A stretch of 64,000 bases of DNA from Rhodanobacter sp. C03. Its GTDB lineage: Bacteria; Pseudomonadota; Gammaproteobacteria; Xanthomonadales; Rhodanobacteraceae. The DNA lies in assembly GCF_002001175.1 (NCBI RefSeq), contig NZ_MUNT01000001.1, positions 1,054,001 to 1,118,000 on the forward strand, given 5' to 3'. A program made the translations under genes and the position numbers. The notes below the pieces were generated by a model. That model did not search any database. It had not been told where the DNA came from and saw only the letters and a program-made list of their open reading frames with translations. Below, in pieces: positions 1 to 64,000 of this stretch; position 1 is the stretch's first letter; each line of letters opens with the position of its first letter.

Positions 1-572
1 TGTTCGGCGACGATCTTCAGATTCGGCGGACGGCTCGCGTACTGTTCGGTCGAGGTACGCGAGATGACCTTCAGGTCGCGGATGCCGGCCAGTCGGGTGA
101 GGATTTCATCCTGCATGCCGCTGGCGAAATAGGCGTTGCCCTTGTCGTCGCTGAGGTTCTCGAACGGCAGCACGGCGATGGATTTGGCGGGCGTCATCGC
201 GAGCTTGCCCGAATCCTTGTGCAGCACGAAGCGGTCGGTCAGCAGCAACACCACCGCCACGGTGAGCACGCCGATGATCCAGAAATCCAGCTTGCGGCCG
301 GTGGAGTGGGCGATGGAATCACCCGGTGCGATCTCGCTTTCGCGCTTCAGGCCGCTCGGGGTGAACTCGTAGAACCACGCAAACGCGAGCCAGAACGGGA
401 AGCCGATGCACGCCGCAACCAGGAACCAGCGCGTCACCCAGTCCGGCGCACCCACCGAAGGCCCCAGTTGCGAGATGCCCTGCGCCAGCGCCCACAACGC
501 ACCGGCGTACAGCACCGCCGCGCGCAGCACGTTGCGGCGGCGCAGTTCGGTGATCCACGCGGCGATGTTCAT
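1..572 (-). CDS. TolB-like domain membrane protein, 3' truncated by window edge
   Basis: The reading frame starts at an ATG at 572 and runs off position 1, giving about 190 residues. Three hydrophobic stretches are visible, at roughly residues 12-33, 48-70 and 107-127. They are followed by a segment starting SIAVLPFENLSDD, which is typical of the TolB-N/FlgO-like domain in Xanthomonadales proteins that continue into TPR repeats. The C-terminal part lies outside the window, so a TPR region is expected but not seen. The role is unknown; such proteins are often annotated as TPR or adenylate-cyclase-like. The start is weakly supported because no clear Shine-Dalgarno sequence precedes it. Confidence 0.6.
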   Translation of the reverse strand, partial: MNIAAWITELRRRNVLRAAVLYAGALWALAQGISQLGPSVGAPDWVTRWFLVAACIGFPFWLAFAWFYEFTPSGLKRESEIAPGDSIAHSTGRKLDFWIIGVLTVAVVLLLTDRFVLHKDSGKLAMTPAKSIAVLPFENLSDDKGNAYFASGMQDEILTRLAGIRDLKVISRTSTEQYASRPPNLKIVAE

Positions 573-901
573 GCGGGCCTGGCGCCGGCGCGATCGGCGT
601 TCCTGGATAGCGCGGGGGCGGCACTCAGGCAGGTGTCAGATGGGTGCCGGATGGTCGGATCGGGCGCGGCGGCGGAAGACACACGCACTGCATCCGTCGA
701 CAGGGACTCGAACCACACTTTTCCCGCGTTGGCGCGACTGGCCAGCGTTGCAAGCAGGCGCAAATGTCTTTGCTCCCCCATACACAGTCACACCTTGGCG
801 AGCTGTATTGGCCAAGCTTAGCGGATATGTGATGGGAGGGAGGCGATGGAAGCGTGAGCAGGAGCGGGTGGGACGTTGTGTTTCAGCGCTGCCCGCGTGT
901 T
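573..901. other. 329-bp intergenic region, no gene recognised
   Basis: This stretch lies between the end of the darP/yjgA-like gene and the start of the truncated TolB-like gene, both on the minus strand. It should hold the promoter of the latter. I see no convincing ORF, RNA gene or strong hairpin. A T-arm-like string near 705-725 was checked and does not fold as a tRNA. Confidence 0.5.
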
Positions 902-1456
902 TCAGGGCTCAGGCGGGGCATCGGCCTGGGCCAGCTCTTTCAACAACTGGAAGATTTCCCGATACGCCCGCGGCGGCTTGTTCGGGACTTCCTTTTCCAG
1001 GCGTGCCTGCCGCACCAGCGAACGCAGATGCTGACGATCGACCTGCGGATACTCGGCGATCAGTTCGGACAACGCGCCTTCGTCTTCGGCGATCAGCCGA
1101 TCGCGCATCGCTTCGAGGCGATGCATGGCGGCGTTTTCCTGGCGCTGCTTCTCGCGGTTCTCGCCGAGTTCGGCGCGTACCGCAGCAAAATCCTCCTCGC
1201 CAAAGCGACGCATGACCTTGGCGAGGAAGGCGAGCTGGCGCTTCTTCGCGCCGTGGGAGGTGGTGCGCCGGGTGACGTCGATTTCGTGGCGCACGTCGTC
1301 CGGCAGCGCGAGCTTGGCGAGCCGGCTCGGTTGCAGGTCGACCAGTTGCTGCGCCAGCACCAGCACGGCGAGCGCTTCGCGGCGTTGCTGGGTGCGGCTG
1401 GGACCGTAGTCCTCTTCGTCGAGTTCGTGCTGGTTGCGGCTGCGGCTCGGGCTCAC
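902..1456 (-). CDS. darP: Ribosome-associated protein DarP/YjgA (DUF615)
   Basis: This 184-residue, highly charged helical protein matches the DUF615/YjgA family. The early region (QQRREALAVLVLAQQLVDL) and the LPDDVRHEIDVTRR segment are typical. YjgA/DarP binds late 50S assembly intermediates and promotes maturation of the peptidyl-transferase region; this is family knowledge. The start is a GTG at 1456, with no internal ATG before the conserved core. It is followed by 445 bp to the next minus-strand coding region. Length is normal for the family. Confidence 0.85.
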   Translation of the reverse strand: MSPSRSRNQHELDEEDYGPSRTQQRREALAVLVLAQQLVDLQPSRLAKLALPDDVRHEIDVTRRTTSHGAKKRQLAFLAKVMRRFGEEDFAAVRAELGENREKQRQENAAMHRLEAMRDRLIAEDEGALSELIAEYPQVDRQHLRSLVRQARLEKEVPNKPPRAYREIFQLLKELAQADAPPEP

Positions 1457-1485
1457 GGTTTCAATTCCAGAAGATAGAACGTGGA

Positions 1486-1725
1486 TCAGGTGTGGTCGTC
1501 GTCATTCGCCGGTTCGGCCTGTTCCAGCGCAAAACGGGCGATTGGTTCGCCATCCAGCTCGATGGTTTCGCTGAACATTGCCGCCGGACGTACCCACAGT
1601 CCGTGATCGCCGTAAAGCGCCTGATAAACCACCAGCGGCTCCAGCGTTTCGCTGTGGTGGGCAGTGCCCAGCACGCGGTAGCGCTGACCCTTGTAGTGGC
1701 GATAGATGCCGGCGGTTAGTTGCAT
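1486..1725 (-). CDS. DUF1653 domain protein
   Basis: A 79-residue protein with the DUF1653 pattern: GIYRHYKGQRYRVLGTAHHSE, then LVVYQALYG and GLWVRPAAMF. These small soluble proteins have no established function. The ATG at 1725 has a GAGGAAG ribosome-binding site just upstream. It lies directly upstream of darP on the same strand with a 29-bp gap, so co-transcription is likely. It is divergent from pmbA. Confidence 0.8.
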   Translation of the reverse strand: MQLTAGIYRHYKGQRYRVLGTAHHSETLEPLVVYQALYGDHGLWVRPAAMFSETIELDGEPIARFALEQAEPANDDDHT

Positions 1726-1831
1726 GGGCTTCCTCCGCAGCTCTTTGCATTTCGTCGCCGTGGCCCCATTTCGGAGGTCCAGCGGCCGCGAACCGCCTAT
1801 TCTACCCGTCTAACCCCCAGGAAAGCCCAAC

Positions 1832-3199
1832 GTGAGCGAAGTAGTCATCAGTCAGGACCGCAGCCAACAGGAACTTGACCGGCTGGCCGAACTGGCCGAG
1901 GACGTGATCCGCCGTGCCCGTGCTGCCGGCGCCAGCCAGGCCGAGGTGGCCGCCAGCATCGACACCGGACTGAGCGTGAACGTGCGTCTGGGCGAGGTGG
2001 AGACGGTCGAACACACCCGCGACCGCGGTTTTGGCCTCACCGTCTACTTCGGCCAGCGCAAGGGTTCGGCCAGCACCGCTGACCTGCATCCGGATTCGAT
2101 CCAGGCCACGCTGGACCAGGCTTGCGCGATCGCGCGCTACACCGAGGCCGATCCGGCGGCGGGTCTGGCGGATCCGTCGCGCATGGCCACGTCGTTTCCC
2201 GATCTCGACCTGTGGCATCCGTGGGACATCGATACCACGCTCGCGATCGAGCTGGGCATCGAGATCGAGGACGCCGGTCGTGCGCATGCCGGCATCAGCA
2301 ATTCCGACGGCGCCAGCGTGCAGGCGGGCCAAGGCGTGTCGGTGTATGCGAACTCGCACGGCTTCGTCGGACGCGAACGCGGCACGCGGCATTCGCTGTC
2401 GCTGGCGTTGATCGCCGGCGACGAGGACGGCATGCAGCGCGATTACTGGTACGACAGCGTGCGTGCAGCCGGTGATTTCATGAGTGCGAAGGCACTCGGC
2501 GATAGGGCCGCCGAACGCACGCTGGCGCGCATGGGCGCACGCAGCCTGTCGACGCGGCAATGCCCGGTGCTGTTCGTGCCGGAGCTGGCGCGCGGGCTGA
2601 TCGGCCATCTGCTGGGTGCCGTCAGCGGTGGCGCGCTGTATCGCCGCGCCAGTTTTCTGCTCGATCACGTCGGCAAATCGGTGATGCCGTCGTGGCTCAA
2701 CATTAACGAGCGGCCGCAGTTGATGCGCGGACAGGGCTCCAGCAGCTTCGATGCCGAAGGCGTGGCAACCCGCGACAGTGCATTGATCGAGGGCGGCGTG
2801 TTGGCGCGCTACGTGCTGGGCAGCTATTCCGCGCGCAAGCTGGGGCTGGAATCGACCGGCAATGCCGGCGGCATCCACAATCTGATCGTCGACCCTGGCA
2901 GCGCGGATCACGCGCTGGATGACTTCGCGGGTCTGCTGCAACGCATGGGCACCGGCCTGCTGGTGACCGAGGTGATGGGGCAGGGCGTGTCCACCATCAC
3001 CGGCGATTATTCGCGTGGCGCGGCCGGGTTCTGGGTCGAGAACGGGCAGATCGCGTATCCGGTGGAAGGGATCACCATCGCAGCGAATCTGCGCGAGATG
3101 TTTGCCGGGATCGTGGCGGTGGGCACCGACGTCGACCTGCGTTCGCACCTCCTCACCGGTTCGATCCTGCTGGAGCGGATGACGGTGGCTGGCGAGTAG
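1832..3199 (+). CDS. pmbA: Metalloprotease PmbA (TldD/PmbA family)
   Basis: A 455-residue protein of the TldD/PmbA family. In E. coli, PmbA (TldE) pairs with TldD to form a zinc peptidase that matures microcin B17 and degrades CcdA antitoxin. As usual for the PmbA half, no HExxxH motif is present; that motif belongs to TldD. Supporting stretches are SGGALYRRASFLLDHVGKSV near the middle and the Gly-rich C-terminal part ending in a TGSILLERM-type segment. The start is a GTG at 1832 preceded by AGGAAAG. tldD is not in the window. Confidence 0.92.
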   Translation: MSEVVISQDRSQQELDRLAELAEDVIRRARAAGASQAEVAASIDTGLSVNVRLGEVETVEHTRDRGFGLTVYFGQRKGSASTADLHPDSIQATLDQACAIARYTEADPAAGLADPSRMATSFPDLDLWHPWDIDTTLAIELGIEIEDAGRAHAGISNSDGASVQAGQGVSVYANSHGFVGRERGTRHSLSLALIAGDEDGMQRDYWYDSVRAAGDFMSAKALGDRAAERTLARMGARSLSTRQCPVLFVPELARGLIGHLLGAVSGGALYRRASFLLDHVGKSVMPSWLNINERPQLMRGQGSSSFDAEGVATRDSALIEGGVLARYVLGSYSARKLGLESTGNAGGIHNLIVDPGSADHALDDFAGLLQRMGTGLLVTEVMGQGVSTITGDYSRGAAGFWVENGQIAYPVEGITIAANLREMFAGIVAVGTDVDLRSHLLTGSILLERMTVAGE

Positions 3200-3312
3200 A
3201 TCGCCGAAGACGCCAACCGTGCCGTAAGTTCACTCGGCAAGCCGGTCAGGGCTTGCTAGCATCCACGAAACCGGCGCTGGGCCGGCGATCTGTCGATCTT
3301 GAGGAGATACGC

Positions 3313-3753
3313 ATGAGCGTTCCACCCGAGTCCGTCGTTCCGCCCACGCCGCCTAGCGAGCCGCCATTGGTTGGGGCCCCTTCAGCCGAAGAGCGCCAGT
3401 GGGCGTTGTTCGCGCATCTGTCCGCGCTGATCGGCGCCATTGTTACCGGTCCTTTCGGTCATGGCTGGGGGTGTTTCATCGGCCCGTTGATCATCTGGCT
3501 GGTCAAGAAGGACACCATGCCGTTCGTCAATGACCAGGGCAAGGAGGCGCTGAACTTCAACATCACGGTGGCGATCGCGTTCCTGATCCTGCTGCTGTTG
3601 TCGATCATGACCTTCGGCATCGGCCTGGTTCTCGCGATTCCGTTGTGGGTGATCATCGGCATCGCGTGGTTGGTACTCACCATTATCGCGGCGATCAAGG
3701 CGAACGAGGGCGTGCGTTACCGCTATCCGTTCACGTTGCGGTTGATCAAGTAA
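3313..3753 (+). CDS. DUF4870 family membrane protein
   Basis: A 146-residue protein with a Pro-rich N-terminus followed by AEERQWALFAHLSALIG. It has two further hydrophobic blocks and ends in RYRYPFTLRLIK. This is the usual DUF4870 (Tic20-like) pattern of a small multi-pass inner-membrane protein of unknown role. The ATG at 3313 is chosen over upstream in-frame starts because GAGGAGA precedes it by about 6 bases. A strong bidirectional terminator follows. Confidence 0.85.
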   Translation: MSVPPESVVPPTPPSEPPLVGAPSAEERQWALFAHLSALIGAIVTGPFGHGWGCFIGPLIIWLVKKDTMPFVNDQGKEALNFNITVAIAFLILLLLSIMTFGIGLVLAIPLWVIIGIAWLVLTIIAAIKANEGVRYRYPFTLRLIK

Positions 3754-3771
3754 TCCGCGCATGCCATCAAC

Positions 3772-3801
3772 AAAAAAGGCAGCCGCATGGCTGCCTTTTT
3801 T
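3772..3801. terminator. Bidirectional Rho-independent terminator
   Basis: A perfect 13-bp inverted repeat, AAAAAAGGCAGCC / GGCTGCCTTTTTT, with a 4-base loop. It separates the convergent DUF4870 gene (plus) and ispA (minus), with a U-run available in both directions. Confidence 0.93.
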
Positions 3802-3819
3802 GTGAGTGAAATGAAAGTT

Positions 3820-4743
3820 TCAGTGCCGTCGTTTAGCGGAATAATGCGCCAGTTCCCGCAGCAAGGTACCGCGTTCGCCCAGCGGCGCGATCGCGGTCAG
3901 CGCATCGTCGGTCAACTCGGCCAGTCGTGCGCGCGAGGCGTCAAGGCCGATGATCGAGGGGAAGGTGGGCTTGTCGGCGGCAGCGTCCTTGCCGGCAGTC
4001 TTGCCGATCACCGCCGATTCGCCTTCCACGTCGAGAATGTCGTCGCGCACCTGGAAAGCGAGGCCGACCGCGTGGGCATAGTGATCCAGCGCACCCAGCG
4101 TGTCCGCGTCGGCGCCGGCGATGAGTGCACCGAGCTGCACCGAGGCGCGGATCAGTGCGCCGGTCTTGCACGCATGCATGTGCTCCAGCTCGGCCAGATT
4201 CAGCTTGCGACCGACCGCGGCCAGGTCGAGTGCTTGGCCGCCGGCCATACCCTCGGCGCCGCAGGCGCGGCCGAGCGCGCGCAACATCGCCACGACGGTC
4301 GTCGCGTCGACCCGTTGGGTCGCGTTGTCGGCCAGCAGTTCGAACGCCAGCGCCTGCAGCGCATCGCCGGCGAGGATCGCCATCGCCTCGCCGTACACGA
4401 TGTGGCAGGTCGGTCGGCCGCGGCGCAGCGCGTCGTCGTCCATTGCCGGCAGGTCGTCGTGCACCAGCGAGTAGGCGTGGATCAACTCCACCGCACAGGC
4501 GGCTGCATCGAGTGACACGCCATCCTCGCCCAGCGCATGCGCCGTGGCATAGACCAGCAGCGGCCGCAGCCGCTTGCCGCCACCGAGTACGGCGTAGCGC
4601 ATCGCGCTGTGCAGGTCAGCGGGGGATTGGTCGGCCGGTGGCAGGCAACGATCCAGCGCCTGCTCGGCACGGACGATCAATGCTTGCAGGGCAGAACCAA
4701 GCTCAGAGTTCGGGTTCAAACGGTTCGGCGCTTTCAGAGGCAT
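3820..4743 (-). CDS. ispA: Farnesyl diphosphate synthase (class E polyprenyl synthase)
   Basis: This 307-residue protein condenses IPP with DMAPP and GPP to make FPP, feeding undecaprenyl phosphate and ubiquinone synthesis. It shows [14 protein letters not shown], the first Asp-rich motif [10 protein letters not shown] followed by RRGRPTCH, and the second, [23 protein letters not shown] is also diagnostic. The ATG at 4743 is used; a TTG at 4752 would add three residues. The 5' end overlaps the end of xseB by about 40 bp, a coupling common in proteobacteria, where dxs often follows. Here no dxs is present and a terminator follows. Confidence 0.95.
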
Positions 4744-4960
4744 CGGGGTCAAGCAGCAGACGTACGCGCAATTCGGCCTGTTGCAGCGACTGCTGGCAAT
4801 GACGGTACAGGCTGATGCCGCGCTCGAACGAGGTCAGGGATTCGTCCAGGCTCATCTCGCCGCCTTCCATCCGCGCAACCAGTTGCTCCAGCTCGTCGAG
4901 GGAGTGTTCGAAGTCGGCAGCGGGTGGGATCTTGCTGGATGCGGAAGCGGTCTTGGCCAT
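4703..4960 (-). CDS. xseB: Exodeoxyribonuclease VII small subunit
   Basis: An 85-residue XseB with the family signature [20 protein letters not shown], then [18 protein letters not shown]. Several small subunits assemble with XseA to form the single-strand exonuclease that makes oligonucleotides. The ATG at 4960 (MAKTASAS) is chosen; the TTG at 4969 is less likely. xseA is not in the window. It overlaps the start of ispA, so the two are probably translationally coupled. Confidence 0.93.
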
Positions 4961-5082
4961 GGCCCGCAACGCTAACGCAGCGGCGGTCCGGAATCAATCC
5001 AGAAAGCCGATCCATCAAGGGATCCCGATTCCCGACGCCATAGTCATGTACGAAGTCGCGACCCGGCCCGGCACGTTCGCCT

Positions 5083-5116
5083 CCTCTCCCGCTGGCGGGA
5101 GAGGATTGAGGAGAGG
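5083..5116. repeat. REP-like palindrome (CCTCTCCCGC...GCGGGAGAGG)
   Basis: A 10-bp perfect inverted repeat nearly without a loop, followed by a GAGGAGAGGG tail. It sits in the gap between the 3' end of tilS and the start of xseB. It resembles the dispersed CTCTCCC-type extragenic palindromes of Xanthomonadaceae and pseudomonads. No other full copy was noticed, though a degenerate relative may lie near 15,520. Confidence 0.6.
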
Positions 5117-5147
5117 GTGTGCTCCCCGTACCGCCTGTCGAAGCGGA

Positions 5148-6449
5148 TCAGCGCGCTGGCTGCCAGTGCGGCCTGCTCTCGGCCTGCTGGAAAATCGCAG
5201 CGCCATGGGCACTGATCCAGCGATCGGCGACAGCAACCAGTTCGTCGCCGGCATACAGCAATGGGCAAACGTTGCGGTGCCAGGGCGGCAACTGGCTCTG
5301 CTGGAACAAGTGACGCAGTTCGCGTGTATGTGCATCGCCGGCTGGTTTGATGCGCTCGCCGCCCTGGCGCAGGCGCACGCTTAGCGGTTCGGCCAGACGG
5401 GTGCTGGCTTCGGTCAGCGACAATTGGCCGCCGTCGGGCAGGGGTAGCGGTTCGCCGTTCCAGCAGGTGTGCCAGTCGGAGTCAATCGTCCGCGCAGGTG
5501 GCAATGCCCACAGCCGCTGCTTCCAGATGTGCAGCTCGGCGCCCGCCCAGCGAATGCACGGCAACTGGCCGGTGCGCGCGCTGCACTGACGCTCGATCTG
5601 TCGACGCTGCGCGGTGGTCGGCACGGGCAGATTGCGCGCATGCAGCCAGTGATCGAGCAGCGGCTCGCGTAGCGCGGGATCCAGCGCCAGCCAGCCGGCA
5701 GCATCCAGGCTGCCGGTGGCGGGATCGTGCAGCAGATTGAACGCCGTCAGCCACTGTGACCGCAAGGCGTCGGCGGCGGTATGGCAGAGTGCTGCGCTGT
5801 GCAGGATCGAATCGGCCGCATGAGGCCAGTATCGCAGCAACAGAGGCAGGATCTCGTGGCGCAGGTGGTTGCGTGCGAGTCGGATGTCGGTGTTGGAAGG
5901 ATCGTCGATGCAATCCAGCGCGTGTACCTCGATGTAATCGCGCAACTGCCGTCGCGACAGGCCCAGCAATGGCCGCCACAACTGGCCGCGCTCGAACGGT
6001 CGCAAGGCGCGCATGCCGCCCAGACCGTCGGGCCCGGCGCCGCGCAGCAGCTTGAGCAGGACCGTTTCGACCTGGTCCTCGCGGTGGTGGCCGAGCAACA
6101 GCCATTCGCCTTCGTGCAGATGCGTGGCGAAGGCGGTGTAGCGCGCATCGCGGGCGGCCGCTTCCAGTCCTTCACCCTTGCTGGTGTCGACCCGCACGCG
6201 CAGCACCTCGCACGGCAGCGCCAGCGTGGCGCAGAAGCGCTCGCAGTGCGCGGCCCAGGCGGCGCTGTCGGCATGCAGACCATGATCGACATGCAGTGCG
6301 CGCAGGCCACGCGTACGCGCCTCGGGCAGTTGCGCCAGCGCGTGCAGCAATGCGGTGGAATCCGGGCCGCCGCTGAACGCTACGCACAGCGACCCAGATG
6401 GCGTGGCCACCAGTGCGTCACTCAAATGCTGGTGCAGCGGATTGCTCAC
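5148..6449 (-). CDS. tilS: tRNA(Ile)-lysidine synthetase
   Basis: A 433-residue TilS, which modifies C34 of the CAU-anticodon tRNA-Ile to lysidine and so sets its AUA specificity. The PP-loop motif SGGPDSTALLHAL lies near residue 25. HVDHGLH, LLGHHREDQVETVLLKLLRG and RNHLRHEILPLL follow, with a C-terminal RxGGxRIKP-type domain. The start is a GTG at 6449 that overlaps the stop of the upstream NYN-domain gene by 4 bp (GTGA), so the two are probably translationally coupled. The open frame continues upstream, but that part is out of frame with the neighbouring real gene. Confidence 0.93.
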   Translation of the reverse strand: MSNPLHQHLSDALVATPSGSLCVAFSGGPDSTALLHALAQLPEARTRGLRALHVDHGLHADSAAWAAHCERFCATLALPCEVLRVRVDTSKGEGLEAAARDARYTAFATHLHEGEWLLLGHHREDQVETVLLKLLRGAGPDGLGGMRALRPFERGQLWRPLLGLSRRQLRDYIEVHALDCIDDPSNTDIRLARNHLRHEILPLLLRYWPHAADSILHSAALCHTAADALRSQWLTAFNLLHDPATGSLDAAGWLALDPALREPLLDHWLHARNLPVPTTAQRRQIERQCSARTGQLPCIRWAGAELHIWKQRLWALPPARTIDSDWHTCWNGEPLPLPDGGQLSLTEASTRLAEPLSVRLRQGGERIKPAGDAHTRELRHLFQQSQLPPWHRNVCPLLYAGDELVAVADRWISAHGAAIFQQAESRPHWQPAR

Positions 6450-7186
6450 TTCTTGGCAGTGCGGGGCCGCACGTAGAGATGCTTGCCGTTGCCGATCTGG
6501 CGTTCCTCGGTATCGAACAGGCCGATGCCGCGGATCAGTCCGCTGAGCTTGGCATAACCGTAGTTGCGCGAGTCGAAGTCGGGCGACTGCTTGTTGACGA
6601 TGCTGCCGATCGCGCCCAGCCCGGCCCAGCCGGTGTCGTCCGAGGCAGCCTCGATCGCGCCACGCAGCAGGTTCATCAGGTGCGTGTCGCCGCGCAGTTC
6701 CTTGGCCGAGCGCTGCTTCGGCGCCGTCTCGGTTTCGGTGGCGGCAGTGCCGGCGAGTACTTCGGTGTAGATGAACTTGTCGCAGGCGGTACGGAACGGT
6801 TCGGGCGTCTTCTTCTCGCCGAAACCGTAGACGATGCGGCCGGATTCGCGGATGCGCGAGGCGAGCCGGGTGAAGTCGCTGTCGCTGGAGACGATGCAGA
6901 AACCGTCGAAACGCTCGGCGTAGAGCAGATCCATCGCATCGATGATCATGGCCGAATCGGTGGCGTTCTTGCCGACGGTGTAGCGGAACTGCTGGATCGG
7001 CTGGATCGAATGGCGCAGCAGCACCTCCTTCCACCCGTTGAGATCGGGCTTGGTCCAGTCGCCGTAGATGCGCTTGACGTGTGCGGTGCCGTACTTGGCG
7101 ATCTCCGCGAGCAGGCCTTCGACAATCGCCGGCCGCGCGTTGTCGGCGTCGATCAGGACGGCGAGCTTGGTGGTGTCGTGGGCCAT
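6446..7186 (-). CDS. NYN-domain nuclease-like protein with C-terminal OST-HTH/LOTUS domain
   Basis: A 246-residue protein. Residues about 5-140 look like a NYN (LabA/DUF88, PIN-like) domain: LAVLIDADNARPA near residue 9, YGDWTKPDLNGWKE, GKNATDSAMIIDAMDLLY and VSSDSDFTRLASRIRE. These carry the acidic residues expected of a metal-dependent RNase fold. Residues about 165-240 fit a LOTUS/OST-HTH domain (WAGLGAIGSIVNKQSPDFD...GYAKLSGLI), an RNA-binding module. RNA cleavage is inference from the family. The ATG at 7186 (MAHDTTK) is chosen over an upstream TTG. It is coupled to tilS by a 4-bp overlap. Confidence 0.85.
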   Translation of the reverse strand: MAHDTTKLAVLIDADNARPAIVEGLLAEIAKYGTAHVKRIYGDWTKPDLNGWKEVLLRHSIQPIQQFRYTVGKNATDSAMIIDAMDLLYAERFDGFCIVSSDSDFTRLASRIRESGRIVYGFGEKKTPEPFRTACDKFIYTEVLAGTAATETETAPKQRSAKELRGDTHLMNLLRGAIEAASDDTGWAGLGAIGSIVNKQSPDFDSRNYGYAKLSGLIRGIGLFDTEERQIGNGKHLYVRPRTAKK

Positions 7187-7243
7187 GGCGGTGTCCGGCA
7201 ATGAGGGCGCCAACGATGATAGCGCCTCGCTGTACAGGTCAGG

Positions 7244-8446
7244 TCATTGGTCGAGCAGACCCACCTGGTGCAACGCGGCACGCAATTGTCGCGGCTCCGT
7301 TTCGTGCGACCAGCCGCTGAACTTGTTCACCAACTTGCCGTGCTGAAAGATGTAGAACGTGGGCATGGCCCAGCTGTCGAGCATCGACCACTCGCTGTCC
7401 TGCCATGCAATGTTCATGGGCTGGCCCGGGTGCTCGCGGTTCCATTCACTGACGTCGCCAAGCTTCTCGTTTTGCGATCCCAGCCATATGGCGTGCTGCT
7501 TGAATATCCGGTCAAGCGCCGGATCGGCATGAATGTCGCGCGCGGCGTCGGCTGCAAAGTGGCAGCCCGCCACCACCACGATTTGTACCGGTGCATCGAT
7601 GTCGAAGGGACGCCGCTGCATGACGGTACCCAACGGATTCACCGTCAGCAGGGTCGGGCCTTGATGGTTCGGCTTGACGCGGTCCTGCAAGGCCGGCAGC
7701 GGTCGCAGTTCCGCTGCGGGATACTTGCTTGCCAGTGCATCGGCTTCAGCGAATTGGCGTTTGGTCACCAGCTTGGCGTGCAACCGCATGACGTCGGCGG
7801 CTGTGGTCATGCCACGACGCTGCAACTCGTCGTGATCACTCGCCATGTCGCGCAGGAAAACTGCTTCAGATGACCACAATGAGGCTGTGTCGGCGGCGCG
7901 ATAGAGCAGCTTCAGATCGCTGTTCGAGACGATCTTGAGTTCGTCGGGAGTTTGTTCGGCTGCAAAGAGTTTGCGATAGGCACTGGCCAGCTTTCGACCT
8001 TTTTCCTGATCCGGAATGCGCTGGCGGTCAAGCGAATGTTCCAGCTCGTTTAAGCGGTCGAAGCGCCGCTCGATCCGGCTTTCCGGGCAGTCGCTCGGTA
8101 TCGCGCATGTGCGATGTGCGGACGGCGCGCCATGGAGTTGCGATGCATAGCTTTCTGCACCGAATAGTAGAAGCACCTGATGGATCTGGGCATCGTCGAG
8201 TTCCGCCTGCAGATCCGATGTATCGAATCCGCCTAGGCCCTTGCTGCCGAATTCGAGGCTGGACAGGAAACGCTTCTTCGCCCCAGTGGGAAGCTTGTCC
8301 AGTGGCGAATCGCCAGCCGGTGTATCACGCAGATAGCGGGCCAACGCTTCAGTCGACGTGATCGGCGCCGGCGTCTGGATAGTCTGCCCGGCAGCGGCGA
8401 GCATCGGTATTGCAACGAACCATGCGGCAAGCAGGACGAGCTTCAA
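7244..8446 (-). CDS. Secreted protein with C-terminal thioredoxin-like domain, otherwise unrecognised
   Basis: A 400-residue protein with a clear signal peptide (KLVLLAAWFVAIPMLAAAGQ). The middle is helical and unrecognised. Residues about 290-400 fit a thioredoxin-like fold (VQIVVVAGCHFA, then AMPTFYIFQHGKLVNKFSGW with the cis-Pro). The active site is GCHFA, with one Cys instead of CxxC. Two further Cys lie around residues 114-120. The start is TTG at 8446, picked because GGAGGAGA lies 6 bases upstream. It lies 37 bp downstream of accA on the same strand. A periplasmic thiol or cysteine-capture role is possible but unproven. Confidence 0.65.
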   Translation of the reverse strand: MKLVLLAAWFVAIPMLAAAGQTIQTPAPITSTEALARYLRDTPAGDSPLDKLPTGAKKRFLSSLEFGSKGLGGFDTSDLQAELDDAQIHQVLLLFGAESYASQLHGAPSAHRTCAIPSDCPESRIERRFDRLNELEHSLDRQRIPDQEKGRKLASAYRKLFAAEQTPDELKIVSNSDLKLLYRAADTASLWSSEAVFLRDMASDHDELQRRGMTTAADVMRLHAKLVTKRQFAEADALASKYPAAELRPLPALQDRVKPNHQGPTLLTVNPLGTVMQRRPFDIDAPVQIVVVAGCHFAADAARDIHADPALDRIFKQHAIWLGSQNEKLGDVSEWNREHPGQPMNIAWQDSEWSMLDSWAMPTFYIFQHGKLVNKFSGWSHETEPRQLRAALHQVGLLDQ

Positions 8447-8483
8447 ATGCGGTCTCCTCCCTGAGCGTTACCCTGGATGAGGT

Positions 8484-9440
8484 TTATTCCTGATACGCGC
8501 CGTAGCTGCGCAGGCGCTTGTAGCGCTGTTCGAGCAGGTCGGGCAGCGGCATGGCTTCCAGTTCGTCGAGCTGCTTCAGCAGCACGGCTTTCAGGCGCAC
8601 CGCCATTGAGCGGGGGTTGCGATGGGCGCCGCCGAGCGGCTCGCGCACCAGCTTGTCGATCAGGCCCAGTTCCAGCAAGCGGGGCGCCGTCATTCCTAGG
8701 GCTTCGGCCGCATCCTTCACCTTGTCCGGGCTCTTCCACAGGATCGAGGCGCAGCCTTCCGGCGAGATCACCGAATAGGTCGAGTACTGCAGCATCAGCG
8801 TGCGGTCGCCGACGCCGATCGCCAGCGCGCCGCCGGAGCCGCCTTCGCCGATCACGGTGCACACGATCGGCACCTTCAGTTCAGCCATTTCCATCAGGTT
8901 GCGGGCGATCGCCTCGCTCTGGCCGCGTTCCTCGGCACCGACGCCGGGATAGGCTCCGGGGGTGTCGATCAGGGTCAGCAGCGGCAGGCCGAAGCGCTCG
9001 GCCATCTTCATCAGGCGCAGCGCCTTGCGGTAACCCTCGGGGCGCGGCATGCCGAAGTTGCGGCGCACCTTGTCCTTGGTGTTGCGGCCCTTCTGGTGGC
9101 CGATGATCACCACCGGCCGGCCGCTGATGCGGCCGAGGCCGCCGACGATGGCGGCGTCGTCCGCATACATGCGGTCGCCGGCCAGTTCGTGGAATTCCTC
9201 GCAGATCACGCCGATGTAGTCGAGCGTGTACGGCCGGGCCGGATGGCGCGACAGCTGGGTGGTCTGCCAGGAGTTGAGGTTGCGGAAGATCTCGTTGGTC
9301 TTGAGCTTCAGCTTCTCGCGCAGACGGCCGACTTCCTCGTCGATATTGAACGCCTGGCCGGTGCTGGCGTGGCGAAGCTCTTCGATCTTCGCGTCCAGTT
9401 CGGCGATCGGTTGTTCGAAATCGAGGAAGTTGGGGTTCAT
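8484..9440 (-). CDS. accA: Acetyl-CoA carboxylase carboxyltransferase subunit alpha
   Basis: A 318-residue AccA. With AccD it forms the carboxyltransferase that moves CO2 from biotin to acetyl-CoA in the first step of fatty acid synthesis. The start [22 protein letters not shown] is typical, as are [43 protein letters not shown] and [15 protein letters not shown]. The ATG at 9440 is used, not the longer frame to 9581. It is divergent from the yajD-like gene and separated from dnaE by it. Confidence 0.97.
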
Positions 9441-9601
9441 TCGTTGCATTTCATGGCACAGAAGCGGGTCAGTATACCGTTCCGCAGGAAAAGACGAGAA
9501 CGCCGCCGTATGGCTGTGACGGGTTCGACAGATGCCTGCCGCATGCCGGTCGATTGCGCTATCGTCCGCCCCATCCAGCACTGCACTAACCGGGTCCGAC
9601 C

Positions 9602-9982
9602 ATGCCGATCAAGCCACCCATCGACGACGCCAAGCTCGACCGCATTGTGGCCGAGGCACGGCGCAACGCCGAGCAGCGCGAACTGGGCTATCGCGAGCGC
9701 GCGCTGAAGATGTATCCGTGGATCTGCGGCCGTTGCGCGCGCGAGTTCACCCGCGCAAACCTGCAGGAACTGACCGTGCATCATCGCAATCATGACCACG
9801 ACTTCAACCCGCCGGACGGCAGCAACTGGGAGCTGCTGTGCGTGTATTGCCATGACAACGAACACTCGCGGCACATCGACCATGTGCGTGGCGGCGTGAT
9901 GGAAGTCGAGGATGCGCCGCCGGCTACCGGCAACCCGTTCGCGGATCTGAAAGCGATGCTGGAACGGGGCAAGAAAGCCTAG
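9602..9982 (+). CDS. yajD: YajD family HNH nuclease
   Basis: A 126-residue protein with an HNH/zinc-finger core. CGRCAREF supplies the first Cys pair, [17 protein letters not shown] the HH...N/H catalytic region, and [14 protein letters not shown] the second Cys pair and last His. It matches the YajD family. Nuclease activity is inferred from the motif; the biological role is not known. It is the only plus-strand gene inside this minus-strand block, between accA and dnaE. A long REP-like palindrome follows immediately. Confidence 0.88.
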
Positions 9983-9995
9983 AGGCGCGGACGCA

Positions 9996-10079
9996 CTGTG
10001 GGAGCGGCTTCAGCCGCGATGCTTCTGGCCTTGCAGTTCGGCAACATCAAGCGCATCGCGGCTGAAGCCGCTCCCACAG
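9996..10079. repeat. REP-like element, 27-bp perfect inverted repeat
   Basis: The left arm (9996-10022, beginning CTGTGGGAGCGGCTTCAG) and right arm (10053-10079) are exact reverse complements around a 30-base loop. The arm is the GTGGGAGCGGCTTCAGCCGC type of extragenic palindrome that occurs in many copies in Xanthomonadaceae and Pseudomonas, where it is mobilised by REP-associated tyrosine transposases. It sits between the convergent yajD and dnaE genes and could also act as a terminator. Confidence 0.9.
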
Positions 10080-10088
10080 GTACGTTGC

Positions 10089-13000
10089 TCAATCCTGCTG
10101 CTTGACGATGCGCAGCCGGGTCGCCTGCACGCCAGGCAGCGCGCGCACGGCGCGCAGCAGGTCGGGGATGGCGTCCACGCGCCATGCTTCGCCCAGTTCG
10201 ATGTCGGCCTGGGCGTTGCGGTTGCGGTAGCCGTGCAGCATCACGCTGGCGCGACCGCCGCGGTAGCCAGCCAGCGCATGTTGCAGTTGTGCGATGAAGT
10301 CGGGGCCGATGCGGTTCAATTTCAGCTGCAACAACCGCGCATGCTTGCGGCAGGCATCGGCCAGTGAGGTGGCGCTGCGCGCGCGCAGCTGGAAGCCGCC
10401 GCCGGAGAAGTCGTCGATGCGCAGGCCGCCGTCGACGATCAGCATCTGGTCGCGGGTGAGCAGCGGCGCGACCTGCTGGTAAAGCTCGCCAAAGAAGCTC
10501 ACCTCGATGATGCCGCTGCCATCTTCCAGCCGCACGAAGGCGTCGCTGTCGCCACGTTTGCGCACGGCGGTGACCATGCCGGCGACGGTCCACGGTGTAT
10601 CCGGGCCGCGGCGGAAGCGGTTGTTGTCGCCGTCATCGTTCTTGCGCGGCTTCGGCGGCTGGTAGCGGTCGCCGATCTCGCCCAGCGGGCAGGTGGACAG
10701 CTGGGCCAGTTCGTCCTTCCACGGGTCGGTTGGATGGCCGGACAGATAATGCCCGAGCGTGTCGCGCTCGCCCTGCAGCTTCTGCTCCAGCGGCCATTCC
10801 GGCACGGTTGGCAGGTTGATGTGCACCACCGGTGTCAACGCGCCCCGGCTCGTATCTGAGATGCTGGCGCCGAACATGTCGTTCTGGCCGGACTGCCTGT
10901 CGCGCAGATGCTGCTCGGCGGCCTTGATCGCATCGGGCAGCTGCAGCATCAGGCTGGCGCGGTTCGGCGCCAGCGCATCCAGTGCACCGGACAGGATCAG
11001 CGCTTCCAGCACGCGGCGGTTGAGCTTGGTTGGATCGACCCGGCGGCAGAAGTCAGCGAGGTCGGTGTACTTGCCGTGTGTGCGTTCGGCGGCGATCGCC
11101 TCGCAGGCACCCTGGCCAACACCTTTGATCGCCCCGAGCCCGTACTGGATCACCTTGGGTTCGACCGCGACAAACATGTATTCGGACGCATTCACGTCCG
11201 GCGGCTGCACGGTGATGCCGAGCGCGCGCGATTCGTCGAGGAAGGTCACCGCCTTGTCGGTGTTGTCCATGTCCGACGAGATCGTCGCGGCCATGAACTC
11301 GGCCGGGTAGTGCGCCTTCAGCCATGCGGTCTGGTACGACACCAAGGCGTAGGCGGCGGCGTGTGACTTGTTGAAGCCGTAGCCGGCGAACTTCTCCATC
11401 AGGTCGAAGATGGTGTCTGCCTTGTCGCCGGCCAGGCCATCCTTTGCGGCGCCCTCGCGGAACTTGGCGCGCTCCTTCGCCATCTTCTCGACGTCTTTCT
11501 TGCCCATCGCGCGGCGCAGCAGGTCGGCGCCGCCGAGCGAGTAGCCGCCGACGATCTGCGCCATCTGCATCACCTGCTCCTGGTAGACCATGATGCCGTA
11601 GGTCTCTTGCAGGATCGGCTCGACGCGCGGGTCGGGATATTCCACTTCCTCGCGGCCGTGCTTGCGCGCGACGAAGCTGGGGATCAGGTCCATCGGGCCG
11701 GGACGGTACAGCGCCACTAGCGCGATGATGTCCTCGAAGCGGTCAGGCTTCGCATCCTTCAGCATGCGCTGCATGCCGGAGGATTCGAGCTGGAACACCG
11801 CGACGGTCTGCGCCTTCTTCAGCAGTTCGTATGGCTTTGGGTCGTCCAGTGGCAGCTGCGAAATATCCAGCGGCGCTTCGCCGGTTTTCGCGCGGCGCGT
11901 GTTGATCGCCTTCACCGCCCAGTCGATGATGGTCAGCGTGCGCAGGCCGAGGAAGTCGAACTTCACCAGGCCGACCGCTTCGACGTCGTCCTTGTCGTAC
12001 TGGGTCACCACGCCGCCACCACCGGCTTCGCAGTACAGCGGCGCGAAGTCGGTCAATGGCGTCGGTGCGATCACCACACCGCCGGCGTGCTTGCCGGCGT
12101 TGCGGGTGAGGTTTTCCAGGCTCAAGGCCAGGTCGATCAGGGCGCGGGCCTCTTCATCCTGCTCGTAGGCTTCGCAGAATTCCTTGACGACGCGGTCGGT
12201 CTCTTTCTTCGACTTCTCCGAACGGCCGAGTGCATCGGACAGCGTGAGATCGAGCGGTCGCGGCGGCACCATCTTGGCCAGTCGGTCGACCTGGCCGTAC
12301 GGCATGCTGAGCACGCGACCGGAGTCGCGCAGCACGGCCTTGGCCGCCATCGAGCCGTAGGTGATGATCTGGCTGACGCGGTCGCGGCCGTATTTGCGCG
12401 ACACGTAGTCGATCACCTCGTCGCGGCGATCCATGCAAAAGTCGATGTCGAAGTCGGGCATCGACACGCGTTCGGGATTGAGGAAGCGCTCGAACAGCAG
12501 GTTGAACTGTAGCGGATCCAGATCGGTGATCTTCAGTGCCCAGGCGACCAGCGAGCCGGCACCGGAACCACGGCCCGGCCCGACCGGAATACCATTGTGC
12601 TTGCCCCAGCGGATGAAGTCCGAAACGATCAGGAAGTAGCCGGGGAAGCCCATCTTGATGATGACGTCCAGCTCGCGTTCCAGCCGCGTCTCGTAGTCGG
12701 CCAGCGTATGACCGGCGGCGAGCGGCGCCAGTGCGAGGCGCTCCTGCAGGCCTTGCCGGGACAGTTCGCGGATATGACTGTCTAGGTTGTAACCGGCGGG
12801 TACCGGGAAGTCGGGCAGGTAGTACTTGCCGAACTCCAGTTCCAGGTTGCAGCGCCGGGCCAACTCGACGCTGTTTTCCAGTGCCTCGGGAAGATCGGCG
12901 AACAGCGCGGCCATCTCCTCGGGCGTCTTCAGGTATTGCTGATCACTGTAGTCGCGTGGGCGTTTCGGATCGGCCAGTACGCGCCCCTGGTTGATGCATA

Positions 13001-13643
13001 CGCGGGCTTCATGCGCGCTGAAATCGTCCTGCTTCAGGAAGCGCACGTCGTTGCTGGCCAGCACCGGCAGGCCGAGTTCGGCGGCCAGCGCCAGCGCCGC
13101 GGTATTCCAGTTTTCCTCGCTGTCGCGGCCGCAGCGGGTCAGCTCCAGATACAGTCGCTCGGGGAACAGCCGCGCCAGCGGACGCAGCTTTACCAGCGCC
13201 GCCTCGACGCCCTGGTTCAGCGCGATGCGGCCGATCTCGCTGTCGCGACCAAGCAGGGCAATCAGGCCCTTGCTGGCGGCGGCAGTCAGCCAGTCGGACT
13301 CGACCAGCGCGCGGCCCCCATGCTGGCCTTCCTGCCATGCACGCGAAACCAGTCGCGACAGGTTGAGATAACCCTCGCGGTTCTGGCACAGCAGGGTGAG
13401 CCGCCACGGGCGCGGGTCATCCAGTGCGCTGATCCACAGGTCGCACCCGCCGATCGGCTTGATGCCAGCCGCGCTGCACGCCTTGTAGAACTTCACCAGC
13501 GCGAACATGTTGCATTCGTCAGTCAACGCCACTGCCGGGATGCCGTCGCGCACGCAGGCAGCGACCAGCGCCTTGATGCGGATGGTCGAATCGACCAGCG
13601 AATATTCGCTGTGCAGGTGCAGGTGGGTATAGCGGACGGTCAT
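10089..13643 (-). CDS. dnaE: DNA polymerase III subunit alpha
   Basis: This 1184-residue protein is the replicative polymerase catalytic subunit. The PHP domain opens it (YTHLHLHSEYSLVDS near residue 5). The C-family core shows GPGRGSGAGSLVAW near residue 355 and the catalytic PDFDIDF near 396. The helix-hairpin-helix and OB-fold regions occupy the C-terminal third. The ATG at 13643 (MTVRYTHLHL) is the conserved start. A second, error-prone paralogue (dnaE2) lies near 56,400-59,480. The usual rnhB-dnaE adjacency is interrupted by two small genes. Confidence 0.97.
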   Translation of the reverse strand: MTVRYTHLHLHSEYSLVDSTIRIKALVAACVRDGIPAVALTDECNMFALVKFYKACSAAGIKPIGGCDLWISALDDPRPWRLTLLCQNREGYLNLSRLVSRAWQEGQHGGRALVESDWLTAAASKGLIALLGRDSEIGRIALNQGVEAALVKLRPLARLFPERLYLELTRCGRDSEENWNTAALALAAELGLPVLASNDVRFLKQDDFSAHEARVCINQGRVLADPKRPRDYSDQQYLKTPEEMAALFADLPEALENSVELARRCNLELEFGKYYLPDFPVPAGYNLDSHIRELSRQGLQERLALAPLAAGHTLADYETRLERELDVIIKMGFPGYFLIVSDFIRWGKHNGIPVGPGRGSGAGSLVAWALKITDLDPLQFNLLFERFLNPERVSMPDFDIDFCMDRRDEVIDYVSRKYGRDRVSQIITYGSMAAKAVLRDSGRVLSMPYGQVDRLAKMVPPRPLDLTLSDALGRSEKSKKETDRVVKEFCEAYEQDEEARALIDLALSLENLTRNAGKHAGGVVIAPTPLTDFAPLYCEAGGGGVVTQYDKDDVEAVGLVKFDFLGLRTLTIIDWAVKAINTRRAKTGEAPLDISQLPLDDPKPYELLKKAQTVAVFQLESSGMQRMLKDAKPDRFEDIIALVALYRPGPMDLIPSFVARKHGREEVEYPDPRVEPILQETYGIMVYQEQVMQMAQIVGGYSLGGADLLRRAMGKKDVEKMAKERAKFREGAAKDGLAGDKADTIFDLMEKFAGYGFNKSHAAAYALVSYQTAWLKAHYPAEFMAATISSDMDNTDKAVTFLDESRALGITVQPPDVNASEYMFVAVEPKVIQYGLGAIKGVGQGACEAIAAERTHGKYTDLADFCRRVDPTKLNRRVLEALILSGALDALAPNRASLMLQLPDAIKAAEQHLRDRQSGQNDMFGASISDTSRGALTPVVHINLPTVPEWPLEQKLQGERDTLGHYLSGHPTDPWKDELAQLSTCPLGEIGDRYQPPKPRKNDDGDNNRFRRGPDTPWTVAGMVTAVRKRGDSDAFVRLEDGSGIIEVSFFGELYQQVAPLLTRDQMLIVDGGLRIDDFSGGGFQLRARSATSLADACRKHARLLQLKLNRIGPDFIAQLQHALAGYRGGRASVMLHGYRNRNAQADIELGEAWRVDAIPDLLRAVRALPGVQATRLRIVKQQD

Positions 13644-13781
13644 GCAGATTTGCGCGGTGAGTCCACGCAGGCTAACCGGCGACCCGTCCAGCGGCAAGAT
13701 TGACTTCCGTGCAGTTTGCGCAATTCGAGGCGGTGGCTGGAGTCGCCCCGTGGGAGCCGTGCTTTCCCGTGTTCGAGAGGC

Positions 13782-14336
13782 TCAATGGCTGGCGATGGTT
13801 GCGGCAACTGTCGGGGGCGCCGGCTCGGTCAGCAAGGCGTTGATCTCGGCGATCAGGTCGTCCAGCATGTCCGCGCCGTAACCGACATGGACATGCGCCA
13901 CGGTGCCATCCCGATGCAGCATCACCATCACTGGGATGCCCTTGTCGGCGCCGTAGGGTTTGCCGATTTCACCGTAGCGGTCCCAGGTAATCAACAGTCC
14001 CGGCAGGCGCTCTCTGAGTAAGCGCGCGCTATGCGCGAACGTGTCGTGGTCCTCCTTGGAGTCGACGGCTACGACTTGCAATGGCAGACCGCGCTGGGTG
14101 GCAACCGCCTGCAGGCCTGCCAGCACCGGCATTTCCTTCATGCAGTAGCCACACCAGGTTGCCCAAAAACTGATCACCACGACCTTGCCGTGCAGGGAAG
14201 ATACGGTGACAGCCGGCCCACCCAGCTCCGAACCCAGCGCGTCTGGCGGACTGCTGCCCGGCGGCATCTCCGCGCCGGCAGCGAAAGAGAGCATCAGTGC
14301 GAGCAGTGCGAAAGCGATCCTGCGCATGTAGTCCAT
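13782..14336 (-). CDS. TlpA-like periplasmic thiol:disulfide oxidoreductase
   Basis: A 184-residue protein with a signal peptide or anchor (MRRIAFALLALMLSFAAGAE) and a TlpA/AhpC-TSA-like thioredoxin fold. SFWATWCGYCMKEMPVL carries the CxxC (CGYC), and GIPVMVMLHRDG carries the cis-Pro. It probably acts in the periplasm on protein thiols, for example in cytochrome maturation or as a reductant; the partner is unknown. The ATG at 14336 is chosen; 14327 is possible. It lies between dnaE and a 66-residue unknown gene. Confidence 0.85.
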   Translation of the reverse strand: MDYMRRIAFALLALMLSFAAGAEMPPGSSPPDALGSELGGPAVTVSSLHGKVVVISFWATWCGYCMKEMPVLAGLQAVATQRGLPLQVVAVDSKEDHDTFAHSARLLRERLPGLLITWDRYGEIGKPYGADKGIPVMVMLHRDGTVAHVHVGYGADMLDDLIAEINALLTEPAPPTVAATIASH

Positions 14337-14492
14337 CCCCCTGGCTGGTGTCACCAGCGTAGCAACCGGGAGTGCATGGTGGAAGCGATGATCGGCGCCC
14401 CAAGCCTGCGCTGCCTGCGTGGTCGGCCGGGAGCCTTTGGCTTTATTCAGCAGATGGCATCAAAGCTTGATTCTCACGGCCATCCACCGCCA

Positions 14493-14693
14493 TCAGTGGA
14501 CATGAAAGAGTTCGTCGTCGCCTTCATGTTCGACGTAGTGGTCGAAACTGCGTACCTCCAGGCGGTGGAGGTTGTAGTCGGCGTGCGACGGGTTGTCTTC
14601 ATCGACAACGGAGGGAGCGGTGGCGACCGGTTGCGGCGTGGGCACCGTGGTGGGCGTCGATGGTGTGGGTGAGCGGTTGTCTGGAAGCATCAT
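14493..14693 (-). CDS. Small hypothetical protein, 66 residues
   Basis: Starts at tandem ATGs (14693 and 14690) with a clear CAGGAGT ribosome-binding site 7 bases upstream. The N-terminal half is Pro/Thr-rich and looks disordered. The C-terminal half is rich in acidic residues and His (DYNLHRLEVRSFDHYVEHEGDDELFHVH). No signal peptide or membrane segment is visible, and no family is recognised. The good ribosome-binding site and the biased composition support a real gene. It sits alone between rnhB and the TlpA-like gene. Confidence 0.6.
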   Translation of the reverse strand: MMLPDNRSPTPSTPTTVPTPQPVATAPSVVDEDNPSHADYNLHRLEVRSFDHYVEHEGDDELFHVH

Positions 14694-14922
14694 GGCACGA
14701 CTCCTGCGATCGTGAGGGCGCTGATGAGTCCGCAGTGACAGCGGGTCGGCGTGTCTTGGCGGGACAGGCCGGTGTTGCTGGCGCGTCCGTGCAGGCGGGG
14801 ATTCCTGTAGTGAAGGATGCGCCTGCACAGGAAAAAGTTGCATAGACGAATGGGCTATACGAATCAATCTCAGTAATGGTGGGACGGTGCGTCTACACGC
14901 ACCGGCCGTCGGCGAAACCTGC

Positions 14923-15567
14923 TTAGAACAGGCTCGCCTGATCCAGCAACCGTCGCACCGGGGCATAGCTGCGGCGATGCTGCGTGCACGGCCCCAGTAG
15001 CTGCAACGAAGCCAGATGCGTCGGGGTCGGATAGCCCTTGTGCACAGCGAAACCGTAGCCGGGGTGCACCGCATCCAATGCCACCATCAGGCGGTCACGA
15101 CTGACCTTGGCAAGGATCGAGGCTGCACTGATCGCCGGCTCCAGCGCATCGCCACCGACGATCGCGCGGCCGGGGCAGGGCAAGTCCTTCGGCAGCTTGT
15201 TGCCGTCGATCAGTGCCTCGTATGCGGCCGGTGCGAGCCCAGCTACCGCACGACTCATGCCGGCCATGGTGGCCTGGAAGATGTTCAGCCGATCGATTTC
15301 TTCGGGTTCGATCAGCACCACGCAATACGCCAGCGCGCGCTCGATGATCAGTGGGTACAGCGCCTCGCGCCTTGCCTCGCTGAGTTTTTTCGAATCGTTG
15401 AGACCCGCGATCGGGCGTTCCGGATCCAGGATCACCGCTGCGACCGCCAGCGGCCCGGCCAGCGGTCCGCGGCCTGCTTCGTCCACACCGGCCGTGAGCA
15501 TGTTTTTTGTGTTTGTCCCCACTCCCCCTGGAGAGGAGGGGAGACTGCTCGCGGAGAACTCATCCAT
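14923..15567 (-). CDS. rnhB: Ribonuclease HII
   Basis: A 214-residue RNase HII that removes ribonucleotides and RNA from DNA hybrids. The first catalytic acids lie in [56 protein letters not shown] and [17 protein letters not shown] follow. The ATG at 15567 overlaps the lpxB stop by 8 bp. An ATG at 15501 would drop a low-complexity N-terminal piece encoded by a degenerate palindrome near 15,520; neither start has a strong ribosome-binding site. It is the last gene of the lpx cluster. Confidence 0.94.
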
Positions 15568-16777
15568 GGGCAGGTGCTTCGTCGATCAACTCTGCAATCG
15601 CCGCGGCCGCACGATCACCCGCGTGACCCTCCATGCCGCCACGCAATGTCTGATGAAGTTGTTCGAAAGCGTTGACGATATGGCTGCGGCGCTCGCTGTC
15701 GCGGAACAGCGCCAAGCTGGCGGAGGCCAGATTCGTGGCTGTGCAGTCATCCTGCATCAGCTCGGGCACCAGCCGGTCATCATCGAGGCCGCTGGCGCGC
15801 GCGAGAATGTTGGGCAGCGAATAGATGTCGGTTTTCAGCATCTTCATGGCGCGTGCAATGCGATAGCTCAACGGGGCGACGCGATAGCCCACCACCATCG
15901 GACGCTTCGCCAGCATCGCCTCCAGCGTGGCGGTACCGGAGGCCAGCAGCACCACGTCGGAGGCCAGCATCGCCTCGTGTGCATGGCCATCGAGCAGCAG
16001 CGGCGCGGTCTCGTCGTGAGGGCTCTTCGCCAGCAAGGCCTTGAGCCGGGCATGGACCTGCGGGTTGGCGGCCGGGATCACGATGCGCAGCCCCGGGATG
16101 GCTGCGGCTACTTGCGCGGCAGCGTCGATGAAGGTCTGTCCCAGTCGTGCCAGTTCCGACAGTCGGCTGCCCGGCAGCACGGCCAGTACCGGAGCTTGCT
16201 GTGGCAGTTGCAGAACGTCGCGGGCGCCCACCCGGTCGGACACCAGCGCGAAGCGATCAGCCAGCGGATGACCGACGAAGCGGGCATCGATGCCGTGCTT
16301 GGCGTAGATCGCCGGCTCCATCGGAAACAGGCACAGCACGCGGCTGGCGCTGCGCCCGATCTTCTCTGCGCGCTTCTCGCGCCAGGCCCACACCGATGGG
16401 CTGACGTAGTGCACGGTCAGCAGGCCAGCCTGCTTCAGCCGTTGTTCCACGCCAAGGTTGAAATCGGGTGCGTCGATGCCGACCACCACGGTGGGTTTCG
16501 CTTGCAGCAGACGTGCCACCAGGGCCTTGCGCAGCCGCAGCAGGCGCGGCAGGTGGCTGATCACTTCGCTGAAGCCGAACAGCGAAAGCTCGTGGATGTC
16601 GTACCAGGACTCGAAGCCTTGCGCCTGCATGCGGGCACCGCCGATGCCGACGAAGCGGGCCTGCGGATAGCGCTGGCGCAAGGCGACGATCAGGTCGGCG
16701 CCGAGCTGGTCGCCGGAATCTTCGCCGGCGAGGATGGCGATGAGGGGAGCTGGGCTGGAGACGTCAATGTTTTGCAT
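15560..16777 (-). CDS. lpxB: Lipid-A-disaccharide synthase
   Basis: A 405-residue GT19 glycosyltransferase. It joins UDP-2,3-diacylglucosamine to lipid X, forming the lipid A disaccharide at the inner membrane. Recognised from [14 protein letters not shown] at the N-terminus, [38 protein letters not shown] and LPGSRLSEL. The ATG is at 16777. It follows lpxA after 66 bp that contain a hairpin. It overlaps rnhB at its end. Confidence 0.96.
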
Positions 16778-16822
16778 TTCGTCTCCTACGGAAAGTCAGA
16801 GCAAGAGCGCGTATTTGATTTG

Positions 16823-16847
16823 CTGATATGCGCTACGCGCATATCAG
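16823..16847. other. Intercistronic hairpin at the lpxA stop / lpxB leader
   Basis: A perfect 11-bp inverted repeat, CTGATATGCGC / GCGCATATCAG, with a 3-base loop. Its right arm includes the lpxA stop codon. There is no U-run on the minus strand, so it is more likely an mRNA stability or partial-attenuation structure than a terminator. Confidence 0.6.
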
Positions 16848-17632
16848 CGGGCAAGCGCCCGCTCGCTGTGGTCGAGAAATTCCAGCATCGCGCGCACGTC
16901 GTCGCTCTGCTGCGCCTGCTCGATCAGTTTCTCGCGCGCCTCGGGTAGCGACAAGCCGGCCATGTACAAAGTACGGTAAGCACGCTTGATCGCGGCGATG
17001 CGCGTGGCGTCGAAGCCGCGCCGCTTCAGGCCTTCGCTGTTGATGCCGCGGGGGCGGCCCTGCTGCTCGTTCGCCATCGTCACGAACGGCGGCACGTCAT
17101 GGCCGACCAGACAGCCCATCCCGATGAACGCATGGGCACCGACCTTGCAGAACTGATGCGCACCGGAATAACCGGCGAAGACCGTCCAGTCGCCGACTTC
17201 CACATGCCCGGCCAGTGCAGCGTAGTTGGAAAACACCACGTGGTTGCCGAGCTGGCAGTCGTGCGCAATGTGCACGTAGGCGAGCAGCCAATTGTCGTTG
17301 CCGATACGGGTGGCACCACCGCCTTCGCCGGTACCGCGATTGATGGTGACGAATTCGCGGATCAGATTACGGTCGCCAATCACCAGTTCGGTACGTTCGC
17401 CGGCAAACTTCTTGTCCTGCGGTGCGCCGCCGAGTGAGGTGAACTGGGCGATGCGGTTGTCGCGGCCGATCCGGGTTGGCCCCTCGATCACCACATGCGG
17501 GCCGATCACCGTTCCGTCGCCGATCTCCACTTCGGCACCGATCACGCTGTAGGCGCCGATGCTGACGTTGGTGCCGATGACAGCAGAGGGATCGATCAGC
17601 GCGCTGGGGTGAATCGAAGCGGCATGAGTCAT
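16844..17632 (-). CDS. lpxA: UDP-N-acetylglucosamine acyltransferase
   Basis: This 262-residue left-handed beta-helix enzyme performs the first lipid A step, 3-O-acylation of UDP-GlcNAc. Hexapeptide repeats run from about residue 5 to 190 ([30 protein letters not shown]). The catalytic His lies in [12 protein letters not shown], and [12 protein letters not shown] and the C-terminal helical domain are present. The ATG at 17632 overlaps the fabZ stop by 4 bp. Confidence 0.97.
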
Positions 17633-18102
17633 TTGTCGGACCTCGCAGCGCACATCAGTTCGCAGCTGGCCACTTCCTTGCCGTCGACTAGGGTACGTGC
17701 CACGAACAGGCCCATGCCACGCATCAGGCGTTTCAAGGTCACTTCCAGACGCAACTGATCGCCGGGTACGACCGGCGCGCTGAAACGGGCGTTGTCGACC
17801 TTGACCAGATAGAACAGCGGGCTGCCCTTGTCGCCCTTGAGATGCCGGCTGATCTGGGTCAGCAGGCCGGCGGTCTGCGCCATGGCCTCGACGATCAGCA
17901 CGCCGGGCATGACCGGATGACCAGGGAAGTGCCCCTGGAAGAACGGCTCGTTGATCGTCACATTCTTCAGTGCGACCACGCTGACATCGGGCACGATCTC
18001 GATCACCCGGTCCACCAGCAGGAACGGATAGCGATGCGGCAGCAATTGCTGGATCTGTTCCACATTGATCGGCAACGACAGGGTCCCGGTTTTCTCACTC
18101 AT
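17629..18102 (-). CDS. fabZ: 3-hydroxyacyl-ACP dehydratase FabZ
   Basis: A 157-residue hot-dog-fold dehydratase of the fatty acid elongation cycle. [14 protein letters not shown], the active-site His in [23 protein letters not shown] and the catalytic Glu in that same stretch are visible. The ATG at 18102 overlaps the lpxD stop by 8 bp and the gene ends overlapping lpxA by 4 bp. The lpxD-fabZ-lpxA trio is therefore translationally coupled, which balances lipid A and phospholipid synthesis. Confidence 0.97.
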
Positions 18103-19126
18103 TGTTGCTGTCCTTCTCCAGCGCCGACAACCGGCGCACGTACTCGTCCAGATGCTTGAAGCGTGCCGCATTCTTCCGCCATTGGCGGTTCTCCTGCAGG
18201 GGCACGCCGGATGAATATTCGCCGGGTTCGCGGATCGAATGCGTGACCAGGCTCTTGGCGGTAATGGTAACCCGGTCGGCCAGTTCGAGATGCCCCAGCA
18301 CGCCGGCGTTGCCGCCGATCATGCAGTAGCGGCCGATTTTTGCGCTGCCGGCGACCGCCGCGCAGCCGGCCATCGCGGTGTGCGCGCCGATGTGGACGTT
18401 GTGGGCGATCTGGATCTGGTTGTCCAGCCGCACGTCCTCTTCCAGCACGGTGTCGTCCAGGGCGCCGCGATCGATCGTGGTGTTGGCGCCGATCTCGCAG
18501 TCATCGCCGACGCGCACGCCGCCGAGCTGCGGCAGCTTGATCCAATGATCCCTGTCGAAGGCAAGGCCGAAGCCGTCCGAGCCAATCACCGCGCCGGGAT
18601 GCACCAGCACGCGTTTGCCCAGTGTCACATTGGTGACCAAGGTCACCCTGGCGACCAGCCGCGACTGCGCGCCGACCGTGCAGTGTTCACCGATGATGCA
18701 ATGCGGGCCGAGTATCGCGCCGTCGCCGATCACGGCGCCGTCGCCGATCACGCAGCACGGGCCGATGCTGGCGCTGGCGCTGACCTGTGCACCGGCGGCA
18801 ACCACCGCACTGGGATGGATCCCCGGCGGTGCGGCCGGCAGGCGTTCGAACAGCGCGGCGATTTTCGCGTAGGCCACGTACGGATCATGCGCGACCAGTG
18901 CGGCCACCGGACAGTCGGCAAGGTCTTCTGCACGCAACACCACCACACCGGCGCGTGTACCTGTCAGTTGCGCGGTGTACTTGCTGTTGGAGAGAAAGCT
19001 CAGCTGGCTGGGGCCGGCGCCAGCCAGTGTACCGACGCCGTCGAGGCGGATTTCCGCATTGCCGTGACAGGTCAGACCGAATCGTTCGGCCAGTTCGGCG
19101 AGGGAGTAGGTGCTGTTCGCGCTCAA
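18095..19126 (-). CDS. lpxD: UDP-3-O-acylglucosamine N-acyltransferase
   Basis: A 343-residue enzyme that adds the N-linked hydroxyacyl chain in lipid A synthesis. The N-terminal uridine-binding domain contains LAELAERFGL and SQLSFLSNSKY. Hexapeptide repeats then fill the middle (IHPSAVVAAGAQVSASASIG and many more), with the catalytic region QIQIAHNVHIG and the C-terminal helix KNAARFKHLDEYVRRL. TTG at 19126 is chosen as start because GGAGAG lies 5 bases upstream and the length fits; no ATG is available. The non-ATG start is worth noting. Confidence 0.94.
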   Translation of the reverse strand: MSANSTYSLAELAERFGLTCHGNAEIRLDGVGTLAGAGPSQLSFLSNSKYTAQLTGTRAGVVVLRAEDLADCPVAALVAHDPYVAYAKIAALFERLPAAPPGIHPSAVVAAGAQVSASASIGPCCVIGDGAVIGDGAILGPHCIIGEHCTVGAQSRLVARVTLVTNVTLGKRVLVHPGAVIGSDGFGLAFDRDHWIKLPQLGGVRVGDDCEIGANTTIDRGALDDTVLEEDVRLDNQIQIAHNVHIGAHTAMAGCAAVAGSAKIGRYCMIGGNAGVLGHLELADRVTITAKSLVTHSIREPGEYSSGVPLQENRQWRKNAARFKHLDEYVRRLSALEKDSNNE

Positions 19127-19195
19127 GATGCTCTCCGTGACACGGCGGCCATTGTATCGGCAGGCGGCCCATCTGCGTGGTTTCGGGCCAGCACA

Positions 19196-19230
19196 AAGCA
19201 GAAAGCGCGGCATGGCCGCGCTTTCTGCTT
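19196..19230. terminator. Hairpin between bamA and lpxD
   Basis: A perfect 16-bp inverted repeat (AAGCAGAAAGCGCGGC / its complement) with a 3-base loop, lying 25 bp past the bamA stop. The following minus-strand sequence has only a short T-run, so it could act as a partial terminator that lowers read-through into the lpx genes. Confidence 0.75.
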
Positions 19231-19255
19231 GTTTCCGGATGCTCGTTGGTGACTG

Positions 19256-21670
19256 TTAGAACGTGCTGCCGAAGGTGAACTGGATGCGCTCCTCGTAGTG
19301 GGCGTCCGACGGCTGTGTGCGGAACGGTACGGCCAGGCTGATGATCAGCGGCCCGATCGGTGCCTGCCAGTGCAGCGAGACACCGGCCGAGGCGCGCAGC
19401 GTGCTGGCATTGAAGCTACTGATGCTCTGGTAGGCATTGCCGACATCGGTGAACAACGACACGCGTGCGGTGTTGGTGTCTTTCAGGAACGGCAGCGGCA
19501 GGTACAGTTCGGCCGTGCCGAGCACCTTGAACGCGCCGCCGACGGGCTGCGCGTAGTAGCCGCCGTCGCAATAACCGCTGCTCGATGCGGCTGTACCGTC
19601 GATGCAGACTCGCGGCCCCAGTGTGTTGTCCTGGAAGCCACGCACGTCGCGCACGCCGCCGGAATAGAAATTCTGCCAGAACGGGAAGTCCTGCCGCATG
19701 TCCACCGGTGCGGGCTGGCCTGCGGCAGCATAGACGGCCTTCAACGCGTCGAAAGCCTGGTCGCTGATGCCATTGGTACCATAGGTCTTGCCGTAGCCGG
19801 CCTGGCCGTCCAGATACAGCACGAAGCCCTTGCCGATCGGCCAGTAGTGGTTGGCTTCCGCGGTCAGTTTCCAGTACTGCACGGTCGAACCGGGCAGGGC
19901 GACATCGGTCGACAGGGACATCAGGCCGCCGCGGGTCGGCGCCCAGTAACCGTTGCGCGTATCGTGGTTCCAGCCCAGCGTGCCGATCCATGAATGGACG
20001 GTCTGGTGACCGATTTCGTTCTGGTAGTCGATCAGCACCTGCGGGCTGTAGCCCGGAATCAGGTTGACCTTGTTGCTGCTGATGCCAAGACCCACGCGCA
20101 TGCTGTCGGTTTCGGTGATCGGTATGCCGAGGTAGCTGGAAAAGGACTTCTGGCTGGTTGAGTAATCCGCGAAATCGGTATTGCCGTAGTCGGTCTTGGA
20201 ATAGTTGGCGCTGTAACCGATGCCGACGCCGTTGTCGGTCAGATAGGGGTTGTAGTAGTTCACCCCGTAGCTGGTGCTGTAGGTGCTGCGCGAGCCGCTT
20301 ACCGAGAAGCTGTCGCCGGTGCCGAACAGGTTGTTCTGCGATACCGAGGCGTTCAGGATGATGCCGGAGTACTGCGAATAACCGACGCCGAACTGCATGC
20401 TGCCGGCAGACTGCTCCTCGACCTTGACGCTGATGTCGACCTGGTCCTGGGTGCCCGCCACCAGCTTCTTGTCGATGTCGACCTTCTTGAAGAAACCGAG
20501 TCGCTGCAGGCGGATCTTGGAGCGATCGATCGCGGCCTGCGAATACCAGGAACCCTCAAGCTGGCGCATTTCGCGACGCAGCACCTCGTCCTCGGTTCGG
20601 GTATTGCCCTGGAAGACCACACGGCGCACGTAGACGCGCTGGCCCGGCTCGATGTACAGGGTCAGGTCGACGGTGCGCTTGTCCTTGTCCAGCTTGGGAA
20701 TCGGGGTGACCTTGGCATAGGCGTAGCCGATATTGGCCAGCACGGCCTTGATCGACTTCGAGCTTCCCTCGATCGCGGCACGGTTGAAGGTGTCGCCCTG
20801 TTTGACGAAGATCAGCTGGCGCAGGGTCGCTTCCGGCAGGATCAGCGTGCCGAGCAGCTTGACGTCGGTCACCTTGTAGATATCGCCTTCCTTGACGCTG
20901 GCGTCGATGTACATGCCTCGCTTGTCCGGCGAAATCGATACCTGGGTGGAGTCCACCCCGAAATCGGCATAGCCGCGATCCATGTAGTACGACTGCAACT
21001 TCTCCAGGTCGCCGGAGAGCTTTTCGCGCGAATACTGGTCGTCCTTCGAATACCACGACATCAGGTTGCTGGTGTCCGACTCGAAGCCCTTGCGGATATC
21101 CTTGTCGGTGAACGCGTGGTTGCCCAAGATGTTGATCTCCTGGATCTTGGCCACCTTGCCCTCGCGGATCTCGAGATCGATCGAGACGCGATTGCGGTCG
21201 AGTTCGGTCACGTGCGGAATCACCGACACGTTGTACTTGCCGCGGTTGTAGTACTGGCGGACCAGCTCTTGCTGCACGTTGTCCATGGCCAGCCGGTCGA
21301 AGGTCTCGCCCTCGGTGAGGCCGATATCCTTCAGGCCTTTCTTCAGGTCGTCGGTCTTGATGTCGTGGTTGCCGCGGATGGTCAGCTTGGCGATCGACGG
21401 CCGCTCGACCACCTTGATCACCAGGATGCTGCCGTCGCGATCCATCTCGACATCGCTGAAGAACTTGGTCTGGTACAACGCGCGAATGGCCTTCTGGGCC
21501 TCGTCGTTGGTCAGCCGGTCGCCCTTGTTGATCGGCAGGTAGTTGTACACGGTACCGGCCGAGATGCGGCTGAGGCCGTCGATGCGGATGTCCGACACCA
21601 CGAACGGGTCGAACGCAAACGCATTGGCGGAGAGGGAGGCAAGCAGGATCAGCGCGGCGATACGCTTCAT
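19256..21670 (-). CDS. bamA: Outer membrane protein assembly factor BamA
   Basis: An 804-residue Omp85 protein that inserts beta-barrel proteins into the outer membrane. A signal peptide ends around residue 19. Five POTRA domains follow to about residue 420 (VVSDIRIDGLSRISAGTVYNYLPI in the first). Then comes a 16-strand barrel with the conserved GVRDVRGF loop and a C-terminal Phe after RIQFTFGST. It follows rseP, as in most gammaproteobacteria, but skp is missing downstream. Control by sigma-E is expected from the family; no clear promoter was identified. Confidence 0.97.
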   Translation of the reverse strand: MKRIAALILLASLSANAFAFDPFVVSDIRIDGLSRISAGTVYNYLPINKGDRLTNDEAQKAIRALYQTKFFSDVEMDRDGSILVIKVVERPSIAKLTIRGNHDIKTDDLKKGLKDIGLTEGETFDRLAMDNVQQELVRQYYNRGKYNVSVIPHVTELDRNRVSIDLEIREGKVAKIQEINILGNHAFTDKDIRKGFESDTSNLMSWYSKDDQYSREKLSGDLEKLQSYYMDRGYADFGVDSTQVSISPDKRGMYIDASVKEGDIYKVTDVKLLGTLILPEATLRQLIFVKQGDTFNRAAIEGSSKSIKAVLANIGYAYAKVTPIPKLDKDKRTVDLTLYIEPGQRVYVRRVVFQGNTRTEDEVLRREMRQLEGSWYSQAAIDRSKIRLQRLGFFKKVDIDKKLVAGTQDQVDISVKVEEQSAGSMQFGVGYSQYSGIILNASVSQNNLFGTGDSFSVSGSRSTYSTSYGVNYYNPYLTDNGVGIGYSANYSKTDYGNTDFADYSTSQKSFSSYLGIPITETDSMRVGLGISSNKVNLIPGYSPQVLIDYQNEIGHQTVHSWIGTLGWNHDTRNGYWAPTRGGLMSLSTDVALPGSTVQYWKLTAEANHYWPIGKGFVLYLDGQAGYGKTYGTNGISDQAFDALKAVYAAAGQPAPVDMRQDFPFWQNFYSGGVRDVRGFQDNTLGPRVCIDGTAASSSGYCDGGYYAQPVGGAFKVLGTAELYLPLPFLKDTNTARVSLFTDVGNAYQSISSFNASTLRASAGVSLHWQAPIGPLIISLAVPFRTQPSDAHYEERIQFTFGSTF

Positions 21671-21731
21671 CGTCGGTTCCGTTGGGTTATTTCGATGAGG
21701 CAGCCAGCGTGGCCGCCCCGATCAAGAGCAT

Positions 21732-21754
21732 GAAACAGGGGGTAATCCTGTTTC
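21732..21754. other. Hairpin in the rseP-bamA gap
   Basis: An 8-bp inverted repeat, GAAACAGG / CCTGTTTC, with a 7-base loop in the 195-bp gap between rseP and bamA. It has no poly-U tail on the minus strand and may modulate read-through or mRNA processing. The rest of this gap shows nothing recognisable and probably includes a bamA promoter. Confidence 0.45.
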
Positions 21755-21865
21755 GAAAAGGTGTCTGCACTCCGCCGGAGTGCCTTGGTTGACTTGCCGC
21801 CGCGCTGCACTGCGGATGGCGCAGGCACGCTTGCATCGACATGCCGAAATCGCTGCACGTCATGG

Positions 21866-23212
21866 TCACGACAGCAGCATGCGGTGGATGTCGTTGTAGA
21901 ACGCCAACCCCATCAGGGTGAACAGCAGCGCCAGTCCAATGTATTGACCGACGATCATCACCTGTTCACTGACCGGGCTGCCTTTGACCAACTCCACAAG
22001 ATAATACAGTAGGTGTCCGCCATCCAGCAGCGGGATCGGCAGCAGGTTCAGGATGGCCAGGCTCAGCGACACCAGTGCCAGGAACTGCAGGAACCACGAC
22101 AGGCCCATGCCGGCGTAGTCATTGGCCACTTGGGCGATGCCGATCACGCCGGACAGGTTGTTGGCGGAGGCCTGCCCGCTAACCATCTTGCCGATCAGGT
22201 TGAAAGTTTGCGTGGTGTTGAACCAAGTGGCCCGCAGCGCTGCGCCGAAAGCCCGAACCGGGCCGTAGCTCAGGGTGACCTGTTCGGGTCCAGGCGCACC
22301 CATACCAATCACCCAGTTGACGGGCTGGCCCTGCAGGGACTCCCATTTCGCATCGACGGCCAACAGCATCGGCTTGCCGGCGCGCTCGATGCCCAATTGC
22401 AGATGGGGTGATTTGGCCGCTTCCGCGGGTATCAATTTCTGGAACATGGAGTAATCGGCCACAGGCTGGCCATTGATCGTCACGATGCGGTCGCCGCCCT
22501 GCATGCCAGCCAGCGCTGCCGGTTTGCCCGGCAGCACGTTGGCGGCAACCGCGGGGGAGGGTGCCAGCTCCAGGCCGAGCTTTTTCAGGTATTGATCGAT
22601 GGGTTGCCCAGCTGGTAGCTGCTCCAGCGGTATCACCAGCTGGCGCGAGCTGCCATTGCTGCCGCGCACGGTGAGTGGTAGCGGCGTGCGTCCGAGCAGC
22701 GCATTAGCCACGCTGTCCATCGCGTCGGTGAAGGTACTCACCGTACGGCCATCGATGCTGAGGATGCGATCACCCGGCAGAATGCCCGCCTCGGCGGCGA
22801 GGCTGTGCGGTACGGCGGTGACGATGGGTGCCACGTCCGGCCGCCCCAGCATGAACATCAGCCAGAATGCCGCGATGGTAAAGATCAGGTTGAAGCCCGG
22901 GCCGGCCGCCACAATCGCGATGCGTTTCCACACCGACTTGCCGGTGAACTCCTGGTCGCGCAAGGCCGGGTCGACCTCGCCCTCGCGCGCATCCAGCATC
23001 TTGACGTAGCCGCCCAGCGGGATCGCAGCGATCTGGTATTCGGTGCCATCGCGGCCGATGCGCTTCCAGATCGCGTTGCCGAAGCCGACCGAGAAACGCA
23101 GCACCTTGACGCCGCAGCGGCGCGCGACCCAGTAATGGCCGAATTCATGAAAGGTGACCAGCACGCCCAGCGTGACCAGCAACCAGAACACCGAGCCGAA
23201 AAAGGAAGTCAT
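21866..23212 (-). CDS. rseP: RIP metalloprotease RseP (site-2 protease)
   Basis: A 448-residue inner-membrane zinc protease that cuts anti-sigma factor RseA in the envelope stress response. The HEFGH motif sits at residues 22-26 in the first membrane segment. A tandem PDZ region occupies about residues 110-320, and the third catalytic residue lies in LNLLPIPLLDGGH near the C-terminus. The ATG at 23212 is used; a TTG three bases earlier is also possible. It lies directly downstream of dxr. Confidence 0.96.
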   Translation of the reverse strand: MTSFFGSVFWLLVTLGVLVTFHEFGHYWVARRCGVKVLRFSVGFGNAIWKRIGRDGTEYQIAAIPLGGYVKMLDAREGEVDPALRDQEFTGKSVWKRIAIVAAGPGFNLIFTIAAFWLMFMLGRPDVAPIVTAVPHSLAAEAGILPGDRILSIDGRTVSTFTDAMDSVANALLGRTPLPLTVRGSNGSSRQLVIPLEQLPAGQPIDQYLKKLGLELAPSPAVAANVLPGKPAALAGMQGGDRIVTINGQPVADYSMFQKLIPAEAAKSPHLQLGIERAGKPMLLAVDAKWESLQGQPVNWVIGMGAPGPEQVTLSYGPVRAFGAALRATWFNTTQTFNLIGKMVSGQASANNLSGVIGIAQVANDYAGMGLSWFLQFLALVSLSLAILNLLPIPLLDGGHLLYYLVELVKGSPVSEQVMIVGQYIGLALLFTLMGLAFYNDIHRMLLS

Positions 23213-23248
23213 CAAGCGCCGTAAAGGGGAGTCATCAGATCAAGGATA

Positions 23249-24424
23249 TCAGCAAGCATTGCGCAGAATACGGCGGGCCGCCTCGCGGGCGCCCCGGTCA
23301 CGTTCAGCAAGGGTCCCAACATCGACCACGGCTTGCGCCGGCAGTTCCGCAAGTACCGCCTCGACCACGTCGGCAATCGACAGGAACGGCAGCGCGCCGG
23401 CCAGAAACGCTTCCACGGCGACCTCGTTGGCGGCATTCAGCACGGCCGGGGCGTCGCCGCCGGCGCGCAGCGCCTGGAACGCCAGCGCCAGACAGCGGAA
23501 GGTGACCAGATCCGGTGGCTCGAACTGCAACGGCGCGCAGGCGGCCAGATTCAACGGCGCCACGCCAGCCTCGACCCGCTCCGGCCACGCCAACGCGTGG
23601 GCGATTGCGGTGCGCATGTCCGGATTGCCAAGCTGGGCCAGCACCGAGCCATCGACGTATTCGACCAGCGAATGCACCAGGCTCTGCGGGTGCACCAGCA
23701 CGTCGATCGCCTCGGCCGGGGCACCGAACAGATGATGCGCCTCGATCACTTCCAGGCCCTTGTTCATGAGCGTGGCCGAATCAACCGAGATCTTGCGGCC
23801 CATCACCCAGTTCGGATGTTTGCAGGCCTGATCCGGCGTGATATCGGCCAGTTCGGATCGGGTGCGGCCGCGGAACGGGCCGCCGGAAGCGGTCAGGATC
23901 AGCCGGCGCACGCCGCTGGCGCGCAGGTCCGGTCGCCCGCCCGGCAGGCACTGGAAGATCGCGTTGTGCTCGGAGTCGACCGGGACCAGTGCGCCACCGC
24001 CGGCAGCGACCGCTGCCAGCAACAGCGGGCCGGCCATCACGATGGACTCCTTGTTGGCCAGCAGCAGATGCTTGCCGGCGCGCGCTGCTGCCAGGGTGGA
24101 GTCCAGTCCGGCGGCACCGACGATCGCGGCTACCACCGTGTCGCACAGTTCACCGGCGGCAGCGGCCGTCAACGCGGCATGGCCGCTGGCCACCTCGCAG
24201 CGCACGCCGGCGGCGGCGAGGCGGCGTGCCAGTTCGGCCTCCAGCGCGGGATCGGCGATCACCGCCAGCTGCGGTCGATGCCGTATGCACAGCTCGGCCA
24301 GTGCCTCGACCTGACGATGCGCGGTCAGCACGGTGGCGCGGAAGCGCTCCGGGTGACGCGCGATGACGTCGAGTGTGTTGCCGCCGATCGAACCGGTGGC
24401 GCCGAGGACGGCGACGTTCTTCAT
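23249..24424 (-). CDS. dxr: 1-deoxy-D-xylulose 5-phosphate reductoisomerase
   Basis: A 391-residue enzyme of the MEP isoprenoid pathway, making MEP from DXP with NADPH; the target of fosmidomycin. The NADPH-binding [15 protein letters not shown] opens the protein. [24 protein letters not shown] with the metal-binding acidic residues, [12 protein letters not shown] and the [23 protein letters not shown] stretch are diagnostic. The ATG at 24424 lies one base past the cdsA stop, so the two are tightly coupled. Confidence 0.97.
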
Positions 24425-24425
24425 C

Positions 24426-25244
24426 TCACAGGCCTAGCAGCAACAGGCCGGTGGCGAAGACCGGCAACGCGGCAAACACGCTGTCGAGCCGATCCATCAG
24501 GCCGCCATGGCCGGGGATGATGGTGCCCGAGTCCTTCACCTGGGCATGCCGCTTCATCAGGCTCTCGATCAGGTCGCCGACGATCGATGCCGCCACCGTG
24601 AGCAGGGCCAGCACAGTCAGACCAAGCAACTGAGCGCCCCGCACATCGAGCAGCCAGCCACCGAGCACGGTCACCACTACGCCGGCGACTATGGCGCCGT
24701 AGGCGCCGGCCCAGGTCTTGCCCGGGCTGATCTGCGGCGCCAGCTTGCGCTTGCCAAAGGTGCGGCCGCTGAAATAGGCACCGATGTCGGCAGCCCAGAC
24801 AATCACCAGCGCCAGCAGGGTCCACCAGTGGCCATGCGGCAAGCGCTCATGGATGCTCACCAGGGCGATCCATGCCGGGAAGATCACGAACGCGCCGGCC
24901 AGCAGTTTCAGCATGCGGTTTTCGCCGGTCGGAGCGGCGGCGAAGGCGAAATGGCGCAGCCACAGGCAGGCCAGCAGCCACCAGGCTACGCCAGCGGCCA
25001 GCAGTAGCGGCGTCGCGATGCCGGCATGCCCGCACCACAGCAACGCGAACACGAGGGTGGCGGCGATCAGCAGGCCGATCCGTGCGGACTGATTCTTCAG
25101 TCCGCTGAGCTGGGCCCATTCCCACAATGCCGCGAGAAACGCCGCTGCGGAGACCAGCGCGAACACCGTGCTCGACGACAGCAGGATGATCAGGATCACC
25201 AGAGGCGCGAGTACGAGGGCGGTGAGGGTGCGTTGTAGCAGCAT
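24426..25244 (-). CDS. cdsA: Phosphatidate cytidylyltransferase
   Basis: A 272-residue polytopic membrane enzyme that makes CDP-diacylglycerol, the precursor of all phospholipids. It has about eight hydrophobic segments. The family signature is complete near residues 233-262 ([13 protein letters not shown] then [13 protein letters not shown]). Upstream, [31 protein letters not shown] is also typical. It starts 9 bp downstream of uppS and abuts dxr. Confidence 0.96.
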
Positions 25245-25253
25245 GGAAATCCT

Positions 25254-26009
25254 TCAGGAAGTGGCGGCGATCTGCTCGCCAGTGCGGCCGTAACGGCGCT
25301 CGCGGCGGGCATAGTCTTCGATGGCCCGACGCAGGCAAGCCTGGTCGAAGTCCGGCCACAGGGTGTCGGTAAAGTACAATTCGGCGTAAGCCACCTGCCA
25401 CAGCAGGAAGTTGCTGATGCGGCATTCGCCGCCGGTGCGGATGAACAGATCCAGCGGTGGCAGTTCGGCCAGACTTGTCCACTGATTCAGCCGGGTCTCG
25501 TCGATCTCATCAGCCCGAAGCTCGCCGCGGGCCACCGCCTCGGCCGCCTGACGGCTGGCCTGCACGATGTCCCAACGACCGCCGTAGTTCACCGCGATGT
25601 TCACCTGCAGCCGGTCATTGCCAGCCGTACGGGCCATCGCTGCCTGCATGCGCTGACGCAGCGGTTCGTCGAAGGCATCCAGGTCGCCGACGAAGCGCAG
25701 GCGCACGCCGTTGGCGTGCAGCTCATCCACTTCCTTGTCCAGTGCGCGCACGAACAGGCTCATCAACGCACCTACCTCGGCTTGCGGCCGCTGCCAGTTT
25801 TCGCTGGAGAACGCGAACAGGGTCAGCGCCTGGATGCCTTCGCGCAGGCAGGATTCGATCGCCTCCCGCACCGCCTTGCGCCCGGCGTTGTGGCCGAAGC
25901 TGCGCGGGCGGTGGCGCGCCTTGGCCCAGCGGCCGTTGCCATCCATCACGATGGCGATATGGCGTGGAACCTGCGAAGCCGGAACCTGTCGAGCCTGGGC
26001 CTTGGTCAT
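25254..26009 (-). CDS. uppS: Undecaprenyl diphosphate synthase (Z-type prenyltransferase)
   Basis: This 251-residue protein extends FPP with eight IPP units to undecaprenyl diphosphate, the peptidoglycan and LPS lipid carrier. HIAIVMDGNGRWAK carries the catalytic Asp. GHNAGRKAVREAI, LTLFAFSSENWQRP and the C-terminal PLDLFIRTGGECRISNFLLWQ with ELYFTDTLWPDF are diagnostic. It takes the product of ispA, which is also in the window. The ATG at 26009 follows frr by 25 bp. Confidence 0.97.
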   Translation of the reverse strand: MTKAQARQVPASQVPRHIAIVMDGNGRWAKARHRPRSFGHNAGRKAVREAIESCLREGIQALTLFAFSSENWQRPQAEVGALMSLFVRALDKEVDELHANGVRLRFVGDLDAFDEPLRQRMQAAMARTAGNDRLQVNIAVNYGGRWDIVQASRQAAEAVARGELRADEIDETRLNQWTSLAELPPLDLFIRTGGECRISNFLLWQVAYAELYFTDTLWPDFDQACLRRAIEDYARRERRYGRTGEQIAATS

Positions 26010-26034
26010 GGAATGAGGAAGGATGATGGCCGCG

Positions 26035-26592
26035 TCAGAGCGCCATCAGCTCCTCTTCCTTGGCCCTGCACACGACGTCGACGTCCTTGACCGCACGGTC
26101 GGTAAGCTTCTGGATCTCGTCGTCGGCGCGGCTCTCGTCGTCCTCGGTGATGAGCTTCTCCTTGAGCAGATCCTTGACCTGCTGCAGGGCGTCGCGGCGC
26201 ACGTTGCGGATCGCGATTTTCGCGTTCTCACCTTCATGGCCGACATGCTTGGCCAGCTCCCGACGGCGCTCTTCGGTGAGTGCGGGCATGTTGAGGCGGA
26301 TCACGGTGCCGGCTGTGGTCGGCGTGATGCCGATGTCCGAGGCCATCAGCGCCTTCTCGATCGGTGCCACCATGGTCTTTTCCCATGGCGTGATGATGAT
26401 CGTGCGCGAGTCGGACAGCGATACCGAGGCGACCTGGCTCAGTGGCATGTCGGCGCCGTAATAGGACACCTTGATGTGATCCACCAGCGCGGTGCTGGCG
26501 CGGCCGGTACGAATGCGGGTGAGGTCGTGCTTGAGCGAGTCGATGCTCTTGCCCATGCGGGTCTGGGCATCGGTTTTGATGTCGTTGAGCAT
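26035..26592 (-). CDS. frr: Ribosome recycling factor
   Basis: A 185-residue RRF that with EF-G splits post-termination ribosomes. The three-helix bundle is interrupted by a small domain (PLSQVASVSLSDSRTIIITPWEKTM). GRASTALVDHI and RRRELAKHVGHEGENAKIAIRNVRRDA are typical. It lies 86 bp downstream of pyrH, following the usual tsf-pyrH-frr order. Confidence 0.97.
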   Translation of the reverse strand: MLNDIKTDAQTRMGKSIDSLKHDLTRIRTGRASTALVDHIKVSYYGADMPLSQVASVSLSDSRTIIITPWEKTMVAPIEKALMASDIGITPTTAGTVIRLNMPALTEERRRELAKHVGHEGENAKIAIRNVRRDALQQVKDLLKEKLITEDDESRADDEIQKLTDRAVKDVDVVCRAKEEELMAL

Positions 26593-26678
26593 GTGGCGTT
26601 TCCCGATGAATCTGGCAACGTTGAATTATAGCAGCGCCGACTGTTGCAGCCGGTGCCGGGGATGGTTTCTGCGTGGAT

Positions 26679-27401
26679 TCAGCCGCCGTCGACCAGGGTG
26701 CCGATCGCTTCACCATGCATGATCCGCATCAGACTGCCTGGCACGCTCATGTCGTAGATGCGCAGCGGCATCTGGTGGTCGCGGCACAGCGCGATCGCGG
26801 CAGTGTCCATCACCGCCAGCTTGCGCTCGATCACGTCGTCGTAGCCGAGCCGCTCGTAGCGGGTGGCGTCGTGGTGCTTGGTCGGGTCGGCGGTGTACAC
26901 GCCGTCCACCTTGGTCGCCTTCAGCAGCAACTCGGCGCCCACTTCGACCGCGCGCAGGGCGGCGGCCGAGTCGGTGGTGAAGAACGGGTTGCCGGTGCCG
27001 GCGGCGAACAGCACGATGCGCCCTTTCTCGATGTGGCGGATCGCGCGACGGCGAATGAAATCCTCGGACACGTCATGGATCTGGATCGCGCTCATCACGC
27101 GGGCGAAGCCGCCACGCCGCTCGATCGCGTCCTGCATCGCCAGCGCGTTCATCACCGTGGCCAGCATGCCCATGTGATCCCCGGTGACGCGGTCCATGCC
27201 GGCGGCGGCGAGACCGGCGCCGCGGAAGATGTTGCCGCCACCGATCACCACGCCGATCTGGATGCCAGCACGTTGCACCTCGATGATCTCGTCGGCGAGC
27301 CGGCCGATCACTTTCGGGTCGATGCCGTAGTCCGCTTCGCCCATCAGGGCTTCACCGGAGAGCTTGAGCAGGATGCGGCGGTACTTCGGCTGGTCGCTCA
27401 T
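26679..27401 (-). CDS. pyrH: UMP kinase
   Basis: A 240-residue hexameric amino-acid-kinase-fold enzyme that phosphorylates UMP to [13 protein letters not shown] opens the fold; [58 protein letters not shown] and [10 protein letters not shown] follow. The ATG is at 27401. A strong terminator lies upstream, after tsf, so pyrH-frr probably has its own promoter in the 27,402-27,560 interval. Confidence 0.97.
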
Positions 27402-27563
27402 GGAATCTCCGGATTGTGTGGGGCAAACCGCTGCATTGTAGCGGTAGCGGGCTCCCGTCGGGAACGCCGAGGTCGGGCTGTCGCTGCAATTCGCTGGCTA
27501 TGATGGGGAGCTTCAAGCTGCCCCGAATCGTGTGACGGCGTGATTCGCGGGAGGTGCGCCCAC

Positions 27564-27591
27564 AAAAAAGCCGCGGTTTCCCGCGGCTTTT
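27564..27591 (-). terminator. Rho-independent terminator after tsf
   Basis: An 11-bp inverted repeat, AAAAGCCGCGG / CCGCGGCTTTT, with a 4-base loop. On the minus strand it is followed by a run of six U, 25 bp past the tsf stop. Confidence 0.93.
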
Positions 27592-27616
27592 CGCAGCTTG
27601 ATGGCCTGGAAGTCGC

Positions 27617-28495
27617 TTAGACCTGCATCGCCTTGGCCACTTCGGCCAAGTAGTCTTCCTGGACCTTCTCGATGCCTTCGCCGACGGCCAGACGGGCCAC
27701 CGAGATGACATCGGCGCCTTCCTTCTTCAGCGCGTCGGCCACGGTCACGTTGGTATCCAGCACGTAGGGCTGACCGAGCAGGGTGACTTCGGCGATGATC
27801 TTGTGGACCTTGCCGGCGACAATCTTCTCGAGGATCTCGGCCGGCTTGGCCTTTTCCTTGTCGGACATCTGGCTCAGCGCGATGTCCTTTTCCTTGGCCA
27901 GGAACTCGGCGGGAACGTCATCGGCGCGGACATAGGCCGGGTTCATCGCGGCGACATGCATCGCGATGCCCTTGGCCAGCTCCTCGGAGCCGCCCTTGAG
28001 CGCGACCAGCACGCCGATGCGGCCGCCGTGGGTGTAGCTGCCGATCACGCCATCATTCTTGACGACGGCCATGCGGCGCACGTCGATCTTCTCGCCGATG
28101 GTGGCGATCAGGACCTTGGCGGCTTCCTCGACATTGCTGGCACCCGGGTAGGCGGCAGCCTTCAGCGCGTCGATGTCGGCGGCACCGGAATTCAGCGCGA
28201 CGTCGGCGACGGTGTCGCTGAACTTCAGGAAGCTGGCATCTTTGCCGACGAAGTCGGTCTCGCAGTTGATCTCGACCAGCACGGCCTTGCCCGGTGCCTG
28301 GGCGGCGACGATGCGGCCTTCGGCGGCGATGCGGCTGGCCTTCTTGTCGGCCTTGGCCAGGCCGGACTTGCGCAACCATTCCATCGCGATTTCGATGTCG
28401 CCGTTGTTCTCGACCAGCGCCTTCTTGCATTCCATCATGCCGGCACCGGACCGCTCACGCAGATCCTTGACCAGTTGGGCGGAAATATTGCTCAT
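27617..28495 (-). CDS. tsf: Elongation factor Ts
   Basis: This 292-residue protein is the guanine-nucleotide exchange factor for EF-Tu. [46 protein letters not shown] gives the UBA-like and core N-terminal region. [12 protein letters not shown] and the dimerisation domain follow. It lies downstream of rpsB with a strong hairpin between them, and ends at a Rho-independent terminator. Confidence 0.97.
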
Positions 28496-28519
28496 CGGTA
28501 GTCCTCTAATGCTTTGATG

Positions 28520-28546
28520 GCGCCGCGGCAGGGCATGCCGCGGCGC
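28520..28546. other. Intercistronic hairpin between rpsB and tsf
   Basis: A perfect 11-bp GC-rich stem, GCGCCGCGGCA / TGCCGCGGCGC, with a 5-base loop and no U-run on the minus strand. In E. coli a partial terminator in the same place sets the S2:EF-Ts ratio; the same role here is inference. Confidence 0.65.
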
Positions 28547-28588
28547 GTTATCGCTGGTTGATCCGGCGCCTAAGCGCCGTGATCACAC

Positions 28589-29464
28589 TTACTTGGCGGG
28601 TGCGCCGTCGTTGCGCGGACCACGGCCGCCATCACGGCCGCCGTCACGACGCGGAGCGCCAGCGCCCTTCTTCGGGGCGGCGTCGCGGCGCGGAGCCGGC
28701 TTGCGATCGATCTTGGCGACCGGGTTGCCTTCCTCGTCCAGTTCGACGAAGTCGTTGCCGTCGCCCTGGGCGGCAGCCGGAGCGGCAGCCTTGCCTTCGA
28801 GGATCGAGTCGGCGGCGGCGCGGGCGTACAGCTGAATCGCGCGGATCGCGTCGTCATTGCCCGGGATGGCGTAGTCGACCAGTTCCGGGTTGTAGTTGGT
28901 GTCGACCACGGCGATCACCGGGATGCCGAGCTTCTTGGCTTCCTGCACGGCGATGTCTTCGTGGCCGATGTCGATCACGAACAGCGCGTCGGGCAGACGG
29001 TTCATGTCCTTGATGCCGCCCAGCGAGGCCTGCAGCTTGTCGCGCTCGCGACGACGGGCCAGCACTTCGTGCTTGACCAGCTTCTCGAACGAACCGTCGG
29101 TCTCGGCCGCTTCCAGCTCTTTCAGACGCGACACGGACTGCTTGACGGTGCGGAAGTTGGTCAGCATGCCGCCGAGCCAGCGCGAGGTGACGAACGGCAT
29201 GCCGGCGCGTGCAGCCTCTTCGGCCAACGGCTCGCGGGCCGAACGCTTGGTGCCGACGAACAGCACGGTGCCGCGCTTCTGCGCCAGCGCCGACAGGAAA
29301 TTCATCGCGTCGGTGAACAGCGGGAGGGTCTTTTCGAGATTGATGATGTGGATCTTGCCGCGCGCACCGAAGATGTACGGGGCCATCTTGGGGTTCCAGT
29401 AACGGGTCTGGTGACCGAAATGGACGCCGGCTTCGAGCATCTGACGCATGGTGACTTGTGCCAT
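28589..29464 (-). CDS. rpsB: 30S ribosomal protein S2
   Basis: A 291-residue S2: [51 protein letters not shown] and [31 protein letters not shown] are all present. The ATG at 29464 has an AAGGAG ribosome-binding site. The C-terminal ~50 residues are an extra Arg/Gly/Ala/Pro-rich tail, longer than in E. coli, of unknown use. The 310-bp region upstream (29,465-29,774) is divergent with map. It should hold both promoters and an S2-regulated leader, but I could not define either confidently. Confidence 0.97.
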
Positions 29465-29774
29465 GGGTGTAACTCCTTGCAATGGTCCTTGAAGGACCTG
29501 GGGGTTGGGACCTCCACGCATCCCCGGCTTCGACCGCGACTTGCCCGATTTTGTTGGTGGGCGTGCCGCAGCACCCCGAAGGCGGTGCCGATACGTGTGT
29601 GGCGTTGGTTGGGTGTTGTACCGCGGGGCGGTTACAATCCCGGTTCGCTTTGCGCTGGCCGACCGTCAAAACGGGTACGTCAGATCAGCAAAACTCCGAA
29701 ATTGTAGCCGGTACGCCGGCCGTGCGGCAAGTTGCTGGATTGCAACAGCTTCTGCCGCCCTATGAGTGGAACGC
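29465..29774. other. 310-bp divergent promoter region rpsB / map
   Basis: This stretch lies between two outward-facing genes. A TACAAT at about 29,633-29,638 on the plus strand is a possible -10 for map, but its -35 is weak. Direct GGTCC/GGACC inversions near 29,480-29,500 could form a small leader hairpin for rpsB. No ORF is convincing. Confidence 0.45.
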
Positions 29775-30539
29775 ATGGCTATCACCCTGAAATCTCCCGA
29801 AGACCTCGAAGGCATGCGCGTTGCCGGCAGGCTGGCGGCCGAAGTGCTGGCGATGCTGAAGGAGCACGTGAAGCCCGGCGTCACCACCGAGGAGCTGGAT
29901 CGGCTCGCCTACGAGCACATCGTCAACGTGCAGAAGGCGATTCCGGCCAATGTGGGCTACCACGGCTTTCCGAAGACCCTGTGCACTTCGGTCAACCACG
30001 TGATCTGCCATGGCATCCCGAACGAAGGGAAGGTGCTCAAGGACGGCGACATCGTCAATCTCGACGTTACTGTGATCAAGGACGGCTGGCACGGCGACAC
30101 CAGTCGCATGTACATCGCCGGCACCCCATCCGTGCTGGCCAAGCGCCTGGTCGACACCACGTTCGAAGCGATGATGTGCGGCATCCGCACGGTGCGTCCG
30201 GGTGCCACGCTGGGCGACGTCGGCCACGCAATCCAGCAGCACGCCGAAGCGGCCGGTTTCTCGGTGGTGCGTGAGTACTGTGGCCACGGCATCGGCAAGG
30301 TCTACCACGACGAGCCGCAGGTGCTGCACTACGGCAAGCCCGGCACCGGCGTCGAGTTGAAGAAGGGCATGACCTTCACCATCGAGCCGATGATCAACGC
30401 CGGCAAGCCGCAGACCAAACAGCTGCCCGATGGCTGGACCGTGGTGACCAAGGATCATTCGCTGTCGGCGCAATGGGAACACACTATCGCGGTGACCGAC
30501 GACGGCTACGAGATCCTCACGGCATGGCCGGACGCCTGA
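29775..30539 (+). CDS. map: Type I methionine aminopeptidase
   Basis: A 254-residue metallopeptidase that removes the initiator Met. The five metal ligands fit GDIVNLDVTVIKDGWHGDTSRMY (two Asp), YCGHGIGKVYHDEP (His), FTIEPMINAG (Glu) and WEHTIAVTDDG (Glu). The ATG at 29775 (MAITLKSP) is used; a GTG nine bases earlier is less likely. It is divergent from rpsB, as in many gammaproteobacteria, and is followed by a small membrane protein and glnD. Confidence 0.96.
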   Translation: MAITLKSPEDLEGMRVAGRLAAEVLAMLKEHVKPGVTTEELDRLAYEHIVNVQKAIPANVGYHGFPKTLCTSVNHVICHGIPNEGKVLKDGDIVNLDVTVIKDGWHGDTSRMYIAGTPSVLAKRLVDTTFEAMMCGIRTVRPGATLGDVGHAIQQHAEAAGFSVVREYCGHGIGKVYHDEPQVLHYGKPGTGVELKKGMTFTIEPMINAGKPQTKQLPDGWTVVTKDHSLSAQWEHTIAVTDDGYEILTAWPDA

Positions 30540-30569
30540 TCTACTGATCTGGAAGGAAGCGGGAAACTC

Positions 30570-30851
30570 ATGAATTACCTTTTTCTCGCTTCCCTGGCGG
30601 TGATATTTCTCGTCATCCTGTGGCTTCCGGCATGCTCGGTTGCGATCTGGCTGAGAGGGCTACGCGTTCCAAAGCCGTTTTCCGGACTGTGGGTTATCTG
30701 GCCGGCGCAATTGGTTATCGCTGTTGGCTTGATCTTTCTTTCTGATTTCATGGGACTGCACAATCCTGCCGGTTACTCTCTGGCCATTGCGGTAGGGACA
30801 AGTATCGTTGGAGCTTGCGCCTTGTGGCGGTGGCAACGTCCTGCCCTTTGA
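30570..30851 (+). CDS. Small membrane protein, 93 residues, unrecognised
   Basis: Three hydrophobic segments are visible (about residues 4-28, 41-60 and 66-84), separated by a basic loop (RGLRVPKP). The ATG at 30570 is preceded by GGAAGGAAGCGGGAAA, a good ribosome-binding region. No family is recognised. Base use is lower in GC than its neighbours map and glnD, so it may be a later insertion. It lies between map and glnD on the same strand. Confidence 0.6.
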   Translation: MNYLFLASLAVIFLVILWLPACSVAIWLRGLRVPKPFSGLWVIWPAQLVIAVGLIFLSDFMGLHNPAGYSLAIAVGTSIVGACALWRWQRPAL

Positions 30852-30880
30852 GCTGATGCGATTCATCTGCGCCGGAATTC

Positions 30881-33529
30881 GTGATCATAGAAACCACTCA
30901 CTCCACCCTGCCGCCGCTGCCGCGCCTGCCGGTGGCGGTGCCGCGTTCGGGTGTCTCTGCCGAGGCACGTCGTGCGCTGCGGCAGTTGCTGGGCGACGTC
31001 GACCGGGCACTTGCTACGGCATTCAGGGACGGGGCCGATGCCAGCGTGCTCGCACGGCGGCGCGGCGAGTCAGTCGAGCGGGTGGTGGCGCACGTGTGGA
31101 TGGCCTGTCTCGGCGAAGTCAGCGGGGCGGCGCTGTTCGCCGTCGGTGGCTTCGGTCGCAGCTTGCTGTTTCCCTGTTCGGACGTGGACCTGCTAGCGCT
31201 GGTCAGCGTGTCCGAACCGGCACGTCTGCGCGCCCTGGAACAATTCTTCGCCACGCTGTGGGATGTCGGCCTGAAGGTCGGTCACGCCGTGCGCAATCCG
31301 GTGCAGTGCCGCACGCTGGCCGCACAGGACGCCAGCGTGTTCACCAGTTTGCTGGATGCGCGGCGGCTGGCTGGCGATCCGGCGTTTGATGCTTGTCTGC
31401 GTGCCATCGTCGATGACCCTGTCTTGTGGCCGCCGCGCGAGTATCTGGCCGCCCGGCTGGCCGAGCGTGATGCGCGGCATGCTCGCTACGACGACACCGC
31501 CTACAACCTCGAGCCGAACCTCAAGGATGGCCCGGGTGGTCTGCGCACGCTAGATTCGTTGCGCTGGCTGGGTCGACGGCTGGCGCATGCGGACGACCTG
31601 TCCGGCATGGTGGCGGAGGGCTTGCTCGATCCCGCCGAGCAGTTCGCGCTGGAACAGTCCGAGGCAACGCTGCGCCGCTATCGCTACGCCTTGCATCTTG
31701 AGGCTGGCCGCCCCGAGGAGCGGCTGCTGTTCGACTATCAGCGTGCACTGGCCGCGCGACTGGGTTTCGAGGACGAGCACGCGAGGAACCTCGGCGTCGA
31801 GCAGTTCATGCAGGGCTATTACCGTGCGGCCAGTCAGGTTGAGCGGCTCGGCGTGCAGGTGGCCGAACGTTTCGAGGAGATGCTGGAATCGCCCAGCGAG
31901 GGGGAGTCGGTCGGTGCCGACTTCATGCGCTATGGCAAGCGGATAGCGGCGCGCGATTCGCAGCTGTTCATGCGGCGGCCGTCCGCGCTGGTGGAGATCT
32001 TCATCGCACGGCTGGACCAGCCAGGCGTAATCGGCTTCAGTGCCGACACGATGCGGCGCATCCACCAGGCCACCGCGGTGCATGGCGACGCGCTGGCGGA
32101 TGACCGCGAGGTGCTGGCGGCCTTCATGCAACTGCTGCGCCGCGGGGCGCCGGCGGTGGAAGCGCTGTGGCGAATGAACCGACATGGACTGCTGGCGGCG
32201 ATCCTGCCGGCGTTCGGCAAAGTGTTCGGGCGCATGCAGTACGACCTTTTCCACGTCTACACGGTCGACGAACATACCTTGCGCGTGCTGCGCAACATGG
32301 CGCGGTTTGCCGACCCGGCGGCGCAACGCGAGTTTCCGCTCGGCTGCGAAATCTGGGCCGGGCTGCCGACGCCGGAAGTGCTGCTGCTGGCTGCACTGTT
32401 CCACGACATCGCCAAGGGGCGCGGCGGCGATCACTCGGTATTGGGTGAAGAGGATGCGCGTGCGTTTTGCACACGACTTGGTTTGCCGCCTGGAGACGTC
32501 GAGCGGGTGGCCTGGCTGGTCCGCTGGCACTTGCTGATGAGTACTACCGCGCAGCGTCAGGACATCACCGATCCGGATGTGGTGCATCGGTTCGCTGAAC
32601 TGGTCGGTGACCGCGAGCGGCTTGGCCAGCTGTACCTGCTGACGATTGCCGACATCATCGGGACCAGCCCGCGGCTGTGGAACGGCTGGAAGGATCGCTT
32701 GTTGTCCGACCTGTATACCAGTACCCGCTATGCCTTGCGCAGTGAGGTAGAACTGCCGCGTGACATCGGTGTGCGCGTGCGCGAATGCTCCGATTACGCA
32801 CTGGCCCTGCTGATGAACGATGGCTACGCCGAAGCCGATGTCGTGCGCGTCTGGCTGGACTTTCCGCAGCTCAGCTTCCTGCGCCATCGACCCGAGCAGA
32901 TCGCCTGGCAGACCACCGCGATCCTGCGTGCCCAGGGCGAGCTGCCGCTGGTCGTGGTGCATCCGCTGTCGGTGCGTGGCAGCACCGAATTGTTTGTGTA
33001 TGCGCCCGATCGCGATGGCCTGTTCGCCACGGTCACCGCGGTGCTGGATCGCCTGCGTTTCTCGGTGATGGAGTCGCGCATCCTCAGTTCACCGACGGGC
33101 ATGGCGTTGGACACCTTCCTGCTACTCGACGCGGACAGTCAGCAGCCGGTCAGTGCGGGGCGGGCGGAGGAGCTGCAGCAACGACTGCAACGTGCGTTGA
33201 TACTGTCCAGCGGCGTGCAGCCGAGCAAGCGCGGCATGTCACGCCATCAGAAGCATTTCCAGATGACACCGCAGATCAGTTTCCACGCTGCCGGCGACCG
33301 CACCCAGTTGGCCCTGGTCGGCACCGACCGTCCTGGCCTGCTCGCCGCGGTGGCGCAGATCATGTTGAGCACCGAGGTACGCGTACATGACGCGCGCATC
33401 GCGACGTTCGGCGAACGTGTCGAGGATTTCTTCCAGCTGACCGATCGTCACAATGCGCCGCTTGGCACGGCGCAGCAGGAGCGCCTGTTGCAGGCCCTGC
33501 TGGAACGGATCGGGCCAGCTGCGGACTGA
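30881..33529 (+). CDS. glnD: Bifunctional [protein-PII] uridylyltransferase / uridylyl-removing enzyme
   Basis: An 882-residue nitrogen sensor that uridylylates PII when glutamine is low and reverses this when it is high. The nucleotidyltransferase motif is AVGGFGRSLLFPCSDVDLLAL near residue 87. The HD domain (LLAALFHDIAKGRGGDHSVLGEEDA) lies near 505. Two ACT domains at the C-terminus (ELFVYAPDRDGLFATVTAVLD and QLALVGTDRPGLLAAVAQI) sense glutamine. The start is GTG at 30881 without an obvious ribosome-binding site. The usual gammaproteobacterial map-glnD order is kept apart from the inserted small gene. Confidence 0.96.
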   Translation: MIIETTHSTLPPLPRLPVAVPRSGVSAEARRALRQLLGDVDRALATAFRDGADASVLARRRGESVERVVAHVWMACLGEVSGAALFAVGGFGRSLLFPCSDVDLLALVSVSEPARLRALEQFFATLWDVGLKVGHAVRNPVQCRTLAAQDASVFTSLLDARRLAGDPAFDACLRAIVDDPVLWPPREYLAARLAERDARHARYDDTAYNLEPNLKDGPGGLRTLDSLRWLGRRLAHADDLSGMVAEGLLDPAEQFALEQSEATLRRYRYALHLEAGRPEERLLFDYQRALAARLGFEDEHARNLGVEQFMQGYYRAASQVERLGVQVAERFEEMLESPSEGESVGADFMRYGKRIAARDSQLFMRRPSALVEIFIARLDQPGVIGFSADTMRRIHQATAVHGDALADDREVLAAFMQLLRRGAPAVEALWRMNRHGLLAAILPAFGKVFGRMQYDLFHVYTVDEHTLRVLRNMARFADPAAQREFPLGCEIWAGLPTPEVLLLAALFHDIAKGRGGDHSVLGEEDARAFCTRLGLPPGDVERVAWLVRWHLLMSTTAQRQDITDPDVVHRFAELVGDRERLGQLYLLTIADIIGTSPRLWNGWKDRLLSDLYTSTRYALRSEVELPRDIGVRVRECSDYALALLMNDGYAEADVVRVWLDFPQLSFLRHRPEQIAWQTTAILRAQGELPLVVVHPLSVRGSTELFVYAPDRDGLFATVTAVLDRLRFSVMESRILSSPTGMALDTFLLLDADSQQPVSAGRAEELQQRLQRALILSSGVQPSKRGMSRHQKHFQMTPQISFHAAGDRTQLALVGTDRPGLLAAVAQIMLSTEVRVHDARIATFGERVEDFFQLTDRHNAPLGTAQQERLLQALLERIGPAAD

Positions 33530-33611
33530 ACGCCGCAGTGCCGGCGTGGGTCGGCGCGCTCGCGTTATCATCGCGCCGCTGCGCGTTGCAGTGCCTGCCG
33601 GTGATTCCATC

Positions 33612-34061
33612 GTGATCTATCCGTTGATCAAGTCGCTGCACCTGTTGTTTGTCATCGCGTGGATGGCCACGGTGTTCTATCTGCCGCGGATCCTGGTGAA
33701 CCTGGCCGAGACCGGCAACGAACCGGCGGTGCAGGCGCGCCTGCAGTTGATGGGGCGACGGCTGTACAAGTTCGGCCACAACATGTTCGGTCTCGCGTTC
33801 CTGTTCGGGCTGACCTTGTGGCAGGGCTGGCGCATGTTTCCTGCAGCGTTGCCGAACGTGACGGCAGGCATGCACTGGATCGACGCCAAGCTGACCCTGG
33901 TGGCGGTGTTGCTGGTCTATTTCATCTGCTGCGGCCGCCTTCTCAAGCGGACGGCCAGCGGTGTCGCGTTGCCGCCATCGCGGACGTTGCGCTGGCTCAA
34001 TGAATTGCCGGTGCTGCTGTTGCTGGCGGTGCTCTATCTGGTGCTGGCCAAGCCGTTCTGA
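33612..34061 (+). CDS. HemJ/CopD-like integral membrane protein
   Basis: A 149-residue protein with four hydrophobic segments. SLHLLFVIAWMATVFYLPRILV at the N-terminus and MHWIDAKLTLVAVLLVYF in the middle resemble the UPF0093/HemJ family, the oxygen-independent protoporphyrinogen oxidase of many bacteria lacking HemG or HemY. Relatives are also annotated as CopD family. The first His and the Lys in DAKLTL match family-conserved positions. The start is GTG at 33612, chosen by family length. Function as a haem-pathway enzyme is inference. Confidence 0.7.
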   Translation: MIYPLIKSLHLLFVIAWMATVFYLPRILVNLAETGNEPAVQARLQLMGRRLYKFGHNMFGLAFLFGLTLWQGWRMFPAALPNVTAGMHWIDAKLTLVAVLLVYFICCGRLLKRTASGVALPPSRTLRWLNELPVLLLLAVLYLVLAKPF

Positions 34062-34166
34062 GTAAGGTTGCGGGGCAAGGATTGACCGCGGATTTGGGCT
34101 AAACTAGTGTTTCGGCTACATCCATCAGACAAGGTGGCCTGCGTCCGCGCTGGCCGAGTGTGCGAC

Positions 34167-34241
34167 ATGGCAACTACCCGCTTCCACTGCTGATCCCACT
34201 ACGCCTTGGTATTTTTCAAAGAAGGGCGGATGCCCTTTTTT
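34167..34241 (+). promoter_or_regulatory. Possible thrS leader: 8-codon ORF plus terminator-like hairpin
   Basis: A tiny ORF (34,167-34,193) encodes MATTRFHC with two adjacent Thr codons. It is followed by a 6-bp stem, AAGGGC / GCCCTT (34,222-34,237), with a 4-base loop and a U6 run, ending 21 bp before the thrS ATG. The hairpin lies too close to thrS to be only the terminator of the upstream gene, so attenuation of thrS is plausible. No antiterminator was worked out. Confidence 0.5.
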
Positions 34242-34262
34242 GCTTTTCAGAGAATGGTTCCC

Positions 34263-36164
34263 ATGATTGAGATCACGCTACCCGACGGCAGCAAGCGGCC
34301 GTTCGATCACCCCGTTACCGTGCAGGACGTGGCCGCCTCGATTGGCGCCGGTCTGGCCAAGGCAACCCTGGCTGGCAAGGTCGACGGCCAGCTGGTGGAT
34401 GCCAGCTTCCCGATCGAGCACGATGCCAGCCTGCAGATCGTCACCGACAAGAGCCCCGAGGCGCTGGAAATCCTGCGTCACTCCACCGCGCACCTGATGG
34501 GGCAGGCCGTGCAGCGCCTGTACCCCGGCGCGCAGGTCACGATTGGCCCGGTGATCGACAACGGCTTTTTCTACGACTTCGCCTACGAGCGTCCTTTCAC
34601 GCCGGACGATCTGCCGAAGATTGAGGCGGAGATGGAGAAGATCGTCGCCGAACAACTGCCGGTGACGCGCAGCGTGAAGTCGCGCGACGAGGCAGTGGCG
34701 TTCTTCCGCGGTCTGGGCGAGAACTACAAGGCCGAGATCATCGAGTCGATTCCGTCCGATGAGCCACTGTCGCTGTATTCGCAGGGTGAGTTCACCGATC
34801 TGTGCCGCGGCCCGCACGTGCCGAACACCGGCAAGCTGCGCGCGTTCAAGCTGATGAAGGTGGCCGGTGCCTATTGGCGCGGCGATTCCAACAACGCGAT
34901 GCTGACCCGTATCTACGGCACGGCATGGTTGAACGACAAGGAACTGAAGGCTTACCTGCTTCAGCTGGAAGAAGCCGAGAAGCGCGATCATCGCAAGATC
35001 GGCAAGCAGCTCGACCTGTTCCATCAACAGGAAGAAAGCCCGGGCATGGTGTTCTGGCACCCGAACGGCTGGGCGATCTGGCAGGCCGTGGAGCAGTACA
35101 TGCGCGGCGTGTACAAGCGCAGCGGCTACCAGGAAGTGCGTTGCCCGATGGTGCTGGACGTGTCGCTGTGGAAGAAGTCCGGGCACTGGGACAACTACGC
35201 CGAGAACATGTTCTTCACCGAATCGGAGAAGCACACTTACGCGCTGAAGCCGATGAACTGTCCTGGCCATGTGCAGGTGTTCAACACCGGCCTGCACAGC
35301 TATCGCGAGTTGCCGATCCGCTACGGCGAATTCGGTGGCTGCCACCGCAACGAGCCATCGGGTGCGCTGCACGGCATCATGCGCGTGCGTGCGTTTACCC
35401 AGGACGACGGCCATATCTTCTGCATGCCCGAGCAGGTCGAGCCGGAAGTCACTGCATTTCATTTGCAGGCGATGAAGGTGTATGCCGATTTCGGTTTCAC
35501 CGATCTGGCGATCAAGCTGGCACTGCGGCCGGAAAAGCGCATCGGTTCCGACGAATTCTGGGATCGCACCGAGGAGATGCTGCGTCGTGCGCTGCGCGCG
35601 GCCGGCGTCGAATGGGAAGAATTGCCGGGCGAGGGCGCGTTTTACGCCCCGAAGATCGAATACCACCTCAAGGACTCGATTGGCCGCGCCTGGCAGGTCG
35701 GTACCATGCAGGTCGATTTCATGATGCCCGAGCGCCTGGGCGCCGAATATGTGGATGAACACTCGCAGAAACAGCATCCTGCGATGCTGCATCGGGCGAT
35801 CGTGGGCTCGATGGAGCGCTTCATCGGCATCCTGATCGAGCACCATGCCGGCCTGCTGCCGACTTGGCTGGCTCCGATACAGGCGGTGGTGCTCAATATC
35901 ACCGATGCGCAGGGCGATTACGTCAGTCAGGTGACGCAAACCCTTGTCGACAAAGGTTTCCGGGTACAATCGGATTTGCGCAACGAGAAAGTCGGCTATA
36001 AAATCCGCGAGCATACGATGCAGAAAGTGCCTTATCTCCTCGTGGTCGGTGACCGCGAAAAAGAGACGGGTGCGGTTTCCGTGCGTACCCGCTCGGGCGA
36101 GGATCTGGGCAGCATGCCGCTGGCCGATTTCGTTGAGCGACTGGTGACCGAAACCCGGCGCTGA
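34263..36164 (+). CDS. thrS: Threonyl-tRNA synthetase
   Basis: A 633-residue class II synthetase. The TGS domain leads ([14 protein letters not shown]). The editing domain follows ([28 protein letters not shown]). The catalytic core has motif 2 ([36 protein letters not shown]) and zinc-binding Cys in LKPMNCPGH. The anticodon-binding domain ends the protein. The ATG at 34263 is the conserved start. It opens the thrS-infC-rpmI-rplT-pheST-ihfA cluster. Confidence 0.97.
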
Positions 36165-36208
36165 GCGCCGATCGGTCAGTTTCATTACTTCTTCTGGAGG
36201 ATCGTGGT

Positions 36209-36736
36209 ATCGCTACCACCGACAACAAGGGCAACCGTCGTAACTTGGAAATCCGCGTTCCGCGGGTTCGTGTGATTGGTGCCGAGGCAGAGCAGCTCGG
36301 TATCCTGACCCGTGACGAGGCACTCGCGCTGGCGCAGGAAGCTGGCATGGATCTGGTCGAGATCCAGCCGAACGGCGACCCGCCGGTCTGCCGCATCATG
36401 GATTACGGCAAGTTCAAGTTCGAAGCCCAGAAGAAGGCGCAGGCCGCCAAGAAGAAGCAGAAACAGGTCGAGATCAAGGAAGTGAAGTTCCGTCCGGTCA
36501 CGGACGTGGGCGACTACCAGATCAAGCTGCGCAACATGCTTCGCTTCCTCGAGGAAGGCGACAAGGTCAAGGTCACCATCCGCTTCCGTGGTCGCGAGAT
36601 GTCGCACCAGGACTTGGGCCAGAACCTGGCCAAGAAGATCCAGGAAGACGTCGGCGAGAACGGCCAGATCGAGTCGTTTCCGCGGCTCGAAGGGCGCCAG
36701 ATGGTCATGATGATCGGCCCCAAGAAGAAGCAGTAA
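36209..36736 (+). CDS. infC: Translation initiation factor IF-3, AUC start codon
   Basis: A 175-residue IF-3 that keeps ribosomal subunits apart and checks start codons. The N-domain ([22 protein letters not shown]...[25 protein letters not shown]) and C-domain ([30 protein letters not shown]) are complete. No ATG precedes the conserved region. An in-frame ATC at 36209 sits 8 bases after GGAGG (36,196-36,200) and gives the N-terminus (M)[12 protein letters not shown] rare start codon in infC is known from E. coli (AUU), where IF-3 represses its own translation; the same control is inferred here. A TTG at 36245 would remove conserved residues. Confidence 0.92.
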
Positions 36737-36740
36737 GACA

Positions 36741-36766
36741 AACGGCGACCCACAGGTCGCCGTTTT
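36741..36766 (+). terminator. Terminator/attenuator after infC
   Basis: A 10-bp inverted repeat, AACGGCGACC / GGTCGCCGTT, with a CACA loop, directly after the infC stop and followed by a short U-run. Confidence 0.8.
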
Positions 36767-36786
36767 CATGTCGACGTCTGCATAAC

Positions 36787-36963
36787 TGGTATCTGGCAGG
36801 TTTAATCCGTATAATCGGCGGTTCGACCCGCAGGAAGGGTCGTGAACCGATCGCGGCAGGACGGAAAGAGTGGTCCAGACTCACAGAGGATGGGATCACC
36901 GCCAGATCAGTCAGAAACCGGGGTCGCCTTATGGCAGGCGTATTCCACACATGGAGCATTTTC
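36787..36963 (+). promoter_or_regulatory. Promoter and structured leader of rpmI-rplT
   Basis: A consensus -10 TATAAT at 36,810-36,815 has only a weak -35 about 17 bases upstream. Downstream, GGTTCGACCC (36,820-36,829) pairs with GGGTCGTGAACC (36,837-36,848), allowing a bulge, at the start of a roughly 150-base leader without a convincing ORF. In E. coli, L20 represses rpmI-rplT through a structured leader; an equivalent here is plausible. The exact fold was not derived. Confidence 0.55.
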
Positions 36964-37161
36964 ATGCCCAAGATCAAGACCAACCGGGCGGCGGCGAAGC
37001 GTTTTCGCAAGACCGCGTCGGGCAAAATCAAGTGCGGCCACGCCTTCAAGTCACACATCCTGACCAAGAAGTCGACCAAGCGTAAGCGAGGTCTGCGTGC
37101 ACCGAATCATCTGAAGGCGTGCGACACCAAGGGTGTAGCGCGCATGTTGCCGTACTTGTAA
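36964..37161 (+). CDS. rpmI: 50S ribosomal protein L35
   Basis: A 65-residue basic protein, [23 protein letters not shown] at the N-terminus, then [15 protein letters not shown]. The ATG at 36964 is the conserved start; the frame to 36931 is an artefact. rplT follows after 16 bp, and the two are usually expressed together under L20 control. Confidence 0.97.
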
Positions 37162-37177
37162 GACGAGGAGATAAACC

Positions 37178-37537
37178 ATGGCTCGTGTAAAGCGTGGCGT
37201 TACCGCCCGTCGTCGTCACAAGAAAGTTATCGGTCGTGCCAAGGGCTATTACAACGCCCGCCGCAAGGTCTTCCGCGTTGCCAACCAGGCCGTCATCAAG
37301 GCTGGTCAGTACGCCTATATCGGCCGCAAGCAGCGCAAGCGTCAGTTCCGCGCTCTGTGGATCGTCCGTATCAACGCCGCTGCGCGTATGTTCGGTCTGT
37401 CCTATAGCCGCCTGATCAATGGCCTGAGCAAGGCTGGTATCACGGTCGACCGCAAGGTCCTCGCTGATATCGCCGTGCACGACATCAAGGCGTTTGAAGT
37501 GATCGCCGAGAAAGCGAAGGCCAGTCTGGCCGCTTGA
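37178..37537 (+). CDS. rplT: 50S ribosomal protein L20
   Basis: A 119-residue 23S rRNA-binding protein, essential early in 50S assembly, and a translational repressor of its own operon in E. coli. [25 protein letters not shown] and the globular C-terminal part ([26 protein letters not shown]) are standard. The ribosome-binding site GAGGAG lies before the ATG at 37178. Confidence 0.98.
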
Positions 37538-37574
37538 TCGTCGGACGCTCCTGCGTCAGCACGATATGATGTAA

Positions 37575-38642
<1,068 letters not shown>

Positions 38643-38679
38643 TTCCTTGTATTGAGCTGGGCCAGCAGGAAAAGACACG

Positions 38680-41058
38680 ATGAAATTCTCCGAAAATTGG
38701 CTGCGCGAGCTGGTCGAGATCAAGGCCGATCGCGCCGCATTGGCCCATGCGCTGACCATGGCCGGGCTGGAAGTGGAAGAACTGACCGTGCTGGGCGATG
38801 GCCTGGCTGGCGTGGTGGTGGCCGAAATCGTCGCCGCCGAAAAGCATCCTGAAGCCGATCGCCTGCAGGTGTGCAAGGTGGATGCGGGGCAGGGCGAAAT
38901 GCTGCAAATCGTCTGCGGCGCGCCGAATGCGCGCATCGGCATCAAGGTGCCGCTGGCCATAGTAGGCGCGAGCCTGCCGGGTGGCATGTCGATCAAGGCT
39001 GCCAAGCTGCGTGGCGTTGAATCGTTCGGCATGCTCTGTTCGGCCAAGGAACTCGGCATCGACGCCGATGCCTCCGGCCTGCTCGAGTTGCCGCTGGATG
39101 CGCCAGTGGGCCAGTTGCTGGCCGATTACCTTGGCCTTCCCGATGCCAGCATCGAACTGAAGCTCACGCCGAACCGTCCCGATTGCCTGGGGCTGGTCGG
39201 TCTCGCGCACGATGTCGCAGCGCTGTTTGGCAGTGCAGTGAAAGTGCCGACACAGGCTGCTGCGGCAGTCACGAGCGAAGCGCGCCGTGGCATTCGGCTT
39301 GAGGCTGGCAAGGATGCACCGCGTTATCTGGGCCGCATCGTCGAAGGTATCGACCCATTCGCACGCACCCCGCTGTGGCTGGCTGAGCGCCTGCGTCGTT
39401 CCGGCCTGCGCCCGATCAGTGCAGTGGTCGACATTACCAACTACGTGATGCTGGAGCTGGGTCAGCCGCTGCATGCGTTCGACAACGACAAGCTCGGCGG
39501 CGACATTGTGGTGCGTCATGCGCATCCCGGCGAGACGCTGAAGCTGCTCGATGGTAGCGAGGCGAAACTCGATCAAGGCTTCGTGCTGATTGCCGACGAG
39601 CACAAGGCGCTGGCTGTGGCTGGCGTGATGGGTGGGTACGACTCGCGCGTCACCGACACCACCCGCAACATCTTCCTGGAAGCTGCACACTTCGCACCTG
39701 CCGCGATCATGGGGCGTGCACGCAAGCTCGGCATGCATACCGATGCATCTCACCGCTTCGAGCGTGGCGTCGATCCGGAATTGCCGCGCCGTGCGCTGGA
39801 GCGCGCCACCGAACTGTTGCTGTCGATTGCCGGCGGCCATGCCGGTCCTGTGCTGGTCGCCGAGAATCTGGCTGACCTGCCGAAGCCGGCGACGGTGGTG
39901 TTGCGCCGCACGCGCCTCAAGCGCGTGCTGGGCGTGGACGTGGCCGATGCCGAAGTGGCGCGCATCTTCACGGCGCTGGGCATGCGGGTCGAGGCGCATG
40001 CCGAGGGTTGGCAGATCACCGCGCCCAGCAGCCGTTTCGACATCGAGCGCGAGGAAGACCTGATCGAGGAAGTGGCACGCATCTTCGGTTACGACAACAT
40101 TCCCACGCATTCGCCGGCCGGCGCGCTAGCGCTGGCGATCGAGCCGGAAGCACGCATCAACGAACTGGCGCTGCGCGAGCAGCTGGCCGCACGCGGTTAC
40201 TACGAGGCGGTGAATCTGTCCTTCGTTCCCGCCGAGTTGCTGGCACGCTGGGGCTTCACCGAACGACTGGTACCGCTGGCCAATCCGCTGTCGGCGGATC
40301 TGGCGATCATGCGTCCGTCCTTGTTGCCGGGCCTGATCGAGGCGTTGCGGCATAACCGTGCGCGCCAGCAGGAGCGTGTGCGATTGTTCGAGGTGGCCCG
40401 GGTATTTGCGGCGGGTGATCCGCCGGTGGAGACTCCGAGCCTGGCGATCGTTGCCTGCGGCAATGCGCGTGGCGAACAATGGGGCGAGCCTTCCCGTCAG
40501 CTCGATTTCTACGATCTCAAGGGTGACCTGGATGCCCTGATTGCCTGGGGCGGCGAGCCGCAGCGCTGGTCGGTGCATGCCGATGGCCTGCCAGGCTGGT
40601 TGCATCCGGGCCGTGGCGCACGGGTAGCACGCGATGGCGAAACCGTCGGTTACCTCGGTGCACTGCATCCGCAGCTGGCCAAGGCGCTGGACCTGGGCGC
40701 CGACGTGCACGTGCTGGAACTGGCGCTGGTGCCGCTGCTGGCGCGCCGCCTGCCGCTGGCACAGCCGGTTCCGCGATTTCCTGCGGTACGCCGGGACATC
40801 GCCATGGATCTGCCGGAAGAGATCAGCTGGTCACAGATTGAGCGGGCCGTTCGCGGCAGCCTCGGCACAGGGCTGCAGGAACTGCGGCTGTTCGACCGCT
40901 ATAGCGGCAAAGGGGTCGAAGCGGGCCGAAAAAGTCTCGCTATGGGCTTGATTTTACAGGACGCTTCACGCACGCTTACTGACGACGACGCGGATCGCTG
41001 CGTACGCGAAGCGGTAGCTGCGTTGGAGCAAACATGCAAGGCAAAGTTGCGAGGATGA
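38680..41058 (+). CDS. pheT: Phenylalanyl-tRNA synthetase subunit beta
   Basis: A 792-residue subunit carrying the EMAP-like OB fold (about 40-150), the B3/B4 editing domain, the B5 domain, a catalytically inactive synthetase-like module ([25 protein letters not shown]) and a C-terminal FDX anticodon-binding domain ([18 protein letters not shown]). The ATG is at 38680. Its stop is one base before the ihfA ATG, so the two are coupled. Confidence 0.97.
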
Positions 41059-41059
41059 G

Positions 41060-41359
41060 ATGGCGCTGACCAAGGCGGAAATGGCCGAGCGGCTTTTCCT
41101 CGACGTAGGCCTCAACAAGCGTGAGGCGAAGGAATTCGTGGACGCCTATTTCGAGGTCGTCCGCGGGGCTCTGGAAGACGGCGAGCAGGTGAAGTTGTCC
41201 GGCTTCGGCAATTTCGATCTGCGGCTGAAAAACCAGCGACCGGGACGCAACCCGAAAACCGGCGAGGAGATTCCGATCTCCGCGCGGCGAGTGGTGACGT
41301 TCCGGCCGGGACAGAAACTCAAGGTGAGAGTCGAGGGTTATGCTGGATCAAGGGAATAA
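41060..41359 (+). CDS. ihfA: Integration host factor subunit alpha
   Basis: A 99-residue HU-family DNA-bending protein that pairs with Ihf[29 protein letters not shown], then [38 protein letters not shown], which is the DNA-binding arm with the intercalating Pro. It follows pheT as in E. coli. The merR-type gene overlaps its last 20 bp. IHF is often needed by tRNA-targeted integrases such as the one 630 bp downstream. Confidence 0.97.
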
Positions 41360-41696
41360 CACCGAACTGCCCGCCATCCCCGCCAAGCGCTACTTCACCA
41401 TCGGTGAGGTGGGAGAGCTTTGCGGTGTGAAGCCCCACGTGCTGCGTTACTGGGAGCAGGAGTTTCCTGCGCTCAACCCGGTCAAGCGCCGCGGCAACCG
41501 CCGTTATTACCAGCGTCACGACGTGCTGATGATCCGCCAGATCCGTTCGCTGCTGTACGACGAAGGTTTCACCATCACCGGTGCGCGTGCACGGCTGGAA
41601 GGTCCGCAGGCGCGGATGGAGGCGAGCATGTCGCACCAGATCGTGCGTCAGGTGCGGATGGAGCTGGAAGAAGTACTGACCCTGCTGCGCCGCTGA
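41340..41696 (+). CDS. MerR family transcriptional regulator
   Basis: A 118-residue protein. The winged helix-turn-helix at the N-terminus ([42 protein letters not shown]) is characteristic of MerR. A short dimerisation helix ends the protein, with no effector-binding domain and no metal-binding Cys set. It overlaps ihfA by 20 bp, a pairing conserved in many gamma- and betaproteobacteria. The target is unknown. Confidence 0.88.
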
Positions 41697-41765
41697 TACG
41701 TATCCGTGTTCGTGGCTTCCGGCATGGCCCGGTGAGCTGTTAGACTAGTCGTCTTGCCGAACAGT

Positions 41766-41842
41766 CGGGGCGTAGCGCAGCCTGGTAGCGCATCTGCCTG
41801 GGGGGCAGAGGGTCGTCGGTTCAAATCCGGCCGCCCCGACCA
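41766..41842 (+). tRNA. tRNA-Pro (anticodon GGG), CCA encoded
   Basis: A 77-base cloverleaf: acceptor CGGGGCG / CGCCCCG, D arm with AGCGCAGCCTGGTAGCGC, anticodon stem TCTGC / GCAGA around CTGGGGG (anticodon GGG at 41,800-41,802), T arm with GGTTCAAATCC and an encoded ACCA end. It reads Pro CCC and CCU codons. It is the likely integration site (attB/attL) of the downstream island. Confidence 0.97.
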
Positions 41843-41851
41843 ATTCGCAAG

Positions 41852-41963
41852 TTAGACATCACAGTCACGGTGTCTAAGCTATTGATCTTGATGCACGTAG
41901 CGTTCGCGTCCATGACGCCTTTCCCAAACGCTACGTCTCTTTGCTACGTCGCACTGCTACGTC
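41852..41963 (+). repeat. Phased direct repeats and inverted copies between tRNA-Pro and integrase
   Basis: GCTACGTC occurs three times at 41,930, 41,943 and 41,956, exactly 13 bp apart. ACGTAGCGTT (41,895-41,904) is the perfect inverse of AACGCTACGT (41,927-41,936). A further 7-bp palindrome, TTAGACA / TGTCTAA, lies at 41,852-41,877. Their place between the tRNA end and the int start codon suggests integrase arm-type sites or sites for a directionality or regulatory factor. Confidence 0.7.
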
Positions 41964-41990
41964 AGGGTCTTTTCAACCGACGGAGAGTGT

Positions 41991-43862
41991 ATGCGAGCAG
42001 AACCCAACCTTATTTTGCGAGGCTCCAAGTGGAGTCTGCGTCTTGCTGTGCCCAAGCGCTTGCGGGAGCTTCGGGCCCAGATGGGCATTACCGAGCAGCG
42101 GGAGATCTGGCAAGCGCTGGGCACCAGCGATCGTCACGAAGCGCTGCGACGCGTAAGCGAGACCAAGGCCAAGGTGCTGCGAGCCTTCGACGACGAGACA
42201 GCCCAGCTCACGGCCGCACTCAATCCACCCCCTCGCATTCCCCCGACCGAGTTCCAACTGCAGCAAGCTGCCTTCGCCTTCAAGGCTAAGGAGCAGGGCG
42301 AGCTCTATCGCGAACGGCTCCACTACTTGCCGACAGGGAAGCAGGTGCGGGAGGCTGCGGATCAGCGGTTCATTTTGGACAGCACCCCGCTGAGCCCATC
42401 GGAGACCGCCTGGGATCGCTTTTCCCAGCGGCTCGAACTCGAATCCATCATCGACAGCAAGCAGCGTCTGACCGAGCGGCGACATGCGCTGCGTGCCGAG
42501 CTGGCTGCACACCTGGGAGACCATGAGTTTGTTCTGGTGGACTGGGCGATTCAGCAGATTGCCGACCAGCACGGCTACTTGATCGAGCAAGACGACGCCA
42601 ACTACCGCGTTCTGGGCTCGCTCCTGATGCGGGCTTGGATTCAGGAGCTGGACTCGGCCGATTCTGTCTTCATGAATGTGGATCTTCCGGCATCGACCGC
42701 CAACCTGTTTCAGGCCGGTCAACTCGGGGGACAGCCTTCAGCGAATGACGGTGCGGCCCTTGTCACCAGCGACGCGGCTGAGTCAGAGCGCGACATACTC
42801 GTGTTGTTTGAGGACTATCTGTCCGACCAGAAAAAGTCGCTGTCGTCGTCGGGCGAGGCCGATATTCGACGGACTATGCAGCAGTTTGTCGAAGTCAGCG
42901 GGATAAGTGACGTTACCGCCTACCGCAAAGCCCATGCCACGGCCTACAAGAAGCGCATACAGCAGCTTCCACCCAATGCGGTGCGCGATTACCCCGGTAA
43001 GACGGTCGATCAGATCATCAAGTCGGTGCCTGCCGGCGCACCACGGCTGAAGCCGAAAACGATCAATGCCCGCCTTTCACAGCTTGCTGTCTTCGGCAAG
43101 TGGCTGGAAGACACCCGCGATGACGTGGTGGCGATCAATTTCACGACGGCGGCGCTCCCTGTGGCAGGGACGAGCGACAAGATGAAGGAATTCACTGACG
43201 AGGAAGTGAGCAAGATATTCCTCCACCCAACCTTCATCGGATGCGCGGGTGAACGCAATCAGTCCGAGCCTGGCGACTACCGTGTCCGTGATTTCCGATT
43301 CTGGCTGCCTTTGACGGCTGCCTACTCCGGGTGTCGGCTCAACGAGCTGACACAGCTCCAGATCAGTGACATTTTCGAGCGAGATGGCGTTCTGACGCTC
43401 AATGTCACTGACTCCGGTGATGGCCAGAGCTTAAAGAATCAGCAATCCAAGCGCCTGGTACCCGTGCATAGCGTCTTGCTTGAGCTCGGTTTCAAAGAGC
43501 GGTTGGATGCCGTCAAGGCCGCCGGGAAAGAGCACTTCTTCCACGACATCCCCGTTGACCGAGGTGGTCGGCGATCGGAGGCGGCCGGAAAGCGCTTCCG
43601 AAAGTATCTCACTCGAATTGGTGTCAAACGGAAAGGGGTGGGGCAACGTGGTGGCATTCACCGGTTCCGGCACACTGTGATCGAAAAACTGAGGTCATAT
43701 GGCCTCTTCGATCATCAGATCGCTCCGTTCGTGGGTCATCAGGCTTCCCTCGCTCCGATGACCAGCGGTTACGGATCTTCGAGCGAGATGACCTTGGCGC
43801 AGCGCAAGGAAGCCATTGAGCTGATTCGCTACGATGGACTGGATCTCGGGCTGCTCAAGTAG
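41991..43862 (+). CDS. Tyrosine recombinase / phage-type integrase
   Basis: A 623-residue site-specific integrase. The N-terminus (LILRGSKWSLRLAVPKRLREL) resembles the DUF6538 arm-binding region. A long helical middle and a SAM-like core-binding domain follow at about 265-385. The catalytic domain shows R449 (AYSGCRLNEL), H557-x-x-R560 (IHRFRHTV), H583 (VGHQ) and the nucleophile Y594 (TSGYGSSS), so it looks intact. The ATG at 41991 follows CGGAGAG. Located 148 bp from tRNA-Pro, it should drive integration of the island there. Confidence 0.93.
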   Translation: MRAEPNLILRGSKWSLRLAVPKRLRELRAQMGITEQREIWQALGTSDRHEALRRVSETKAKVLRAFDDETAQLTAALNPPPRIPPTEFQLQQAAFAFKAKEQGELYRERLHYLPTGKQVREAADQRFILDSTPLSPSETAWDRFSQRLELESIIDSKQRLTERRHALRAELAAHLGDHEFVLVDWAIQQIADQHGYLIEQDDANYRVLGSLLMRAWIQELDSADSVFMNVDLPASTANLFQAGQLGGQPSANDGAALVTSDAAESERDILVLFEDYLSDQKKSLSSSGEADIRRTMQQFVEVSGISDVTAYRKAHATAYKKRIQQLPPNAVRDYPGKTVDQIIKSVPAGAPRLKPKTINARLSQLAVFGKWLEDTRDDVVAINFTTAALPVAGTSDKMKEFTDEEVSKIFLHPTFIGCAGERNQSEPGDYRVRDFRFWLPLTAAYSGCRLNELTQLQISDIFERDGVLTLNVTDSGDGQSLKNQQSKRLVPVHSVLLELGFKERLDAVKAAGKEHFFHDIPVDRGGRRSEAAGKRFRKYLTRIGVKRKGVGQRGGIHRFRHTVIEKLRSYGLFDHQIAPFVGHQASLAPMTSGYGSSSEMTLAQRKEAIELIRYDGLDLGLLK

Positions 43863-44047
43863 CCGAGTCGGCTTTCACTGACAGGATCTGCGGCGTTGCG
43901 CTGATTCACGCGGATCCTTTCCCTGTTGATGATGGAATCGCCCCGCTAGTCCGGCCCGAGCCGACGGACGTCAGGCCGTGCCGACGTCGCAAAGAGTCAG
44001 GTGGAACCGACGAACCGGGGCAAACGTCTCCCAACGGCGCAAATCCA

Positions 44048-44251
44048 ATGTCCGCGACTTTTGCCATCAAAGAAGACAGCGCTGGGCTCTGGCGCATCTG
44101 TCGTGGCCAGCTTGACTTCGCTAGCCGCCTGCGGCTGGAGCAGGCGATCAAGCAAGCGAATCAGCTTTCCCGCGACGAGCAATGTGCCACGGGCGAGAAT
44201 GCCGTAGTCGAGATGCACGGGCCAGACTTCGCCATCACGTTGACTCGGTAG
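44048..44251 (+). CDS. Small DUF2188-like protein, 67 residues
   Basis: The pattern (AIKEDSAGLWRICRGQLDFASR, then LEQAIKQANQLSRDE and VVEMHGPDFAITL) recalls the DUF2188 layout of a Trp strand, a helix rich in Ala and a final HGxD strand. The match is by eye. There is no strong ribosome-binding site. It lies in the island between the integrase and the restriction enzyme; the role is unknown. The 185 bp before it hold nothing recognised. Confidence 0.5.
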   Translation: MSATFAIKEDSAGLWRICRGQLDFASRLRLEQAIKQANQLSRDEQCATGENAVVEMHGPDFAITLTR

Positions 44252-44279
44252 CCAACCCGTTACTGGGCCATCGGTCCGG

Positions 44280-44645
44280 CTATTCGCTGGGATCTTCCTT
44301 ACCAGGGTCGTGCACAGCCTGCGTTCTCACCGCATGGGCGAGCTTGATGATCAGGTCGAGGTCCTGATCCTGCAGATCGGCGATGCACACGGAATCGCCG
44401 GTCGACCATGCCCAGACCGAAAACGCGTCAGCACGATACTTGTCGACGTGGTTGACGGTGATCCTTGAGGCCGCCTGTTCGCTGTGCGCATCACTGCCAT
44501 CTGCGCAAATCGAGACATCCTTGTTTTCGGGATCGAGGCAGGCAATCACCACGGCCGAACCGATATTCCTCAATAGATCGTCACGATCGCCTCGCCAGTC
44601 TCGCAGTTGGTCTTCGGACACTGAAATCAGATGATAGACAGACAT
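44280..44645 (-). CDS. Hypothetical protein, 121 residues
   Basis: A soluble acidic protein starting MSVYHLISVSEDQLRDWRGD. The ATG at 44645 has GAGGT four bases upstream. No signal peptide, membrane segment or known motif is visible. It is the only minus-strand gene in the island and converges with the DUF2188-like gene, ending 28 bp from it. Its promoter would lie in the 253-bp gap before the restriction enzyme gene, in which I see no other gene. Confidence 0.6.
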   Translation of the reverse strand: MSVYHLISVSEDQLRDWRGDRDDLLRNIGSAVVIACLDPENKDVSICADGSDAHSEQAASRITVNHVDKYRADAFSVWAWSTGDSVCIADLQDQDLDLIIKLAHAVRTQAVHDPGKEDPSE

Positions 44646-44898
44646 GTGCACCTCGCGTTCAAGAGTGATTGAATGCTCAATGCTAGAGACGTCGCGAGCG
44701 TCTGTCGGGCTGGGAATTCAGGAAGTGCAGGGAGTGCTTTTCTGATCGCAAGGCAGGGCGTGACTGTTTCGATCCGGACTCAGCCTGCCTTCGGAGCCTT
44801 CGCTGCAACCATGACCATCGCATGCATGCCAAAATCGGCCTTGGACTACCTCCGGAGCTGGGGCAATGGCTGTGATGCACACCAGGACACGCGAATAG

Positions 44899-47800
44899 AT
44901 GAGCGCCCTTCAGGACTTGCTGAACACATACCGCGACGCAGCCGTTTCGGAACGCGAAAAGGGTACGTACTTTGAAGAGCTGATCTGCGTGTACCTGCGC
45001 AACGAAGCTACCTATCGCGACCTCTACAGCGACGTGTGGACGTATTCGGCCTGGGCCAAGCTGCAGGGGCTTGATAAGCGCGATACCGGCATCGACCTCG
45101 TCGCCAAGACCCAGGGCACCGGAGAGTTCCACGCGATCCAGTGCAAGCTCTACGCGGAAGACTATCGGCTGCAGAAGAAGGACATCGACAGCTTCTTCAC
45201 CGCGTCGGGCAAGAAGCCGTTCACGCACCGCATCATCGTCTGCAGCACCAATCATTGGAGCGAGCACGCCGAGGAGGCGCTGCGCGACCAACAACCGCCG
45301 GTTAGCAAGATCGACCTGCACGACCTGGAAACCAGCCAGATCGACTGGGCGAAGTACAAGCCAAAAGCCCCGGCAGTGCTGAAGCCGCAGAAGCAGCTAC
45401 GGCCGCACCAGCAGTCTGCCTTGGCCGCAGTCAGCGCGGGATTGGACATGGCGGATCGCGGCAAGCTGATCATGGCTTGTGGCACCGGCAAGACTTTCAC
45501 CTCGCTCAAGATTGCCGAGGAGCGGGCGGGCAAAGGCAAGCGCGTGCTGTTCTTGGTGCCCAGCCTCGCATTGCTATCGCAGACGCTGACCGAGTGGACA
45601 CAGGAGAGTGCCACGCCGCTGCACAACTTCGCCGTCTGTTCTGACTCGGACGTCGGCAAGAAGCGCAAAGCCGACGATGACAGCGTGCAGACGTTCACCC
45701 ACGAGCTGCGCTACCCGGCCACCACCGACGCCAAACGGCTCGCCACCGAAATGGCCAAGCGTCATGACGCCACGCACATGAGCGTGGTCTACGCCACCTA
45801 CCATTCCATCGACGTCATCAGTCAGGCGCAGAAGGTTCACGGCCTGCCCGCGTTCGACCTTATTGTTTGCGACGAGGCACACCGCACGACGGGAGCTACG
45901 TTCGAGGGTGACGACGAGAGTCACTTCGTCAAGGTGCACGACGCGGCCTTCATACAGGCGGCTCGGCGCCTCTACATGACCGCCACGCCCAGGATCTACG
46001 GCGAGAACGCCAAGGCAAGCGCGCAGAAGGACAACGTGGCGCTTTGCTCGATGGACGACGAGGCGCTGTTCGGCAAGCAGCTCTACGCGCTTACGTTCTC
46101 CGAGGCGGTCAAGCGTGGCCTGCTGGTGGACTACAAGGTGATTGTCCTGGCTGTAGAGGAATCCCATATCAACCGCCGCTTGCAAAAGCTTCTGGCCGGT
46201 GACGACAACGAGCTGAAGATGGACGACGCCGCTCGGATCGTGGGCTGCTGGAAGGCGCTGTCGAAGCAGGGGCTGACGAACGATCTGGGCGACGATCACC
46301 ATCCCATGCAGCGCGCGGTGGCGTTCTGCCAGGTCATCGAGGCGAAGAAAGGCGCCAAGTCGCGCAAGGTCGGCTCCAAGAACATTGCGCAGATGTTCCA
46401 GGCTGTAGTCGAGGAGTACCAGAAGGGCGCTGATACCGACGAAGAAATCGCCGCCACCCTTACCTGCGAAGCCGAGCATGTGGACGGCGGTATGAATGCC
46501 AGCGAGAAAGAGGAAAAGCTCGACTGGCTCAAGGCCGCGGCGCCAGAAAATACTTGCCGGGTACTCAGCAACGTCCGCTGCTTGTCCGAAGGTGTGGACG
46601 TGCCCGCGCTGGATGCCGTCCTGTTTCTTACCCCGCGCAACTCGCAGGTGGACGTGGTGCAGTCGGTGGGCCGCGTGATGCGCAACGCGCCGGGCAAGCG
46701 GCTTGGCTACATCGTGCTCCCAGTAGTTATCCCCGCCGGCGTGGAACCTCACGAGGCGCTCAACGACAGCAGCACCTACAAGGTGGTTTGGCAGGTGTTG
46801 CAGGCACTGCGTTCGCACGACGACCGCTTTGACGCGATGGTCAATAAGCTCGATCTGATCGGCAAGGACACCAGCAAGATGGAAGTGGTGGCTGTCACCG
46901 ACAAAGTGCAACGTCGGGCCGCAAACCTGCGAACGAGCAAGTCACAGCAACAGGCCGGCAAAGCCCGTGGTGGCCATAGCATCGGGCGAACTTCCCCCGA
47001 CGAGCGACCACCAGAGCAGGTGGCCATGGAGTTCGAGATCGGGGAGATCGAGCGCGCCATCTACGCCAGGCTGGTGCAGAAGGTCGGCAATCGCCATCAC
47101 TGGGAAGACTGGGCCAAAGACATTGCTACGATTGCGAACACGCACATAGATCGGATCAAGGCGATTTTGGAGAACCCTGAGAACACGCGTGAGCGCAAGG
47201 CGTTCGGCGACTTCTCTGCCGAGCTGCGCGACGATCTCAACGACGCGATCACCGACGCGGAGATCGTGGAGATGCTTGCCCAGCACCTCGTTACCAAGCC
47301 GGTTTTCGAGGCGTTGTTCAAGCAATACAGCTTTGCCAAGCACAACCCGATGTCGCTCGCCATGCAGGATGTGCTTGATGCACTGAGCGAACACAACCTG
47401 GACAAAGAGGCCGACACCCTTCAGGCCTTCTACGACAGCGTGAAGCTGCGCGCTGAGGGCATCGACAGCGCCGAGGGCAAGCAGAAGATCATCAAGGAGC
47501 TATACGACAAGTTCTTCAACGGGGCGTTCCCGGAGTTGTCCAAGCGCTTAGGAATTGTGTATACGCCGGTGGAGGTGGTGGACTTCATCGTCCAAAGCGT
47601 CGAGCACATTCTGAAAGCCGAGTTTGCCGAGTCGTTGGGTAGCAAGAGCGTCCACATCCTCGACCCGTTCACCGGAACCGGCACCTTCGTCACACGCCTA
47701 ATGCAGAGCGGCCTGATCAGCCCCGAACAGCTCCGGCAAAAATACAAACACGAAATCCATGCTAATGAGCTCGTGCTGCTGGCGTACTACATCGCCGCCA

Positions 47801-49827
47801 TCAACATAGAGTCGACTTACCACGACATTGTGGGCGGCGATTACGTGCCGTTCGAGGGCATCTGCCTCACCGACACTTTCCAGATGTACGAAAAGGACGA
47901 CCTGATCGACGCGCTGCTGGTGGACAACAGCGCCCGGCGCAAGCGGCAGAAGCTGTTGGACATCCGAGTCATCATTGGCAATCCACCATATTCGATTGGG
48001 CAGGGCAGCGCGAACGACAACAACCAGAATCTTGCCTACCCGCACTTGGATCGACGTATCGCGGAAACCTACGCCGTCCGTTCTTCAATGACGTCTGTTA
48101 AGAACATTTACGACAGCTACATCCGAGCGATCCGGTGGGCCAGCGACCGAGTGCAAGACTGCGGCGTGATCGGCTTTGTCACAAACGCTGGTTTCTTGGA
48201 TTCCACTTCTTCTGACGGCCTTCGCCAGTGCCTAACAGAGGAGTTCAGCAGCATCTATGTATTCCATTTGCGTGGAAATCAGCGCACGGCCGGCGAGCTA
48301 TCGCGCAAGGAAGGCGGAAAGATTTTCGGCAGCGGCAGCCGCGCTCCGATCGCTATTTCCTTGCTGGTTAAGAATCCACACGCGCCCGAACACGGACGCA
48401 TCCTGTTCCACGACATTGGCGATTACCTCAGCCGCGAGGACAAGCTGGAGAAGATACGAACCTACGGCAGCATCGCTGGCATCACCAATACCAACGGTTG
48501 GTCAGCCATAGCCCCCGATCTTCATGGTGACTGGCTCAGGCAGCGTGATCGAGGCTTCAGTGCCTTCATCGCTCTGGGCGACAAAAAGAGCGATGGCGTG
48601 AAGCTGTTCGACAATTTCTCCCTGGGTGTGGCTACCGGACGTGATGCTTGGTGTTACAACGCTAGCCAAATCGTCGTCTCGGATAACATGGCTCGAATGA
48701 TCTCGTTCTACAACAGTGAGGTGGCGCGATTCGACACAGCCAACTTAGGGTTGGACAAGAAAGGACGCGAGGCTAAAGTAGAAGGCTTCGTCGACACGGA
48801 TCCAGCGCAGATCAGTTGGACACGATCTCTCAAGAATGAACTTGTGAAAGATCGCACCTTCACCTTTGATGCCTCCTGCCTGATATCGAGCTTGTATCGC
48901 CCCTTCGCCAAGCAATGGATGTATTTCAACCGGCGCTTCAATGAGATGGTGTACCAGATGTCACGCATCTTCCCAGATGCCGAGTTGGGTAATCGAGCCA
49001 TCATGGTCAAAGGCAATTGGCGCGGAGATGGTCAGTTTGCCCTTATGGTTGATACCGTAACGTGCTTGCAGCCTGATGGAGGCGGTCAATGCTTTTCGCT
49101 CTACCTTTACGACGAACCTGCACCGGCTGAATCGCGCGCAAATCAATCAGGCCTATTCAAGGCGGAAGGCGTCACGCCTGTTACGCGGACCCGTCGTGAC
49201 GCGATCACCGACGCTGGTCTCGCACAATTCCGGTCCGCATATTCGGGTGAGGCTCTCGCCAAAGAGGACTTGTTTTACTACGTTTATGGTCTGCTGCACT
49301 CGTCCGACTATCGTGAACGATACGCCGACAATCTCGGCAAGGAACTGCCTCGCATCCCTTGCGTGAAGAAAGTGGCCGACTTCTGGGCGTTTTCCCAAGC
49401 CGGTCGCGCGCTGTCAGAGCTACACCTGAACTACGAAAGCGTGCCGATGTACGCAGGAGTGAAAATTGATACTGGCGGCAAGAAGCTGGCCGATGCCGAC
49501 TACCTTGTGAAAAAAATGAAGGTTCCCAAGATCGGCAACGAGCAAGATCGCGCGACGTTGATCTATAACAGCAAGATCACAGTTACGAATATCCCCCCAG
49601 AAGCCTACGACTACGTGGTCAACGGAAAGCCCGCGCTTGACTGGGTGGTGGAGCGCCAGTGTGTGAAGACTGACAAGGCGAGCGGCATCGTCAACGACGC
49701 CAACGACTGGGCCATCGACACCATGCACAACCCCCGCTACCCGCTAGAGCTGTTCTTGCGCGTGATCACTGTGAGCCTAGAGACGATGAAGATAGTGAAC
49801 GCGCTGCCCAAGCTGGAGATCATGTAA
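44899..49827 (+). CDS. Type ISP restriction-modification enzyme (nuclease-helicase-methylase in one chain)
   Basis: A 1642-residue single-chain R-M enzyme. An Mrr/PD-(D/E)xK-type nuclease lies at about 20-130 (D66, Q81-x-K83 in DTGIDLVAK and IQCKLY). An SF2 translocase follows: Walker A ACGTGKT 193-199, DEAH 325-328, TATPR 361-365 and QSVGRVMR 588-595. A helical coupler occupies about 700-880. The adenine methylase has motif I DPFTGTGTF 922-930 and NPPY 1028-1031, then a target-recognition region to the end. This order matches LlaGI/LlaBIII, which methylate one strand and cut after convergent translocation. All key motifs look intact. The target site cannot be predicted. Confidence 0.93.
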   Translation: MSALQDLLNTYRDAAVSEREKGTYFEELICVYLRNEATYRDLYSDVWTYSAWAKLQGLDKRDTGIDLVAKTQGTGEFHAIQCKLYAEDYRLQKKDIDSFFTASGKKPFTHRIIVCSTNHWSEHAEEALRDQQPPVSKIDLHDLETSQIDWAKYKPKAPAVLKPQKQLRPHQQSALAAVSAGLDMADRGKLIMACGTGKTFTSLKIAEERAGKGKRVLFLVPSLALLSQTLTEWTQESATPLHNFAVCSDSDVGKKRKADDDSVQTFTHELRYPATTDAKRLATEMAKRHDATHMSVVYATYHSIDVISQAQKVHGLPAFDLIVCDEAHRTTGATFEGDDESHFVKVHDAAFIQAARRLYMTATPRIYGENAKASAQKDNVALCSMDDEALFGKQLYALTFSEAVKRGLLVDYKVIVLAVEESHINRRLQKLLAGDDNELKMDDAARIVGCWKALSKQGLTNDLGDDHHPMQRAVAFCQVIEAKKGAKSRKVGSKNIAQMFQAVVEEYQKGADTDEEIAATLTCEAEHVDGGMNASEKEEKLDWLKAAAPENTCRVLSNVRCLSEGVDVPALDAVLFLTPRNSQVDVVQSVGRVMRNAPGKRLGYIVLPVVIPAGVEPHEALNDSSTYKVVWQVLQALRSHDDRFDAMVNKLDLIGKDTSKMEVVAVTDKVQRRAANLRTSKSQQQAGKARGGHSIGRTSPDERPPEQVAMEFEIGEIERAIYARLVQKVGNRHHWEDWAKDIATIANTHIDRIKAILENPENTRERKAFGDFSAELRDDLNDAITDAEIVEMLAQHLVTKPVFEALFKQYSFAKHNPMSLAMQDVLDALSEHNLDKEADTLQAFYDSVKLRAEGIDSAEGKQKIIKELYDKFFNGAFPELSKRLGIVYTPVEVVDFIVQSVEHILKAEFAESLGSKSVHILDPFTGTGTFVTRLMQSGLISPEQLRQKYKHEIHANELVLLAYYIAAINIESTYHDIVGGDYVPFEGICLTDTFQMYEKDDLIDALLVDNSARRKRQKLLDIRVIIGNPPYSIGQGSANDNNQNLAYPHLDRRIAETYAVRSSMTSVKNIYDSYIRAIRWASDRVQDCGVIGFVTNAGFLDSTSSDGLRQCLTEEFSSIYVFHLRGNQRTAGELSRKEGGKIFGSGSRAPIAISLLVKNPHAPEHGRILFHDIGDYLSREDKLEKIRTYGSIAGITNTNGWSAIAPDLHGDWLRQRDRGFSAFIALGDKKSDGVKLFDNFSLGVATGRDAWCYNASQIVVSDNMARMISFYNSEVARFDTANLGLDKKGREAKVEGFVDTDPAQISWTRSLKNELVKDRTFTFDASCLISSLYRPFAKQWMYFNRRFNEMVYQMSRIFPDAELGNRAIMVKGNWRGDGQFALMVDTVTCLQPDGGGQCFSLYLYDEPAPAESRANQSGLFKAEGVTPVTRTRRDAITDAGLAQFRSAYSGEALAKEDLFYYVYGLLHSSDYRERYADNLGKELPRIPCVKKVADFWAFSQAGRALSELHLNYESVPMYAGVKIDTGGKKLADADYLVKKMKVPKIGNEQDRATLIYNSKITVTNIPPEAYDYVVNGKPALDWVVERQCVKTDKASGIVNDANDWAIDTMHNPRYPLELFLRVITVSLETMKIVNALPKLEIM

Positions 49828-49829
49828 GG

Positions 49830-50231
49830 ATGGATGTGCAGAAAGGCTTGATCATTAGGCAACCATGGATCGACCTGATTCTGTCCGGCGAGAAGACATG
49901 GGAAATGCGCTCCAACCGCGCGTCGCACCGGGGATCGTTTGGCTTGATCTTGAGGGGCTCAAAGACCGTGATCGGTGTTGCCGATCTAGTGAAAGTTCAC
50001 GGGCCACTTACCGTAGAACAACTGGAGCAGTCGTTCGTTCGCCATCGCGCCTCACTGTCTGTGCTCAATAACGCCGGGGGGAAACCATGGTCCTGTGCGT
50101 GGGAACTGGCAAACGTGCGGCGGCTTCCACGCCCGGTGCCATACGCGCACAAGAGCGAGGTTAGGTGGGTCGAATTTTCCGCCGCAGTTGTTGAAGAGAT
50201 CCAGACGCAACTGTCTACGCTCTATGCTTAG
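49830..50231 (+). CDS. ASCH domain (PUA-like) protein
   Basis: A 133-residue protein beginning GLIIRQPWIDLILSGEKTWEMRS, the hallmark of the ASCH fold, followed by a beta-barrel pattern (GSFGLILRGSKTVIGVADLV) and WELANVRRLPRPVPY. ASCH proteins bind RNA or modified bases; the E. coli member YqfB is an N4-acetylcytidine amidohydrolase. Here it starts 2 bp after the restriction enzyme stop, so it is almost surely co-translated. It may recognise modified nucleotides related to defence; that is inference. Confidence 0.85.
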   Translation: MDVQKGLIIRQPWIDLILSGEKTWEMRSNRASHRGSFGLILRGSKTVIGVADLVKVHGPLTVEQLEQSFVRHRASLSVLNNAGGKPWSCAWELANVRRLPRPVPYAHKSEVRWVEFSAAVVEEIQTQLSTLYA

Positions 50232-50257
50232 CGACGTCATATCAAGCAGGTAATGAC

Positions 50258-51241
50258 ATGTGCTACTCGGCGCAAATCTGGGCGGACTTCAGAAAATACG
50301 AGCGCTTTGGCGGAAAGCTCGCCATTAAGGAATTCACGAAGCTCGCGGGCTGGACGAAGAAGAAGGGCAACTGGGTAAAGGTTGTTCCGAAGGCGATGCG
50401 GCGCGCGATGATTGACGCCACGAGTGGCGTGTTGGACATGGAAACGGTCGAGATCGCGCGCGAAGCGGAATCGGAGGCAATCGCCTTGATCGCGTCTGAG
50501 ATCGGCGTCCAGGAAGCTCGGCTCGTCGAAGCGAACGCCAAGCTGGCATCAAGCAAGCCGACCAAGAAGGCTGAGACCGATCGCCGCGTCGCGACGAACA
50601 AGATTGAGGCTGGAAAGAAGAAGCTGGAACTCTTAGCCTTACCAGCGGCGGCCGATGGCATCGACAGAATCTGGCCCGGTCACTTCGCTCCGGTAATGAT
50701 TCGTGATGCTGAAACCGGCGAGCGTATGGTCGTCCCGATGCGCTACCGCTGCCGTCTGCCGGGGTGGACAGAAGCCGATGAGATCGAGAAGCCAGGCACA
50801 TATAACGCACGGCGCGACAAGCTTTCGACCGTATGGCGCAAAGTATTCGGCCACAACCACGGGATCATGATCGTGGATCGGTTCTACGAAAGTGTCTATC
50901 TCCACAATCTGCAGCAACGACCGCTGGTACCAGGCGAGCGCGAGCAGAGCGTTGAAATTCTCTTCTCGCCGTCGACCGGGGAAAACCTCTTCGTGGCTTG
51001 TCTATGGACCTATGTTGAGGCCGCCGGTGATGATCCAGGGTTCTACACGTTCGCCGCGATTACCGATGACCCGCCCTTTGAGGTTGTCGAGGCCGGCCAT
51101 GACCGGTGTCCTGTTCCAATTCAGGAAGAGGACATCGACGCATGGCTCGATCCAAACCCTGATGACTACGCGCCCTTGTATGCGATCCTCGACCGACGTG
51201 TGCGCCCGTACTACGAACATCAACTTGTGCAGCAGAAGTAG
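50258..51241 (+). CDS. SRAP-family (HMCES/YedK-like) protein with an internal insertion
   Basis: A 327-residue protein. The invariant Cys2 (MCYSAQ), N183 in GTYNARRDK, E211 in VDRFYES and H281 in GHDRCPV match the active-site set of SRAP proteins, which link covalently to abasic sites in single-stranded DNA. Unlike YedK, about 110 residues rich in Lys, Ala and Glu (about 20-135) separate Cys2 from the core, and probably form a helical hairpin. It lies 26 bp after the ASCH gene. A role in protecting DNA damaged by restriction or by modified phage DNA is inference. Confidence 0.85.
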   Translation: MCYSAQIWADFRKYERFGGKLAIKEFTKLAGWTKKKGNWVKVVPKAMRRAMIDATSGVLDMETVEIAREAESEAIALIASEIGVQEARLVEANAKLASSKPTKKAETDRRVATNKIEAGKKKLELLALPAAADGIDRIWPGHFAPVMIRDAETGERMVVPMRYRCRLPGWTEADEIEKPGTYNARRDKLSTVWRKVFGHNHGIMIVDRFYESVYLHNLQQRPLVPGEREQSVEILFSPSTGENLFVACLWTYVEAAGDDPGFYTFAAITDDPPFEVVEAGHDRCPVPIQEEDIDAWLDPNPDDYAPLYAILDRRVRPYYEHQLVQQK

Positions 51242-51517
51242 CCTTGATTCTTCCGATCGCAACAACTTTAAGCTGACTGCGCGCACCGATGCAGTTGATC
51301 ATTAGATCCGACCGATCATGATCAGCGCATCGGCATCCTTGCCAGCGAAGGCCACCGGCCGGAATCGGCCAACTGCGGTCAGTCACAGCCTCAACCAAGT
51401 TGCCGCAAAGCTGACGTTTAATATGCAAGCGGCGACGCCCCACCCATCCAACAGGGTTCGTACGAAACACGATTGGCTAACCTCAGTCCGATCCCCTATT
51501 TCCGCACGCATGAGGCG
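51242..51517. other. 276-bp gap between SRAP gene and histidine kinase gene
   Basis: The genes on either side converge. Short inversions such as GATCATgatc near 51,315 are present. I looked for a copy of the tRNA-Pro 3' end that would mark the right end of the island and found none. No ORF is supported. Confidence 0.4.
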
Positions 51518-52840
51518 CTAGTCGGCAGAAGGCAGTTGCAGGCGCGGGAACGCCATCGTCATGGTAGTGCCGACGCCGGACGTGGACTCGACGTCCACGA
51601 AACCGCCGGCCTGGCGCACCACGCCGTAGACCTGGGCCAGGCCCAGGCCGGTGCCGCTGCCTTCGGGCTTCGTGGTGAAGTAGGGTTCGAACAACCGCTC
51701 GCGCACGCTCTCGTCCATGCCGCTGCCGTTGTCGATCACAGCCAGGGTCACGTAGTCGCCAGCCGGTCGCAGCGTGCTGCCGTGCTCCGCGGTCACCGTC
51801 AACCCACCAAGCCGCACAGTGATCACACCCTGCCCACCGCAGGCATCACGGGCGTTGATGCACAGGTTAATGAAGGCCTGCTCGATCGCATGACGGTCGC
51901 ACATGGTCGACAGTGCGGTGGCGGCACGCTCGATCTGGAAATCCATACCGGCGCCGAGGCTGTGCCGCGCGAAATTCTCGATGTCACCTACGATGCCGAC
52001 CAGCTCGACCGGCTCGGGCGTGTAGCGATGCACGCGAGCGAATGCCAGCAGGCGCTGCGCCAGCCGCGCGGCATGGTGCACGCCGTCCATCGAATAGCCC
52101 AGCAAGCGGCGCTGACTATCGGTGAGGTTGGTCGGATCGTCCTGGATGCTGCTGAGCGCGACCACGGCAATCTGCAGCATGTTGGAGAAGTCATGCGATA
52201 GGCCAGCCACCAGTTGACCGATGGCCTCGTTCTTCTGCGATTGTTGCGCAGCGTGCTCTGCGACCGCTTGGGCCGCGCTGGCCAGGCCAAGCTGAAGCTT
52301 CAGCGACTGCTCACGGCCCGCGCCCTGCTGATGTGAAACCCGTGCGCGCGCCAACTGGTCATCCAGCCTCTGGTTGCGAACCGTGCTGACGGCGCGAGCG
52401 GATTCGCTGAGACTGAGTCTGCTGGCCAGGCCGACGATCGCCGTGTCCAGCGCCAGCTTCGCTTCGACCGCTTCAGTGATGTCGTGACAGATCACAGCCA
52501 TGCCATCGACCTGATGGGTCGCATCCACATACGGGTGAACGCTGATCAGCCACCAGCCCGGCTCGCCGCTGGCCGATGGCAGCACCTGGGTGAACTGCAT
52601 GGATCGGCCGGTGCGCGCGGTGGCCAGAGATGCTTCGAGCACGTCACGGGCCGCTTCCGGCCAAAACGTGGCCAGCGGTTGGCTGAGCGCGGCAGCCGGA
52701 TCGGCGATGCACAACACGGCGCAGCCGCTGGCATTGATGCGGGTAATATGACCGCGCAAGTCGAGTTCGTGGACGCCGTCCGCCGAAAAGGCGAGCAATT
52801 GCCGGTAGCGCTCAAGATCGTTCATTTGTGCACTCGTCAT
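51518..52840 (-). CDS. PAS-domain sensor histidine kinase
   Basis: A 440-residue cytoplasmic kinase with no membrane segment. The PAS domain spans about 8-125 (LLAFSADGVHELDLRGHITRINASG, VICHDITEAVEAK). A coiled coil lies at about 140-205. The phospho-acceptor is H216 in VAGLSHDFSNMLQ. The ATPase domain has the N box EQAFINLCINARDA, DNGSGMDE, LFEPYFTTKPEGSGTGLGLAQVYG and GTTMTMAFP. The overall type resembles PAS kinases such as FixL/NtrB-like soluble sensors. It is divergent from a receiver-only regulator, its likely partner. The signal is unknown. Confidence 0.9.
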   Translation of the reverse strand: MTSAQMNDLERYRQLLAFSADGVHELDLRGHITRINASGCAVLCIADPAAALSQPLATFWPEAARDVLEASLATARTGRSMQFTQVLPSASGEPGWWLISVHPYVDATHQVDGMAVICHDITEAVEAKLALDTAIVGLASRLSLSESARAVSTVRNQRLDDQLARARVSHQQGAGREQSLKLQLGLASAAQAVAEHAAQQSQKNEAIGQLVAGLSHDFSNMLQIAVVALSSIQDDPTNLTDSQRRLLGYSMDGVHHAARLAQRLLAFARVHRYTPEPVELVGIVGDIENFARHSLGAGMDFQIERAATALSTMCDRHAIEQAFINLCINARDACGGQGVITVRLGGLTVTAEHGSTLRPAGDYVTLAVIDNGSGMDESVRERLFEPYFTTKPEGSGTGLGLAQVYGVVRQAGGFVDVESTSGVGTTMTMAFPRLQLPSAD

Positions 52841-52927
52841 GGAGACCGAGCATAGGGCTAATTCGGCCTCACCGCGTTTTTACATAGCGCGGGTCAAGGT
52901 CGGTGCATCTTCTGCCCGAGATCACTC

Positions 52928-53305
52928 ATGACTTTTACCCGGACCAGAACCATTCTGCTAGCCGAAGATGACCGCAGTGCCCGTGAAGTCACGGCGCTGG
53001 TGTTAGAGGCCGCAGGCTACAAGGTGATCACGACCGGCAATGGCACCATCGCACTGGATATCCTGCAGAACGACGCCACCGTCGACCTGTTGCTGAGCGA
53101 CATCCAGATGCCTGGTGGTATCGATGGCATCGAACTCGCTAGGCGCGTGCAGATGAAGCGGCAGATGCCGATCGTGCTCACTTCGGCGGATCCACGCAGC
53201 AGCTTCGTGTGGTTTCCCGACAACGTGGCCTTTCTGCCTAAACCCTACGATCGCCGCGCGCTGCTTGCCGCTGTGACGGGGCTGTCATGGCCGGCTGCGG
53301 CCTGA
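52928..53305 (+). CDS. Single-domain response regulator (CheY-like)
   Basis: A 125-residue receiver with acidic pocket ED at residues 13-14, phospho-acceptor D58 (LLLSDIQMPGG), T85 and K105 (FLPKPYDR). No output domain follows, so it must act by protein contact or as a phosphate sink. It is divergent from the PAS kinase with an 87-bp shared promoter region. The 244 bp after it, up to the qNor gene end, hold no recognised feature. Confidence 0.9.
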   Translation: MTFTRTRTILLAEDDRSAREVTALVLEAAGYKVITTGNGTIALDILQNDATVDLLLSDIQMPGGIDGIELARRVQMKRQMPIVLTSADPRSSFVWFPDNVAFLPKPYDRRALLAAVTGLSWPAAA

Positions 53306-53549
53306 GATCAAGTCGTTCGGAGCCTAGCCTCGCTGAGCCAGCTGTTGCAGGAAACTTGCTGCCATGCAGTGAGGGTGAGGGAAAACGGTTCGCCGCGTAC
53401 AAGCTGAGCCTTCGCCAGCCAGTCGCGCACAGGCACTAGACGAGCGCGTAGCAAGTGCCCTTGGAACGACTGCGACTGCAGGTTTGATCAGACCTTCCGG
53501 AGCCCGCATCGGTGCTTGTAGGTGCGGACTCTTCTTGCGTGACGCTGGC

Positions 53550-55862
53550 TCAGCGACCGGTCCGCACTTCGGCACGCATCCCGAGCCAGCCCTTGAAAGT
53601 GGCAATCACCAGCGGGGTCGCACCGAAGATGATGAACACCGCATCGCCCGGCATGCGCATCCATTCGAGGATGCGCGTGCGTTCCATGTCCAGGTAGGCG
53701 AAGCTACGCGCGTGCCAGTAGCCGTGCTCGATCACGTCCAGCAATTGCAGCACGCCGTTGGGAAACAGGCTGAATACGATCATCATCGCCAGCCCGATAT
53801 TGGTACCCCAAAACGAGCATCTGACGTACTTCTCGATGCCGGGCCAGTTCTCTTCGGTCGCGGTCTGTCGCAGCACGAACACCATCAGCGCGATCGCCAG
53901 CATGCCGAACACGCCCATCATCGCGGCGTGCGCGTGGTTGGGCGTCAACAGAGTGCCAGTTTCGTAGTAGCTGACGATCGGCAGGTTGATCAGGAACCCG
54001 AACATGCCGGCGCCGACGAAGTTCCAAAAGCCCACAGCCATTAGGAAATAGAACGTCCACTTGTGCGGTACGAGGCGCTCGATACCGTCAACATCCACCT
54101 TGTTTCTGGTAGTCCTGACGAAGTCCCACGCATCCAGCGTCAGCAAGGTCAACGGGACCACCTCCAAGACCGAGAACATCGCCGACATTGCCATATTGAA
54201 CGTGTTGTGGCCCTCGAAATACCAATGGTGACCAGTGCCAATCAGGCCACCCAGGAAATACAGGATCGCGTCAAGATAGATCACCCGCAACGCGATGTTG
54301 CGATGGGCCAGGCCCAGTTGGTAGAGGATTAGCGCGACCACGGTGGTGGCGAAGAACTCAAAGAAACCTTCGACCCACAGATGGATGATCCAGAATCGCC
54401 AGGTCTCCACCACGGTAAGGTTGGTCGACGCGCCGTAGAACAGCGCCGGGATGTAAAACACCGGGATCGCCAGCGCCGCCCACAGGAACATTCGTGCGAT
54501 CGGGCGCGCGTTGATATTGGCGACCTTGCTCGGCCGCGCCACCCAATACAGCAGCGCAAACCACACCAGCAGACCGAGCACCAGCAGGTACTGCCAGAAG
54601 CGGCCGATTTCCAGGTATTCCCAGCCCTGGTCGCCGAACCAGTACCACCATTTACCTAACAGGTTAGACATGCCCGCCCATTCACCGAGCATGCTCAGTG
54701 CGATCACCGCTACGAAGGCGCCAAACAGCAGGTGTGTCCACATCGCTAGTCCACGCGGCTCGTCATCCCGCTGGCGCAGCGTGCGCCCGAGGAACAGCGC
54801 CGCGGCGACATACGAGGTGGCGATCCAGAAGATGGCGCTTTGCAGATGCCAAGTGCGCATCAGATTGCTGGGGAAAATATCTTCGAGCTGGAAGCCGTAG
54901 AAGCCCTTAGGCTCGGCGCGGTAATGGCCTAGCGCGCCGCCCACCAAGGTCTGGAAGAGGAACAGCAACGCCACGACGACAAAGAACTTCAACAGCGCCC
55001 GCTGCCCCGCGCTGGCCTGACCCGGCAGAATACTGGGCGGCAGGCCGTGGCCGCGCGAAATCCAGCCGAGATAATCGAACTTGCCGAAGACCAGCAACAC
55101 CGTCGCGATGCCGGCCAGCAGCACCAGCAGGCTCAGCGCGCTCCACAGGTAGGCGCCGGCGATCGGTGTATTGCCGACCAGTGGTTCATACGGAAAATTG
55201 TTGGTGTAGGAATAACTGTAGCCCGGACGATCAGCGACCGAGGCCCAGGCGGCCCAGGTGACGAAGGCGCTGAACTCACGCAACTCTGTCGGATCGGAGA
55301 TTAAATCAGGCTTGAGGCCACCGTCGGTGGCAGGGTGCTGGAAGTAATCGGTCCAGTGTACGATCTGCTGATTCCAGGCCAGCGTTTCCGCAGGCGTGAG
55401 TTGCAACGTGTCGGTGCCGACGTTGTAGCGATTGGTTTTCAGCAGTACGCCGACTTGTCCGTAGATGCCGGCCTGTTGCTGGGGGTCGAGGTCGTCAACC
55501 GGCTTACCATACTGCTGGCGTGCCAGCACATCGGCTGTGTCCAGACCCATGTGGTGCAACGCTTCGGCTGAGTAGTCGGGACCAATGTAGGCCCCGTGGC
55601 CCCAGATCGAACCGTTGTCCATCAAGCCATATTTAAGGAACACGCCCTGGCCGGCGCTGATATCTGCGCCCGTGAACAACGTCTGGCCCTGTGCATCGAC
55701 GATCTTGCCGGGAATCGGCGGGGCGTTGCGATAGCCCATGACGGTCATGGCCACCAGCATGACAAAGCCGAATGCCATCACGATCAGGATCGAACGAATC
55801 CACCACGGAGACAGGGCTGAAACCTCCGGTTCGACCAGAGGTAGTGCTGCGTCATTCATCAT
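53550..55862 (-). CDS. norZ: Quinol-dependent nitric oxide reductase (qNor)
   Basis: A 770-residue single-chain NO reductase that reduces two NO to N2O with electrons from quinol. After an N-terminal membrane helix (about 22-42) comes a large periplasmic domain lacking the haem-c CxxCH, which identifies the quinol type. The catalytic unit of about 12 helices then has the haem and FeB ligands in regions such as LMRTWHLQSAIFW, WRFWIIHLWVEGFFEFF, GTGHHWYFEGH and TPNHAHAAMMGVFG. The ATG at 55862 follows GGGAGAA; the frame extends to 56090, but that part is not conserved. No norR, nsrR or dnr neighbour is present. Confidence 0.94.
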   Translation of the reverse strand: MMNDAALPLVEPEVSALSPWWIRSILIVMAFGFVMLVAMTVMGYRNAPPIPGKIVDAQGQTLFTGADISAGQGVFLKYGLMDNGSIWGHGAYIGPDYSAEALHHMGLDTADVLARQQYGKPVDDLDPQQQAGIYGQVGVLLKTNRYNVGTDTLQLTPAETLAWNQQIVHWTDYFQHPATDGGLKPDLISDPTELREFSAFVTWAAWASVADRPGYSYSYTNNFPYEPLVGNTPIAGAYLWSALSLLVLLAGIATVLLVFGKFDYLGWISRGHGLPPSILPGQASAGQRALLKFFVVVALLFLFQTLVGGALGHYRAEPKGFYGFQLEDIFPSNLMRTWHLQSAIFWIATSYVAAALFLGRTLRQRDDEPRGLAMWTHLLFGAFVAVIALSMLGEWAGMSNLLGKWWYWFGDQGWEYLEIGRFWQYLLVLGLLVWFALLYWVARPSKVANINARPIARMFLWAALAIPVFYIPALFYGASTNLTVVETWRFWIIHLWVEGFFEFFATTVVALILYQLGLAHRNIALRVIYLDAILYFLGGLIGTGHHWYFEGHNTFNMAMSAMFSVLEVVPLTLLTLDAWDFVRTTRNKVDVDGIERLVPHKWTFYFLMAVGFWNFVGAGMFGFLINLPIVSYYETGTLLTPNHAHAAMMGVFGMLAIALMVFVLRQTATEENWPGIEKYVRCSFWGTNIGLAMMIVFSLFPNGVLQLLDVIEHGYWHARSFAYLDMERTRILEWMRMPGDAVFIIFGATPLVIATFKGWLGMRAEVRTGR

Positions 55863-56410
55863 GGTTCTCCCGAACAGAGCGAAATGCTGCCATCGGGAAG
55901 GGCGTGCTGTCACGCCAGCAGTCGTTATGGGTTCCGATTCAACGTGTCGGATATCACCCTTTGGATGACGAAGTAGTGAAATTTGTCTTGAGGCCACGCG
56001 GCTGAATTGGACCTCTTCCCCGGATTTGAGTGGCAAGTAGCGGTCGATTCTGTTGATAAACTCAACTCGAAAAATTAGGCGAGAAAACAACGGACATGAG
56101 AACGCGATTTCGCGTCAATTTTGTTCACGAATGGCGTTTGATCGAACTCGCGTAGTCAAGCGCGCCCGCCTAAATTCGTGGTTTTTTTGGTTAACCTTGG
56201 GCGCTTACCGCGTTGTCGCCGAACTGCCCGAAAGCGGACGGTCGCCACCGGCAGGTTAGGGTCGGGTTCCGCCGGTCAACATCGGCTTGCAGCGGGCTAC
56301 AGTGGTAGGAGGCTGGTCACTGTCGATTGGTCGCGTAATGCATTAACCGCGATGCGCGCATCGGTGGCGCATTGTTCATGTAGGTGATCGACTGCGGTGC
56401 CCGCACTGAT
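55863..56410. other. 548-bp intergenic region with qNor promoter and a structured segment
   Basis: It lies upstream of the qNor gene and downstream of dnaE2, both on the minus strand. TTGATAAACTCAA at 56,053-56,065 resembles an FNR/Dnr dyad but has 3 rather than 4 central bases. On the plus strand 56,126-56,188 can fold as CACGAATGGCG / CGCC..ATTCGTG followed by T7, a terminator-like end that might belong to a small RNA. The region is visibly richer in A and T than the genes. No ORF is convincing. Confidence 0.5.
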
Positions 56411-59400
56411 TCAGTGAAAATCGCGCGACCGCACGTCTAGCCCACCGAGCAGCTCGCTCATGTCGAGCAAGCGACTGGCGATCAGATGACACACGCCATC
56501 GACCGCCTCCCAGCGTCCGTCGATTCCCAGCAGTTCTGATTCCAATAACACTCGCCTGTGGGTTTCGGCGACATCGCGCCATACGATGACGTTGACCATG
56601 CCGTGCTCGTCTTCCATGGTCAGGAACGTCACCCCGCTGGCCGTCTGGGGTCGCTGACGCATCGTGACAAGGCCAGCGACGCGCGCATAGCTGTTATGGG
56701 GCCGTCGGCGTAGCGTTCGTGAGTCGGTGCATCGGGCTGCGCGCAGCCGATCCCTGATCTGTGCCATGGGATGTACCCCCAGCGTCAGGCCGGTTCGTGC
56801 GTAATCCGCCAGCGTGTCCTCGGCCTGTGTCGGCTTCGGCAACACCACCGCGATCTCTGTCGGGCTGACGTTGCCGAAGAGCGGCAGCTGCTTTTCGACA
56901 CCGGCGATCTCCCAGTGCGCGTGATGACGATGCCGCGACAGACCCCGCAGTGCGCTAGCCTGCGCCAGCAAGTCCTGGTGATGCTTGTCCACGGCCGCTC
57001 GGGCGCAGAGATCCGCGATGTCGACGAACGGGCGTTGTGTTCGGGCTGCCATGATCCGGCGTGCAGCTTCTTCGCTGAACCCGCGCACCTGGCGCAGGCC
57101 GAGCCGGAGCGCGGGAGCTTCTTCATCCCGAGTAATGAGCGTGTTGTCCCAATCACTGCACTCCACGTCGATAGGGAAGACGTCGATGTCGTGTCGCCTG
57201 GCGTCTTGCACGATCTGGCTTGGTGCATAGAAGCCCATGGGCTGGCTGTTCAACAATGCACACGCGAAGGCCGCCGGCTCGTGGCACTTCAGCCAGCAGC
57301 TCGCATAGACGATGCCGGCGAAACTGGCTGCATGACTCATCGGAAAGCCATAGCTGCCGAAACCCTTGATCTGCTCGAATAGCTGCTCAGCAAAGGCGAC
57401 CGTGTAGCCCCGTTCGATCATGCCAGTGAGGAGGCGGTTCCGATGTTTCTCCAGGCCGCCATGCCGCTTCCATGCGGCCATGTCGCGTCTGAGCCCGTCG
57501 GCTTCGCCTGCGGTGTACCCGGCCGCGACCATGGCTAGCTGCATGGCCTGTTCCTGAAAAAGTGGAACGCCCAGCGTGCGCTCGAATACTTGCCTCAATT
57601 CCTCCGATGGGTAGTCGACGGGTTCCTCGCCCCTGCGCCGACGCAGATACGGATGCACCATGTCGCCCTGGATTGGGCCAGGCCGCACGATGGCGACTTG
57701 CACCACCAGATCGAAGAAGTTCTCAGGTCTGTGTCGCGGCAGCATGGCCATCTGCGCCCGCGATTCGATTTGGAAAACGCCGATCGTGTCCGCCCGCTGG
57801 ATCATCGCGTAGGTGTCGGGATCCTCCGAAGGCAGCGTGGCCATCGAGTAATCCTTCCCCCGCTGGTCGCGCAGCATGTTCAAGCACTTCTGCACGCAGG
57901 TGAGCATGCCCAAGGCCAGACAGTCGACCTTTAACAAGTTCATCGTGTCGAGATCATCCTTGTCCCACTGGATGATCGTGCGATCGGGCATCGCAGCGTT
58001 CTCCACCGGCACCAGTTCGCTCAGGGGTGCATCCGCGATAACGAAGCCGCCGACGTGCTGCGACAGGTGACGCGGCATGTCCAGGATCTCGGCCGTCAGC
58101 TTGATGATGCGCCGGATGACTGCGCTCTCAGGATCGAACCCACGCTCGCGCAACTGCTTCGTTAGTGACTCGTCGCCATTCCACCATGCAAACACCTGGC
58201 TCAACTGATCGACCTGGTCCAGCGGCAGCCCCATAGCCTTGGCAACGTCCCTCACGGCACTCTTGCCGCGGTAACAGATGACGGTCGCCGCCAGAGCGGC
58301 ACGCTCTCGACCGTATTTGCGATAGATGTATTGAATGACCTCTTCGCGGCGCTCGTGCTCGAAGTCGATGTCGATGTCTGGCGGCTCGTTGCGCTCCTTG
58401 GAGATGAACCGCTCGACCAGCAGGCTCATCTTCATCGGGTCGACTTCGGTCACACCGAGTGCGAAGCAAACTGACGAGTTCGCCGCGGACCCTCGGCCCT
58501 GACAGAGGATGCCCTGGCTTCGCGCGAAGCGCACGATGTCGTGCACGGTGAGGAAATAGGGCTCGTAGCGCAGTTCCTCGATCAATCCCAGTTCGTGCTC
58601 GATCTGTTTATGCACTTTCTCCGACACCCCTTCAGGCCAGCGCCAGCGCGCGCCTTCTTCCGTCAGCTGGCGCAACCAGCTGGTAGCGGTGTGGCCTTCC
58701 GGCACGAGCTCGGCCGGATAGCGATAACGCAGCTCATCGAGCGTGAAGGTGCATCGTGCGGCGATCCGCGCACTCTCGTCGAGCAAGGCCTCGGGGTAGA
58801 GCGTGGCGAGCACGTGTCGGCGCCGTAGGTGTCGCTCACCATTGCGTGCGATCAACCCTCCCGCCGCGGCGACTGGTACGCGGTGTCGGATCGCCGTGAG
58901 CGTGTGCTGCAAAGCCAGCCGCCGTCGGACGTGCATGTGCACGTCGCCCGCCGCTACCAGTGGCAGATCCAGCTCGCGGCCGATCGCTTCCAGTTCACGC
59001 ACGCGCCGTGCATCGTTCGGTCCGCGATGTAGCTCAACGGCCAGCCAGGCGCGATCGCCGAACGTCTGTCGTACCCAGCGACCATGAGCCATGTCGGCGA
59101 TCAGGTCAGGAGCCCACAGGACCAGCGTGCCTGGCAAGCCGGTGACCATGTCAGCGCACGTCAGGCGGTAGGTGCCTTTCTCCGATGCACGTCGACCCTG
59201 TGTGATCAGACTGCAGAGCGACGTGTAGCCTGTCTTCGTTTCGCACAACACGACGATCTTGGGACCATCGTCGAGCTGGATTTCCGAGCCGACGATCAAA
59301 GGCACGCCCGTTTGGCGTGAGGCTTCCAGCGCGCGGACGATACCGGCGAATGAGCACTCGTCCGTGATCGCCAGAGCGGAATAACCGCACGTCTTCGCCC

Positions 59401-59482
59401 GCTCGAACAGTTCGCGTGCACTGGATGCGCCGCGGCCGAAGGAGAAGTTCGACAGGCAGTGGAGCTCCGCGTAGGCCGTCAT
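56411..59482 (-). CDS. dnaE2: Error-prone DNA polymerase DnaE2 (ImuC)
   Basis: A 1023-residue C-family polymerase, the catalytic part of the SOS mutasome. PHP domain at the start ([26 protein letters not shown]), [24 protein letters not shown] core (with [10 protein letters not shown]), catalytic [32 protein letters not shown], and an OB fold at the C-terminus. A QLPLF motif near residue 865 resembles a beta-clamp-binding site. It differs from dnaE (10,089-13,643) in length and core sequence. The ATG at 59482 overlaps the imuB stop by 4 bp. Confidence 0.95.
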
Positions 59483-60882
59483 GCAAACCACCCGTGGATC
59501 ATCCAGCCGGTCTGCTCATCGGGTGCGCAGAACGCCCAAGCTTCCTGCCCCAGTGAGGTCTCGATGACGTAGTAGTCGCGGCAGACTTCACCCCCATCCC
59601 ACCAGCCCGTTTCGACGCGCTCTGGACCCGCCAAGATGATTGGGTTCCCGCCACGCAACGGAACGGGACGTCGAAGCAACCAGGTGGGTCGTGGATGGGG
59701 CTCGATCGGCACTTCATCATGCGTGGCCTCGCGCTGCGCACGTTCGGGCCGAGGGTCCTGTGTGCTGCCCAGTCGATAGACTGCGCCATCCCCCAGCCGC
59801 GCGCGCAGTCGTTCGCGCAGCTGCTCGATCGGCAATGCATTCGCATGCCGCTCGTCGAACAGATCACGTCCTGCGGGCACGAACGCCGGCAGATCACGGG
59901 CGATCAGGCGCAGCGCCAGAACTGGCTCAGGCAGCGTCACGTGTTCCAGCCGACCCCGTGCAAACTCGAACAACAGGGCACCGTCGCGCTCCGATGCCAG
60001 CAGCCCCACAGGCACATCCGTGAAGTGACCTTCGCGGTGCTCCAGGCGCAGCAGGAAACGCTGCACTCCACCATCGCGACCAGCCAGGTACGCGGCCAGA
60101 TCATCGACCATGCGCCGCACTGGAAAGATCAGGGCGGATTGGTTCTCGACCTCGTGGAGCAATTCGATGCGCAGATCGAACGTGTCCGGCGGTCGATACA
60201 GCTCCAAGCCAGACGGCAGATCGCCAGTCAGACGATCCAGCGACGCCAACAGCTCCACGCCGAAGCGTCGACGCAATCCGTCTCGTGGTAGCGCCAGGAC
60301 TTGGCCAAGTGTGCGAATACCCATGCTGGGCAGCGTCGCGATCGCCTTTTCGGGCAATCGACTCTTGACGATCGACACCCGCTGCAGGGCGTTGCGCAGC
60401 GTGTCTACGGTCAGCACCGCTTGCCCATCGGAAACCGTCGTCAGCACATGGGCGGCGTGAGCGGTCGGTGCCGCCGCCATGCGATGACGGAATCCCAGGT
60501 CCGTGAAGTCCGCCCGCAGCATGGATTCAAGCCGTGGCCACGGCCCGAACAGACCCATGCTCTTGCTGACCTCCAGCACAATCGCATGCGGCAGCAGGCT
60601 GACTTCGGAGCTGTAGCGGTAAGCCACAGCGGCCAGGAACTGATGCCACCTCTCTACCGACTCACGGTCATACGGGATCGCGTCGAACTGCGACAGCAAC
60701 GCTTGCGCAGCGCTCAGTCGCTGCCCGACATGCAAGCCTGCCGCTCGGGCGGCGTCATTGGCCGAGACGATCGTACGTGCGTTGATCGGCCCGTCGACCA
60801 GCACCAACGGTCCTTCTGTGGGGCGACGTCGGAGAATCCCATCCAGCGCCAGACTTGGCAGGTAGATACAGGCCCAAAGCAT
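59479..60882 (-). CDS. imuB: ImuB, catalytically inactive Y-family polymerase-like protein
   Basis: A 467-residue Y-family-like protein that serves as mutasome hub, linking ImuA, DnaE2 and the clamp. It starts [17 protein letters not shown], where active polymerases have an Asp-rich motif. The second acidic site reads [14 protein letters not shown] instead of SLDEAYLD, so the catalytic triad is lost, as is usual in Imu[29 protein letters not shown] and [21 protein letters not shown] (HhH) segments are typical. It starts 12 bp after imuA. Confidence 0.93.
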
Positions 60883-60894
60883 GTCTGAGCGCCA

Positions 60895-61518
60895 TCAATG
60901 AACAGAACGCGGCAAGGGAACGGCTTGGGCGGGCACAGCGCCACCTCGGCATTTACGGACCCAGACCTGCGGACGTGGCAGTGCTTCCAGTTCCAGACGC
61001 AGCGCCGCAGGTGATGCGTTGGACAGGTGAGAGCGATCGCGGAATACGAAGGCGAGGGCCTGCCCGGTGGCAGCGGCAACCTGCAGACGGCGCAAGGCGC
61101 GATCGTCAGCGTGATGCGGCCACGCCAGCACGGCGGCGCAGCTTCCCGATCGTAGGCACTGCTCGGTGGCCCAGAGCACATCCTTCTCACCAGCATCAAC
61201 GATTTCTACGCGGCGCATGTCGACACCTTGCTGGCGCCAACCGGCGACACACGGCGCATACGGCGGCGACACGATCACTACGTGGCGCTGACCTTGGGTC
61301 AACCGTGCAAGCATGGGCAACACGAGGCGAAGTTCGCCCACACCATCGACGGGCAGCAGGATCTCGGACAGCGAAGCCTCGGGCCAACCGCCTGCCGGCA
61401 ACACGGCATCGAGTGCGCGCAAGCCAGTGGGCTGATCACCGATCGGCACCTCGGGGGCACGACCACGCCAGACCTGACGGGCATCGAGCAAAGCGGACAG
61501 TGGGACAACCGCATTCAT
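60895..61518 (-). CDS. imuA: ImuA, RecA-like translesion synthesis protein
   Basis: A 207-residue ImuA/SulA-RecA-like protein (TGLRALDAVLPAGGWPEASLSEILLPVDGVGELRLVLPMLARLT). It keeps the RecA-like N-terminal strand order but lacks a proper Walker A Lys-Ser/Thr, as is common in ImuA. It is needed for SOS mutagenesis with ImuB and DnaE2. The ATG at 61518 shares one base with the lexA2 stop (TGATG), so the two are translationally coupled. Confidence 0.92.
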   Translation of the reverse strand: MNAVVPLSALLDARQVWRGRAPEVPIGDQPTGLRALDAVLPAGGWPEASLSEILLPVDGVGELRLVLPMLARLTQGQRHVVIVSPPYAPCVAGWRQQGVDMRRVEIVDAGEKDVLWATEQCLRSGSCAAVLAWPHHADDRALRRLQVAAATGQALAFVFRDRSHLSNASPAALRLELEALPRPQVWVRKCRGGAVPAQAVPLPRSVH

Positions 61519-62147
61519 CAGCTGCCCCGCAGCAGGCCTGCAAACAGACCTTCAATCGCGAAATCTTCGGTCGGGTCCACGTCGATGGGTTTGAAGCCAG
61601 GACTGTTCGGCATCAACCGAATCACGTCGTCCTTCATGTAGAGGCGCTTGATCGTGAAACGGTCGCCATCCACACGCGCAGCCACCACTTGGCCGTGACG
61701 AGCCACCGGCGTGGCGTGCACTGCCACCAGATCACCGTCCCGGATGCCTTCGTCGCGCATCGAATCGCCTACCACCTTCACAAGGTAGTCCGGTCGCAAT
61801 CGGAACAACGAACGGGACACGCGCAGACTGCGATCGACGCGAGACTCCGAAAATAGGGGCTCACCGGCCGCGATGCGGCCGATCAGCGGCAGATCCAGCG
61901 TGTCCGCATCCATCGGATCGGGTTCGCGTACCAGTCGGATACCGCGGGCATGGCTGGTCTCGATCGTCAGCCGACCTTTCGCTGCGAGCGATTGGACGTG
62001 CTTGAACACTGCACTGACGTTGCCGATCCCCAATGCCTCACCGATTTCTTCCAAGGTGGGCGACTGCCCATCCCGCTCGATCCGCGCGCGGATGAAAGCG
62101 AGGACGTTCGATTGGCGCTGGGTGATCTGGATGGTCATGGCTCGCAT
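61518..62147 (-). CDS. lexA2: LexA-type SOS repressor (LexA2)
   Basis: A 209-residue LexA family repressor. The winged helix-turn-helix occupies about 5-70 (SPTLEEIGEALGIGNVSAVFKHVQSLAAKGRL). The self-cleavage site is A94-G95 (GRIAAGEPLF), and the Ser/Lys dyad is S129 (VVGDSMRDEG) and K167 (RFTIKRL). It is the first gene of lexA2-imuA-imuB-dnaE2. The ATG at 62147 is chosen because AGGTGA lies 4 bases upstream; the ATG at 62138 is possible. RecA-stimulated cleavage should release the operon. A second, main lexA is expected elsewhere. Confidence 0.94.
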   Translation of the reverse strand: MRAMTIQITQRQSNVLAFIRARIERDGQSPTLEEIGEALGIGNVSAVFKHVQSLAAKGRLTIETSHARGIRLVREPDPMDADTLDLPLIGRIAAGEPLFSESRVDRSLRVSRSLFRLRPDYLVKVVGDSMRDEGIRDGDLVAVHATPVARHGQVVAARVDGDRFTIKRLYMKDDVIRLMPNSPGFKPIDVDPTEDFAIEGLFAGLLRGS

Positions 62148-62149
62148 AG

Positions 62150-62169
62150 TTTCACCTATTTAGGTGAAA
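62150..62169. promoter_or_regulatory. Probable LexA2 operator (20-bp palindrome)
   Basis: TTTCACCTA-TT-TAGGTGAAA is a perfect 9+9 palindrome with a 2-base spacer. It begins 3 bp upstream of the lexA2 start codon and includes its ribosome-binding site. Its position and symmetry suggest autoregulation. It does not match the E. coli CTG-N10-CAG box, which fits a divergent LexA2 specificity. Confidence 0.75.
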
Positions 62170-62339
62170 ATGGAAGATGAAAAAAAGCCACGCCGAACCA
62201 CTTGAGACAGATCAAAGGTTTAGCGCGGTGTTCGCATCCGGCTTCAAACGCCGTTTCAGTCCCAGCGTCCCCCGAAGCTATCTCACGGGATGAGATGGCG
62301 CCGCGATTCACTGCAACCATCACCAGACCAGGCCATCGC

Positions 62340-64000
62340 ATGAACGCTCTTCCCGACCGCTACGCTTCCGATGAACTGGTCCTGCGGGAACCGGGTGACG
62401 GCCGCACGCTCGCCCAGCGTCTCTCAAAGCGGTATGCGGCAAGGATCACTGGCGCCTTCGTCGTGCCTGGGCGTGACGGCTCATTTGCACCGTTGCCCGA
62501 CGACCTACCAACTGCGCTCGCCCAAGCCTTGCGCTCGCGTGGCATCGAGCAGCTGTATAGCCACCAGGCTGACGCTTGGGTCGCGACGCAATCAGGCGCC
62601 CATGTCGCCATCGTCACGCCCACCGCTTCAGGCAAGTCGCTCTGCTACACGCTGCCTGTCATCACTGCCGCAATGACGCAGCACGCCAAGGCGCTGTATC
62701 TCTTTCCCACGAAAGCGCTGGCGCAGGACCAAGTGGCCGAGTTGCTCGAACTCAATCAGGCCGGCGATTTGGGAGTCAAAGCCTTCACCTTCGATGGCGA
62801 CACGCCCGGTGACGCGCGCCAAGCCATCCGGTTGCATGGCGACATCGTAGTCAGTAATCCCGACATGCTGCACCAGGCGATCCTGCCGCATCACACCAAA
62901 TGGGCGCAATTCTTCGAGAACCTGCGGTATGTCGTGATCGACGAGGTGCATACCTACCGCGGCGTCTTCGGTTCGCACGTCGCCAATGTCATTCGCCGGC
63001 TGAAGCGCGTGTGCGCGTTCTATGGCGTGACCCCGCAGTTCATCCTCTGCTCCGCCACGATAGGCAACCCGAAGGAGCACGCCGAGGCACTGATCGAGGA
63101 CGCCGTCACCGCGATCACCGAAAGCGGTGCACCGACCGGCGACAAGCACGTGCTGTTGTGGAACCCACCCGTGGTAAATCCCGATCTCGGTCTGCGCGCC
63201 TCGGCGCGGTCGCAAACCAACCGCATCGCGCGACTGGCGATCAAGTCGGGGATGAAGACGTTGGTGTTTGCGCAGTCGCGCACTATGGTCGAGGTGCTGA
63301 CCAAGTATCTGAAAGACGTGTTCGACAGCGATCCGCGCAAACCCGCCCGGATTCGGGCCTACCGCGGCGGCTACCTTCCCAAGGAACGGCGCGCTGCAGA
63401 ACGGGAGATGCGTGCTGGCACCATCGACGGGATCGTGAGCACCTCTGCCCTGGAGCTGGGCGTGGACATTGGCAGCCTCGATGTCGTCGTGCTCAACGGG
63501 TATCCCGGGTCCGTTGCAGCCACTTGGCAGCGGTTCGGCCGTGCTGGTCGCCGGCAGCAGTCGGCGTTGGGCGTGATGGTGGCCAGCTCAGACCCACTCG
63601 ATCAATACCTCGTGCGGCACCCGGAGTTCTTCCAGGGCGCAACGCCTGAACATGCCCGCATCCAGCCCGATCAGCCGCTGATCCTGCTCGACCACATTCG
63701 CTGTGCCGCTTTCGAGCTGCCTTTCATTGGCGACGAGATGTTCGGCACCGACGTGGCAACGCCTTGGCTCGACGTGTTGGGTGAGGAAGGGGTGCTGCAT
63801 CGAGAAGGCGATCGTTGGGAGTGGATTGCCGACAGCTATCCGGCCATCACCGTGTCGTTGCGCTCGGTTGCCGACGGCAACTTCGTGGTGGTCGATCGCA
63901 CCAACGGACGTCAGACGATCATTGCCGAAGTCGACTACTCCGCCGCGCCGGTGACCCTCTACGAGGGCGCCATCCACATGATCCAGTCCGTGCCTTACCA
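62340..64000 (+). CDS. MrfA/Hrq1-like DEVH-box helicase, 3' truncated by window edge
   Basis: 553 residues are visible. Superfamily 2 motifs: Walker A TPTASGKS at about 93-100, PTKALAQDQ, the DEVH box at 201-204 within VIDEVHTYRGVFGSHVANV, CSATIGNPKEHAE, then in the second RecA domain STSALELGVDIGSLD and the motif VI region WQRFGRAGRRQQSA. The DEVHxYRGVFG stretch is characteristic of MrfA-type helicases, which usually end with a zinc-binding DUF1998 domain beyond this window. The B. subtilis homologue repairs mitomycin C damage. The start ATG is at 62340. It is divergent from the SOS operon by 192 bp. Confidence 0.93.
   Translation, partial: MNALPDRYASDELVLREPGDGRTLAQRLSKRYAARITGAFVVPGRDGSFAPLPDDLPTALAQALRSRGIEQLYSHQADAWVATQSGAHVAIVTPTASGKSLCYTLPVITAAMTQHAKALYLFPTKALAQDQVAELLELNQAGDLGVKAFTFDGDTPGDARQAIRLHGDIVVSNPDMLHQAILPHHTKWAQFFENLRYVVIDEVHTYRGVFGSHVANVIRRLKRVCAFYGVTPQFILCSATIGNPKEHAEALIEDAVTAITESGAPTGDKHVLLWNPPVVNPDLGLRASARSQTNRIARLAIKSGMKTLVFAQSRTMVEVLTKYLKDVFDSDPRKPARIRAYRGGYLPKERRAAEREMRAGTIDGIVSTSALELGVDIGSLDVVVLNGYPGSVAATWQRFGRAGRRQQSALGVMVASSDPLDQYLVRHPEFFQGATPEHARIQPDQPLILLDHIRCAAFELPFIGDEMFGTDVATPWLDVLGEEGVLHREGDRWEWIADSYPAITVSLRSVADGNFVVVDRTNGRQTIIAEVDYSAAPVTLYEGAIHMIQSVPY

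Follow-up and report, generated by a model that had tools for sequence, protein, structure and literature searches.

A tRNA-Pro-integrated element of Rhodanobacter carrying SOS mutagenesis genes, an SRAP gene and a Type ISP restriction-modification enzyme

The window (the whole 64,000-nucleotide stretch of Rhodanobacter sp. C03 DNA that was analysed) is occupied in part by an integrative element whose first third carries genes for a Type ISP restriction-modification enzyme, an ASCH protein and an SRAP protein. The rest of the element includes lexA, a presumed imuA, imuB, dnaE2 and an mrfA-mrfB-like pair. We consider it probable that the element is a mobile SOS island, made up of a recurrent SOS unit, a separate SRAP unit and variable, often anti-phage cargo. 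Judging by gene neighbourhoods, SRAP appears to be associated with the SOS repair genes more closely than with the restriction enzyme. What was supposed to be a three-part restriction system can instead be read as one mobile element on which phage defence is linked, in a way open to testing, to induced mutagenesis and abasic-site capture.

The element and its genes

The features are listed by position in the window.

41766..41842, + strand: tRNA-Pro(GGG), the integration site
41811..41851, + strand: left copy of a 41-bp direct repeat, the other copy of which is at 69003-69043, beyond the window
41991..43862, + strand: tyrosine recombinase, 623 aa (DUF6538 and Phage_integrase in Pfam)
44280..44651, - strand: 123-aa ORF with no Pfam match, also present in locus G200:C24
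44899..49827, + strand: Type ISP restriction-modification enzyme, 1642 aa, cargo (Pfam domains, LlaBIII alignment)
49830..50231, + strand: ASCH protein, cargo (PF04266, 36.0 bits against a cut-off of 21.2)
50258..51241, + strand: SRAP protein (PF02586, 64.8 bits against a cut-off of 27.1)
51518..52840, - strand: histidine kinase, one of the genes that separate SRAP from dnaE2 (the slot; Pfam)
52928..53305, + strand: response regulator receiver protein, slot gene (Pfam)
53550..56090, - strand: NorB-type nitric oxide reductase, slot gene (Pfam)
56411..59491, - strand: dnaE2, error-prone polymerase (1495 bits vs 939)
59479..60882, - strand: imuB, with an IMS domain over the Pfam cut-off
60895..61518, - strand: presumed imuA (from its place and its recurrence at other loci; no Pfam match)
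61518..62147, - strand: lexA, over the Pfam cut-off
62150..62169, no strand: 20-bp LexA-box-like palindrome between lexA and mrfA, 2 bp before lexA
62202..64748, + strand (the window ends at 64000): mrfA-like helicase with the MrfA Zn-binding domain PF09369
64745-65566, after mrfA: mrfB-like gene, RNase_H_2-type (PF13482)

The recombinase adjoins the tRNA gene, the end of which is contained in the direct repeat, and in all 12 unoccupied relatives the tRNA-Pro site was empty, with the flanks joined and no insert. Since the 41-bp repeat recurs and relatives have the empty site, the element was delimited to approximately 41811-69043. Comparison with the relatives thus shows a 27.2-kb integrative element of Rhodanobacter that occupies the 3′ end of tRNA-Pro and has its recombinase gene on the tRNA side. 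Ends were demonstrated for this element only; the other SRAP/dnaE2 loci are putative islands. The preliminary description of a tRNA-Pro island with defence genes was confirmed in its parts (an intact recombinase after tRNA-Pro(GGG), a complete Type ISP enzyme, an ASCH gene whose ATG lies 2 bp past the ISP stop, and SRAP behind it across a 26-bp gap) and is extended by the repeat and the empty sites. The island end that it placed at 51241 was wrong, the right repeat copy lying well beyond the SRAP gene.

The Type ISP enzyme carries nuclease, SF2 ATPase, coupler, methyltransferase and specificity domains in order in one chain (Mrr_cat_2, ResIII/Helicase_C, ISP_coupler, N6_Mtase, Type_ISP_C), and residues 6-1641 align with LlaBIII. 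An enzyme of this type would be expected to cleave DNA once two translocating copies have met. A constant small partner of the enzyme was considered and rejected: a same-strand ORF lay no more than 100 bp downstream in 28 of 76 loci, and only two pairs of these ORFs were alike. The ASCH protein is related to the solved structures 1wk2 and 2dp9 (TTHA0113; E 2.4e-16), and its structure model had a pLDDT of 88. Both solved structures are named merely “hypothetical” in the PDB. For SRAP, a single-sequence search matched no solved structure, and the SRAP profile matched human HMCES marginally (E 0.0018). The active-site residues C2, N183, E211 and H281, the last three located via the HMCES alignment, were invariant in 34 of 34 aligned sequences; excerpts of PMC9436759 describe the roles of this Cys, Asn, Glu and His.

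The run of lexA, imuB and dnaE2 constitutes an SOS mutasome, and a PF09369 helicase followed by a PF13482 exonuclease, both over their cut-offs, is a putative MrfAB pair. Together, lexA-imuA-imuB-dnaE2 and mrfA-mrfB form an SOS unit from 56411 to approximately 65560. The window has a single copy of the palindrome, and elsewhere in the genome there is one exact copy (on C1) and one with two mismatches (on C15); candidate LexA-box sites resembling it were found at other lexA copies. The regions preceding ISP and SRAP in the window yielded no LexA box, the palindrome being confined to its site beside lexA, and direct LexA control of either gene there was rejected.

Association of SRAP with the SOS cassette

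In 45 genomes of the genus, 11 of 18 near-full-length SRAP loci had dnaE2 or lexA no more than 10 kb away and 7 did not (the 18 are what was left of 29 matches after removal of 11 that were short or weak). At least 12 of 62 SRAP loci in 197 genomes of the family, a sample in which Rhodanobacter genomes occur again, lay within 10 kb of ImuB, where random placement expects 0.36. This enrichment assumes independent loci, though the genomes are related, and draws its ImuB rows only from SRAP-bearing genomes (49 of 51 have ImuB among the matches listed). Of the 11 dnaE2 copies that share 92% identity or more with that of the window, 8 had SRAP within 10 kb. The remaining three (G000:C1, G218 and G210:C2) had no SRAP in the surrounding DNA covered, which in G000:C1 and G218 stops at contig ends.

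The DNA shared around SRAP has a left edge between 50207 and 50258 and a right edge between 51153 and 51381, giving a SRAP unit of approximately 50224-51371; it begins 0-51 bp before the ATG in nine of nine loci. The edge of the SOS block was the dnaE2 stop or a point up to 55 bp past it in the eight of these nine loci that reach it. Seven loci, the window included, have dnaE2 and SRAP in convergent orientation and 3,597-7,649 bp apart, and over these seven the SRAP and dnaE2 distances were correlated (r 0.74, permutation p 0.003). Mantel tests on eight or nine loci likewise gave positive r (0.51, 0.65), and in the same comparison neither of the two G200 copies was the other's nearest. Other arrangements were also seen: in G205 and G225 SRAP and lexA point away from each other across a LexA-box-like site, and in G188 SRAP is the third gene after mrfA-mrfB. 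Genes at these loci were called with a simple ORF script, which missed lexA and imuA of L123; both are covered by DNA homology.

On the reading of a mobile SOS island, DNA damage would lift LexA repression, ImuA-ImuB-DnaE2 would perform mutagenic bypass, MrfAB would repair adducts and SRAP would cap abasic sites in single-stranded DNA via Cys2. The ISP enzyme would be an autonomous restriction-modification enzyme carried as cargo, and ASCH would accompany it in an accessory role, perhaps as a binder of a modified base. As the ISP-ASCH cargo stands directly in front of SRAP, SRAP would probably be read from its transcript.

ISP, ASCH and SRAP as possible partners

Strand and spacing allow ISP, ASCH and SRAP to be placed in one operon. 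The two intergenic gaps contained no promoter- or terminator-like match, which has little weight as the scans fell below the shuffles (1 site where the shuffles averaged 2.5, and 3 where they gave 6.5). Beyond the window the trio was seen only as remnants in one further island, G200:C24, where SRAP is preceded by an apparent remnant of the ISP 5′ end and a probable one of the ASCH 3′ end, and the middle of ISP-ASCH is replaced by a Type I restriction-modification system and a reverse transcriptase. The ISP remnant scores 56, against 32 for the best non-ISP site. The ASCH remnant is based on 45 collinear bases at equal distance from SRAP; its local protein score was reached by 8 of 100 shuffles, which is not significant, and it ranked first in 762 kb with the ending of the ASCH relative P0005 and tied with an unrelated site (30 each) with the window's ending. 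Because both apparent ends of ISP-ASCH persist next to SRAP in G200:C24, this lineage of islands may have had the trio ancestrally, and the ISP-ASCH-SRAP order looks older than the present genome.

The remnants, the shared strand and the short gaps favour the proposal of the preliminary description that the three proteins act jointly, ASCH reading modified bases and SRAP capturing abasic DNA from attack or repair. So does G228, in which SRAP is preceded on its own strand by an ISP gene (69%), the small gene that separates the two being a different one, and so does P0005 (74%), the C-terminal residues of which are identical to the end of the window's ASCH. These residues are encoded in the window where the SRAP-leader homology starts, and P0005, having the same ending, may share the ASCH-SRAP junction. 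However, none of 76 ISP relatives had SRAP or this ASCH subfamily in its flanks (some flanks end at contig ends), which is the outcome that the preliminary description had named as counting against its proposal. A Pfam-level ASCH search of the genomes of the 50 loci with long flanks found four matches, none inside the ISP stretches. Most cassette-linked SRAP loci are without ISP or ASCH, and the SRAP DNA homology stops at or just within the ASCH end. With SRAP tracking the SOS mutasome, a single functional system of the three was unsupported, and we regard it as quite improbable.

A smaller partnership would pair ISP and ASCH alone as cargo, with ASCH adjusting restriction or sensing modified DNA and SRAP a bystander from the SOS module. 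The 2-bp spacing of the two genes fits this, as do the neighbours of ASCH relatives, which in 10 of 30 plasmid regions included an MjaI restriction enzyme (twice) and a helicase/ATPase/DUF1156 run (once), and at two chromosomal loci HNH and McrBC genes; the available portions of PMC10853773 and PMC11037411 term ASCH a modified-DNA-binding domain. But an intact ISP gene with ASCH was seen at this locus only, and ASCH genes on Vibrio, Alteromonas and Photobacterium plasmids and in Vibrio phages had no restriction-type partner in the annotation, so that this arrangement appears distinctly unlikely. It is also unlikely that SRAP, the restriction-modification gene and the SOS genes are unrelated passengers of the same mobile DNA with no working link. 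The cargo does differ at almost every locus, and 50 of the 62 family SRAP loci lie more than 10 kb away from ImuB among the matches listed, but plain hitch-hiking sits poorly with the recurrent convergent orientation, the sharp edges and the correlated divergence of SRAP and dnaE2. Neighbourhoods of SRAP with ImuA-ImuB-DnaE2 across bacteria, published in 2013 (PMC3765255, in the part available), also argue against it.

Variable cargo and comparison with known systems

The DNA between dnaE2 and SRAP in the seven convergent loci was largely unrelated in nucleotide comparison, with common stretches of just 74-208 bp. The cargo around SRAP varies between islands and often includes anti-phage genes. 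PADLOC proteins were found beside SRAP in five of the seven convergent loci, or four of six without the window, which was selected for its restriction-modification gene and belongs outside any test of defence content. No defence family was named by PADLOC in the window's own slot or for a 570-aa protein of G200:C30. The 47 case proteins match 193 PADLOC families; the per-protein results rest on the best 25 of these and cover loci other than G197:C14 and, in G200:C30, proteins other than the 377-aa one. In 16 control loci, a small and hand-picked set from dnaE2 copies unpaired with SRAP and not from mobile copies, each family among the matches listed occurred in one of 78 proteins. The best 25 of 29 control families were all of GajB, RTasHel or RTasPolA type, and our guess is that housekeeping helicases and polymerases may lie behind them.

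Defence islands and hotspots carry variable anti-phage systems between conserved genes. We tentatively suggest, as a possibility short of an even chance, that lexA-imuA-imuB-dnaE2(-mrfAB) on one side and SRAP on the other are constant borders of a mobile receptacle, and that recombination within these conserved borders exchanges the anti-phage systems it holds. Defence would then travel together with the damage tolerance that a cell requires to withstand nuclease-based defence, and G200:C24 would be a swap that left scars. If the SOS genes and SRAP truly frame the slot, reading it would be a direct route to new defence genes. G200:C30 and G197:C14 have large slot proteins without a Pfam name and are examples for such a search, if the slot is real. 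In the open-licence literature (subscription literature lay outside the search), no paper naming both ‘imuB’ and ‘Gabija’ was found, and open-licence papers retrieved with SRAP and defence terms contained no SRAP term among the matches listed.

Like known defence hotspots, these loci would have variable anti-phage systems within conserved flanks, but the flanks here are SOS repair genes and are themselves mobile. The ISP enzyme has the single-chain domain order of LlaGI and LlaBIII and a long alignment with them; unlike these, it precedes ASCH and SRAP and sits in a different host group. The neighbourhoods in the accessible part of PMC3765255 likewise have SRAP beside lexA-imuA-imuB-dnaE2, whereas the set in the window belongs to a mobile island in which dnaE2 and SRAP converge on cargo that varies, a feature absent from that part of the paper. 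With the mitomycin repair pair MrfA-MrfB (excerpts of PMC11194089) the window's putative pair has in common a helicase that carries the MrfA Zn-binding domain and, behind it, a gene of RNase_H_2 type; it differs in being divergent from lexA over a LexA-box-like palindrome. Finally, the plasmid imuABC cassettes, according to the portion of PMC4151985 at hand, are horizontally moved, LexA-controlled mutagenesis cassettes; that of the window would be of this kind, but is integrated at a tRNA gene and accompanied by SRAP, MrfAB-like genes and a restriction-modification system.

Extent and gene content of the tRNA-Pro island

The integrase, Type ISP restriction-modification, ASCH and SRAP genes that a preliminary description had placed in a tRNA-Pro island were recovered with the same strand, coordinates and gaps. 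The extent given for that island was too short, since a search with the HU-MerR-tRNA-Pro stretch showed the tRNA end recurring at a distance of 27 kb. The main features of this ~27.2-kb insertion are as follows.

41,811-41,851: first copy of the 41-bp direct repeat
44,899-49,827 (+): Type ISP enzyme
49,830-50,231 (+): ASCH protein
50,258-51,241 (+): SRAP protein
56,411 to ~65,560: SOS unit (lexA-imuA-imuB-dnaE2 with mrfA-mrfB), dnaE2 being convergent with SRAP
69,003-69,043: second copy of the repeat (outside the window)

At the tRNA-Pro sites compared, the insert was absent from 12 of 13 relatives. The flanks overlapped in or beside the 41-bp repeat in seven of these (G190, G228, G212, G191, G200, G197 and G207), and in the other five the chromosomal backbone picked up at 69,943-69,945 after 92-630 bp. 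The thirteenth, G199, possessed a different insertion of ~46 kb in the same tRNA-Pro (G199:C22:194400-248000, L146-L148).

The Type ISP domain order was complete, with an alignment to LlaBIII spanning residues 6-1641, and both ASCH and SRAP passed the Pfam cut-offs. The ASCH structure was predicted with confidence (pLDDT 88). The Cys2, Asn, Glu and His residues of SRAP were conserved, and its named close relatives were from Rhodanobacter, the genus of the source genome. In this SRAP type a long additional segment separates the N-terminus from the core (the PF02586 match starts at residue 138), and the match to human HMCES was only marginal. Past SRAP, the element also contained a histidine kinase, a response regulator, a NorB-type reductase, dnaE2, imuB, a presumed imuA, lexA, an mrfA-like helicase and an mrfB-like gene. 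The source genome also had a second SOS-unit copy on another contig (L165, G000:C1:1-20000; dnaE2 93%, mrfA 96%), which included the LexA-like palindrome of the island, and a dnaE2 fragment on contig C14.

SRAP, the SOS unit and the cargo between them

Within the genus, dnaE2 or lexA lay within 10 kb of 11 out of 18 near-full-length SRAP loci, and SRAP was found within 10 kb of eight of the 11 dnaE2 copies with at least 92% identity to that of the island. Across 197 family genomes, ImuB was within 10 kb of 12 out of 62 SRAP loci, where random placement expects 0.36. In G188 the order was dnaE2-imuB-imuA-lexA followed by divergent mrfA-mrfB-SRAP, two LexA-box-like sites separating lexA and mrfA. 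In G205 and G225, lexA and SRAP were divergent with one such site between them.

In seven loci, including the window, dnaE2 and SRAP were convergent across 3,597-7,649 bp. Nucleotide comparison of these slots detected only stretches of 74-208 bp in common.

Content of the slot between dnaE2 and SRAP in the seven convergent loci
Window: NorB and two-component pair
G199: Gabija proteins
G228: Gabija proteins
G200:C24: PADLOC candidate PDC-S06 with kinase
G197:C2: Lamassu-like ATPase
G197:C14: FRG-domain protein and unknowns
G200:C30: two unknowns

Because pairwise SRAP and dnaE2 distances among these loci were correlated (r 0.74, p 0.003), the two flanks seem to move as a pair while the cargo between them differs. 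PADLOC matches adjoined SRAP in five of the seven. When 16 other dnaE2 loci served as the control, each of the families listed matched one of 78 proteins, but the dnaE2 copies of these loci are not known to be mobile.

Both blocks had sharp edges. In nine other SRAP loci, DNA homology with the island started at 50,207-50,258 (50,223 or 50,224 in four) and stopped at 51,153-51,381. Of the eight loci reaching the SOS block, six had its start at the dnaE2 stop (56,411) and two had it 48-55 bp past that stop. The block extended to 65,550-65,560, close to where mrfB ends, in G200:C30, G228, G188, G000:C1, G390 and the two G197 loci, but ended early, near 62,300-62,423, in G199 and G200:C24. G390 belongs to a different genus of the family; its SOS unit (L179; 84% DNA identity over 9.2 kb) ended ~20 bp from a convergent SRAP of low similarity (44%), as though the unit had moved without its own SRAP.

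Recurrence and probable remnants of ISP and ASCH

The proposal that ISP, ASCH and SRAP form one functional system was mostly unsupported. Neither SRAP nor this ASCH subfamily was detected in the flanking DNA available for any of the 76 ISP loci yielded by one scan of named genomes, and when 50 of the ISP genomes were searched for ASCH at the Pfam level there were four matches, none within the ISP stretches examined. This ASCH subfamily is rare: counting the source genome both times, it occurred in 2 of the 185 genomes from the class and in 3 of the 197 from the family, and a large protein database contained 32 such proteins. SRAP proteins of the type seen here are common, at 5516 of 8000 scored candidates. 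Full or nearly full ISP genes were found in three of 45 genus genomes: the source genome, G228 and G190, the last of which has the gene in two fragments. The ISP of G228 precedes SRAP on the same strand and is separated from it by a 205-aa gene lacking a Pfam match. The ISP of Rhodanobacter sp. C06 had neither ASCH nor SRAP as partner; an 884-aa SMC/AAA-type gene lies 8 bp 3′ of it (L103 15195-17849).

Other neighbours were also recorded. TIR-domain-like genes, recognised by eye, were directly downstream of two ISP relatives (L057 5272-6039, L105 8266-9204). Longer ASCH relatives of 271 aa (L133 9302-10117) and 285 aa (L132 9242-10099) lay between McrBC and EH_Signature/SNF2 genes (Zorya-like) and beside an HNH gene. 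An ASCH protein 34-40% identical to that of the window was encoded in 20 Vibrio phage records.

Scars in G200:C24 speak more strongly than any other observation for the trio being an old arrangement, and equally so for cargo exchange beside SRAP. Ahead of its Type I R-M genes, the DNA matched island positions 43,939-44,966, reaching 68 bp into ISP. The translation LQGNLNYYRQAEVFERENGT scored 56 against ISP residues 4-23; with the true ISP of G228 set aside, the next-highest score in 762 kb was 32. Immediately 5′ of SRAP is a sequence ending QFQVQLTALYS*, similar to the ASCH end; this is the weaker scar, its local protein score being reached by 8 of 100 shuffles. Given this ISP-like start and ASCH-like end, the ISP...ASCH-SRAP order was probably once present there too, the middle having since been replaced. 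A 785-bp stretch behind mrfB (65,633-66,392, outside the window; L169 7216-7999) is 83% alike in G200:C24, which adds to the evidence that the two islands are kin. Among the loci compared, a 123-aa ORF without a Pfam match was common to only two islands (L117 17182-17547; window 44,280-44,651).

Proposed mechanism and known systems

The recombinase would move the element. LexA would repress lexA-imuAB-dnaE2, and probably mrfAB too, via the palindrome at 62,150, and DNA damage would induce bypass and repair. SRAP may capture abasic sites through its conserved Cys2, Asn, Glu and His, whose roles are described in PMC9436759. ISP would restrict and methylate alone, as single-chain enzymes do (PMC4666363). 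The literature predicts that ASCH reads DNA bases, a role unproven for adenine methylation (PMC11037411).

The association of SRAP with ImuA-ImuB-DnaE2 is already known (PMC3765255), as are mobile imuABC cassettes (PMC4151985). The island is a variation on known themes: a tRNA element in which an SOS mutagenesis unit is joined with SRAP and with exchangeable, often anti-phage, cargo.
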